A stretch of DNA of 64,000 nucleotides from Eledone cirrhosa (lineage: Eukaryota > Mollusca > Cephalopoda > Octopoda > Eledonidae): contig OZ024740.1 of NCBI GenBank assembly GCA_964016885.1, positions 7,646,450-7,710,449 on the forward strand, in the 5' to 3' direction. The notes under the pieces were generated by a model. The model had not been told where the DNA came from. It saw only the letters and a list, made by a program, of their open reading frames with translations, and did not search any database. This document shows, one piece after another, positions 1 through 64,000 of this stretch. Numbering within the stretch: the first letter of the stretch is position 1; each line of letters opens with the position of its first letter. The position numbers and the translations under genes are program-made.

Positions 1-741
1 AGTTTCTATTGGTATATCAGTTTCGACAGCTATGTCAGTTTCGATTATTATATCAGTTACTATTGTTATCTCAGTTTCGATATGTATGTCAGTTTCGATT
101 GGTATATCAGTTACGATTGGTATGTCACTTTCTATAGGTATATCAGTTTCTATTGGTATGTCAGTTTTGATTGGTATGTCAGTTTCTATTGGTTTGTCAG
201 TTTCGATTGGTATTTCATTTTCTATTCGTATATCAGTTTCCATTGGTAGGTCAGTTTCTATTGGTATGTCTGCTTCTATTGGTATACCAGTTTCTATTGG
301 TATGTCAGTTTCGATTAGCATGTCAATTTCTATTGGTATGTCAGTTTCTATTGGTATGTATGTTTCCATTAGTATATCAGTTTTGATTTGTATATCAGTT
401 TCGATTGGTATGTCAGTTTCTATTGGTATATCAGTTTTGATTGGTATATCAGTTTCAATTAGTATGTCAGTTTCTATTGGTATATCAGTTTCGATTGGTA
501 TATCAGTTTCGATTATTATGTCAATTTCTATTGGTATGTCACTTTCTATTGGTATATAAGTTTTGATTGGTATATCAGTTTCAATTAGTATGTCAGTTTC
601 TATAGGTATATCAGTTTCGATTGCTATGTCAGTTTCGATTGGTATGTCAGTTTCTATTGGTTTGTGAGTTTCGATTATTATAACAGTTACTATTGGTATG
701 TCAGTTTCGATTGGTATGTCAGTTTCGATTGGTATATCAGT
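1..741 (+). repeat. HOR-A fragment
   Basis: Matches 6518-7258 (offset 6517), including rare markers such as TTTCGACAGCTATG near base 27 and TTTGTGAGTTTCG near base 662. The match ends near 741, where this copy reads ATATCAGTGTCG and the other reads ATATCAGTTTCT followed by the ATGACAG variant. The offset differs from 5977, so this is a separately duplicated piece and not a fourth in-phase copy. Confidence 0.85.
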
Positions 742-3700
742 GTCGATTGGTATATCAGTTTCGATTGGTATATCAGTTTCTATTGGTATATCAATTTCTA
801 TTGGTATGTCAGTTTTGATTGGTATATCAGTTTCGATTAGAATGTCAGTTTCGATTGGTATGTCAGTTTCGATTGGTATATCAGTTTTGATAGGTATATC
901 CGTTTCGATTGGTATGTCAGTTTTGATTGGTATATCAGTTTCTATTGCTATATCAGTTTCTGTTGGTATGTCAGTTTCGATTGGTATGTCAGTTTCTATT
1001 GGTATATCAGTTTCTATTGGTATGTCAGTTTCGATAGGTATGTCTGTTTTTATTGGTATATCAGTTTCGATTGGTATGTCAGTTTCTACTGGTATGTCAG
1101 TTTCGATTGGTATTTCAGTTGCTATTGGTATATCAGTTTCCATTGGTAGGTCAGTTTCTATTGGTATGTCAGTTTCTATTGGTATGTCAGTTTCGATTAG
1201 CATGTCAATTTCTATTCGTATGTCAGTTTCTATTGGTATGTATGTTTCTATTATTATATCAGTTTTGATTGGTATATCAGTTTCGATTGGTATGTCAGTT
1301 TCTATTGGTATATCAGTTTTGATTGGTATATCAGTTTCAATTAGTATGTCAGTATCTATTTGCATATCAGTTTCGATTGGTATATCAGTTTCGATTAGTA
1401 TGTCAATTTCTATTGGTATGTCAGTTTCTATTGGTATATCAGTTTTGATTGGTATATCAGTTTCAATTAGTATGTCAGTTTCTATTGGTATATCAGTTTC
1501 AATTGTTATGTCAGTTGCTATTGGTATATCAATTTCGATTGGTATGTCAGTTTCTATTGGTATGTCAGTTTCGATTTGTATATCAGTTTCGATTGGTATA
1601 TCAGTTTCAATTGGTATATCAGTTTCGATTGGTATATCAGTTTCTATTGGTATGTCAGTTTCGATTAGCATGTCAATTTCTATTGGTATATCAGTTTTGA
1701 TCGGTATATCAGTTTCAATTAGTATGTCAGTTTCTATTGGTATATCAGTTTCGATTGGTATATTAGTTTCGATTAGTATGTCAATTTCTAATGGTATGTC
1801 AGTTTCTATTGCTATATCAGTTTCTGTTGGTATGTCAGTTTCGATTGGTATGTCAGTTTCTATTGGTATATCAGTTTCAATTGGTATATCAGTTTCTATT
1901 GGTATATCAGTTTCTATTGGTATATCAGTTTCGATTAGAATGTCAGTTTCGAGTGGTATGTCAGTTTTGATTGGTATATCAGTTTCTATTGCTATATCAG
2001 TTTCTGTTGGTAAGTCAGTTTGGATTCATATGTCAGTTTCGATTAGTATATCAGTTTCTGTAGGTATGTCAGTTTCTATTCGTATATCAGTTTTGATTGG
2101 TATATCAGTTTCTATTGGTATGTCAGTTTCGATTGGTATTTCAGTTGCTATTGGTATATCAGTTTCCATTGGTAGGTCAGTTTCTATTGGTATGTCAGTC
2201 TCTATTGGTATACTAGTTTCGATTGGTATGTCAGTTTCGATTAGTATGTCAATTTCTATTGGTAAGTCAGTTTCGATTGGTATGTCAATTCCGATTGGTA
2301 TATCAGTTTCGATTGGTATGTCAGTTTCGATTGGTATATCAGTTTCGATTGGTATCTCAGTTTTGATTAGTATATTAGTTTCTATTGGTATGTTGGTTTC
2401 TATTGGTATATCAGTTTCGATTGGTATATCAGTTTCGATTAGTATGTCAGTTTCTATTGGTATGTCAGTCTCAATTAGTATATCAGTTTCTATTGGTATG
2501 TCAGTTTCGATTGGTATGTCAGATTCTATTAGTATATCAGTTTCGATTGGTATATCAGTTTCGATTGGTATGTCAGTTTCGATTAGTATATCAGTTTCAA
2601 TTGGTATGTCAGTTTCGATTGGTATAGCAGTTTCTATTGGTATGTCAGTTTCGATTGGTATGTCAGTTTCTATTGGTATATCAGTTTCGATTGGTATGTC
2701 AGTTTCTATTGTTATGTCAGTTTCGATTATTATATCAGTTACTATTTGTATATCTGTTTCGATTGGTATGTCAGTTTCGATGAGTATATCAGTTTCTATA
2801 GGTATGTCAGTTTCTATTAGTATATCAGTTTCGATTGGTATATCAGTTTAGATTGGTGTGTCAGTTTCGATTGGTATATCAGTTTCTATTGGTATGTCAG
2901 TTTTGATTGGTATGTCAGTTTCTATTGGTATATCTGTTTCGATTGGTATGTCAGTTTCGATGAGTATATCAGTTTCTATAGGTATATCAGTTTCTATTGG
3001 TATATCAGTTTCGATTGTTATATCAGTTTCGATTGGTATATCAGTTTCGATTGGCATTTCAGTTTCTATTGGTATATCAGTTTCTATTGGTATGTCAGTT
3101 TCGATTGGTATGTCAGTTTCGATTGATATGTCAATTTCGATTGGTATATCAGTTTCGATTAGTATGTCAGTTTCTATTGGTATCTCAGTTTCGATTAGTA
3201 TATCAGTTTAGGTTGGTATTTCAGTTTCTATTGGTATGACAGTTTCGATTGGTATATCAGTTTCGATTGGTATATCAGTTTCGATTGGTATATCAGTTTA
3301 GATTGGTATATCAGTTTCGATTGGTATGTCAGTTTGGATTGGTATGTCAGTTTGGATTGGTATGTCAGTCTGGATTGGTATGTCAATTTCGATTGGTATA
3401 TCAGTTTCGATTGATATAGCTGTTTCGATTGGTATATCAGTTTCGATTGGTATATCAGTTTCGATTGGTATGTCAGTTTTGATAAGTATATCAGTTTCTA
3501 TTGGTATGTCAGTTTCTATTGATATATCAGTTTCGATTAGTATGTCAGTTTCTATTGGTGTGTCAGTTTTGATTAGTATATCAGTTTCTATTGGTATGTC
3601 AGTTTCGATTGGTATATCAGTTTCGATTGGTATATCAGTTTCAATTGGTATATCAGTTTCGATTGGTATATCAGTTTCTATTGGTATGTCAATTTCTATT

Positions 3701-4570
3701 GGTATATCAGTTTTGATCGGTATATCAGTTTCAATTAGTATGTCAGTTTCTATTGGTATATCAGTTTCGATTGGTATATTAGTTTCGATTAGTATGTCAA
3801 TTTCTAATGGTATGTCAGTTTCTATTGGTATATCAGTTTTGATTGGTATATCAGTTTCAATTAGTATATCAGTTTCTATTGGTATATCATTTTCGATTGC
3901 TATGTGAGTTGCTATTGGTATATCAATTTCGATTGGTATGTCAGTTTCTATTGGTATGTCTATTTCTGTTGGTATATCATTTTCGATAGGTATGTCAGTT
4001 TCGATTATTATATCTGTTACTATTGTTATCTCAGTTTCGATTTGTATGTCAGTTTCGATTGGTATATCAGTTTCGATTGGTATGTCAGTTTCTATTGGTA
4101 TAAGAGTTTCTATTGGTATGTCAGTTTCGATTATTATATCAGTTACTATTGGTATGTCAGTTTGGATTGGTATGTCATTTTCGATTAGTATATCAGTTTC
4201 TATTGGTATGTCAGTTTCGATTGGTATGTCAGATTCTATTGGTATATCAGTTTCGATTGGAATATCAGTGTCGATTGGTATATCAGTTTCGATTGGTATA
4301 TCAGTTTCTATTGGTATATCAATTTCTATTGGTATGTCAGTTTTGATTGGTATATCAGTTTCGATTAGAATGTCAGTTTCGATTGGTATGTCAGTTTCGA
4401 TTGGTATATCAGTTTCGATAGGTATATCCGTTTCGATTGGTATGTCAGTTTTGATTGGTATATCAGTTTCTATTGCTATATCAGTTTCTGTTGGTATGTC
4501 AGTATCGATTGGTATGTCAGTTTCTATTGGTATATCAGTTTCTATTGGTATGTCAGTTGCGATAGATATG
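742..4570 (+). repeat. Array stretch outside the main HORs
   Basis: Tandem 18-mers with no long near-identical partner that I could find by eye in this window. It holds scattered variant blocks also seen elsewhere: the AGTTGCTATT and CCATTGGTAGG block near 1120-1150, tandem GTTTGGATT units at 3328-3375, and the ATTATTATATCAGTTAC block near 4003-4020. Units with TTTAGATTGG (2847, 3297) create stops on both strands. No gene is seen. Confidence 0.8.
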
Positions 4571-7500
4571 TCAGTTTTTATTGGTATATCAGTTTCGATT
4601 GGTATGTCAGTTTCTATTGGTTTGTCAGTTTCGATTAATATATCAGTTACTATTGGTATGTCAGTTTGGATTGGTATATCAGTTTCTATTGGTATGTCAG
4701 TTTCGATAGGTATGTCAGTTTTTATTGGTATATCAGTTTCGATTGGTATGTCAGTTTCTATTGGTATGTCAGTTTCGATTGGTATTTTAGTTGCTATTGG
4801 TATATCAGTTTCCATTGGTAGGTCAGTTTCTATTGGTATGTCAGTTTCTATTGGTATACCAGTTTCTATTGGTATGTCAGTTTCGATTAGCATGTCAATT
4901 TCTATTGGTATGTCAGTTTCTATTGGTATGTATGTTTCTATTAGTATATCAGTTTTGATTGGTATATCAGTTTCGATTGGTATGTCAGTTTCTATTGGTA
5001 TATCAGTTTTGATTGGTATATCAGTTTCAATTAGTATGTAAGTTTCTATTTGTATATCAGTTTCGATTGGTATATCAGTTTCGATTAGTATGTCAATTTC
5101 TATTGGTATGTCAGTTTCAATTGGTATATCAGTTTTGATTGGTATATCAGTTTCAATTAGTATGTCAGTTTCTATTGGTATATCAGTTTCAATTGCTATG
5201 TCAGTTTCTATTGGTTTGTCAGTTTCGATTATTATATCAGTTTCGATTGGTATGTCAGTTTCGATTGGTATGTCAGTTTCGATTGTTATATCAGTTTCTA
5301 TTGGTATGACAGTTTCGAATGCTATATCAGTTTCTATTGGTATGTCAGTTTCGATTGGAAAGTCAGTTTCGATTGGTATGTCAGTTTCTATTGGTCTGAG
5401 AGTTTCGATTGGTATATCAGTTTGGATTGGTATGTCAGTTTGGATTGGTATGTCAGTTTCGACTGGTATGTCAATTTCTATTGGTATATCAGTCTTGATT
5501 AGTATGTCAGTTTCTATTGGTATATCAGTTTCGAATGGTATATCAGTTTCGATTGGTATGTCAGTTTAGATTGGTATATGAGTTTCGATTGGTATGTCAT
5601 TTTCGATTAGTATATCAGTTTCTATTGGTATGTCAGTTTCGAGTGGTATGTCAGATTATATTGGTATATCAGTTTCGATTGGTATATCAGTTTCGATTGG
5701 TATATCAGTTTCGATTGGTATATCAGTTTCTATTGGTATATCAATTTCTATTGGTATGTCAGTGTTGATTGATATATCAGTTTTGATTAGAATGTCAGTT
5801 TCGATTGGTATGTCAGTTTCGATTGGTATATCAGTTTCGATATGTATATCAGTTTCGATTGGTATGTCAGTTTTGATTGGTATATCAGTTGCTATTGCTA
5901 TATCAGTTTCTGCTGGCATGTCAGTTTCGATTGGTATGTCAGTTTCTATTGGTATATCAGTTTCAATTTGTATATCAGTTTCTATTGGTATATCAGTTTC
6001 TATTGGTATATCAGTTTCGATTAGAATGTCAGTTTCGATTGGTATGTCAGTTTTGATTGGTATATCAGTTTCTATTGCTATATCAGTTTCTGTTGGTATG
6101 TCAGTTTGGATTCATATGTCAGTTTCGATTAGTATATCAGTTTCTGTAGGTATGTCAGTTTCTATTCGTATATCATTTTTGTATTGGTATATCAGTTTCT
6201 ATTGGTATGTCAGTTTCGATTGGTATTTCAGTTGCTATTGGTATATTAGTTTCCATTGGTAGGTCAGTTTCTATTGGTATGTCAGTCTCTATTCGTATAC
6301 CAGTTTCGATTGTTATGTCAGTTTCGATTAGTATGTCAATTTCTATTGGTATGTCAGTTTCTATTGGTATGTATGTTTCTATTAGTATATCAGTTTTGAT
6401 TGGTATATCAGTTTCGATTGGTATGTCAGTTTATATTGGTATATTAGTTTTGATTGCTATGTCAGATGCTATTGGTATATCAATTTCGATTGGTATGTCA
6501 GTTTCTATTGGTATGTCAGTTTCTATTGGTATATCAGTTTCGACAGCTATGTCAGTTTCGATTATTATATCAGTTACTATTGTTATCTCAGTTTCGATAT
6601 GTATGTCAGTTTCGATTGGTATATCAGTTACGATTGGTATGTCACTTTCTATAGGTATATCAGTTTCTATTGGTATGTCAGTTTTGATTGGTATGTCAGT
6701 TTCTATTGGTTTGTCAGTTTCGATTGGTATTTCATTTTCTATTCGTATATCAGTTTCCATTGGTAGGTCAGTTTCTATTGGTATGTCTGCTTCTATTGGT
6801 ATACCAGTTTCTATTGGTATGTCAGTTTCGATTAGCATGTCAATTTCTATTGGTATGTCAGTTTCTATTGGTATGTATGTTTCCATTAGTATATCAGTTT
6901 TGATTTGTATATCAGTTTCGATTGGTATGTCAGTTTCTATTGGTATATCAGTTTTGATTGGTATATCAGTTTCAATTAGTATGTCAGTTTCTATTGGTAT
7001 ATCAGTTTCGATTGGTATATCAGTTTCGATTATTATGTCAATTTCTATTGGTATGTCACTTTCTATTGGTATATAAGTTTTGATTGGTATATCAGTTTCA
7101 ATTAGTATGTCAGTTTCTATAGGTATATCAGTTTCGATTGCTATGTCAGTTTCGATTGGTATGTCAGTTTCTATTGGTTTGTGAGTTTCGATTATTATAA
7201 CAGTTACTATTGGTATGTCAGTTTCGATTGGTATGTCAGTTTCGATTGGTATATCAGTTTCTATTGGTATGACAGTTTTCGATTGGTATATCAGTTTGGA
7301 TTGGTATGTCAGTTTGGATTGGTATGTCAGTTTCGACTGGTGTGTCAATTTCGATTGGTATATCAGTTTTGATTAGTATGTCAGCTTCTATTGGTATATC
7401 AGTTTCGATTGGTATATCAGTTTCGATTCGTATATGAGTTTCGATTTGTATGTCATTTTCGATTAGTATATCAGTTTCTATTGGTATGTCAGTTTTGATT

Positions 7501-10500
7501 GGTATATCAGTTTCGATTAGAATGTCAGTTTCGATTGGTATGTCAGTTTCGATTGGTATATCAGTTTCGATAGGTATATCAGTTTCGATTGGTATGTCAG
7601 TTTTGATTGGTATATCAGTTTCTATTGCTATATCAGTTTCTGTTGGTATGTCAGTTTCGATTTATATGTCAGTTTCGATTAGTATATCAGTTTCTGTAAG
7701 TATGTCAGTTTCTATTCGTATATCAGTTTTGATTGGTATATCAGTTTCTATTGGTATGTCAGTTTCGATTGGTATTTCAGTTGCTATTGGTATATCAGTT
7801 TCCGTTGGTAGGTCAGTTTCTATTGGTTTGTCAGTTTCTATTGGTATACCAGTTTCGATTGGTATGTCAGTTTCGATTAGTATGTCAATTTCTATTGGTA
7901 TGTCAGTTTCTATTGGTATGTATGTTTCTATTAGTATATCAGTTTTGATTGGTATATCAGTTTCGATTGGTATGTCAGTTTCCATTGGTATATCAGTTTC
8001 GATTGTATATCAGTTTCAATTAGTATGTCAGTTTCTATTGGTATATCAGTTTCGATTGGTATATCAGTTTCGACTAGTATGTCAATTTCTATTGGTATGT
8101 CAGTTTCTATTGGTATATCAGTTTTGATTGCTATATCAGTTTCAATTAGTATGTCAGTTTCTATTGGTATATCAGTTTCGATTGCTATGTCAGTTGCTAT
8201 TGGTATTTCAATTTCGATTGGTATGTCAGTTTCTATTGGTATGTCAGTTTCTATTGGTATATCAGTTTCGATAGCTATGTCAGTTTCGATTATTATATCA
8301 GTTACTATTGTTATCTCAGTTTCGATATGTATGTCAGTTTCGATTGGTATATCAGTTATGATTGGTATGTCACTTTCTATTGGTATATCAGTTTCTATTG
8401 GTATGTCATTTTCGATAGGTATGTCAGTTTTTATTGGTATATTAGTTTCGATTGGTATGTCAGCTTCTATTGGTATACCAGTTTCTATTGGTATGTCAGT
8501 TTCGATAGGTATATCAGTTTCGATTGGTATGTCAATTTCTATTGGTATGTCAGTTTCTTTTCGTATGTATGTTTCTATTAGTATATCAGTTTTGATTGGT
8601 ATATCAGTTTCGATTGGTATGTCAGTTTCTATTGGTATATCAGTTTTGATTGGTATATCAGTTTCAATTAGTATGTCAGTTTCTATTGGTATGTCACTTT
8701 CTATTGGTATATAAGTTTTGATTGGTATATCAGTTTCAATTAGTATGTCAGTTTTTATTGGTATATCAGTTTCGATTGGTATGACAGTTTCGATTGGTAT
8801 ATCAGTTTGGATTGGTATGTCAGTTTGGATTGGTATGTCAGTTTCGACTGGTATGTCAATTTCGATTGGTATATCAGTTTTGATTAGTATGTCAGCTTCT
8901 ATTTGTATATCAGTTTCGATTGGTATATCAGTTTCGATTGGGATGTCATTTTCGATTAGTATATCAGTTTCTATTGGTATGTCAGTTTCGATTGGTATGT
9001 CAGATTCTATTGGTATATCAGTTTCGATTGGTATATCAGTTTCGATTGTTATATCAGTTTCGATTGGTATATCAGTTTCTATTGGTATATCAATTTCTAT
9101 TGGTATATCAGTTTCGATTAGAATGTCATTTTCGATTGGTATGTCAGTTTCGATTGGTATATCAGTTTCGATAGGTATATCAGTTTCGATTGGTATGTCA
9201 GTTTCGATTGGTATATCAGTTTCTATTGCTATATCAGTTTCTGTTGGTATGTCAGTTTCGATTCATATGTCAGTTTCGATTAGCATATCAGTTTCTATAG
9301 GTATGTCTTTTTATATTTGTATATCAGTTTCTATTGGTATATCAGTTTCTATTGGTATGTCAGTTTCGATTGGTATTTCAGTTGCTATTGGTATATCAGT
9401 TTCCATTGGTAGATCAGTTTCTATTGGTAGGTCAGTTTCTATTGGTATACCAGTTTCGATTGGTATGTCAGTTTCGCTTAGTATGTCAATTTCTATTGGT
9501 ATATCAGTTTCAATTGGTATGTCAGTTTCTATTAGTATATCAGTTTTGATTGGTATATCAGTTTCAATTAGTATGTCAGTTTCTATTGGTATATCAGTTT
9601 CGATTGGTATATCAGTTTCGAATAGTATGTCAATTTCTATTGGTATGTCAGTTTCTATTGGTATATCAGTTTTGATTGCTATATCAGTTTCAATTAGTAT
9701 GTCAGTTTCTATTGGTATATGAGTTTCGATTGCTATGTCAGTTGCTATTTGTATATCAATTTCGATTGGTATGTCAGTTTCGATAGGTATGTCAGTTTTG
9801 ATTATTATATCAGTTACTATTGTTATCTTAGTTTCGATTTGTATGTCAGTTTCGATTGGTATATCAGTTTCGATTGGTATGTCAGTTTCTATTGGTATAT
9901 CAGTTTCTATTGGTATGTCAGTTTTGAAAGGTATGTCAGTTTTTATTGGTTTGTCAGTTTCGATTGGTATTTCAGTTGCTATTGGTATATCAGTTTCCAT
10001 TGGTAGGTCAGTTTCTATTGGTATGTCAGTTTCTATTGGTATACCAGTTTCTATTGGTATGTCAATTTCTATTGGGATGTCAGTTTCTATTGGTATGTAT
10101 GTTTCTATTAGTATATAAGTTTTGATTGATATATCAGTTTCGATTGGTATGTCAGTTTCTATTGGTATATCAGTTTTGATTGGTATATCAGTTTCAATTA
10201 GAATGTCAGTTTCTATTGGTATATCAGTTTCGATTGGTATATCAGTTTCGATTAGTATGTCAATTTCTATTGGTATGTGAGTTTCTATTGGTATATCAGT
10301 TTCGATTGCTATGTCAGTTGCTATTGGTATATCAATTTCGATTGGTATGTCAGTTTCTATTGGTATGTCAGTTTCTACTGGTATATCAGTTTCGATAGGT
10401 ATGTCAGTTTCGATTATTATATCAGTTACTATTATTATCTCAGTTTCGATTTGTACGTCAGTTTCGAGTGGTATATCAGTTTCGATTGGTATGTCAGTTT

Positions 10501-10547
10501 CTATTGGTATATCAGTTTCTATTGGTATGTCAGTTTCGATAGGTATG
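4571..10547 (+). repeat. HOR-A copy 1 (5977 bp)
   Basis: First of three direct copies with period 5977. The left edge is approximate, because array background blurs it near 4.57 kb. Private markers recur at exactly +5977: the odd-length unit TATCATTTTTGTATTGG near 6172, the extra T in GACAGTTTTCGATT near 7271 and the missing G in CGATTGTATATCAG near 8000. It differs from copy 2 at only a few bases I could find, for example ATTCGTATAC near 6291 against ATTGGTATAC. Confidence 0.9.
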
Positions 10548-13500
10548 TCAGTTTTTATTGGTATATCAGTTTCGATTGGTATGTCAGTTTCTATTGGTTT
10601 GTCAGTTTCGATTAATATATCAGTTACTATTGGTATGTCAGTTTGGATTGGTATATCAGTTTCTATTGGTATGTCAGTTTCGATAGGTATGTCAGTTTTT
10701 ATTGGTATATCAGTTTCGATTGGTATGTCAGTTTCTATTGGTATGTCAGTTTCGATTGGTATTTTAGTTGCTATTGGTATATCAGTTTCCATTGGTAGGT
10801 CAGTTTCTATTGGTATGTCAGTTTCTATTGGTATACCAGTTTCTATTGGTATGTCAGTTTCGATTAGCATGTCAATTTCTATTGGTATGTCAGTTTCTAT
10901 TGGTATGTATGTTTCTATTAGTATATCAGTTTTGATTGGTATATCAGTTTCGATTGGTATGTCAGTTTCTATTGGTATATCAGTTTTGATTGGTATATCA
11001 GTTTCAATTAGTATGTAAGTTTCTATTTGTATATCAGTTTCGATTGGTATATCAGTTTCGATTAGTATGTCAATTTCTATTGGTATGTCAGTTTCAATTG
11101 GTATATCAGTTTTGATTGGTATATCAGTTTCAATTAGTATGTCAGTTTCTATTGGTATATCAGTTTCAATTGCTATGTCAGTTTCTATTGGTTTGTCAGT
11201 TTCGATTATTATATCAGTTTCGATTGGTATGTCAGTTTCGATTGGTATGTCAGTTTCGATTGTTATATCAGTTTCTATTGGTATGACAGTTTCGAATGCT
11301 ATATCAGTTTCTATTGGTATGTCAGTTTCGATTGGAAAGTCAGTTTCGATTGGTATGTCAGTTTCTATTGGTCTGAGAGTTTCGATTGGTATATCAGTTT
11401 GGATTGGTATGTCAGTTTGGATTGGTATGTCAGTTTCGACTGGTATGTCAATTTCTATTGGTATATCAGTCTTGATTAGTATGTCAGTTTCTATTGGTAT
11501 ATCAGTTTCGAATGGTATATCAGTTTCGATTGGTATGTCAGTTTAGATTGGTATATGAGTTTCGATTGGTATGTCATTTTCGATTAGTATATCAGTTTCT
11601 ATTGGTATGTCAGTTTCGAGTGGTATGTCAGATTATATTGGTATATCAGTTTCGATTGGTATATCAGTTTCGATTGGTATATCAGTTTCGATTGGTATAT
11701 CAGTTTCTATTGGTATATCAATTTCTATTGGTATGTCAGTGTTGATTGATATATCAGTTTTGATTAGAATGTCAGTTTCGATTGGTATGTCAGTTTCGAT
11801 TGGTATATCAGTTTCGATATGTATATCAGTTTCGATTGGTATGTCAGTTTTGATTGGTATATCAGTTGCTATTGCTATATCAGTTTCTGCTGGCATGTCA
11901 GTTTCGATTGGTATGTCAGTTTCTATTGGTATATCAGTTTCAATTTGTATATCAGTTTCTATTGGTATATCAGTTTCTATTGGTATATCAGTTTCGATTA
12001 GAATGTCAGTTTCGATTGGTATGTCAGTTTTGATTGGTATATCAGTTTCTATTGCTATATCAGTTTCTGTTGGTATGTCAGTTTGGATTCATATGTCAGT
12101 TTCGATTAGTATATCAGTTTCTGTAGGTATGTCAGTTTCTATTCGTATATCATTTTTGTATTGGTATATCAGTTTCTATTGGTATGTCAGTTTCGATTGG
12201 TATTTCAGTTGCTATTGGTATATTAGTTTCCATTGGTAGGTCAGTTTCTATTGGTATGTCAGTCTCTATTGGTATACCAGTTTCGATTGTTATGTCAGTT
12301 TCGATTAGTATGTCAATTTCTATTGGTATGTCAGTTTCTATTGGTATGTATGTTTCTATTAGTATATCAGTTTTGATTGGTATATCAGTTTCGATTGGTA
12401 TGTCAGTTTATATTGGTATATTAGTTTTGATTGCTATGTCAGATGCTATTGGTATATCAATTTCGATTGGTATGTCAGTTTCTATTGGTATGTCAGTTTC
12501 TATTGGTATATCAGTTTCGACAGCTATGTCAGTTTCGATTATTATATCAGTTACTATTGTTATCTCAGTTTCGATATGTATGTCAGTTTCGATTGGTATA
12601 TCAGTTACGATTGGTATGTCACTTTCTATAGGTATATCAGTTTCTATTGGTATGTCAGTTTTGATTGGTATGTCAGTTTCTATTGGTTTGTCAGTTTCGA
12701 TTGGTATTTCATTTTCTATTCGTATATCAGTTTCCATTGGTAGGTCAGTTTCTATTGGTATGTCTGCTTCTATTGGTATACCAGTTTCTATTGGTATGTC
12801 AGTTTCGATTAGCATGTCAATTTCTATTGGTATGTCAGTTTCTATTGGTATGTATGTTTCCATTAGTATATCAGTTTTGATTTGTATATCAGTTTCGATT
12901 GGTATGTCAGTTTCTATTGGTATATCAGTTTTGATTGGTATATCAGTTTCAATTAGTATGTCAGTTTCTATTGGTATATCAGTTTCGATTGGTATATCAG
13001 TTTCGATTATTATGTCAATTTCTATTGGTATGTCACTTTCTATTGGTATATAAGTTTTGATTGGTATATCAGTTTCAATTAGTATGTCAGTTTCTATAGG
13101 TATATCAGTTTCGATTGCTATGTCAGTTTCGATTGGTATGTCAGTTTCTATTGGTTTGTGAGTTTCGATTATTATAACAGTTACTATTGGTATGTCAGTT
13201 TCGATTGGTATGTCAGTTTCGATTGGTATATCAGTTTCTATTGGTATGACAGTTTTCGATTGGTATATCAGTTTGGATTGGTATGTCAGTTTGGATTGGT
13301 ATGTCAGTTTCGACTGGTGTGTCAATTTCGATTGGTATATCAGTTTTGATTAGTATGTCAGCTTCTATTGGTATATCAGTTTCGATTGGTATATCAGTTT
13401 CGATTCGTATATGAGTTTCGATTTGTATGTCATTTTCGATTAGTATATCAGTTTCTATTGGTATGTCAGTTTTGATTGGTATATCAGTTTCGATTAGAAT

Positions 13501-16500
13501 GTCAGTTTCGATTGGTATGTCAGTTTCGATTGGTATATCAGTTTCGATAGGTATATCAGTTTCGATTGGTATGTCAGTTTTGATTGGTATATCAGTTTCT
13601 ATTGCTATATCAGTTTCTGTTGGTATGTCAGTTTCGATTTATATGTCAGTTTCGATTAGTATATCAGTTTCTGTAAGTATGTCAGTTTCTATTCGTATAT
13701 CAGTTTTGATTGGTATATCAGTTTCTATTGGTATGTCAGTTTCGATTGGTATTTCAGTTGCTATTGGTATATCAGTTTCCGTTGGTAGGTCAGTTTCTAT
13801 TGGTTTGTCAGTTTCTATTGGTATACCAGTTTCGATTGGTATGTCAGTTTCGATTAGTATGTCAATTTCTATTGGTATGTCAGTTTCTATTGGTATGTAT
13901 GTTTCTATTAGTATATCAGTTTTGATTGGTATATCAGTTTCGATTGGTATGTCAGTTTCCATTGGTATATCAGTTTCGATTGTATATCAGTTTCAATTAG
14001 TATGTCAGTTTCTATTGGTATATCAGTTTCGATTGGTATATCAGTTTCGACTAGTATGTCAATTTCTATTGGTATGTCAGTTTCTATTGGTATATCAGTT
14101 TTGATTGCTATATCAGTTTCAATTAGTATGTCAGTTTCTATTGGTATATCAGTTTCGATTGCTATGTCAGTTGCTATTGGTATTTCAATTTCGATTGGTA
14201 TGTCAGTTTCTATTGGTATGTCAGTTTCTATTGGTATATCAGTTTCGATAGCTATGTCAGTTTCGATTATTATATCAGTTACTATTGTTATCTCAGTTTC
14301 GATATGTATGTCAGTTTCGATTGGTATATCAGTTATGATTGGTATGTCACTTTCTATTGGTATATCAGTTTCTATTGGTATGTCATTTTCGATAGGTATG
14401 TCAGTTTTTATTGGTATATTAGTTTCGATTGGTATGTCAGCTTCTATTGGTATACCAGTTTCTATTGGTATGTCAGTTTCGATAGGTATATCAGTTTCGA
14501 TTGGTATGTCAATTTCTATTGGTATGTCAGTTTCTTTTCGTATGTATGTTTCTATTAGTATATCAGTTTTGATTGGTATATCAGTTTCGATTGGTATGTC
14601 AGTTTCTATTGGTATATCAGTTTTGATTGGTATATCAGTTTCAATTAGTATGTCAGTTTCTATTGGTATGTCACTTTCTATTGGTATATAAGTTTTGATT
14701 GGTATATCAGTTTCAATTAGTATGTCAGTTTTTATTGGTATATCAGTTTCGATTGGTATGACAGTTTCGATTGGTATATCAGTTTGGATTGGTATGTCAG
14801 TTTGGATTGGTATGTCAGTTTCGACTGGTATGTCAATTTCGATTGGTATATCAGTTTTGATTAGTATGTCAGCTTCTATTTGTATATCAGTTTCGATTGG
14901 TATATCAGTTTCGATTGGGATGTCATTTTCGATTAGTATATCAGTTTCTATTGGTATGTCAGTTTCGATTGGTATGTCAGATTCTATTGGTATATCAGTT
15001 TCGATTGGTATATCAGTTTCGATTGTTATATCAGTTTCGATTGGTATATCAGTTTCTATTGGTATATCAATTTCTATTGGTATATCAGTTTCGATTAGAA
15101 TGTCATTTTCGATTGGTATGTCAGTTTCGATTGGTATATCAGTTTCGATAGGTATATCAGTTTCGATTGGTATGTCAGTTTCGATTGGTATATCAGTTTC
15201 TATTGCTATATCAGTTTCTGTTGGTATGTCAGTTTCGATTCATATGTCAGTTTCGATTAGCATATCAGTTTCTATAGGTATGTCTTTTTATATTTGTATA
15301 TCAGTTTCTATTGGTATATCAGTTTCTATTGGTATGTCAGTTTCGATTGGTATTTCAGTTGCTATTGGTATATCAGTTTCCATTGGTAGATCAGTTTCTA
15401 TTGGTAGGTCAGTTTCTATTGGTATACCAGTTTCGATTGGTATGTCAGTTTCGCTTAGTATGTCAATTTCTATTGGTATATCAGTTTCAATTGGTATGTC
15501 AGTTTCTATTAGTATATCAGTTTTGATTGGTATATCAGTTTCAATTAGTATGTCAGTTTCTATTGGTATATCAGTTTCGATTGGTATATCAGTTTCGAAT
15601 AGTATGTCAATTTCTATTGGTATGTCAGTTTCTATTGGTATATCAGTTTTGATTGCTATATCAGTTTCAATTAGTATGTCAGTTTCTATTGGTATATGAG
15701 TTTCGATTGCTATGTCAGTTGCTATTTGTATATCAATTTCGATTGGTATGTCAGTTTCGATAGGTATGTCAGTTTTGATTATTATATCAGTTACTATTGT
15801 TATCTTAGTTTCGATTTGTATGTCAGTTTCGATTGGTATATCAGTTTCGATTGGTATGTCAGTTTCTATTGGTATATCAGTTTCTATTGGTATGTCAGTT
15901 TTGAAAGGTATGTCAGTTTTTATTGGTTTGTCAGTTTCGATTGGTATTTCAGTTGCTATTGGTATATCAGTTTCCATTGGTAGGTCAGTTTCTATTGGTA
16001 TGTCAGTTTCTATTGGTATACCAGTTTCTATTGGTATGTCAATTTCTATTGGGATGTCAGTTTCTATTGGTATGTATGTTTCTATTAGTATATAAGTTTT
16101 GATTGATATATCAGTTTCGATTGGTATGTCAGTTTCTATTGGTATATCAGTTTTGATTGGTATATCAGTTTCAATTAGAATGTCAGTTTCTATTGGTATA
16201 TCAGTTTCGATTGGTATATCAGTTTCGATTAGTATGTCAATTTCTATTGGTATGTGAGTTTCTATTGGTATATCAGTTTCGATTGCTATGTCAGTTGCTA
16301 TTGGTATATCAATTTCGATTGGTATGTCAGTTTCTATTGGTATGTCAGTTTCTACTGGTATATCAGTTTCGATAGGTATGTCAGTTTCGATTATTATATC
16401 AGTTACTATTATTATCTCAGTTTCGATTTGTACGTCAGTTTCGAGTGGTATATCAGTTTCGATTGGTATGTCAGTTTCTATTGGTATATCAGTTTCTATT

Positions 16501-16524
16501 GGTATGTCAGTTTCGATAGGTATG
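10548..16524 (+). repeat. HOR-A copy 2 (5977 bp)
   Basis: Second direct copy with all the private indel markers of copy 1 at +5977 (near 12149, 13248 and 13977). It shares CCGTTGGTAGG and TCGCTTAG variants with copy 1 against copy 3, so copies 1 and 2 are the closest pair. A private change is TTTTGGTATG near 16820, where copies 1 and 3 context has CTATTGGTATG. Confidence 0.9.
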
Positions 16525-19500
16525 TCAGTTTTTATTGGTATATCAGTTTCGATTGGTATGTCAGTTTCTATTGGTTTGTCAGTTTCGATTAATATATCAG
16601 TTACTATTGGTATGTCAGTTTGGATTGGTATATCAGTTTCTATTGGTATGTCAGTTTCGATAGGTATGTCAGTTTTTATTGGTATATCAGTTTCGATTGG
16701 TATGTCAGTTTCTATTGGTATGTCAGTTTCGATTGGTATTTTAGTTGCTATTGGTATATCAGTTTCCATTGGTAGGTCAGTTTCTATTGGTATGTCAGTT
16801 TCTATTGGTATACCAGTTTCTTTTGGTATGTCAGTTTCGATTAGCATGTCAATTTCTATTGGTATGTCAGTTTCTATTGGTATGTATGTTTCTATTAGTA
16901 TATCAGTTTTGATTGGTATATCAGTTTCGATTGGTATGTCAGTTTCTATTGGTATATCAGTTTTGATTGGTATATCAGTTTCAATTAGTATGTAAGTTTC
17001 TATTTGTATATCAGTTTCGATTGGTATATCAGTTTCGATTAGTATGTCAATTTCTATTGGTATGTCAGTTTCAATTGGTATATCAGTTTTGATTGGTATA
17101 TCAGTTTCAATTAGTATGTCAGTTTCTATTGGTATATCAGTTTCAATTGCTATGTCAGTTTCTATTGGTTTGTCAGTTTCGATTATTATATCAGTTTCGA
17201 TTGGTATGTCAGTTTCGATTGGTATGTCAGTTTCGATTGTTATATCAGTTTCTATTGGTATGACAGTTTCGAATGCTATATCAGTTTCTATTGGTATGTC
17301 AGTTTCGATTGGAAAGTCAGTTTCGATTGGTATGTCAGTTTCTATTGGTCTGAGAGTTTCGATTGGTATATCAGTTTGGATTGGTATGTCAGTTTGGATT
17401 GGTATGTCAGTTTCGACTGGTATGTCAATTTCTATTGGTATATCAGTCTTGATTAGTATGTCAGTTTCTATTGGTATATCAGTTTCGAATGGTATATCAG
17501 TTTCGATTGGTATGTCAGTTTAGATTGGTATATGAGTTTCGATTGGTATGTCATTTTCGATTAGTATATCAGTTTCTATTGGTATGTCAGTTTCGAGTGG
17601 TATGTCAGATTATATTGGTATATCAGTTTCGATTGGTATATCAGTTTCGATTGGTATATCAGTTTCGATTGGTATATCAGTTTCTATTGGTATATCAATT
17701 TCTATTGGTATGTCAGTGTTGATTGATATATCAGTTTTGATTAGAATGTCAGTTTCGATTGGTATGTCAGTTTCGATTGGTATATCAGTTTCGATATGTA
17801 TATCAGTTTCGATTGGTATGTCAGTTTTGATTGGTATATCAGTTGCTATTGCTATATCAGTTTCTGCTGGCATGTCAGTTTCGATTGGTATGTCAGTTTC
17901 TATTGGTATATCAGTTTCAATTTGTATATCAGTTTCTATTGGTATATCAGTTTCTATTGGTATATCAGTTTCGATTAGAATGTCAGTTTCGATTGGTATG
18001 TCAGTTTTGATTGGTATATCAGTTTCTATTGCTATATCAGTTTCTGTTGGTATGTCAGTTTGGATTCATATGTCAGTTTCGATTAGTATATCAGTTTCTG
18101 TAGGTATGTCAGTTTCTATTCGTATATCATTTTTGTATTGGTATATCAGTTTCTATTGGTATGTCAGTTTCGATTGGTATTTCAGTTGCTATTGGTATAT
18201 TAGTTTCCATTGGTAGGTCAGTTTCTATTGGTATGTCAGTCTCTATTGGTATACCAGTTTCGATTGTTATGTCAGTTTCGATTAGTATGTCAATTTCTAT
18301 TGGTATGTCAGTTTCTATTGGTATGTATGTTTCTATTAGTATATCAGTTTTGATTGGTATATCAGTTTCGATTGGTATGTCAGTTTATATTGGTATATTA
18401 GTTTTGATTGCTATGTCAGATGCTATTGGTATATCAATTTCGATTGGTATGTCAGTTTCTATTGGTATGTCAGTTTCTATTGGTATATCAGTTTCGACAG
18501 CTATGTCAGTTTCGATTATTATATCAGTTACTATTGTTATCTCAGTTTCGATATGTATGTCAGTTTCGATTGGTATATCAGTTACGATTGGTATGTCACT
18601 TTCTATAGGTATATCAGTTTCTATTGGTATGTCAGTTTTGATTGGTATGTCAGTTTCTATTGGTTTGTCAGTTTCGATTGGTATTTCATTTTCTATTCGT
18701 ATATCAGTTTCCATTGGTAGGTCAGTTTCTATTGGTATGTCTGCTTCTATTGGTATACCAGTTTCTATTGGTATGTCAGTTTCGATTAGCATGTCAATTT
18801 CTATTGGTATGTCAGTTTCTATTGGTATGTATGTTTCCATTAGTATATCAGTTTTGATTTGTATATCAGTTTCGATTGGTATGTCAGTTTCTATTGGTAT
18901 ATCAGTTTTGATTGGTATATCAGTTTCAATTAGTATGTCAGTTTCTATTGGTATATCAGTTTCGATTGGTATATCAGTTTCGATTATTATGTCAATTTCT
19001 ATTGGTATGTCACTTTCTATTGGTATATAAGTTTTGATTGGTATATCAGTTTCAATTAGTATGTCAGTTTCTATAGGTATATCAGTTTCGATTGCTATGT
19101 CAGTTTCGATAGGTATGTCAGTTTTTATTGATATATCAGTTTCGATTGGTATGTCAGTTTCTATTGGTTTGTGAGTTTCGATTATTATAACAGTTACTAT
19201 TGGTATGTCAGTTTCGATTGGTATGTCAGTTTCGATTGGTATATCAGTTTCTATTGGTATGACAGTTTTCGATTGGTATATCAGTTTGGATTGGTATGTC
19301 AGTTTGGATTGGTATGTCAGTTTCGACTGGTGTGTCAATTTCGATTGGTATATCAGTTTTGATTAGTATGTCAGCTTCTATTGGTATATCAGTTTCGATT
19401 GGTATATCAGTTTCGATTCGTATATGAGTTTCGATTTGTATGTCATTTTCGATTAGTATATCAGTTTCTATTGGTATGTCAGTTTTGATTGGTATATCAG

Positions 19501-22500
19501 TTTCGATTAGAATGTCAGTTTCGATTGGTATGTCAGTTTCGATTGGTATATCAGTTTCGATAGGTATATCAGTTTCGATTGGTATGTCAGTTTTGATTGG
19601 TATATCAGTTTCTATTGCTATATCAGTTTCTGTTGGTATGTCAGTTTCGATTTATATGTCAGTTTCGATTAGTATATCAGTTTCTGTAAGTATGTCAGTT
19701 TCTATTCGTATATCAGTTTTGATTGGTATATCAGTTTCTATTGGTATGTCAGTTTCGATTGGTATTTCAGTTGCTATTGGTATATCAGTTTCCATTGGTA
19801 GGTCAGTTTCTATTGGTTTGTCAGTTTCTATTGGTATACCAGTTTCGATTGGTATGTCAGTTTCGATTAGTATGTCAATTTCTATTGGTATGTCAGTTTC
19901 TATTGGTATGTATGTTTCTATTAGTATATCAGTTTTGATTGGTATATCAGTTTCGATTGGTATGTCAGTTTCCATTGGTATATCAGTTTCGATTGTATAT
20001 CAGTTTCAATTAGTATGTCAGTTTCTATTGGTATATCAGTTTCGATTGGTATATCAGTTTCGACTAGTATGTCAATTTCTATTGGTATGTCAGTTTCTAT
20101 TGGTATATCAGTTTTGATTGCTATATCAGTTTCAATTAGTATGTCAGTTTCTATTGGTATATCAGTTTCGATTGCTATGTCAGTTGCTATTGGTATTTCA
20201 ATTTCGATTGGTATGTCAGTTTCTATTGGTATGTCAGTTTCTATTGGTATATCAGTTTCGATAGCTATGTCAGTTTCGATTATTATATCAGTTACTATTG
20301 TTATCTCAGTTTCGATATGTATGTCAGTTTCGATTGGTATATCAGTTATGATTGGTATGTCACTTTCTATTGGTATATCAGTTTCTATTGGTATGTCATT
20401 TTCGATAGGTATGTCAGTTTTTATTGGTATATTAGTTTCGATTGGTATGTCAGCTTCTATTGGTATACCAGTTTCTATTGGTATGTCAGTTTCGATAGGT
20501 ATATCAGTTTCGATTGGTATGTCAATTTCTATTGGTATGTCAGTTTCTTTTCGTATGTATGTTTCTATTAGTATATCAGTTTTGATTGGTATATCAGTTT
20601 CGATTGGTATGTCAGTTTCTATTGGTATATCAGTTTTGATTGGTATATCAGTTTCAATTAGTATGTCAGTTTCTATTGGTATGTCACTTTCTATTGGTAT
20701 ATAAGTTTTGATTGGTATATCAGTTTCAATTAGTATGTCAGTTTTTATTGGTATATCAGTTTCGATTGGTATGACAGTTTCGATTGGTATATCAGTTTGG
20801 ATTGGTATGTCAGTTTGGATTGGTATGTCAGTTTCGACTGGTATGTCAATTTCGATTGGTATATCAGTTTTGATTAGTATGTCAGCTTCTATTGGTATAT
20901 CAGTTTCGATTGGTATATCAGTTTCGATTGGGATGTCATTTTCGATTAGTATATCAGTTTCTATTGGTATGTCAGTTTCGATTGGTATGTCAGATTCTAT
21001 TGGTATATCAGTTTCGATTGGTATATCAGTTTCGATTGTTATATCAGTTTCGATTGGTATATCAGTTTCTATTGGTATATCAATTTCTATTGGTATATCA
21101 GTTTCGATTAGAATGTCATTTTCGATTGGTATGTCAGTTTCGATTGGTATATCAGTTTCGATAGGTATATCAGTTTCGATTGGTATGTCAGTTTCGATTG
21201 GTATATCAGTTTCTATTGCTATATCAGTTTCTGTTGGTATGTCAGTTTCGATTCATATGTCAGTTTCGATTAGCATATCAGTTTCTATAGGTATGTCTTT
21301 TTATATTTGTATATCAGTTTCTATTGGTATATCAGTTTCTATTGGTATGTCAGTTTCGATTGGTATTTCAGTTGCTATTGGTATATCAGTTTCCATTGGT
21401 AGATCAGTTTCTATTGGTAGGTCAGTTTCTATTGGTATACCAGTTTCGATTGGTATGTCAGTTTCGATTAGTATGTCAATTTCTATTGGTATATCAGTTT
21501 CAATTGGTATGTCAGTTTCTATTAGTATATCAGTTTTGATTGGTATATCAGTTTCAATTAGTATGTCAGTTTCTATTGGTATATCAGTTTCGATTGGTAT
21601 ATCAGTTTCGAATAGTATGTCAATTTCTATTGGTATGTCAGTTTCTATTGGTATATCAGTTTTGATTGCTATATCAGTTTCAATTAGTATGTCAGTTTCT
21701 ATTGGTATATGAGTTTCGATTGCTATGTCAGTTGCTATTTGTATATCAATTTCGATTGGTATGTCAGTTTCGATAGGTATGTCAGTTTTGATTATTATAT
21801 CAGTTACTATTGTTATCTTAGTTTCGATTTGTATGTCAGTTTCGATTGGTATATCAGTTTCGATTGGTATGTCAGTTTCTATTGGTATATCAGTTTCTAT
21901 TGGTATGTCAGTTTTGAAAGGTATGTCAGTTTTTATTGGTTTGTCAGTTTCGATTGGTATTTCAGTTGCTATTGGTATATCAGTTTCCATTGGTAGGTCA
22001 GTTTCTATTGGTATGTCAGTTTCTATTGGTATACCAGTTTCTATTGGTATGTCAATTTCTATTGGGATGTCAGTTTCTATTGGTATGTATGTTTCTATTA
22101 GTATATAAGTTTTGATTGATATATCAGTTTCGATTGGTATGTCAGTTTCTATTGGTATATCAGTTTTGATTGGTATATCAGTTTCAATTAGAATGTCAGT
22201 TTCTATTGGTATATCAGTTTCGATTGGTATATCAGTTTCGATTAGTATGTCAATTTCTATTGGTATGTGAGTTTCTATTGGTATATCAGTTTCGATTGCT
22301 ATGTCAGTTGCTATTGGTATATCAATTTCGATTGGTATGTCAGTTTCTATTGGTATGTCAGTTTCTACTGGTATATCAGTTTCGATAGGTATGTCAGTTT
22401 CGATTATTATATCAGTTACTATTATTATCTCAGTTTCGATTTGTACGTCAGTTTCGAGTGGTATATCAGTTTCGATTGGTATGTCAGTTTCTATTGGTAT

Positions 22501-22590
22501 ATCAGTTTCTATTGGTATGTCAGTTTCGATAGGTATGTCAGTTTTTATTGGTATATCAGTTTCGATTGGTATGTCAGTTTCTATTGGTTT
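16525..22590 (+). repeat. HOR-A copy 3 (about 6013 bp)
   Basis: Third direct copy. Features up to about 19.1 kb lie at +5977 from copy 2, and those after it lie at +6013 because of a two-monomer insertion. It carries CCATTGGTAGG (19791) and TCGATTAG (21463) where copies 1 and 2 carry CCGTTGG and TCGCTTAG. Similarity ends near 22.59 kb, where TCAATTATTATATC replaces the TCGATTAATATATC of the other copies. Confidence 0.88.
19108..19143 (+). repeat. 36-bp (two-monomer) insertion in HOR-A copy 3
   Basis: Two extra monomers (GATAGGTATGTCAG followed by TTTTTATTGATATATC) sit between units that are adjacent at about 7.15 kb and 13.13 kb. The gain is exactly 2 x 18 bp, as expected from out-of-register exchange of whole monomers. 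Confidence 0.85.
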
Positions 22591-22759
22591 GTCAGTTTCA
22601 ATTATTATATCAGTTACTATTGGTATATCATTTTCGCTTGGTATGTCAGTTTCGATTGGTATATCAGTTTCTATTGGTATGACAGTTTCGATTGGTATAT
22701 CATTTTCGATTGGTATGTCAGTTTAGATTGGTATGTCAGTTTCGACTGGTATGTCAATT

Positions 22760-25314
22760 TCGATTGGTATGTCATTTTCGATTAGTATATCAGTTTCTAT
22801 TGGTATGTCAGTTTCGATTGGTATGTCAGTTTTTATTGGTATATCAGTTTCGATTGGTATGTCAGTTTCGATTAGTATATCAGTATCTATAGGTATGTCA
22901 GTTTCTATTTGTATATCAGTTTTGATTGGTATATCAGTTTCGATTGGTATGTCAGTTTCGTTTATTATATCAGTTACTATTGTTATGTCAGTTTCGATTG
23001 GAAAGTCAGTTTCGATTGGTATGTCAGTTTCTATTGGTATGACAGTTTCGATTGGTATGTCAGTTTTGATTGGTATATGAGTTTCGATTGGTATGTCATT
23101 TTCGATTAGTATATCAGTTTCTATTGGTATGTCAGTTTCGATTGGTATGTCAGATTCTATTGGTATATCAGTTTCGATTGGTATATCAGTTTCGATTGGT
23201 ATATCAGTTTCGATTGGTATATCAGTTTCTATTGGTATATCAATTTCTATTGGTATGTCAGTTTTGATTGGTATATCAGTTTCGATTAGAATGTCAGTTT
23301 CGATCGGTATGTCAGTCTCGATTGGTATATCAGTTTCGATAGGTATATCAGTTTCGATTGGTATGTCAGTTTTGATTGGTATATCAGTTTCTATTGCTAT
23401 ATCAGTTTCTGTTGGTATGTCAGTTTCGATTGGTATGTCAGTTTCTATTGGTATATCAGTTTCGATTGGTATATCAGTTTCTATTGGTATATCAGTTTCT
23501 ATTGGTATATCAGTTTGATTAGAATGTCATTTTCGATTGGTATGTCAGTTTCGATTGGTATATCAGTTTCGATACGTATATCAGTTTCGATTGGTATGTC
23601 AGTTACGATTGGTATATCAGTTTCTATTGCTATATCAGTTTCTGTTGGTATGTCAGTTTCGATTCATATGTCAGTTTCGATTAGTATATCAGTTTATATA
23701 GGTATGTCAGTTTCTATTCGTATATCAGTTTTGATTGGTATGTCAGTTTCGATTAGTATTTCAGTTGCTATTGGTATATCAGTTTCCATTCGTAGGTCAG
23801 TTTCTATTGGTATGTCAGTTTCTATTGGTATACCAGTTTCGATTGGTATGTCAGTTTCTATTGGTATGTATGTTTCTATTAGTATATCAGTTTTGATTGG
23901 TATATCAGTTTCGATTGGTATGTCAGTTTCTATTGGTATATCAGTTTTGATTGGTATATCAGTTTCAATTAGTATGTCAGTTTCTATTGGTATATCAGTT
24001 TCGATTGGTATATCAGTTTCGATTAGTATGTCAATTTCTATTGGTATATCAGTTTCTATTGGTATATCAGTTTTGATTGCTATATCAGTTTCAATTAATA
24101 TGTCAGTTTCTATTTGTATATCATTTTCGATTGCTATGTCAGTTGCTATTGGTATATCAATTTCGATTGGTATGTCAGTTTCTATTGGTATGTCAGTTTT
24201 TATTGGTATATCAGTTTCGATAGGTATGTCAGTTTCGATTGGTATATCAGTTACGATTGGTATGTCACTTTCTGTTGGTATATCAGTTTCTATTGGTATG
24301 TCAGTTTCCATAGGTATGTCAGTTTTTATTGGTATATCAGTTTCGATTGGTATGTCAGTTTCTATTGGTTTGTCAGTTTCGATTGGTATTTCATTTCCTA
24401 TTGTTATATCAGTTTCCATTGGTAGGTCAGTTTCTATTGGTATGTCAGCTTCTATTGGTATACCAGTTTCTATTGGTATGTCAGTTTCGATTAGCATGAC
24501 AATTTCTATTGGTATGTCAGTTTCTATTGGTATGTATGTTTCTATTAGTATATCAGTTTTGATTTGTATATCAGTTTCGATTGGTATGTCAGTTTCTATT
24601 GGTATATCAGTTTTGATTGGTATATCAGTTTCAATTAGTATGTCAGTTTCTATTGGTATATCAGTTTCGATTGGTATATCAGTTTCGATTAGTATGTCAA
24701 TTTCTATTGGTATGTCAGTTTCTATTGTTATATAAGTTTTGATTGGTATATCAGTTTCAATTAGTATGTCAGTTTCTATTGGTATATCAGTTTCGATTGC
24801 TATGTCAGTTGCTATTGTTATATCAATTTCGATTGGTATGTCAGTTTCTATTGGTATGTCAGTTTCTATTGGTATATCAGTTTCGATAGGTATGTCAGTT
24901 TCGATTATTATATCAGTTACTATTGTTATCTCAGTTTCGATTTGTATGTCAGTTTCGATTGGTATATCAGTTTCGATTGGTATGTCAGTTTCTATTGGTA
25001 TATCAGTTTCTATTGGTATGTCAGTGTCGATAGGTATGTCAGTTTTTATTGATATATCAGTTTCGATTGGTATGTCAGTTTCTATTGGTTTGTCAGTTTC
25101 GATTATTTTATCAGTTAGTATTGGTATGTCAGTTTCGATTGGTATGTCAGTTTCGATCGGTATATCAGTTTCTATTGGTATGACAGTTTTGATTGGTATA
25201 TCAGTTTGGATTGGTATGTCAGTTTGGATTGGTATATCAGTTTTGATTAGTATGTCAGCTTCTATTGGTATATCAGTTTCGATTGGTATATCAGTTTCGA
25301 TTTGTATATGAGTT
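22760..25314 (+). repeat. HOR-B copy 1 (2555 bp)
   Basis: Direct copy of 25315 onward at offset 2555. Shared markers include AGTTTCGTTTATTATATC near 22955, GATTGGAAAGTCAG near 22996, GATCGGTATGTCAGTCTCG near 23302 and the one-base-short unit CAGTTTGATTAGAATG at 23511. It lacks a 54-bp, three-monomer stretch present in copy 2 near 26.79-26.85 kb. Confidence 0.87.
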
Positions 25315-26998
25315 TCGATTGGTATGTCATTTTCGATTAGTATATCAGTTTCTATTGGTATGTCAGTTTCGATTGGTATGTCAGTTTTTATTGGTATATC
25401 AGTTTCGATTGGTATGTCAGTTTCGATTAGTATATCAGTATCTATAGGTATGTCAGTTTCTATTTGTATATCAGTTTTGATTGGTATATCAGTTTCGATT
25501 GGTATGTCAGTTTCGTTTATTATATCAGTTACTATTGTTATGTCAGTTTCGATTGGAAAGTCAGTTTCGATTGGTATGTCAGTTTCTATTGGTATGACAG
25601 TTTCGATTGGTATGTCAGTTTTGATTGGTATATGAGTTTCGATTGGTATGTCATTTTCGATTAGTATATCAGTTTCTATTGGTATGTCAGTTTCGATTGG
25701 TATGTCAGATTCTATTGGTATATCAGTTTCGATTGGTATATCAGTTTCGATTGGTATATCAGTTTCGATTGGTATATCAGTTTCTATTGGTATATCAATT
25801 TCTATTGGTATGTCAGTTTTGATTGGTATATCAGTTTCGATTAGAATGTCAGTTTCGATCGGTATGTCAGTCTCGATTGGTATATCAGTTTCGATAGGTA
25901 TATCAGTTTCGATTGGTATGTCAGTTTTGATTGGTATATCAGTTTCTATTGCTATATCAGTTTCTGTTGGTATGTCAGTTTCGATTGGTATGTCAGTTTC
26001 TATTGGTATATCAGTTTCGATTGGTATATCAGTTTCTATTGGTATATCAGTTTCTATTGGTATATCAGTTTGATTAGAATGTCATTTTCGATTGGTATGT
26101 CAGTTTCGATTGGTATATCAGTTTCGATACGTATATCAGTTTCGATTGGTATGTCAGTTACGATTGGTATATCAGTTTCTATTGCTATATCAGTTTCTGT
26201 TGGTATGTCAGTTTCGATTCATATGTCAGTTTCGATTAGTATATCAGTTTATATAGGTATGTCAGTTTCTATTCGTATATCAGTTTTGATTGGTATGTCA
26301 GTTTCGATTAGTATTTCAGTTGCTATTGGTATATCAGTTTCCATTCGTAGGTCAGTTTCTATTGGTATGTCAGTTTCTATTGGTATACCAGTTTCGATTG
26401 GTATGTCAGTTTCTATTGGTATGTATGTTTCTATTAGTATATCAGTTTTGATTGGTATATCAGTTTCGATTGGTATGTCAGTTTCTATTGGTATATCAGT
26501 TTTGATTGGTATATCAGTTTCAATTAGTATGTCAGTTTCTATTGGTATATCAGTTTCGATTGGTATATCAGTTTCGATTAGTATGTCAATTTCTATTGGT
26601 ATATCAGTTTCTATTGGTATATCAGTTTTGATTGCTATATCAGTTTCAATTAATATGTCAGTTTCTATTTGTATATCATTTTCGATTGCTATGTCAGTTG
26701 CTATTGGTATATCAATTTCGATTGGTATGTCAGTTTCTATTGGTATGTCAGTTTTTATTGGTATATCAGTTTCGATAGGTATGTCAGTTTCGATTCTTAT
26801 ATCAGTTACTATTGTTATCTCAGTTTCGATATGTATGTCAGTTTCGATTGGTATATCAGTTACGATTGGTATGTCACTTTCTGTTGGTATATCAGTTTCT
26901 ATTGGTATGTCAGTTTCGATAGGTATGTCAGTTCTTATTGGTATATCAGTTTCGATTGGTATGTCAGTTTCTATTGGTTTGTCAGTTTCGATTGAAAT

Positions 26999-29900
26999 AT
27001 GAATCTGCGAGCTACCAAGCACCCACGTGAAGCGCCAACCCAGAGACCCTCCCCTACGAGTGTCGACAAATGCCCAAAACTCCGAGTTGGTACCATCAAT
27101 GTAGGCTCAATGAAAGGAAGAGCAGGAGAAATCGTAGAAATGCTAGAGCGAAAGGAAGTTGATGTATGCTGTGTGCAAGAGACTAGATGGAGAGGAGGGT
27201 CTGCTAGAGTCCTTGTAGGAAAAAGCCAGTGCTACAAATTTTTCTGGGTGGGAAATGACGATGGGATGGGTGGTGTAGGTATACTATTAGCTGACAAGTG
27301 GGTAGATAAAGTAATCTCAGTGTACAGGGTAAATGCAAGAATCATTAAACTCAGACTAGTCCTGAATAAGACAATTACCACAATAATATCAGCTTACGCA
27401 CCCCAATCGGGGCTGCCAGACGAACTTAAGGATAGGTTTTACGAGTCCCTAATACACACTACTGCTCTAACAGACGACAAGGACTTCCTAATCATTGCAG
27501 GAGATTTTAACGGACACGTAGGTAAACACTGCGACGGCTTCAATAGAGTACATGGAGGCCATGGAGTTGGCACAAGGAATGAGGAAGGATTCAGACTTCT
27601 AGAATTCTGCGACGCCAATGACATGTTGATATGTAACACAAACTTTAAAAAACCCGACAACCACCTGATCACCTATAGATCAGGGGAGCACTCTAGTCAG
27701 TTAGATTTTATCCTCATCAGAGGACGTGACAGATGGACGGTCGTAAACACAAAAGCCTTCCCTAGTGAGGAATGTACATCCCAACATAGCTTAGTTGTCA
27801 GCGACCTCACGGTCAGAACTAGACGAGCCCTGAAACAGAGGCCAACCTGGAGAAGAAAGATCTGGAAGCTGAAAGTCCCCTCAACCAGTAACAGATTTAA
27901 AGATATTTTACTCAACGCCTACGACAGTAAAGAAGAACAGATAGAGACATTTAACGTAGAAGAGAACTGGGAGTTCCTAAAAAATAACTTACTAGAGGCG
28001 ACGGATGAGGTTTGTGGCTGGAGTAAGACCTCAAGCAGGAGGAGAGTGACTTGGTGGTGGAACAATAAGGTAGATGAAGCAGTCAAGGCCAAGAGACAGG
28101 CATGGAAAGAATGGAAGAACGGGGGGAGCAGGGTACATTACATAGAGACCAAGAGGGAAGCTAGGCGACAAGTATACTTAGCTAGGAGGGAAGCAGAGGA
28201 TAGAAAATTCAAGCATGTTTTACAACGTGAGGACCAGAAACAGGAGGTATTCAAGATTGCGAGGCAGTGTGTCAGAGATAGTTGTGATGTCATTGGAGAG
28301 AAGTGTATCCGGAATGATAAAGGTGAGCTTGCCCTCACAAGTGCTGAGAAGAAAGATGCATGGAAGAGTCATTATGATAGATTACTAAATGAGGAGAATG
28401 CATGGGAAGAAGAGACCCTACCCCACGTAGACCCTATAGAGGGACCAGCAGTACAAGTCAGCGGCAGCGTAGTAAGTAAGGCAATCAGAGATATGAAGAT
28501 AGGGAAGGCAACCGGTCCATCGGGTATAGCTGCCGAGATGCTGAAGGCATCTGGGTCTGTAGGTCACACTATAACCACACGTATCGTTAACCAGGTAATA
28601 CTAGAGGGGGCCATACCAAAAGATTGGTGCAGTAGCATCATTGTCAACTGCTACAAAGGTAAAGGCGATGCACTAGATAGAGGAAACTATAGAGGTATAA
28701 AGTTGATGGACCAGGTCATGAAAGTAACAGAAAGAGTTATAGCACAGCTGATTAGGGACCGGGTGAATATAGACGAGATGCAATTTGGGTTTGTTCCAGG
28801 GAAAGGCACCACTGATGCGCTCTTCCTTGTGAGGCAATTACAGGAAAAGTACCTAGCTAAAAGTAAGCCACTCTACTTGGCATTTGTCGACCTTGAGAAA
28901 GCCTTTGACAGAGTTCCACGTGCAGTAATCTGGTGGGCTCTTAGAAAACTAGGAGTAGATGAATGGCTTGTGAAAGCGGTACAAGCCATGTATAGGGGAG
29001 CAGTCAGCAAAGTTAGGATTGGCAATGAGTATAGCGAGGAATTTAGCGTACAGGTTGGGGTCCACCAGGGCTCTGTTCTTAGCCCTCTCCTGTTCATCAT
29101 AGTCCTGCAGGCAATAACGGAGGAGTTTAAGACCGGATGCCCATGGGAACTCCTGTATGCTGATGACCTCGCACTCATAGCTGAATCTATGGTAGAACTA
29201 GAGAATAAATTCCAAACCTGGAAGCAGGGACTAGAGAGAAAGGGCCTCAAAGTCAACATGACAAAGACTAAGGTCCTTATAAGTAGACGAGAAAACAGAA
29301 CCCAGATCCCCTCAGGGAAATGGCCTTGCTCAGTATGTAGGAAAGGTGTAGGTAGGAACTCCATTCTTTGCCCCAAATGCAAACAATGGGTACACAAGAG
29401 ATGTAGCGGGATCTCAGGAAGCTTAATTAAGAATGTAGGATTCACATGCAGCAGCTGTGCTGAAACAGCAAGCAAACAGCCACAGGAAACAAGTACCACC
29501 AATCTCTGGGAGGGCCCTGTAGAAACAGTAGACAGCTTCTGCTACCTAGGTGACCGAATTAGCAACGGAGGTGGGTGCTCAGAAAGTACAATAACTAGGG
29601 TAAGAACGGGATGGAAGAAGTTTAGGGAACTACTACCACTGCTAGCTGCAAAAGGCTTTTCCCTCAGAATGAAAGGCAGACTGTATGATGCGTGTATCCG
29701 AACAGCGATGTTGCATGGTAGTGAGACCTGGGCGCTGAAGGTGGAAGACTTACGTAGATTAGAGAGAAACGAAGCCTGCATGCTCCGATGGATGTGTAAC
29801 AGTAATATACGTGAACGACAAAGCTTAAATGAATTGAGAGAGAGACTGAGCATAAGAGGAATCAAATGCTGCGTGCAGGAGAGGCGGTTACGCTGGTATG

Positions 29901-30118
29901 GACATGTGATGCGTATGAAGGATGACAGCTGCATAAAAAGGTGCAGAGCACTAGAAGTTGATGGAAACCGCGGAGTGGGGAGACCCAAGATGACTTGGGA
30001 TGAGGTGATAAAAGCCGACCTTACCCAACTACACCTCTCAAAGTTAATGACACACGACCGTGACTTCTGGCGTCACGCAGTAATACAGGGTACCCGACCT
30101 CCCATGGGTACATGCTGA
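26999..30118 (+). CDS. LINE ORF: endonuclease-reverse transcriptase with PHD-like finger (1039 aa)
   Basis: This protein would nick target DNA and copy its own RNA there (target-primed reverse transcription). Residues 28-270 form an apurinic-type endonuclease: N34 (GTINVGSM), E61 (QETRW), SAYAP at 131-135, GDFNG at 168-172, D236 (QLDFIL) and H263 in SQH, where many relatives have SDH. A basic linker rich in R/K/W covers about 275-430. The reverse transcriptase spans about 540-765: NYRGIKL at 563-569, FGFVPGK at 596-602, FVDLEKAFD at 629-637 with D631, HQGSVLSPL at 689-697 and YADD at 720-723. A C4HC3 PHD-like finger lies at 777-820, followed by a C-terminal region with RRLRWYGHVMRM (962-973) and GRPKMTWDE (994-1002). 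No stop or frameshift is present. Met1 is chosen because the next Met (38) falls inside the endonuclease fold. The true start could lie in lost 5' sequence. Expression is unknown. Confidence 0.93.
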   Translation: MNLRATKHPREAPTQRPSPTSVDKCPKLRVGTINVGSMKGRAGEIVEMLERKEVDVCCVQETRWRGGSARVLVGKSQCYKFFWVGNDDGMGGVGILLADKWVDKVISVYRVNARIIKLRLVLNKTITTIISAYAPQSGLPDELKDRFYESLIHTTALTDDKDFLIIAGDFNGHVGKHCDGFNRVHGGHGVGTRNEEGFRLLEFCDANDMLICNTNFKKPDNHLITYRSGEHSSQLDFILIRGRDRWTVVNTKAFPSEECTSQHSLVVSDLTVRTRRALKQRPTWRRKIWKLKVPSTSNRFKDILLNAYDSKEEQIETFNVEENWEFLKNNLLEATDEVCGWSKTSSRRRVTWWWNNKVDEAVKAKRQAWKEWKNGGSRVHYIETKREARRQVYLARREAEDRKFKHVLQREDQKQEVFKIARQCVRDSCDVIGEKCIRNDKGELALTSAEKKDAWKSHYDRLLNEENAWEEETLPHVDPIEGPAVQVSGSVVSKAIRDMKIGKATGPSGIAAEMLKASGSVGHTITTRIVNQVILEGAIPKDWCSSIIVNCYKGKGDALDRGNYRGIKLMDQVMKVTERVIAQLIRDRVNIDEMQFGFVPGKGTTDALFLVRQLQEKYLAKSKPLYLAFVDLEKAFDRVPRAVIWWALRKLGVDEWLVKAVQAMYRGAVSKVRIGNEYSEEFSVQVGVHQGSVLSPLLFIIVLQAITEEFKTGCPWELLYADDLALIAESMVELENKFQTWKQGLERKGLKVNMTKTKVLISRRENRTQIPSGKWPCSVCRKGVGRNSILCPKCKQWVHKRCSGISGSLIKNVGFTCSSCAETASKQPQETSTTNLWEGPVETVDSFCYLGDRISNGGGCSESTITRVRTGWKKFRELLPLLAAKGFSLRMKGRLYDACIRTAMLHGSETWALKVEDLRRLERNEACMLRWMCNSNIRERQSLNELRERLSIRGIKCCVQERRLRWYGHVMRMKDDSCIKRCRALEVDGNRGVGRPKMTWDEVIKADLTQLHLSKLMTHDRDFWRHAVIQGTRPPMGTC
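29327..29458 (+). other. PHD-like zinc finger coding segment of LINE-1
   Basis: Encodes C777-x2-C780-x10-C791-x2-C794-x4-H799-x2-C802-x14-C817-x2-C820. The spacing and the WVHKRC core match the C4HC3 PHD pattern. The finger lies directly after the reverse transcriptase domain and before the C-terminal region. In other proteins such fingers read histone H3 tails; a role in chromatin targeting here is inference. Confidence 0.8.
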
Positions 30119-30164
30119 AGCATATAAACAATATGCCCCCCCCCCCCCCCCACCGCAAGGTGGT

Positions 30165-30179
30165 CGTGGAGGTGCCACG
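30165..30179 (+). other. LINE-1 3' UTR mini-hairpin 1
   Basis: CGTG-N7-CACG with loop GAGGTGC, inside the first module of the 3' UTR. The next such hairpin starts 49 nt downstream. The stem is only 4 bp, so a structural role is tentative. Confidence 0.55.
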
Positions 30180-30213
30180 GCAAAAAAGCACCCAGCCCAC
30201 ACTGTAAAGTGGA

Positions 30214-30228
30214 CGTGTAGGCGCCACG
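30214..30228 (+). other. LINE-1 3' UTR mini-hairpin 2
   Basis: CGTG-N7-CACG with loop TAGGCGC, in the second module, 49 nt after the first. It has the same stem and a different loop. Confidence 0.55.
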
Positions 30229-30370
30229 AAAAAGCACCCAGCACTCACTGTAAATGAGGTTGGTGTTAGGAAGGGCATCCAGCTGTAGAAATCAAGCCAG
30301 ATCAGTTCCTGTATGAGCAAGGCATGGTCAGCCGACCAGACACTGCCCACAACAGGACAACCCGTCTAAC

Positions 30371-30384
30371 CCATGCTAGCGTGG
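30371..30384 (+). other. LINE-1 terminal hairpin
   Basis: CCATG-CTAG-CGTGG forms a 5-bp stem with one U-G pair and a 4-base loop, 20 bases before the (GAT)7 tail. LINE-2 has CCATG-CAAG-CGTGG at the same place. Confidence 0.5.
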
Positions 30385-30404
30385 AAGAACGGACGTAAAA
30401 CGGT

Positions 30405-30425
30405 GATGATGATGATGATGATGAT
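30405..30425 (+). repeat. (GAT)7 tail of LINE-1
   Basis: Seven GAT units end the element. The final AT could equally belong to the satellite flank (ATTTCATTTCC), which leaves a 2-base ambiguity at the 3' junction. Confidence 0.9.
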
Positions 30426-33400
30426 TTCATTTCCTATTGTTATATCAGTTTCCATTGGTAGGTCAGTTTCTATTGGTATGTCAGCTTCTATTGGTATACC
30501 AGTTTCTATTGGTATGTCAGTTTCGATTAGCATGACAATTTCTATTGGTATGTCAGTTTCTATTGGTATGTATGTTTCTAATAGTATATCAGTTTTGATT
30601 TGTATATCAGTTTCGATTGGTATGTCAGTTTCTATTGGTATATCAGTTTTGATTGGTATATCAGTTTCAATTAGTATGTCAGTTTCTATTGGTATATCAG
30701 TTTCGATTGGTATATCAGTTTCGATTAGTATGTCAATTTCTATTGGTATGTCAGTTTCTATTGTTATATAAGTTTTGATTGGTATATCAGTTTCAATTAG
30801 TATGTCAGTTTCTATTGGTATATCAGTTTCGATTGCTATGTCAGTTGCTATTGTTATATCAATTTCGATTGGTATGTCAGTTTCTATTGGTATGTCAGTT
30901 TCTATTGGTATATCAGTTTCGATAGGTATGTCAGTTTCGATTATTATATCAGTTACTATTGTTATCTCAGTTTCGATTTGTATGTCAGTTTCGATTGGTA
31001 TATCAGTTTCGATTGGTATGTCAGTTTCTATTGGTATATCAGTTTCTATTGGTATGTCAGTGTCGATAGGTATGTCAGTTTTTATTGATATATCAGTTTC
31101 GATTGGTATGTCAGTTTCTATTGGTTTGTCAGTTTCGATTATTTTATCAGTTAGTATTGGTATGTCAGTTTCGATTGGTATGTCAGTTTGGATTGGTATA
31201 TCAGTTTTGATTAGTATGTCAGCTTCTATTGGTATATCAGTTTCGATTGGTATATCAGTTTCGATTTGTATATGAGTTTCGATTGGTATGTCATTTTCGA
31301 TTAGTATATCAGTTTCTATTGGTATGTCAGTTTCGATTGGTATGTCAGATTCTATTGGTATATCAGTTTCGATTGGTATATCAGTTTCGATTGGTATATC
31401 AGTTTCTATTGGTATATCAATTTCTATTGGTATGTCAGTTTTGATTGGTATATCAGTTTCGATTAGAATGTCAGTTTCGATCGGTATGTCAGTCTCGATT
31501 GGTATATCAGTTTCGATAGGTATGTCAGTTTCGATTGGTATGTCAGTTTTGATTGGTATATCAGTTTCTATTGCTATATCAGTTTCTGTTGGTATGTCAG
31601 TTTCGATTGGTATGTCAGTTTCTATTGGTATATCAGTTTCGATTGGTATATCAGTTTCTATTGGTATATCAGTTTCTATTGGTATATCAGTTTGATTAGA
31701 ATGTCATTTTCGATTGGTATGTCAGTTTCGATTGGTATATCAGTTTCGATACGTATATCAGTTTCGATTGGTATGTCAGTTACGATTGGTATATCAGTTT
31801 CTATTGCTATATCAGTTTCTGTTGGTATGTCAGTTTCGATTCATATGTCAGTTTCGATTAGTATATCAGTTTATATAGGTATGTCAGTTTCTATTCGTAT
31901 ATCAGTTTTGATTGGTATGTCAGTTTCGATTAGTATTTCAGTTGCTATTGGTATATCAGTTTCAATTCGTAGGTCAGTTTCTATTGGTATGTCAGTTTCT
32001 ATTGGTATACCAGTTTCGATTGGTATGTCAGTTTCTATTGGTATGTATGTTTCTATTAGTATATCAGTTTTGATTGGTATATCAGTTTCGATTGGTATGT
32101 CAGTTTCTATTGGTATATCAGTTTTGATTGGTATATCAGTTTCAATTAGTATGACAGTTTCTATTGGTATATCAGTTTCGATTGGTATATCAGTTTCGAT
32201 TAGTATGTCAATTTCTATTGGTATATCAGTTTCTATTGGTATATCAGTTTTGATTGCTATATCAGTTTCAATTAATATGTCAGTTTCTATTTGTATATCA
32301 TTTTCGATTGCTATGTCAGTTGCTATTGGTATATCAATTTCGATTGGTATGTCAGTTTCTATTGGTATGTCAGTTTTTATTGGTATATCAGTTTCGAAAG
32401 GTATGTCAGTTTCGATTCTTATATCAGTTACTATTGTTATCTCAGTTTCGATATGTATGTCAGTTTCGATTGGTATATCAGTTACGATTGGTATGTCACT
32501 TTCTGTTGGTATATCAGTTTCTATTGGTTTGTCAGTTTCGATAGGTATGTCAGTTTTTATTGGTATATCAGTTTCGATTGGTATGTCAGTTTCTATTGGT
32601 TTGTCAGTTTCGATTGGTATTTCATTTCCTATTGTTATATCAGTTTCCATTGGTAGGTCAGTTTCTATTGGTATGTCAGCTTCTATTGGTATACCAGTTT
32701 CTATTGGTATGTCAGTTTCGATTAGCATGACAATTTCTATTGGTATGTCAGTTTCTATTGGTATGTATGTTTCTATTAGTATATCAGTTTTGATTTGTAT
32801 ATCAGTTTCGATTGGTATGTCAGTTTCTATTGGTATATCAGTTTCGATTGGTATATCAGTTTCGATTAGTATGTCAATTTCTATTGGTATGTCAGTTTCT
32901 ATTGTTATATAAGTTTTGATTGGTATATCAGTTTCAATTAGTATGTCAGTTTCTATTGGTATATCAGTTTCGATTGGTATGTCAGTTTCTATTGGTATGT
33001 CAGTTTCTATTGGTATATCAGTTTCGATAGGTATGTCAGTTTCGATTATTATATCAGTTACTATTGTTATCTCAGTTTCGATTTGTATGTCAGTTTCGAT
33101 TGGTATATCAGTTTCGATTGGTATGTCAGTTTCTATTGGTATATCAGTTTCTATTGGTATGTCAGTGTCGATAGGTATGTCAGTTTTTATTGATATATCA
33201 GTTTCGATTGGTATGTCAGTTTCTATTGGTTTGTCAGTTTCGATTATTTTATCAGTTAGTATTGGTATGTCAGTTTCGATTGGTATGTCAGTTTCGATCG
33301 GTATATCAGTTTCTATTGGTATGACAGTTTCGATTGGTATATCAGTTTGGATTGGTATGTCAGTTTGGATTGGTATATCAGTTTTGATTAGTATGTCAGC

Positions 33401-36400
33401 TTCTATTGGTATATCAGTTTCGATTGGTATATCAGTTTCGATTTGTATATGAGTTTCGATTGGTATGTCATTTTCGATTAGTATATCAGTTTCTATTGGT
33501 ATGTCAGTTTCGATTGGTATGTCAGATTCTATTGGTATATCAGTTTCGATTGGTATATCAGATTCGATTGGTATATCAGTTTTGATTGGTATATCAGTTT
33601 CTATTGGTATATCAATTTCTATTGGTATGTCAGTTTTGATTGGTATATCAGTTTCGATTAGAATGTCAGTTTCGATTGGTATGTCAGTTTCGATTGGTAT
33701 ATCAGTTTCGATAGGTATATCAGTTTCGATTGGTATGTCAGTTTTGATTGGTATATCAGTTTCTATTGCTATATCAGTTTCTGTTGGTATGTCAGTTTCG
33801 ATTGTTATGTCAGTTTCTATTGGTATATCAGTTTCGATTGGTATATCAGTTTCGATTGGTATATCAGTTTCTATTGGTATATCAGTTTCTATTGGTATGT
33901 CAGTTTTTATTGGTATATCAGTTTTGATTAGAATGTCATTTTCGATTGGTATGTCAGTTTCTATTGGTATATCAGTTTCGATTGGTATGTCAGTTTTGAT
34001 TGGTATATCAGTTTCTATTGCTATATCAGTTTCTGTTGGTATGTCAGTTTCGATTGGTATGTCAGTTTCGATTAGTATTTCAGTTGCTATTGGTATATCA
34101 GTTTCCATTCGTAGGTCAGTTTCTATTGGTATGTCAGTTTCTATTGGTATACCAGTTTCGATTGGTATGTCAGTTTATATTGGTATGTATGTTTCTATCA
34201 GTATATCAGTTTTGATTGGTATATCAGTTTCGATTGGTATGTCAGTTTCTATTGGTATATCAGTTTTGATTGGTATATCAGTTTCAATTAGTATGTCAGT
34301 TTCTATTGGTATATCAGTTTCGATTGGTATATCAGTTTCGATTAGTATGTCAATTTCTATTGGTATATCAGTTTCTATTGGTATATCAGTTTTGATTGCT
34401 ATATCAGTTTCAATTAATATGTCAGTTTCTATTTGTATATCATTTTCGATTGCTATGTCAGTTGCTATTGGTATATCAATTTCGATTGGTATGTCAGTTT
34501 CTATTGGTATGTCAGTTTTTATTGGTATATCAGTTTCGATAGGTATGTCAGTTTCGATTCTTATATCAGTTACTATTGTTATCTCAGTTTCGATATGTAT
34601 GTCAGTTTCGATTGGTATATCAGTTACGATTGGTATGTCACTTTCTGTTGGTATATCAGTTTCTATTGGTATGTCAGTTTCGATAGGTATGTCAGTTTTT
34701 ATTGGTATATCAGTTTCGATTGGTATGTCAGTTTCTATTGGTTTGTCAGTTTCGATTGGTATTTCATTTCCTATTGTTATATCAGTTTCCATTGGTAGGT
34801 CAGTTTCTATTGGTATGTCAGCTTCTATTGGTATACCAGTTTCTATTGGTATGTCAGTTTCGATTAGCATGACAATTTCTATTGGTATGTCAGTTTCTAT
34901 TGGTATGTATGTTTCTATTAGTATATCAGTTTTGATTTGTATATCAGTTTCGATTGGTATGTCAGTTTCTATTGGTATATCAGTTTTGATTGGTATATCA
35001 GTTTCAATTAGTATGTCAGTTTCTATTGGTATATCAGTTTCGATTGGTATATCAGTTTCGATTAGTATGTCAATTTCTATTGGTATGTCAGTTTCTATTG
35101 TTATATAAGTTTTGATTGGTATATCAGTTTCAATTAGTATGTCAGTTTCTATTGGTATATCAGTTTCGATTGCTATGTCAGTTGCTATTGTTATATCAAT
35201 TTCGATTGGTATGTCAGTTTCTATTGGTATGTCAGTTTCTATTGGTATATCAGTTTCGATAGGTATGTCAGTTTCGATTATTATATCAGTTACTATTGTT
35301 ATCTCAGTTTCGATTTGTATGTCAGTTTCGATTGGTATATCAGTTTCGATTGGTATGTCAGTTTCTATTGGTATATCAGTTTCTATTGGTATGTCAGTGT
35401 CGATAGGTATGTCAGTTTTTATTGATATATCAGTTTCGATTGGTATGTCAGTTTCTATTGGTTTGTCAGTTTCGATTATTTTATCAGTTAGTATTGGTAT
35501 GTCAGTTTCGATTGGTATGTCAGTTTGGATTGGTATATCAGTTTTGATTAGTATGTCAGCTTCTATTGGTATATCAGTTTCGATTGGTATATCAGTTTCG
35601 ATTTGTATATGAGTTTCGATTGGTATGTCATTTTCGATTAGTATATCAGTTTCTATTGGTATGTCAGTTTCGATTGGTATGTCAGATTCTATTGGTATAT
35701 CAGTTTCGATTGGTATATCAGTTTCGATTGGTATATCAGTTTCGATTGGTATATCAGTTTCTATTGGTATATCAATTTCTATTGGTATGTCAGTTTTGAT
35801 TGGTATATCAGTTTCGATTAGAATGTCAGTTTCGATCGGTATGTCAGTCTCGATTGGTATATCAGTTTCGATAGGTATGTCAGTTTCGATTGGTATGTCA
35901 GTTTTGATTGGTATATCAGTTTCTATTGCTATATCAGTTTCTGTTGGTATGTCAGTTTCGATTGGTATGTCAGTTTCTATTGGTATATCAGTTTCGATTG
36001 GTATATCAGTTTCTATTGGTATATCAGTTTCTATTGGTATATCAGTTTGATTAGAATGTCATTTTCGATTGGTATGTCAGTTTCGATTGGTATATCAGTT
36101 TCGATACGTATATCAGTTTCGATTGGTATGTCAGTTACGATTGGTATATCAGTTTCTATTGCTATATCAGTTTCTGTTGGTATGTCAGTTTCGATTCATA
36201 TGTCAGTTTCGATTAGTATATCAGTTTTTATAGGTATGTCAGTTTCTATTCGTATATCAGTTTTGATTGGTATGTCAGTTTCGATTAGTATTTCAGTTGC
36301 TATTGGTATATCAGTTTCAATTCGTAGGTCAGTTTCTATTGGTATGTCAGTTTCTATTGGTATACCAGTTTCGATTGGTATGTCAGTTTCTATTGGTATG

Positions 36401-38842
36401 TATGTTTCTATTAGTATATCAGTTTTGATTGGTATATCAGTTTCGATTGGTATGTCAGTTTCTATTGGTATATCAGTTTTGATTGGTATATCAGTTTCAA
36501 TTAGTATGACAGTTTCTATTGGTATATCAGTTTCGATTGGTATATCAGTTTCGATTAGTATGTCAATTTCTATTGGTATATCAGTTTCTATTGGTATATC
36601 AGTTTTGATTGCTATATCAGTTTCAATTAATATGTCAGTTTCTATTTGTATATCATTTTCGATTGCTATGTCAGTTGCTATTGGTATATCAATTTCGATT
36701 GGTATGTCAGTTTCTATTGGTATGTCAGTTTTTATTGGTATATCAGTTTCGAAAGGTATGTCAGTTTCGATTCTTATATCAGTTACTATTGTTATCTCAG
36801 TTTCGATATGTATGTCAGTTTCGATTGGTATATCAGTTACGATTGGTATGTCACTTTCTGTTGGTATATCAGTTTCTATTGGTATGTCAGTTTCGATAGG
36901 TATGTCAGTTTTTATTGGTATATCAGTTTCGATTGGTATGTCAGTTTCTATTGGTTTGTCAGTTTCGATTGGTATTTCATTTCCTATTGTTATATCAGTT
37001 TCCATTGGTAGGTCAGTTTCTATTGGTATGTCAGCTTCTATTGGTATACCAGTTTCTATTGGTATGTCAGTTTCGATTAGCATGACAATTTCTATTGGTA
37101 TGTCAGTTTCTATTGGTATGTATGTTTCTATTAGTATATCAGTTTTGATTTGTATATCAGTTTCGATTGGTATGTCAGTTTCTATTGGTATATCAGTTTC
37201 GATTGGTATATCAGTTTCGATTAGTATGTCAATTTCTATTGGTATGTCAGTTTCTATTGTTATATAAGTTTTGATTGGTATATCAGTTTCAATTAGTATG
37301 TCAGTTTCTATTGGTATATCAGTTTCGATTGGTATGTCAGTTTCTATTGGTATGTCAGTTTCTATTGGTATATCAGTTTCGATAGGTATGTCAGTTTCGA
37401 TTATTATATCAGTTACTATTGTTATCTCAGTTTCGATTTGTATGTCAGTTTCGATTGGTATATCAGTTTCGATTGGTATGTCAGTTTCTATTGGTATATC
37501 AGTTTCTATTGGTATGTCAGTGTCGATAGGTATGTCAGTTTTTATTGATATATCAGTTTCGATTGGTATGTCAGTTTCTATTGGTTTGTCAGTTTCGATT
37601 ATTTTATCAGTTAGTATTGGTATGTCAGTTTCGATTGGTATGTCAGTTTCGATCGGTATATCAGTTTCTATTGGTATGACAGTTTCGATTGGTATATCAG
37701 TTTGGATTGGTATGTCAGTTTGGATTGGTATATCAGTTTTGATTAGTATGTCAGCTTCTATTGGTATATCAGTTTCGATTGGTATATCAGTTTCGATTTG
37801 TATATGAGTTTCGATTGGTATGTCATTTTCGATTAGTATATCAGTTTCTATTGGTATGTCAGTTTCGATTGGTATGTCAGATTCTATTGGTATATCAGTT
37901 TCGATTGGTATATCAGATTCGATTGGTATATCAGTTTTGATTGGTATATCAGTTTCTATTGGTATATCAATTTCTATTGGTATGTCAGTTTTGATTGGTA
38001 TATCAGTTTCGATTAGAATGTCAGTTTCGATTGGTATGTCAGTTTCGATTGGTATATCAGTTTCGATAGGTATATCAGTTTCGATTGGTATGTCAGTTTT
38101 GATTGGTATATCAGTTTCTATTGCTATATCAGTTTCTGTTGGTATGTCAGTTTCGATTGTTATGTCAGTTTCTATTGGTATATCAGTTTCGATTGGTATA
38201 TCAGTTTCGATTGGTATATCAGTTTCTATTGGTATATCAGTTTCTATTGGTATGTCAGTTTTTATTGGTATATCAGTTTTGATTAGAATGTCATTTTCGA
38301 TTGGTATGTCAGTTTCTATTGGTATATCAGTTTCGATTGGTATGTCAGTTTTGATTGGTATATCAGTTTCTATTGCTATATCAGTTTCTGTTGGTATGTC
38401 AGTTTCGATTGGTATGTCAGTTTCGATTAGTATTTCAGTTGCTATTGGTATATCAGTTTCCATTCGTAGGTCAGTTTCTATTGGTATGTCAGTTTCTATT
38501 GGTATACCAGTTTCGATTGGTATGTCAGTTTATATTGGTATGTATGTTTCTATCAGTATATCAGTTTTGATTGGTATATCAGTTTCGATTGGTATGTCAG
38601 TTTCTATTGGTATATCAGTTTTGATTGGTATATCAGTTTCAATTAGTATGTCAGTTTCTATTGGTATATCAGTTTCGATTGGTATATCAGTTTCGATTAG
38701 TATGTCAATTTCTATTGGTATATCAGTTTCTATTGGTATATCAGTTTTGATTGCTATATCAGTTTCAATTAATATGTCAGTTTCTATTTGTATATCATTT
38801 TCGATTGCTATGTCAGTTGCTATTGGTATATCAATTTCGATT
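30424..38842 (+). repeat. 18-bp satellite array, block 2
   Basis: Same 18-mer array resuming after LINE-1 and ending at the 5' junction of LINE-2. The first bases after LINE-1 continue the monomer at the position where block 1 stopped, minus 2 bp. The block holds the end of the second HOR-B copy, a full HOR-C copy and most of a second HOR-C copy. No gene is seen. Confidence 0.97.
31280..35616 (+). repeat. HOR-C copy 1 (about 4337 bp)
   Basis: Repeats 35617 onward. The offset is 4337 at the left edge and 4355 after one 18-bp difference near 31.39 kb, and it stays 4355 to the LINE-2 junction. Much of it is a HOR-B derivative, so HOR-C looks like a fusion of two HOR-B-like pieces. It contains the intact equivalent of the LINE-2 target at 34481-34497. 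Confidence 0.86.
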
Positions 38843-41056
38843 CAAAGCATATTACTTGATGCTTTCGACAGTAAGGAAGAACATTTAGAGTCGGACAATA
38901 TAGAGGGAGAGTGGGAATTTCTGAAAGCAAACCTGCTGTTGGCGACAGACGAGGTCTGTGGCTGGAGCAGGCCTGTAGGCAGGAGGAGAGTAACATGGTG
39001 GTGGAACAGTAAGGTGGAGGGGTCAATTAAGGCCAAAAAGCAGGCTTGGAAAGTATGGCGGGATGGGGGAAGTAGAGAGGACTATCAAGTGGCCAGGAGG
39101 GAAGCTAGGAGACAAGTGTACTTAGCAAGAAGGGAAGCTGAGGAAAGAAAGTTCAAGCATGTTCTACAACGCGATGACCAAAAACGTGAGGTGTTCAGGA
39201 TTGCTAGGCAATGCGTCAAGGAAAACCGTGATATTGTCGGGGAGAAGTGTGTACTAAACGACGATGGCACACTTGCCATCACCGACGCTGATAAGAAGGT
39301 AGCTTGGAAGTGTCACTATGAAAGGCTTCTAAATGAGGAGAATAATTGGGAGAAAGGCAGTCTCCCCCATATCGACCCAATAGAGGGACCAGCAGTGTTA
39401 GTCGAGGGGAGTATAATAAGTAAGGCAATCAAGGATATGAAGACTGGTAAGGCGGCTGGGCCTTCGGAAATAGTTGCTGAGATGCTGAAGGCATCTGGCA
39501 CGGTGGGACACACCATGGTCACCCGCATAGTTAACCAAGTCGTACAAAACGGGGTTGTTCCGAAGGACTGGCATAGCAGCATCATCGTTAACTGTTATAA
39601 GGGTAAAGGAGACGCCCTAGATAGGAGTAACTATAGAGGCATTAAATTAATCGACCAGGTCATGAAGGTCACGGAAAGAGTAATAGCGCAGTTAATCAGA
39701 GAGAGAATTGACCTAGATGAAATGCAGTTCGGGTTTGTGTCAGGCAAAAGTACCACAGACGCTCTTTTCATAGTACGACAACTACAAGAGAAGTACCTAG
39801 CTAAAGGTAAACCCCTCTACTTAGCTTTTGTCGACTTGGAGAAAGCCTTCGACAGAGTCCCCCGCTCCATTATCTGGTGGGCTCTTAGAAAACTAGGCGT
39901 TGACGAATGGCTTGTGAGGGCTATACAAGCCATGTATAAAGAAACAGTCAGCAAGGTTAGAATTAACAACGAATATAGTGAAGAGTTTAGCGTAAAAGTC
40001 GGCGTCCATCAGGGCTCTGTTCTCAGTCCACTACTATTTATTATTGCCCTTCAGGCCATAACAGAGGAGTTCAAGACAGGCTGCCCATGGGAACTCCTAT
40101 ACGCAGACGACCTGACACTCATAGCGGAATCAATGGCCGAGCTAGAGAAGAAATTCCAAACATGGAAGCACGGCCTAGAGTCAAAAGGACTTAAAATTAA
40201 CCTGGCTAAGACCAAAGTACTAGTTTGTAGGAAAGAAAACAAGGCGGCGGTCCCTTCTGGGAAATGGTCGTGCTCGGTGTGTAGGAAAGGCGTAGGTAGA
40301 AACTCCATTTTATGTCCTAAATGCAAAGTATGGGTGCATAAAAGATGTAGTGGGATCACAGGTAGGCTAACTAAGAACATAGATTTTACATGTGGCCGGT
40401 GCTCTGGTGCAATAAGTAGCAGCAAGTGCCCACAAACTACTAGCTCTTTCAATTGCGCAGAGGGTTCTATAGAAATAGTGGACAGCTTCCGTTACCTGGG
40501 CGATAAAATCAGCAGTGGGGGAGGGTGCTCTGAAAGTACTGTAGCTAGAGTCAGAACTGGTTGGAAAAAGTTCAGAGAGCTTATACCACTATTAGCTGCT
40601 AAAGGGTTCTCACTAAAAATGAAAGGCAGGTTGTACGATGCCTGCATACGAACAGCAATGCTGCATGGCAGTGAGACCTGGGCATTGTGTGCAGAGGATA
40701 TACGCAGACTAGAGAGGAACGAAGCTTGCATGCTCCGCTGGATGTGTAACAGTAATATACGTGAACGGCAAAGCATAAACGAACTAAGGAATAAATTAGA
40801 GATAAGAGGGATCAGATGTTGTTTACTCGAGAGAAGGCTACGTTGGTATGGACACGTGATGCGCATGAAAGTCGATAGCTGTATAACAAAGTGCAGGGCA
40901 ATAAAGATAGACGGTAGTCACGGAATAGGCAGACCTAGAAAAACCTGGGACGAGCTGATAAACTCCGACATCACACACTTACACCTCTCCAAGACAATGT
41001 CACTGGACCGAGACCTTTGGCGGTACTCAGTAACAGAGAAGACCCGCCTTACCTAA
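38843..41056 (+). pseudogene. 5'-truncated LINE ORF: reverse transcriptase and PHD-like finger (737 codons)
   Basis: The fragment begins QSILLDAFDSKEEH, aligned to LINE-1 residue 301, and is open to the stop at 41054-41056. The reverse transcriptase is complete: NYRGIKL, FGFVSGK (Ser for the usual Pro), FVDLEKAFD with its Asp codon at 39833, HQGSVLSPL and YADD at 40100-40111. The PHD-like finger and C-terminal RRLRWYGHVMRM are present. The finger-to-C-terminus linker is 2 residues longer than in LINE-1. There is no stop or frameshift, so the insertion is young. It has no endonuclease and no start codon of its own at the junction; by chance the upstream satellite frame runs into it. I call it a pseudogene because the element cannot move by itself. 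Confidence 0.9.
40271..40402 (+). other. PHD-like zinc finger coding segment of LINE-2
   Basis: All eight zinc ligands (C4HC3) are kept with the same spacing as in LINE-1 (x2, x10, x2, x4, x2, x14, x2), while several residues between them differ (KVWVHKRC, DFTCGRC). Conservation of ligands in a diverged sister copy supports a functional finger in this family. Confidence 0.8.
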
Positions 41057-41195
41057 ATATATAGTAAAACCTACTCCAGCCAGTAGGCATCTCTAACAAA
41101 TACACCCCGTCCCACCACCCCCACCCGATCCACACCACCCCGTTCTATGTAAAGTTATGTTGGTGCCGCGCCATCGAGGCCGAAACAAATGAGAT

Positions 41196-41210
41196 CGTGT
41201 AGGTGTCACG
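41196..41210 (+). other. LINE-2 3' UTR mini-hairpin 1
   Basis: CGTG-N7-CACG with loop TAGGTGT. The next copy begins 49 nt later, the same spacing as in LINE-1. Confidence 0.55.
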
Positions 41211-41244
41211 ACAAAAAAACACACAGTCCACGCTGTAATGTGGC

Positions 41245-41259
41245 CGTGTAGGCAACACG
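41245..41259 (+). other. LINE-2 3' UTR mini-hairpin 2
   Basis: CGTG-N7-CACG with loop TAGGCAA, 49 nt after the first. Confidence 0.55.
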
Positions 41260-41394
41260 GTAAAAACCTCCCAGACCCACACTGTAAATGTGGTTGGTGT
41301 TAGGAAGGGCATCCAACTGTAGAAAACCTGCCAGACAGTCCTATGCGAGCAAGACAATCACTCTTGCCTCAAGTGGGACTACCCCCGTCCAAAC

Positions 41395-41408
41395 CCATGC
41401 AAGCGTGG
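41395..41408 (+). other. LINE-2 terminal hairpin
   Basis: CCATG-CAAG-CGTGG, with the same stem as LINE-1 and a changed loop, 19 bases before the GAT tail. Confidence 0.5.
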
Positions 41409-41427
41409 AACACGGACGTTAAACGCT

Positions 41428-41448
41428 GATGATGATGATGATGATGAT
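41428..41448 (+). repeat. (GAT)7 tail of LINE-2
   Basis: Seven GAT units, the same number as in LINE-1. The last AT overlaps the satellite flank ATGTCAG. Confidence 0.9.
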
Positions 41449-42643
41449 GTCAGTTTCTATTGGTATGTCAGTTTTTATTGGTATATCAGTTTCGATAGGT
41501 ATGTCAGTTTCGATTCTTATATCAGTTACTATTGTTATCTCAGTTTCGATATGTATGTCAGTTTCGATTGGTATATCAGTTACGATTGGTATGTCACTTT
41601 CTGTTGGTATATCAGTTTCTATTGGTATGTCAGTTTCGATAGGTATGTCAGTTTTTATTGGTATATCAGTTTCGATTGGTATGTCAGTTTCTATTGGTTT
41701 GTCAGTTTCGATTGGTATTTCATTTCCTATTGTTATATCAGTTTCCATTGGTAGGTCAGTTTCTATTGGTATGTCAGCTTCTATTGGTATACCAGTTTCT
41801 ATTGGTATGTCAGTTTCGATTAGCATGACAATTTCTATTGGTATGTCAGTTTCTATTGGTATGTATGTTTCTATTAGTATATCAGTTTTGATTTGTATAT
41901 CAGTTTCGATTGGTATGTCAGTTTCTATTGGTATATCAGTTTTGATTGGTATATCAGTTTCAATTAGTATGTCAGTTTCTATTGGTATATCAGTTTCGAT
42001 TGGTATATCAGTTTCGATTAGTATGTCAATTTCTATTGGTATGTCAGTTTCTATTGTTATATAAGTTTTGATTGGTATATCAGTTTCAATTAGTATGTCA
42101 GTTTCTATTGGTATATCAGTTTCGATTGCTATGTCAGTTGCTATTGTTATATCAATTTCGATTGGTATGTCAGTTTCTATTGGTATGTCAGTTTCTATTG
42201 GTATATCAGTTTCGATAGGTATGTCAGTTTCGATTATTATATCAGTTACTATTGTTATCTCAGTTTCGATTTGTATGTCAGTTTCGATTGGTATATCAGT
42301 TTCGATTGGTATGTCAGTTTCTATTGGTATATCAGTTTCTATTGGTATGTCAGTGTCGATAGGTATGTCAGTTTTTATTGATATATCAGTTTCGATTGGT
42401 ATGTCAGTTTCTATTGGTTTGTCAGTTTCGATTATTTTATCAGTTAGTATTGGTATGTCAGTTTCGATTGGTATGTCAGTTTCGATCGGTATATCAGTTT
42501 CTATTGGTATGACAGTTTTGATTGGTATATCAGTTTGGATTGGTATGTCAGTTTGGATTGGTATATCAGTTTTGATTAGTATGTCAGCTTCTATTGGTAT
42601 ATCAGTTTCGATTGGTATATCAGTTTCGATTTGTATATGAGTT

Positions 42644-45180
42644 TCGATTGGTATGTCATTTTCGATTAGTATATCAGTTTCTATTGGTATGTCAGTTTCG
42701 ATTGGTATGTCAGTTTTTATTGGTATATCAGTTTCGATTGGTATGTCAGTTTCGATTAGTATATCAGTATCTATAGGTATGTCAGTTTCTATTTGTATAT
42801 CAGTTTTGATTGGTATATCAGTTTCGATTGGTATGTCAGTTTCGTTTATTATATCAGTTACTATTGTTATGTCAGTTTCGATTGGAAAGTCAGTTTCGAT
42901 TGGTATGTCAGTTTCTATTGGTATGACAGTTTCGATTGGTATGTCAGTTTTGATTGGTATATGAGTTTCGATTGGTATGTCATTTTCGATTAGTATATCA
43001 GTTTCTATTGGTATGTCAGTTTCGATTGGTATGTCAGATTCTATTGGTATATCAGTTTCGATTGGTATATCAGTTTCGATTGGTATATCAGTTTCGATTG
43101 GTATATCAGTTTCTATTGGTATATCAATTTCTATTGGTATGTCAGTTTTGATTGGTATATCAGTTTCGATTAGAATGTCAGTTTCGATCGGTATGTCAGT
43201 CTCGATTGGTATATCAGTTTCGATAGGTATATCAGTTTCGATTGGTATGTCAGTTTTGATTGGTATATCAGTTTCTATTGCTATATCAGTTTCTGTTGGT
43301 ATGTCAGTTTCGATTGGTATGTCAGTTTCTATTGGTATATCAGTTTCGATTGGTATATCAGTTTCTATTGGTATATCAGTTTCTATTGGTATATCAGTTT
43401 GATTAGAATGTCATTTTCGATTGGTATGTCAGTTTCGATTGGTATATCAGTTTCGATACGTATATCAGTTTCGATTGGTATGTCAGTTACGATTGGTATA
43501 TCAGTTTCTATTGCTATATCAGTTTCTGTTGGTATGTCAGTTTCGATTCATATGTCAGTTTCGATTAGTATATCAGTTTATATAGGTATGTCAGTTTCTA
43601 TTCGTATATCAGTTTTGATTGGTATGTCAGTTTCGATTAGTATTTCAGTTGCTATTGGTATATCAGTTTCCATTCGTAGGTCAGTTTCTATTGGTATGTC
43701 AGTTTCTATTGGTATACCAGTTTCGATTGGTATGTCAGTTTCTATTGGTATGTATGTTTCTATTAGTATATCAGTTTTGATTGGTATATCAGTTTCGATT
43801 GGTATGTCAGTTTCTATTGGTATATCAGTTTTGATTGGTATATCAGTTTCAATTAGTATGTCAGTTTCTATTGGTATATCAGTTTCGATTGGTATATCAG
43901 TTTCGATTAGTATGTCAATTTCTATTGGTATATCAGTTTCTATTGGTATATCAGTTTTGATTGCTATATCAGTTTCAATTAATATGTCAGTTTCTATTTG
44001 TATATCATTTTCGATTGCTATGTCAGTTGCTATTGGTATATCAATTTCGATTGGTATGTCAGTTTCTATTGGTATGTCAGTTTTTATTGGTATATCAGTT
44101 TCGATAGGTATGTCAGTTTCGATTCTTATATCAGTTACTATTGTTATCTCAGTTTCGATATGTATGTCAGTTTCGATTGGTATATCAGTTACGATTGGTA
44201 TGTCACTTTCTGTTGGTATATCAGTTTCTATTGGTATGTCAGTTTCGATAGGTATGTCAGTTCTTATTGGTATATCAGTTTCGATTGGTATGTCAGTTTC
44301 TATTGGTTTGTCAGTTTCGATTGGTATTTCATTTCCTATTGTTATATCAGTTTCCATTGGTAGGTCAGTTTCTATTGGTATGTCAGCTTCTATTGGTATA
44401 CCAGTTTCTATTGGTATGTCAGTTTCGATTAGCATGACAATTTCTATTGGTATGTCAGTTTCTATTGGTATGTATGTTTCTATTAGTATATCAGTTTTGA
44501 TTTGTATATCAGTTTCGATTGGTATGTCAGTTTCTATTGGTATATCAGTTTTGATTGGTATATCAGTTTCAATTAGTATGTCAGTTTCTATTGGTATATC
44601 AGTTTCGATTGGTATATCAGTTTCGATTAGTATGTCAATTTCTATTGGTATGTCAGTTTCTATTGTTATATAAGTTTTGATTGGTATATCAGTTTCAATT
44701 AGTATGTCAGTTTCTATTGGTATATCAGTTTCGATTGCTATGTCAGTTGCTATTGTTATATCAATTTCGATTGGTATGTCAGTTTCTATTGGTATGTCAG
44801 TTTCTATTGGTATATCAGTTTCGATAGGTATGTCAGTTTCGATTATTATATCAGTTACTATTGTTATCTCAGTTTCGATTTGTATGTCAGTTTCGATTGG
44901 TATATCAGTTTCGATTGGTATGTCAGTTTCTATTGGTATATCAGTTTCTATTGGTATGTCAGTGTCGATAGGTATGTCAGTTTTTATTGATATATCAGTT
45001 TCGATTGGTATGTCAGTTTCTATTGGTTTGTCAGTTTCGATTATTTTATCAGTTAGTATTGGTATGTCAGTTTCGATTGGTATGTCAGTTTGGATTGGTA
45101 TATCAGTTTTGATTAGTATGTCAGCTTCTATTGGTATATCAGTTTCGATTGGTATATCAGTTTCGATTTGTATATGAGTT
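42644..45180 (+). repeat. HOR-B copy 3, without LINE
   Basis: Matches 25315-26994 at offset 17329 and continues through the LINE-1 target site, intact here at 44314-44335. It shares the rare CAGTTCTTATTGG variant (26931 and 44271) with the LINE-1-bearing copy, making it the nearest unoccupied relative of that site in the window. Confidence 0.86.
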
Positions 45181-46165
45181 TCGATTGGTATGTCATTTTC
45201 GATTAGTATATCAGTTTCTATTGGTATGTCAGTTTCGATTGGTATGTCAGATTCTATTGGTATATCAGTTTCGATTGGTATATCAGTTTCGATTGGTATA
45301 TCAGTTTCGATTGGTATATCAGTTTCTATTGGTATATCAATTTCTATTGGTATGTCAGTTTTGATTGGTATATCAGTTTCGATTAGAATGTCAGTTTCGA
45401 TCGGTATGTCAGTCTCGATTGGTATATCAGTTTCGATAGGTATGTCAGTTTCGATTGGTATGTCAGTTTTGATTGGTATATCAGTTTCTATTGCTATATC
45501 AGTTTCTGTTGGTATGTCAGTTTCGATTGGTATGTCAGTTTCTATTGGTATATCAGTTTCGATTGGTATATCAGTTTCTATTGGTATATCAGTTTCTATT
45601 GGTATATCAGTTTGATTAGAATGTCATTTTCGATTGGTATGTCAGTTTCGATTGGTATATCAGTTTCGATACGTATATCAGTTTCGATTGGTATGTCAGT
45701 TACGATTGGTATATCAGTTTCTATTGCTATATCAGTTTCTGTTGGTATGTCAGTTTCGATTCATATGTCAGTTTCGATTAGTATATCAGTTTATATAGGT
45801 ATGTCAGTTTCTATTCGTATATCAGTTTTGATTGGTATGTCAGTTTCGATTAGTATTTCAGTTGCTATTGGTATATCAGTTTCCATTCGTAGGTCAGTTT
45901 CTATTGGTATGTCAGTTTCTATTGGTATACCAGTTTCGATTGGTATGTCAGTTTCTATTGGTATGTATGTTTCTATTAGTATATCAGTTTTGATTGGTAT
46001 ATCAGTTTCGATTGGTATGTCAGTTTCTATTGGTATATCAGTTTTGATTAGTATATCAGTTTCAATTAGTATGACAGTTTCTATTGGTATATCAGTTTCG
46101 ATTGGTATATCAGTTTCGATTAGTATGTCAATTTCTATTGGTATATCAGTTTCTATTGGTATATA
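45181..46165 (+). repeat. HOR-C fragment
   Basis: Matches 35616-36600 at offset 9565, including the one-base-short unit near 45611. Similarity breaks near 46.16 kb, where the sequence jumps to a block like that at 37.27 kb. The jump looks like a recombination joint between whole monomers. Confidence 0.75.
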
Positions 46166-48010
46166 AGTTTTGATTGGTATATCAGTTTCAATTAGTATGT
46201 CAGTTTCTATTGGTATATCAGTTTCGATTGGTATGTCTGTTTCTATTGGTATGTCAGTTTCTATTGGTATATCAGTTTCGATAGGTATGTCAGTTTCGAT
46301 TATTATATCAGTTACTATTGTTATCTCAGTTTCGATTTGTATGTCAGTTTCGATTGGTATATCAGTTTCGATTGGTATGTCAGTTTCTATTGGTATATCA
46401 GTTTCTATTGGTATGTCAGTGTCGATAGGTATGTCAGTTTTTATTGATATATCAGTTTCGATTGGTATGTCAGTTTCTATTGGTTTGTCAGTTTCGATTA
46501 TTATATCAGTTACTATTTGTATGTCAGTTTCGATTGGTATGTCAGTTTCGATTGGTATATCAGTTTCTATTGGTATGACAGTTTTGATTGGTATATCAGT
46601 TTGGATTGGTACGTCAGTTTGGATTGGTATATCAGTTTTGATTAGTATGTCAGCTTCTATTGGTATATCAGTTTCGATTGGTATATCAGTTTCGATTGGT
46701 ATATGAGTTTCGATTGGTATGTCATTTTCGATTAGTATATCAGTTTCTATTGGTATGTCAGTTTCGATTGGTATTTCAGTTGCTATTGGTATATCAGTTT
46801 CCATTGGTAGGTCAGTTTCTATTGGTAGGTCAGTTGCTATTGGTATACCAGTTTCGATTGGTATGTCAGTTTCGATTAGTATGTCAATTTCTACTGGTAT
46901 GTCAGTTTCTATTGGTATGTATGTTTCTATTAGTATATCAGTTTTGATTGGTATATCAGTTTCGATTGGTATGTCAGTTTCTATTGGTATATCAGTTTTT
47001 ATTGGTATATCAGTTTCAATTAGTATGTCAGTTTCTATTTGTATATCAGTTTCGATTGGTATGTCAGTTTCAATTGGTATGTCAATTTCTATTGGTATGT
47101 CAGTTTCTATTGGTATATCAGTTTCTATTGGTATGTCAGTTTCGATTGGTATGTCAGTTTCGATTGGTATGTCAGTTTCGATTGGTATATCAGTCTCGAA
47201 TGGTATGTCAATCTCGATTGGTATGTCAGTTTCTATTGGTATGTCAGTTTCGATTGGTATCTCAGTTGTTATTGTTATATCAGTTTCGATTGGTATGTCA
47301 GTTCCTATTGGTATGTCAGTTTCGATTATTATATCAGTTACTATTGGTATATCAGTTTCTATTGCTATATCAGTTTCTGTTGGTATGTCAGTTTCGATTC
47401 ATATGTCAGTTTCGATTAGTATATCAGTTTTGATTGGTATGTCAGTTTCTATTGGTACGTCAGTTTCGATTAGTATTTCAGTTGTTATTGGTATATCAGT
47501 TTCCATTGGTAGGTCAGTTTCTATTGGTATGTCAGTTTCTATTGGTATACCAGTTTTGATTGGTATGTCAGTTTCGATTAGTATGTCAATTTGTATTGGT
47601 ATGTCAGTTTCTATTGGTATGTCAGTTTCTATTGGTATATCAGTTTCCATTGGTAGGTCAGTTTCTATTGGTATGACAGCTTCTATTGGTATACCAGTTT
47701 CTATTTGTATGTCAGTTTCGATTAGCATGACGATTTCTATTGGTATGTCAGTTTTGATTAGTATATCAGTTTCAATTAGTATGTCAGTTTCTATTTGTAT
47801 ATCAGTTTCGATTGGTATATCAGTTTCGATTAGTATGTCAATTTCTATTGGTATGTCAGTTTCTATTGGTATATAAGTTTTGATTGGTATATCAGTTTCA
47901 ATTAGTATGTCAGTTTCTATTGGTATATCAGTTTCGATTGCTATGTCAGTTGCTATTGTTATATCAATTTCGATTGGTATGTCTGTTTCTATTGGTATGT
48001 CAGTTTCTAT
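46166..48010 (+). repeat. Mosaic array stretch
   Basis: Tandem 18-mers built from blocks found elsewhere. 46170-46706 resembles 37271-37807 at offset 8899. About 46.76-47.23 kb resembles about 60.19-60.65 kb at offset 13426, including the ATCAGTCTCGAATGG marker. The rest has no clear long partner. No gene is seen. Confidence 0.7.
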
Positions 48011-51000
48011 TGGTATATCAGTTTCGATAGGTATGTCAGTTTCGATTATTATATCAGTTACTATTGTTATATCAGTTTCGATTTGTATGTCAGTTTCGAT
48101 TGGTATATCAGTTTCGATTGGTATGTCAGTTTCTATTGGTATATCAGTTTCTATTGGTATGTCAGTGTCGATAGGTATGTCAGTTTTTATTGATATATCA
48201 GTTTCGATTGGTATGTCAGTTTCTATTGGTTTGTCAGTTTCGATTATTATATCAGTTACTATTGGTATGTCAGTTTCGATTGGTATGTCAGTTTCGATTG
48301 GTATATCAGTTTCTATTGGTATGACAGTTTTGATTGGTATATCAGTTTGGATTGGTACGTCAGTTTGGATTGGTATATCAGTTTCGATTGGAATATCAGT
48401 TTCGATTGGTATATGAGTTTCGATTGGTATGTCATTTTCGATTAGTATATCAGTTTCTATTGGTATGTCAGTTTCGATTGGTATGTCAGATTCTATTAGT
48501 ATATCAGTTTCGATTGGTATATCAGTTTCGATTGGTATATCAGTTTTGATTGGTATATCAGTTTCTATTGGTATATCAATTTCTATTGGTATGTCAGTTT
48601 CTATTGGTATATCAGTTTCGATTGGTATATCAGTTTCGTTTGGTATGTCAGTTTCTATTGGTATATCAGTTTCTATTGGTATGTCAGTTTTTATTGGTAT
48701 ATCAGTTTCGATTAGAATGTCATTTTCGATTGGTATGTCAGTTTCGATTGGTATATCAGTTTCGATAGGTATATCAGTTTCGATTGTATGTCAGTTTTGA
48801 TTGGTATATCAGTTTCTATTGCTATATCAGTTTCTGTTGGTATGTCAGTTTCGATTCATATGTCAGTTTCGATTAGTATATCAGTTTCTATAGGTATGTC
48901 AGTTTCTATTTGTATATCAGTTTCGATTGGTATTTCAGTTGCTATTGGTATATCACTTTCCATTGGTAGGTCAGTTTCTATTGGTAGGTCAGTTTCTATT
49001 GGTATACCAGTTTCGATTGGTATGTCAGTTTCGATTAGTATGTCAATTTCTACTGGTATGTCAGTTTCTATTGGTATGTATGTTTCTATTAGTATATCAG
49101 TTTTGATTGGTATATCAGTTTCGATTGGTATGTCAGTTTCTATTGGTATATCAGTTTTGATTGGTATATCAGTTTCAATTAGTATGTCAGTTTCTATTGG
49201 TATATCAGTTTCGATTGGTATGTCAGTTTCTATTGGTATATCATTTTCGATTGCTATGTCAGTTGCTATTGGTATATCAACTTCTATTGGTATGTCAGTT
49301 TCTATTGGTATGTCAGTTTCTATTGGTATCTCAGTTTCGATAGGTATGTCAGTTTCGATTATTATATCAGTTACTATTGTTATCTCAGTTTCGATATGTA
49401 TGTCAGTTTCGATTGGTATATCAGTTACGATTGGTATGTCACTTTCTGTTGGTATATCAGTTTCTATTGGTATGTCAGTTTCGATAGGTATGTCAGTTTT
49501 TATTGGTATATCAGTTTCGATTGGTATGTCAGTTTCTATTGGTTTGTCAGTTTCGATTGGTATTTCATTTTCTATTGGTATATTAGTTTCCATTGGTAGG
49601 TCAGTTTCTATTGGTATGACAGCTTCTATTAGTATACCAGTTTCTATTGGTATGTCAGTTTCGATTAGCATGACAATTTCTATTGGTATGTCAGTTTCTA
49701 TTGGTATGTATGTTTCTATTAGTATATCAGTTTTGATTGGTATATCAGTTTCGATTGGTATGTCAGTTTCTATTGATATATCAGTTTTGATTAGTATATC
49801 AGTTTCAATTAGTATGTCAGTTTCTATTGGTATATCAGTTTCGATTGGTATATCAGTTTCGATTAGTATGTCAATTTCTATTGGTATGTCAGTTTCTATT
49901 GGTATATAAGTTTTGATTGGTATAACAGTTTCAATTAGTATGTCAGTTTCTATTGGTATATCAGTTTCGATTGCTATGTCAGTTGCTATTGTTATATCAA
50001 TTTCGATTGGTATGTCAGTTTCTATTGGTATGTCAGTTTCTATTGGTATATCAGTTTCGATAGGTATGTCAGTTTTGATTATTATATCAGTTACTATTGT
50101 TATCTCAGTTTCGATTTGTATGTCAGTTTCGATTGGTATATCAGTTTCGATTGGTATGTCAGTTTCTATTGGTATATCAGTTTCGATTGGTATGTCAGTT
50201 TCTATTGGTTTGTCAGTTTCGTTTATTATATCAGTTACTATTGGTATGTCAGTTTCGATTGGTATGTCAGTTTCGATTGGTATATCAGTTTCTATTGGTA
50301 TGACAGTTTTGATTGGTATATCAGTTTGGATTGGTACGTCAGTTTGGATTGGTATATCAGTTTTGATTAGTATGTCAGCTTCTATTGGTATATCAGTTTC
50401 GATTGGTATATGAGTTTCGATTGGTATGTCATTTTCGATTAGTATATCAGTTTCTATTGGTATGTCAGTTTCGATTGGTATGTCAGATTCTATTAGTATA
50501 TCAGTTTTGATTGGTATATCAGTTTCTATTGGTATATCAATTTCTATTGGTATGTCAGTTTTGATTGGTATATCAGTTTCGATTAGAATGTCAGTTTCGA
50601 TTGGTATGTCAGTTTAGATTGGTATATCAGTTTCGATAGGTATATCAGTTTCGATTGGTATGTCAGTTTTGATTGGTATATCAGTTTCTATTGCTATATC
50701 AGTTTCGGTTGGTATGTCAGTTTCGATTGGTATGTTAGTTTCTATTGGTATATCAGTTTCGATTGGTATATCAGTTTCGTTTGGTATGTCAGTTTTTATT
50801 GGTATATCAGTTTCGATTAGAATGTCATTTTCGATTGGTATGTCAGTTTCGATTGGTATATCAGTTTCGATAGGTATATCAGTTTCGATTGGTATGTCAG
50901 TTTTGATTGGTGTATCAGTTTCTATTGCTATATCAGTTTCTGTTGGTATGTCAGTTTCGATTCATATGTCAGTTTCGATTAGTATATCAGTTTCTATAGG

Positions 51001-51429
51001 TATGTCAGTTTCTACTTGTATATCAGTTTTGATTGGTATATCAGTTTCTATTGGTATGTCAGTTTCGATTGGTATTTCAGTTGCTATTGGTATATCAGTT
51101 TCCATTGGTAGGTCAGTTTCTATTGGTAGGTCAGTTTCTATTGGTATACCAGTTTCGACTGGTATGTCAGTTTCGATTAGTATGTCAATTTCTACTGGTA
51201 TGTCAGTTTCTATTGGTATGTATGTTTCTATTAGTATATCAGTTTTGATTGGTATATCAGTTTCGATTGGTATGTCAGTTTCTATTGGTATATCAGTTTT
51301 TATTGGTATATCATTTTCAATTAGTATGTCAGTTTCTATTTGTATATCAGTTTCGATTGGTATTTCAGTTTCAATTGGTATGTCAATTTCTATTGGTATG
51401 TCAGTTTCGATAGGTATGTCAGTTTTTAT
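48011..51429 (+). repeat. HOR-D copy 1 (3419 bp)
   Basis: Direct copy of 51430-54848 at offset 3419. Diagnostic shared variants are GTTATATCAG in the TTACTATT block (48062), ACGTCAGTTTGG (48358), the one-base-short unit CGATTGTATGTCAG at 48781 and ATATCAACTTCTATTGG near 49274. Confidence 0.87.
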
Positions 51430-54400
51430 TGGTATATCAGTTTCGATAGGTATGTCAGTTTCGATTATTATATCAGTTACTATTGTTATATCAGTTTCGA
51501 TTTGTATGTCAGTTTCGATTGGTATATCAGTTTCGATTGGTATGTCAGTTTCTATTGGTATATCAGTTTCTATTGGTATGTCAGTGTCGATAGGTATGTC
51601 AGTTTTTATTGATATATCAGTTTCGATTGGTATGTCAGTTTCTATTGGTTTGTCAGTTTCGATTATTATATCAGTTACTATTGGTATGTCAGTTTCGATT
51701 GGTATGTCAGTTTCGATTGGTATATCAGTTTCTATTGGTATGACAGTTTTGATTGGTATATCAGTTTGGATTGGTACGTCAGTTTGGATTGGTATATCAG
51801 TTTCGATTGGAATATCAGTTTCGATTGGTATATGAGTTTCGATTGGTATGTCATTTTCGATTAGTATATCAGTTTCTATTGGTATGTCAGTTTCGATTGG
51901 TATGTCAGATTCTATTAGTATATCAGTTTCGATTGGTATATCAGTTTCGATTGGTATATCAGTTTTGATTGGTATATCAGTTTCTATTGGTATATCAATT
52001 TCTATTGGTATGTCAGTTTCTATTGGTATATCAGTTTCGATTGGTATATCAGTTTCGTTTGGTATGTCAGTTTCTATTGGTATATCAGTTTCTATTGGTA
52101 TGTCAGTTTTTATTGGTATATCAGTTTCGATTAGAATGTCATTTTCGATTGGTATGTCAGTTTCGATTGGTATATCAGTTTCGATAGGTATATCAGTTTC
52201 GATTGTATGTCAGTTTTGATTGGTATATCAGTTTCTATTGCTATATCAGTTTCTGTTGGTATGTCAGTTTCGATTCATATGTCAGTTTCGATTAGTATAT
52301 CAGTTTCTATAGGTATGTCAGTTTCTATTTGTATATCAGTTTCGATTGGTATTTCAGTTGCTATTGGTATATCACTTTCCATTGGTAGGTCAGTTTCTAT
52401 TGGTAGGTCAGTTTCTATTGGTATACCAGTTTCGATTGGTATGTCAGTTTCGATTAGTATGTCAATTTCTACTGGTATGTCAGTTTCTATTGGTATGTAT
52501 GTTTCTATTAGTATATCAGTTTTGATTGGTATATCAGTTTCGATTGGTATGTCAGTTTCTATTGGTATATCAGTTTTGATTGGTATATCAGTTTCAATTA
52601 GTATGTCAGTTTCTATTGGTATATCAGTTTCGATTGGTATGTCAGTTTCTATTGGTATATCATTTTCGATTGCTATGTCAGTTGCTATTGGTATATCAAC
52701 TTCTATTGGTATGTCAGTTTCTATTGGTATGTCAGTTTCTATTGGTATCTCAGTTTCGATAGGTATGTCAGTTTCGATTATTATATCAGTTACTATTGTT
52801 ATCTCAGTTTCGATATGTATGTCAGTTTCGATTGGTATATCAGTTACGATTGGTATGTCACTTTCTGTTGGTATATCAGTTTCTATTGGTATGTCAGTTT
52901 CGATAGGTATGTCAGTTTTTATTGGTATATCAGTTTCGATTGGTATGTCAGTTTCTATTGGTTTGTCAGTTTCGATTGGTATTTCATTTTCTATTGGTAT
53001 ATTAGTTTCCATTGGTAGGTCAGTTTCTATTGGTATGACAGCTTCTATTAGTATACCAGTTTCTATTGGTATGTCAGTTTCGATTAGCATGACAATTTCT
53101 ATTGGTATGTCAGTTTCTATTGGTATGTATGTTTCTATTAGTATATCAGTTTTGATTGGTATATCAGTTTCGATTGGTATGTCAGTTTCTATTGATATAT
53201 CAGTTTTGATTAGTATATCAGTTTCAATTAGTATGTCAGTTTCTATTGGTATATCAGTTTCGATTGGTATATCAGTTTCGATTAGTATGTCAATTTCTAT
53301 TGGTATGTCAGTTTCTATTGGTATATAAGTTTTGATTGGTATAACAGTTTCAATTAGTATGTCAGTTTCTATTGGTATATCAGTTTCGATTGCTATGTCA
53401 GTTGCTATTGTTATATCAATTTCGATTGGTATGTCAGTTTCTATTGGTATGTCAGTTTCTATTGGTATATCAGTTTCGATAGGTATGTCAGTTTTGATTA
53501 TTATATCAGTTACTATTGTTATCTCAGTTTCGATTTGTATGTCAGTTTCGATTGGTATATCAGTTTCGATTGGTATGTCAGTTTCTATTGGTATATCAGT
53601 TTCGATTGGTATGTCAGTTTCTATTGGTTTGTCAGTTTCGTTTATTATATCAGTTACTATTGGTATGTCAGTTTCGATTGGTATGTCAGTTTCGATTGGT
53701 ATATCAGTTTCTATTGGTATGACAGTTTTGATTGGTATATCAGTTTGGATTGGTACGTCAGTTTGGATTGGTATATCAGTTTTGATTAGTATGTCAGCTT
53801 CTATTGGTATATCAGTTTCGATTGGTATATGAGTTTCGATTGGTATGTCATTTTCGATTAGTATATCAGTTTCTATTGGTATGTCAGTTTCGATTGGTAT
53901 GTCAGATTCTATTAGTATATCAGTTTTGATTGGTATATCAGTTTCTATTGGTATATCAATTTCTATTGGTATGTCAGTTTTGATTGGTATATCAGTTTCG
54001 ATTAGAATGTCAGTTTCGATTGGTATGTCAGTTTAGATTGGTATATCAGTTTCGATAGGTATATCAGTTTCGATTGGTATGTCAGTTTTGATTGGTATAT
54101 CAGTTTCTATTGCTATATCAGTTTCGGTTGGTATGTCAGTTTCGATTGGTATGTTAGTTTCTATTGGTATATCAGTTTCGATTGGTATATCAGTTTCGTT
54201 TGGTATGTCAGTTTTTATTGGTATATCAGTTTCGATTAGAATGTCATTTTCGATTGGTATGTCAGTTTCGATTGGTATATCAGTTTCGATAGGTATATCA
54301 GTTTCGATTGGTATGTCAGTTTTGATTGGTGTATCAGTTTCTATTGCTATATCAGTTTCTGTTGGTATGTCAGTTTCGATTCATATGTCAGTTTCGATTA

Positions 54401-54848
54401 GTATATCAGTTTCTATAGGTATGTCAGTTTCTACTTGTATATCAGTTTTGATTGGTATATCAGTTTCTATTGGTATGTCAGTTTCGATTGGTATTTCAGT
54501 TGCTATTGGTATATCAGTTTCCATTGGTAGGTCAGTTTCTATTGGTAGGTCAGTTTCTATTGGTATACCAGTTTCGACTGGTATGTCAGTTTCGATTAGT
54601 ATGTCAATTTCTACTGGTATGTCAGTTTCTATTGGTATGTATGTTTCTATTAGTATATCAGTTTTGATTGGTATATCAGTTTCGATTGGTATGTCAGTTT
54701 CTATTGGTATATCAGTTTTTATTGGTATATCATTTTCAATTAGTATGTCAGTTTCTATTTGTATATCAGTTTCGATTGGTATTTCAGTTTCAATTGGTAT
54801 GTCAATTTCTATTGGTATGTCAGTTTCGATAGGTATGTCAGTTTTTAT
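51430..54848 (+). repeat. HOR-D copy 2 (3419 bp)
   Basis: Second tandem HOR-D copy, with the markers of copy 1 at +3419 (51481, 51777, 52200, 52693). Similarity ends near 54.85 kb, where copy 1 goes on to the ATTATTATATC block and this copy to the TTGGTTTGTC block. I found no base differences in the stretches compared. Confidence 0.86.
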
Positions 54849-55452
54849 TGGTATATCAGTTTCGATTGGTATGTCAGTTTCTATTGGTTTGTCAGTTTCG
54901 ATTGGTATTTCATTTTCTATTGGTATATCAGTTTCCATTGGTAGGTCAGTTTCTATTGGTATGACAGCTTCTATTAGTATACCAGTTTCTATTGGTATGT
55001 CAGTTTCGATTAGCATGACAATTTCTATTGGTATGTCAGTTTCTATTGGTATGTATGTTTCTATTAGTATATCAGTTTTGATTGGTATATCAGTTTCGAT
55101 TGGTATGTCAGTTTCTATTGATATATCAGTTTTGATTAGTATATCAGTTTCAATTAGTATGTCAGTTTCTATTGGTATATCAGTTTCGATTGGTATATCA
55201 GTTTCGATTAGTATGTCAATTTCTATTGGTATGTCAGTTTCTATTGGTATATAAGTTTTGATTGGTATAACAGTTTCAATTAGTATGTCAGTTTCTATTG
55301 GTATATCAGTTTCGATTGCTATGTCAGTTGCTATTGTTATATCAATTTCGATTGGTATGTCAGTCTCTATTGGTATGTCAGTTTCTATTGGTATATCAGT
55401 TTCGATAGGTATGTCAGTTTTGATTATTATATCAGTTACTATTGTTATCTCA
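54090..55452 (+). repeat. Segment F, copy 1
   Basis: Reappears at 57780-59142, offset 3690 (exactly 205 monomers). Shared markers are AGTTTCGGTTGG near 54121, TGTTAGTTTCTATTGG near 54150 and ATAACAGTTTCAATTAG near 55266. Confidence 0.82.
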
Positions 55453-57785
55453 GTTTCGATTGGTATGTCAGTTTCGATTCGTATATCAGTTTCGATTGGT
55501 ATGTCAGCTTTGATTGGTATGTCAGTTTCAATTGGTATATCAGTTTCTATTGGTATGACAGTTTCGATTGATATATCAGTTTTGATTGGTGTGTCAGTTT
55601 GGATTGGTATGTCAGTTTCGATTGGTATGTCAGATTCTATTGGTATATCATTTTCGATTGGTATATCAGTTTCGATTGGTATATCAGTTTCGATTGGTAT
55701 ATGAGTTTCGATTGGTATGTCATTTTCGATTAGTATATCAGTTTCTATTGGTATGTCAGTTTCGATTGGTATGTCAGATTCTATTAGTATATCAGTTTCG
55801 ATTGGTATATAGGTTTCGATTGGTATATCAGTTTTGATTGGTATATCAGTTTCTATTGGTATATCAATTTCTATTGGTATGTCAGTTTTGATTGGTATAT
55901 CAGTTTCGATTAGAATGTCAGTTTCGATTGGTATGTCAGTTTCGATTGGTATATCAGTTTCGATAGGTACATCAGTTTCGATTGGTATGTCAGTTTTGAT
56001 TGGTATATCAGTTTCTATTGCTATATCAGTTTCTGTTGGTATGTCAGTTTCGATTGGTATGTCAGTTTCTATTGGTATATCATTTTCGATTGGTATATCA
56101 GTTTCGTTTGGTATGTCAGTTTCTATTGGTATATCTGTTTCTATTGGTATGTCAGTTTTTATTGGTATATCAGTTTCGATTAGAATGTCATTTTCGATTG
56201 GTATGTCAGTTTCGATTGGTATATCAGTTTCGATAGGTATATCAGTTTCGATTGGTATGTCAGTTTTGATTGGTATATCAGTTTCTATTGCTATATCAGT
56301 TTCGATTCGTATGTCAGTTTCGATTAGTATATCAGTTTCTATAAGTATGTCAGTTTCTATTGGTATATCAGTTTTCATTAGTATATCAGTTTCGATTGGT
56401 ATGTTAGTTTCGTTTATTATATCAGTTACTATTGGTATGTCAGTTTCGATTGAAAAGTCAGTTTCGATTGGTATGTCAGTTTCTATTGTTATATCTGTTT
56501 CGATTGGTATGTCAGTTTCGATTAGTATATCAATTTCTATAGGTATGTCAGTTTCTATTGGTATATCAGTTTTAATTGGTATATCAGTTTCGATTGGTAT
56601 TTTAGTTTTGAATGGTATGTCAGTTTCTATTGGTATATCAGTTTTGATTGATATATCAGTTTCGATTAGTATGTCAGTTTCTAATGGTATGTCAGTTTCG
56701 ATTAGTATATCAGTTTCTATTGGTATGTCAGTTTCGATTGGTATGTCAGTTTCGATTGGTATATCAGTTTTGATTGGTATGTCAGTTTCTATTGGTATAT
56801 CAGTTTCTATTGGCATGTCAGTTTCGATTGGTATGTCAGTTTCAATTGGTATGTCAATTTCGATGGGTATATCAGTTTCGTTTAGTATGTCAGTTTCTTT
56901 TGGTATGTCAGTTTCGATTATTATATCAGTTTTGATTGGTATATCAGTTTCTAATGGCATGTCAGTTTCGATTGATATGTCACTTTCAATTGGTATGTCA
57001 ATTTCGATTGGTATATCAGTTTCGATTTGTATATCAGTTTCTATTGGTATGTCAGTTTCGATTATTATATCAGTTACTATTGGTATGTCAGTTTCGATTG
57101 CTATGTCAGTTTCGATTGGTATATCAGCTTCTATTGGTATGACAGTTTCGATTGGTATATCAGTTTCGATTGGTATGTCAGTTCGGATTGGTATGTCTGT
57201 TTGTATTGGTATGTCAGTTTCGATTGGTATGTCAATTTCGATTGGTATATCAGTTTCAATTAGTATGTTAGTTTCTATTGGTATATCAGTTTCGATTGGT
57301 ATGTGAGTTTCGATTAGTATGTCAATTTCTATTGGTATGTCAGCTTCTATTGGTATATCAGTTTGGATTGATATGTCAGTTTCGATTGGTATGTCAGTTT
57401 CGATTGGTATATCAGTTTCGATTGTTATATCAGTTTCTATAGCTATATCAGTTTCTATTGGTATGTCAGTTTCGATTGGTATGTCAGATGCTAGTGGTAT
57501 ATCAGTTTCGATTGGTATGTCAGTTTCTATTGGCATGTCAGTTTCGATTATTATATCAGTTACTATTTGTATCTCAGTTTCGATTTGTATGTCAGTTTCG
57601 ATTGGTATATCAGTTACGATTGGTATGTCAGTTTCTATTGGTATATCAGTTTCTATTGGTATGTCAGTTTCTATAGGTATGTCAGTTTCTATTGGTATAT
57701 TAGTTTCGATTGGTATGTCAGTTTCTATTTGTTTGTCAGTTTCGATTATTATATCAGTTACTATTGGTATGTCAGTTTCGATTGG
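55450..57785 (+). repeat. Segment E, copy 1
   Basis: Repeats at 61138-63473, offset 5688 (exactly 316 monomers). Shared rare units are ATATAGGTTTCG (55807), GATTGAAAAGTCAG (56449), TTTCGATGGGTATATC (56860) and CAGTTCGGATTGG (57180). I found about four base differences over 2.3 kb. Confidence 0.86.
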
Positions 57786-59142
57786 TATATCAGTTTCTAT
57801 TGCTATATCAGTTTCGGTTGGTATGTCAGTTTCGATTGGTATGTTAGTTTCTATTGGTATATCAGTTTCGATTGGTATATCAGTTTCGTTTGGTATGTCA
57901 GTTTTTATTGGTATATCAGTTTCGATTAGAATGTCATTTTCGATTGGTATGTCAGTTTCGATTGGTATATCAGTTTCGATAGGTATATCAGTTTCGATTG
58001 GTATGTCAGTTTTGATTGGTATATCAGTTTCTATTGCTATATCAGTTTCTGTTGGTATGTCAGTTTCGATTCATATGTCAGTTTCGATTAGTATATCAGT
58101 TTCTATAGGTATGTCAGTTTCTACTTGTATATCAGTTTTGATTGGTATATCAGTTTCTATTGGTATGTCAGTTTCGATTGGTATTTCAGTTGCTATTGGT
58201 ATATCAGTTTCCATTGGTAGGTCAGTTTCTATTGGTAGGTCAGTTTCTATTGGTATACCAGTTTCGACTGGTATGTCAGTTTCGATTAGTATGTCAATTT
58301 CTACTGGTATGTCAGTTTCTATTGGTATGTATGTTTCTATTAGAATATCAGTTTTGATTGGTATATCAGTTTCGATTGGTATGTCAGTTTCTATTGGTAT
58401 ATCAGTTTTTATTGGTATATCATTTTCAATTAGTATGTCAGTTTCTATTTGTATATCAGTTTCGATTGGTATTTCAGTTTCAATTGGTATGTCAATTTCT
58501 ATTGGTATGTCAGTTTCGATAGGTATGTCAGTTTTTATTGGTATATCAGTTTCGATTGGTATGTCAGTTTCTATTGGTTTGTCAGTTTCGATTGGTATTT
58601 CATTTTCTATTGGTATATCAGTTTCCATTGGTAGGTCAGTTTCTATTGGTATGACAGCTTCTATTAGTATACCAGTTTCTATTGGTATGTCAGTTTCGAT
58701 TAGCATGACAATTTCTATTGGTATGTCAGTTTCTATTGGTATGTATGTTTCTATTAGTATATCAGTTTTGATTGGTATATCAGTTTCGATTGGTATGTCA
58801 GTTTCTATTGATATATCAGTTTTGATTAGTATATCAGTTTCAATTAGTATGTCAGTTTCTATTGGTATATCAGTTTCGATTGGTATATCAGTTTCGATTA
58901 GTATGTCAATTTCTATTGGTATGTCAGTTTCTATTGGTATATAAGTTTTGATTGGTATAACAGTTTCAATTAGTATGTCAGTTTCTATTGGTATATCAGT
59001 TTCGATTGCTATGTCAGTTGCTATTGTTATATCAATTTCGATTGGTATGTCAGTCTCTATTGGTATGTCAGTTTCTATTGGTATATCAGTTTCGATAGGT
59101 ATGTCAGTTTTGATTATTATATCAGTTACTATTGTTATCTCA
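57780..59142 (+). repeat. Segment F, copy 2
   Basis: Second copy of the 54.1-55.45 kb segment, lying between the two E segments. It has one visible private change: ATTAGAATATCAG near 58339, against ATTAGTATATCAG near 54650. Confidence 0.82.
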
Positions 59143-61137
59143 GTTTCGATTTGTATGTCAGTTTCGATTGGTATATCAGTTTCGATTGGTATGTCAGTTT
59201 CTATTGGTATATCAGTTTCGATTGGTATGTCAGTTTCTATTGGTTTGTCAGTTTCGTTTATTATATCAGTTACTATTGGTATGTCAGTTTCGATTGGTAT
59301 GTCAGTTTCGATTGGTATATCAGTTTCTATTGGTATGACAGTTTTGATTGGTATATCAGTTTGGATTGGTACGTCAGTTTGGATTGGTATATCAGTTTTG
59401 ATTAGTATGTCAGCTTCTATTGGTATATCAGTTTCGATTGGTATATCAGTTTCGATTGGTATATGAGTTTCGATTGGTATGTCATTTTCGATTAGTATAT
59501 CAGTTTCTATTGGTATGTCAGTTTCGATTGGTATGTCAGATTCTATTAGTATATCAGTTTCGATTGGTATATCAGTTTTGATTGGTATATCAGTTTTGAT
59601 TGGTATATCAGTTTCTATTGGTATATCAATTTCTATTGGTATGTCAGTTTTGATTGGTATATCAGTTTCGATTAGAATGTCAGTTTCGATTGGTATGTCA
59701 GTTTAGATTGGTATATCAGTTTCGATAGGTATATCAGTTTCGATTGGTATGTCAGTTTTGATTGGTATATCAGTTTCTATTGCTATATCAGTTTCGGTTG
59801 GTATGTCAGTTTCGATTGGTATGTCAGTTTCTATTGGTATATCAGTTTCGATTGGTATATCAGTTTCGTTTGGTATGTCAGTTTCTATTGGTATATCAGT
59901 TTCTATTGGTATGTCAGTTTTTATTGGTATATCAGTTTCGATTAGAATGTCATTTTCGATTGGTATGTCAGTTTCGATTGGTATATCAGTTTCGATAGGT
60001 ATATCAGTTTCGATTGGTATGTCAGTTTTGATTGGTATATCAGTTTCTATTGCTATATCAGTTTCTGTTGGTATGTCAGTTTCGATTCATATGTCAGTTT
60101 CGATTAGTATATCAGTTTCTATAGGTATGTCAGTTTCTACTTGTATATCAGTTTTGATTGGTATATCAGTTTCTATTGGTATGTCAGTTTCGATTGGTAT
60201 TTCAGTTGTTATTGGTATATCAGTTTCCATTGGTAGGTCAGTTTCTATTGGTAGGTCAGTTTCTATTGGTATACCAGTTTCGACTGGTATGTCAGTTTCG
60301 ATTAGTATGTCAATTTCTACTGGTATGTCAGTTTCTATTGGTATGTATGTTTCTATTAGTATATCAGTTTTGATTGGTATATCAGTTTCGATTGCTATGT
60401 CAGTTTCTATTGGTATATCAGTTTTTATTGGTATATCATTTTCAATTAGTATGTCAGTTTCTATTTGTATATCAGTTTCGATTGCTATGTCAGTTTCAAT
60501 TGGTATGTCAATTTCTATTGGTATGTCAGTTTCTATTGGTATATCAGTTTCTATTGGTATGTCAGTTTCGATTGGTATGTCAGTTTCGATTGGTATGTCA
60601 GTTTCGATTGGTATATCAGTCTCGAATGGTATGTCAATCTCGATTGGTATGTCAGTTTCAATTGGTATGTCATTTTCTATTGGTATGTCAGTTTCTATTG
60701 GTATATCAGTTTCGATTGGTATGTCAGTTTCGATTGGTATATCAGTTTCGATTGGTATGTCAGTTTCGATCGGTATATCAGTTTAGATTGGTATATCAGT
60801 TTCTATTGTTATATCAGTTTCTATTGGTATGTCAGTTTCGATTGGTATCTCAGTTGTTATTGGTATATCAGTTTCGATTGATATATCAGTTTCGATTAGT
60901 ATGTCAGTTTCTAATGGTATGTCAGTTTCGATTAGTATATCAGTTTCTATTGGTATGTCAGTTTCGATTGGTATGTCAGTTTCTATTGGTATGTCAGTTT
61001 CGATTATTATATCAGTTACTATTGGTATCTCGGTTTCGATTTGTATGTCAGTTTCGATTGGTATATCAGTTTCGATAGGAATGTCAGTTTTTATTGGTAT
61101 ATCAGTTTCGATTGGTATGATAGTTTCGATTGATATA
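59143..61137 (+). repeat. HOR-D-like mosaic array stretch
   Basis: 59143 to about 59.76 kb resembles the 53.5-54.1 kb part of HOR-D copy 2 (offset about 5616). Later parts resemble 51.0-51.4 kb, 54.4-54.8 kb and 46.8-47.2 kb. No single period fits throughout. No gene is seen. Confidence 0.7.
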
Positions 61138-63473
61138 TCAGTTTCGATTGGTATGTCAGTTTCGATTCGTATATCAGTTTCGATTGGTATGTCAGCTTTG
61201 ATTGGTATGTCAGTTTCAATTGGTATATCAGTTTCTATTGGTATGACAGTTTCGATTGATATATCAGTTTTGATTGGTGTGTCAGTTTGGATTGGTATGT
61301 CAGTTTCGATTGGTATGTCAGATTCTATTGGTATATCATTTTCGATTGGTATATCAGTTTCGATTGGTATATCAGTTTCGATTGGTATATGAGTTTCGAT
61401 TGGTATGTCATTTTCGATTAGTATATCAGTTTCTATTGGTATGTCAGTTTCGATTGGTATGTCAGATTCTATTAGTATATCAGTTTCGATTGGTATATAG
61501 GTTTCGATTGGTATATCAGTTTTGATTGGTATATCAGTTTCTATTGGTATATCAATTTCTATTGGTATGTCAGTTTTGATTGGTATATCAGTTTCGATTA
61601 GAATGTCAGTTTCGATTGGTATGTCAGTTTCGATTGGTATATCAGTTTCGATAGGTATATCAGTTTCGATTGGTATGTCAGTTTTGATTGGTATATCAGT
61701 TTCTATTGCTATATCAGTTTCTGTTGGTATGTCAGTTTCGATTGGTATGTCAGTTTCTATTGGTATATCATTTTCGATTGGTATATCAGTTTCGTTTGGT
61801 ATGTCAGTTTCTATTGGTATATCTGTTTCTATTGGTATGTCAGTTTTTATTGGTATATCAGTTTCGATTAGAATGTCATTTTCGATTGGTATGTCAGTTT
61901 CGATTGGTATATCAGTTTCGATAGGTATATCAGTTTCGATTGGTATGTCAGTTTTGATTGGTATATCAGTTTCTATTGCTATATCAGTTTCGATTCGTAT
62001 GTCAGTTTCGATTAGTATATCAGTTTCTATAGGTATGTCAGTTTCTATTGGTATATCAGTTTTCATTAGTATATCAGTTTCGATTGGTATGTTAGTTTCG
62101 TTTATTATATCAGTTACTATTGGTATGTCAGTTTCGATTGAAAAGTCAGTTTCGATTGGTATGTCAGTTTCTATTGTTATATCTGTTTCGATTGGTATGT
62201 CAGTTTCGATTAGTATATCAATTTCTATAGGTATGTCAGTTTCTATTGGTATATCAGTTTTGATTGGTATATCAGTTTCGATTGGTATTTTAGTTTTGAA
62301 TGGTATGTCAGTTTCTATTGGTATATCAGTTTTGATTGATATATCAGTTTCGATTAGTATGTCAGTTTCTAATGGTATGTCAGTTTCGATTAGTATATCA
62401 GTTTCTATTGGTATGTCAGTTTCGATTGGTATGTCAGTTTCGATTGGTATATCAGTTTTGATTGGTATGTCAGTTTCTATTGGTATATCAGTTTCTATTG
62501 GCATGTCAGTTTCGATTGGTATGTCAGTTTCAATTGGTATGTCAATTTCGATGGGTATATCAGTTTCGTTTAGTATGTCAGTTTCTTTTGGTATGTCAGT
62601 TTCGATTATTATATCAGTTTTGATTGGTATATCAGTTTCTAATGGCATGTCAGTTTCGATTGATATGTCACTTTCAATTGGTATGTCAATTTCGATTGGT
62701 ATATCAGTTTCGATTTGTATATCAGTTTCTATTGGTATGTCAGTTTCGATTATTATATCAGTTACTATTGGTATGTCAGTTTCGATTGCTATGTCAGTTT
62801 CGATTGGTATATCAGCTTCTATTGGTATGACAGTTTCGATTGGTATATCAGTTTCGATTGGTATGTCAGTTCGGATTGGTATGTCTGTTTGTATTGGTAT
62901 GTCAGTTTCGATTGGTATGTCAATTTCGATTGGTATATCAGTTTCAATTAGTATGTTAGTTTCTATTGGTATATCAGTTTCGATTGGTATGTGAGTTTCG
63001 ATTAGTATGTCAATTTCTATTGGTATGTCAGCTTCTATTGGTATATCAGTTTGGATTGGTATGTCAGTTTCGATTGGTATGTCAGTTTCGATTGGTATAT
63101 CAGTTTCGATTGTTATATCAGTTTCTATAGCTATATCAGTTTCTATTGGTATGTCAGTTTCGATTGGTATGTCAGATGCTAGTGGTATATCAGTTTCGAT
63201 TGGTATGTCAGTTTCTATTGGCATGTCAGTTTCGATTATTATATCAGTTACTATTTGTATCTCAGTTTCGATTTGTATGTCAGTTTCGATTGGTATATCA
63301 GTTACGATTGGTATGTCAGTTTCTATTGGTATATCAGTTTCTATTGGTATGTCAGTTTCTATAGGTATGTCAGTTTCTATTGGTATATTAGTTTCGATTG
63401 GTATGTCAGTTTCTATTTGTTTGTCAGTTTCGATTATTATATCAGTTACTATTGGTATGTCAGTTTCGATTGG
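61138..63473 (+). repeat. Segment E, copy 2
   Basis: Second E copy. It differs from copy 1 at TATATCAG for TACATCAG (near 61657), ATAGGTATG for ATAAGTATG (62029), TTTGATTGG for TTTAATTGG (62260) and GGATTGGTATG for GGATTGATATG (63052). Confidence 0.86.
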
Positions 63474-64000
63474 TATAACAGTTTCGATTGGTATATCAGT
63501 TTCGATTGGTATGTCAGTTTCGATTGGTATGTCAGTTTCGATTGGTATATCAGTTTCTATTTGTATGACAGTTTCGATTGGTATATCAGTTTCGATTGGT
63601 ATGTCAGTTTGGATTGGTATGTCAGTTTCGATTGGTATGTCAATTTCGATTGGTATATCAGTTTTGATTGGTATGTCAGTTTCTAATTGTATATCAGTCT
63701 CGATTGGTATATCAGTTTCGATTGGTATGTCAGTTTCGATTGGTATGTCAGTTGCTATTGGTATATCAGTTTCCATTGGTAGGTCATTTTCTATTGGTAT
63801 GTCAGTTTCTATTGGTATCGCATTTTCGATTGGTATGTCAGTTTCGATTAGTATGTCAATTTCTATTGGTATGTCAGTTTCTATTGGTATGTCTGTTTCT
63901 AGTAGTATATCAGTTTTTATTGGTATATCAGTTTCGATTGGTATGCCAGTTTCTATTGGTATATCAGTTTTTATTGGTATATCAGTTTCAATTAGTATGT
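63474..64000 (+). repeat. Array at right edge
   Basis: Tandem 18-mers continuing past segment E copy 2 to the window edge, with a GCATTTTCG variant near 63820. No partner segment was identified, and no gene is seen. Confidence 0.85.

Follow-up and report, generated by a model that had tools for sequence, protein, structure and literature searches.

GAT-tailed LINEs and SINEs share one insertion register and a main orientation in an 18-bp satellite of Eledone cirrhosa

The window, the whole 64,000-nucleotide stretch of Eledone cirrhosa DNA analyzed here, consists of an 18-bp satellite and longer-period repeats that are interrupted by two GAT-tailed LINEs, LINE-1 and LINE-2 (Table 1). Since both seemed to have entered the monomer at the same point, an earlier note on this DNA had proposed a site-preferring LINE that uses the satellite as a landing platform. 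We asked whether the shared position is real, and whether the satellite or the element sets it.

Table 1. Positions of the satellite, the two LINEs and their target sites in the window
Feature	Positions	Strand	Description
18-bp satellite AGTTTCGATTGGT/ATRTC and longer-period repeats	1..64000	+	Interrupted by two LINEs; part of a larger array
LINE-1 target monomer, left remainder	26984..26994	+	TTT tract at 26986-26988
LINE-1	26995..30423	+	GAT-tailed LINE, slightly 5' truncated; ORF 26999-30118 (1039 aa)
LINE-1 AP-type endonuclease domain	27092..27796	+	PF03372, aa 32-172; PF14529, aa 128-266 (scores below the PF14529 cut-off)
LINE-1 reverse transcriptase domain	28667..29281	+	PF00078, aa 557-761
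LINE-1 ORF PHD finger	29327..29458	+	PF00628, aa 777-820
LINE-1 (GAT)n tail	30404..30425	+	Final AT (30424-30425) common to tail and flank
LINE-1 target, right remainder	30424..30430	+	Begins ATTTC (monomer position 14)
Uninterrupted counterpart of LINE-1 site	32605..32628	+	One of six exact; reads CGATTG[GTAT]TTCATTT
LINE-2	38843..41446	+	5'-truncated GAT-tailed LINE; RT ~39623-40225, PHD finger ~40271-40402
LINE-2 target, right remainder	41447..41451	+	ATGTC (monomer position 14)

As the earlier note had read them, both LINEs lie on the + strand, with left flanks ending in CGATTG (26994) and CGATT (38842) and right flanks beginning with ATTTC (30424) and ATGTC (41447). A search with 60-base flanks, tolerating up to 3 mismatches per side, listed eight uninterrupted copies of the LINE-1 site in the window, six of them with 0 mismatches on both flanks, and 24 of the LINE-2 site, four of them with 0 mismatches on both sides. 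Compared to these copies, GT (LINE-1) and GGT (LINE-2) are missing when the shared AT is assigned to the flank, which confirms the proposed losses and the lack of a target-site duplication. Neither the final G before LINE-1 nor the AT at the right end of each element can be assigned to one side, since element and flank have these letters in common. The two elements are only 75.5% identical across 2.2 kb and 78.7% across another 268 bases and are thus, as had been claimed, too diverged to represent a single duplicated insertion.

The single ORF of LINE-1 harbors both an AP-type endonuclease and a reverse transcriptase, and (GAT)n tails are found on the LINEs as well as on a tRNA-like SINE. Both traits are of the RTE type; this putative assignment is derived from the ORF domains and the microsatellite-like tail, and RTE is named in none of the 120 relatives listed out of 459. 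Upstream of where LINE-1 begins, three other copies (L002, L003, and L007) have sequence in common, indicating that LINE-1 is slightly 5' truncated. In LINE-2, where the truncation precedes the endonuclease, no Pfam match to an endonuclease domain was found.

The satellite array extends over an estimated 2.7 Mb (first listed match at C1:7,229,906) and hence holds well over a hundred thousand monomers. Among the first 100 of 225 matches listed, the forward junctions of GAT-tailed elements fell at A14 of the monomer in all 24 places, and a second listing gave A14 in 33 of 33 places. Three scans for other registers returned five rows, all of them A14 with an indel or a variant monomer, so that no other register occurs among the junction places in these two listings and three scans. 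The A14 start is exact only within 2 to 3 nt, and the nicked bond is ambiguous to the same extent, because A or AT can be read as part of either the tail or the flank. The register is common to LINEs of three kinds (LINE-1-type, LINE-2-type, and a third LINE) as well as to SINEs, and it recurs in two inserts whose tails are ATGAA-like and in one whose tail is apparently ATT. These wider data exclude a uniform register, and the observation made in the window is thus real and much stronger than two cases. The chance of 1 in 36 that the earlier note had attached to it was nevertheless based on the wrong null, since the nick requires a suitable step and T/A steps are few. Under a null that considers T/A steps only, A14 accounts for 45.5% of the steps (68% including A16), and finding 41 of 41 forward events at A14 or A16 has a p of 1.3e-7.

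Amplification of the array could in principle have multiplied one or a few insertions into many places with the same register. Some copying of this kind has taken place: L146 to L149 look like one SINE insertion in four copies, and three of the five reverse-orientation groups are present in 2 to 4 copies. However, 22 forward LINE events differ in their 5' truncation points, belong to two subfamilies, and are flanked by differing monomers, and uninterrupted copies of the sites exist. The distinct 5' ends rule out one duplicated insertion for the bulk of the events, and we consider amplification highly improbable as the source of the shared register. The 5' ends of these 22 events, for which both ends were read, are scattered over the monomer (p 0.61), which indicates that the fixed step is the first-strand nick alone. 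The coincidence first noticed on both sides of the two window LINEs therefore holds for the 3' register, while their similar 5' ends look like chance. Equally hard to credit is random insertion followed by persistence of only those elements in the A14 register and orientation. In the one assembly analyzed we found no evidence in its favor; there is no obvious reason for selection in a satellite to act against 17 of the 18 possible registers, and the preference for TA is also seen outside it.

Orientation is biased as well, as the earlier note had suspected from its two cases. Forward insertions outnumber reverse ones by 44 places (24 and 20 more listed) to 10 (p 3.4e-6) and, after collapsing likely copies, by about 41 to 5 (p 4.4e-8). 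The reverse strand offers as many T/A steps and AT ends, yet its use is 4 to 8 times lower. All five reverse-orientation groups sit at a step that lacks a T tract, which counts against the Tn-TA reading given below.

In the monomer, AGTTTCGATTGGT/ATRTC, TTT occupies positions 3 to 5 and a T/A step lies at 13/14, and this arrangement exists on one strand only. It matches the Tn-TA signature of RTE-clade LINEs (Bov-B, Sauria SINE, legume RTE), in which TTT lies about 10 nt before T/A (Nakatsuka and Ohshima 2026, PMC13295347). Within -12 to -8 of the step, a span picked after that paper was known, TTT is found at 2,746 of 3,031 A14 steps versus none of 6,664 reverse-strand T/A steps. At uninterrupted sites the step is T13/A14, with A as the first base after T, subject to the ambiguity of the shared AT; the signature itself was matched to the monomer only after the register was known. 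Because it is carried on one strand only, it would explain both register and orientation. We thus think it probable that an RTE-like Tn-TA endonuclease preference sets the two, the array serving a general family as a landing strip that is passive but oriented.

Such LINEs and their SINEs would mobilize through target-primed reverse transcription. Their endonuclease may favor T/A steps that follow a T tract at a distance of roughly one helical turn (10 nt), and it would nick the minus strand at AT^ACC, a position that was already proposed and that fits the A14 register. The 3' T of the primer (often AT) could then pair with the A(U) of the GAU tail, and cDNA synthesis would follow. The second cut or join would not be defined by sequence, giving the small losses in the two window cases, and the strand lacking the T tract would be used several times less often.

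Alternatively, a T/A-preferring nick and the pairing of an AT primer with the GAU tail might set the register by themselves, without a role for the T tract, the orientation bias having another local cause, e.g., the GG before TA. Indeed, TA-rich DNA borders most copies outside the satellite, with A or AT where the two meet. Furthermore, a T tract at -10 is absent in L052, L058, and L059 (the last a CA repeat), the only three of 17 non-satellite LINE copies with a readable target-site duplication. Scanning 40 copies added a few low-complexity duplication matches (L132, L136, L142, and L153), which were left out of this comparison, and many 5' ends lay beyond the sequence examined. Within the array, 20 of the 22 target monomers contain TTT, which is no excess over the background of 90.6% and makes this comparison uninformative. 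What speaks against the T/A step as the only determinant is T7/A8, which is present in 39.7% of monomers and allows the same AT pairing but was found at no junction. Pairing with the tail, as the earlier note had put forward, is thus possible but insufficient as the sole explanation. The unequal use of two strands with equal T/A steps and the register shared by inserts with ATGAA-like and apparently ATT tails argue in the same direction, and we regard this alternative as unlikely.

A dedicated satellite-specific LINE with the 18-mer as its target would account for the single register and the one main orientation in the array. It would also fit the density of GAT tails, calculated as counts divided by length with array duplicates left in: 17.5 per Mb in the array stretch (35 listed places, 7.23-9.23 Mb), about twice the value for the neighboring 7.2 Mb (9.0 per Mb, 65 places), with a genome-wide figure of 3.2 per Mb. 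However, the GAT tail has 9,462 exact matches genome-wide, and five of the eight copies L001 to L008, located outside the array, are 98.9 to 99.7% identical to LINE-1 over 1.5 kb, so that the same young family also goes elsewhere. Copies of a strictly site-specific LINE are confined to their target repeat and have both junctions fixed; here, the 3' junction is fixed and the 5' junction is not. The young copies elsewhere rule out a strict satellite-specific LINE, and a dedicated one is very unlikely. In the outside sample, (TA)n was the commonest target, and 19 of 48 copies have (AT)3 after the tail, compared to a 4% background. Given the genome-wide tail matches and the TA-rich joins, the family is not satellite specific. 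The landing-platform proposal thus stands as regards fixed register and biased orientation but fails in tying the family to the satellite, which seems to receive insertions passively and not to serve as a dedicated target.

For endonuclease LINEs that lack strict targets, bond choice usually has to be deduced from insertions that are scattered and ambiguous. A short monomer repeated over megabases is a controlled background in which register, strand, and second-strand cut can be read against exact uninterrupted sites. It is close to an even call whether the array can be taken as a natural saturation assay of one LINE endonuclease, with 18 bonds on two strands of which essentially one bond on one strand is used. 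The enzyme would then measure one helical turn from T tract to T/A, with a four- to eight-fold strand preference, and second-strand cleavage would ignore sequence. If Tn-TA preference is indeed the cause, a motif-bearing satellite would force LINE and SINE insertions, and hence their transcription, into one orientation over megabases, and the monomer sequence alone would predict where and in which direction such elements invade other satellites.

R1 and R2 (rDNA) and TRAS/SART (telomeric repeats) are known to enter a tandem repeat again and again at the same position. The elements described here share this behavior but differ in having young copies beyond the repeat as well and a fixed junction on the 3' side only. 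Microsatellite-targeting LINEs such as Waldo, Kibi/Koshi, and Dong prefer simple repeats, as do the present elements with (TA)n, although here the preference is partial and the target includes the 18-mer. In the literature covered, mainly titles and abstract openings with parts of PMC9115989 and PMC3747384, we did not find LINE insertions locked to a satellite register described.

The octopus LINE RTE-2_OV, as described in PMC9115989, is similar in having a single ORF with an endonuclease, a reverse transcriptase, and a zinc-finger region (1109 aa versus 1039 aa here); its finger is reported to be C2H2, whereas Pfam assigns a PHD finger to LINE-1. A further parallel is with the Tn-TA systems, in a paper whose text does not contain the word mollusc (PMC13295347). 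These systems and the array elements both have A as the first base, T before it, and TTT about ten nt upstream, as well as a microsatellite-like 3' tail common to LINE and SINE. The share of matching sites is about 41 of 46 collapsed events here and 108 of 123 duplications of Bov-B in I. braminus there. Unlike in those systems, the two window LINEs show losses rather than duplications and (TA)n is the most frequent target in the outside sample, while a satellite of fixed sequence here exposes both the register and the strand bias.

We searched the window for empty counterparts of both LINE insertion sites and found copies whose 60-base flanks carry no mismatch (six for LINE-1, four for LINE-2). 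The empty sites read CGATTG[GT]ATTTC and CGATT[GGT]ATGTC, respectively, the bracketed bases being absent once the site is filled, and in both LINEs the AT at the right junction is common to tail and flank. The flanks and the GT and GGT losses described in the earlier note are thus borne out by exact empty sites. The two elements are 75.5% identical across 2.2 kb, and a domain search gave no endonuclease match in LINE-2. PF00628 or PF13831 is present in many of 120 relatives among the matches listed.

Satellite and LINE features of the window (LINE and PHD finger coordinates are window positions)
Feature	Coordinates	Strand	Description
18-bp satellite	C1:7646450-7710449		consensus AGTTTCGATTGGTATRTC; fills the window, broken by two GAT-tailed LINEs, both +
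LINE-1	26995..30423	+	single 1039-aa open frame encoding an endonuclease, an RT and a PHD finger
LINE-2	38843..41446	+	RT and PHD finger matches
PHD finger, LINE-1	29327-29458		between RT and C-terminal part of ORF
PHD finger, LINE-2	about 40271-40402		between RT and C-terminal part of ORF

Across the 2.98 Gb of genome searched, the satellite pattern had 24,906 forward and 155 reverse matches. Compared with the 592 matches inside the window (all are pattern counts), this suggests about 2.7 Mb of satellite in total. The first listed match lies at position 7,229,906 of the window's contig (C1), and every listed satellite-junction place, with all patterns, falls on C1 at 7.2-9.6 Mb. The satellite would appear to be a single array. 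At C1:7,893,712 and C1:8,071,709, minus-strand junctions lie in satellite that is likewise reversed, and short inverted satellite stretches therefore occur within the array.

Junction patterns, each requiring one exact monomer close to the junction, were used to determine the register. A pattern admitting all 18 registers (GAT tail, 0-30 free bases, satellite; 225 overlapping rows) gave at least 24 places among the matches listed (the first 100 rows), and in 24 of 24 the tail was followed by monomer position A14. An anchored pattern, whose gap admits most registers and leaves some out, placed 33 of 33 junctions at A14. As a check on the remaining all-register rows, a pattern fixed at the A14 register found 37 places, while three patterns excluding A14 returned 2, 1, and 2 rows, each an A14 junction whose first monomer carries an indel or is a variant. 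The fixed register, proposed earlier from two LINEs, is hence confirmed and enlarged: the listed forward junctions lie at A14, and the A14-excluding patterns produced no other register.

Other inserts join at A14 as well, namely, two with ATGAA-like tails (L025 and L043), one apparently ATT-tailed (L013), and three events comprising a GAT-tailed SINE and a third LINE (L146-L152, of which L150 has a variant monomer). An ATGAA pattern gave three forward places, all at A14, and none in reverse orientation; two of the three have GAT repeats ahead of the junction and were already in the fixed-register set, the third being L043. A GAT tail is common to a tRNA-like SINE and another LINE (L126-L145; 100 places listed, on C1), and genome-wide this tail is matched exactly 9,640 times.

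Orientation was biased. Forward places numbered 44 (24 among the matches listed, plus 20 from a slightly shorter pattern, of which 18 lie further along the contig and 2 are minus-strand places), and the mirror pattern gave 10, all at a single step (ratio of 4.4, p 3.4e-6). Merging three adjacent forward pairs with equal matched letters, and reverse places into five groups by insert length and flanks, left 41:5 (p 4.4e-8), a comparison in which the reverse set is collapsed more thoroughly, the forward pairing using letters and spacing only. In a satellite-independent tail list, 28 of 35 places in the array stretch were on the + strand among the matches listed (p 5e-4).

Both ends were read for 22 forward LINE events, the window pair among them. 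These events vary in insert length and in the point of 5' truncation; the nearest relative is LINE-1 in 12 and LINE-2 in 10. Their 5' ends span monomer positions 1 to 18, and uniformity was not rejected (p 0.61 by Monte Carlo, 0.93 by the Rayleigh test), with boundaries set by 9-mer content to within possibly a few bases, or by hand for the window LINEs. With junctions constant at A14 and 5' ends scattered, it is the first-strand site that is fixed, and not the second side. One SINE insertion is present in four copies within about 22 kb (L146-L149, C1:8,483,960-8,506,560); this looks like a single insertion multiplied, array amplification copying inserts.

Bov-B duplications start with A, usually preceded by T, with three T about ten nucleotides earlier, a signature possibly held by most RTE LINEs, according to Nakatsuka and Ohshima (PMC13295347). 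The monomer has TTT at 3-5 and a T-A step at 13-14, the TTT centre lying exactly ten from the A. In the window satellite, TTT stands at -12 to -8 of the step in 2,746/3,031 cases for A14, 289/1,495 for A16, and 49/1,268 for A8, and in 0 of 6,664 T-A steps on the other strand. Under a null of equal T-A steps, finding 41 of 41 at A14 or A16 has p 1.3e-7. A single published rule thus fits both register and orientation, as a match found after the register was known and not as a blind prediction. TTT is present in 20 of 22 target monomers, the same as the background (90.6%), and the monomer's own variation therefore gives no test of the T tract. Judging from insertion anatomy, a nick would be followed by priming through A(U) pairing and then by second-strand joining. 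We consider this explanation reasonably probable, the uncollapsed strand ratio and the post hoc motif match taking slightly from our confidence.

Among 100 listed matches of the LINE-1-type tail, 35 lie within 7.23-9.23 Mb and 65 within the preceding 7.2 Mb. In 48 non-satellite copies (C1 <4.4 Mb), AT came next in 32 and (AT)3 in 19, against 15% and 4% in their own flanks 60-95 bases further on; 23 other GAT-tailed copies gave 20 and 11 (background, 19% and 12%). A directly followed the tail in 47 of the 48. Because both A and AT occur within the tail, and GATG was taken as the boundary, the A and AT counts are weak evidence on their own; this touches the (AT)3 excess less. Of the 17 copies for which the 5' side was retrieved, the left flank was readable in 15: three continue upstream of the LINE-1 start, three have a readable duplication (L052, L058, and L059, that of L059 being a CA repeat), and nine yielded none. 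The T tract at -10 was absent in all three non-satellite copies with a readable duplication. By eye, non-satellite copy L004 (extension L113) has on its 5' side a LINE-like piece in inverted orientation, of the kind that twin priming leaves, and L054 (extension L118) has an inverted copy of its left flank inside the right flank, a fold-back.

Exact matches of the LINE-1-type tail number 9,462 in the genome as a whole and the outside junctions are (AT)3-rich, so the satellite-adapted element suggested in the earlier note is not borne out. We rather favor, with moderate confidence, a general TA-preferring LINE family that entered a satellite in which one strand presents the family's signature every 18 bp. 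Domain plan and tail point to probable membership in the RTE clade, and by description the LINE-1/LINE-2 family would be linked to the octopus RTE LINEs of PMC9115989.
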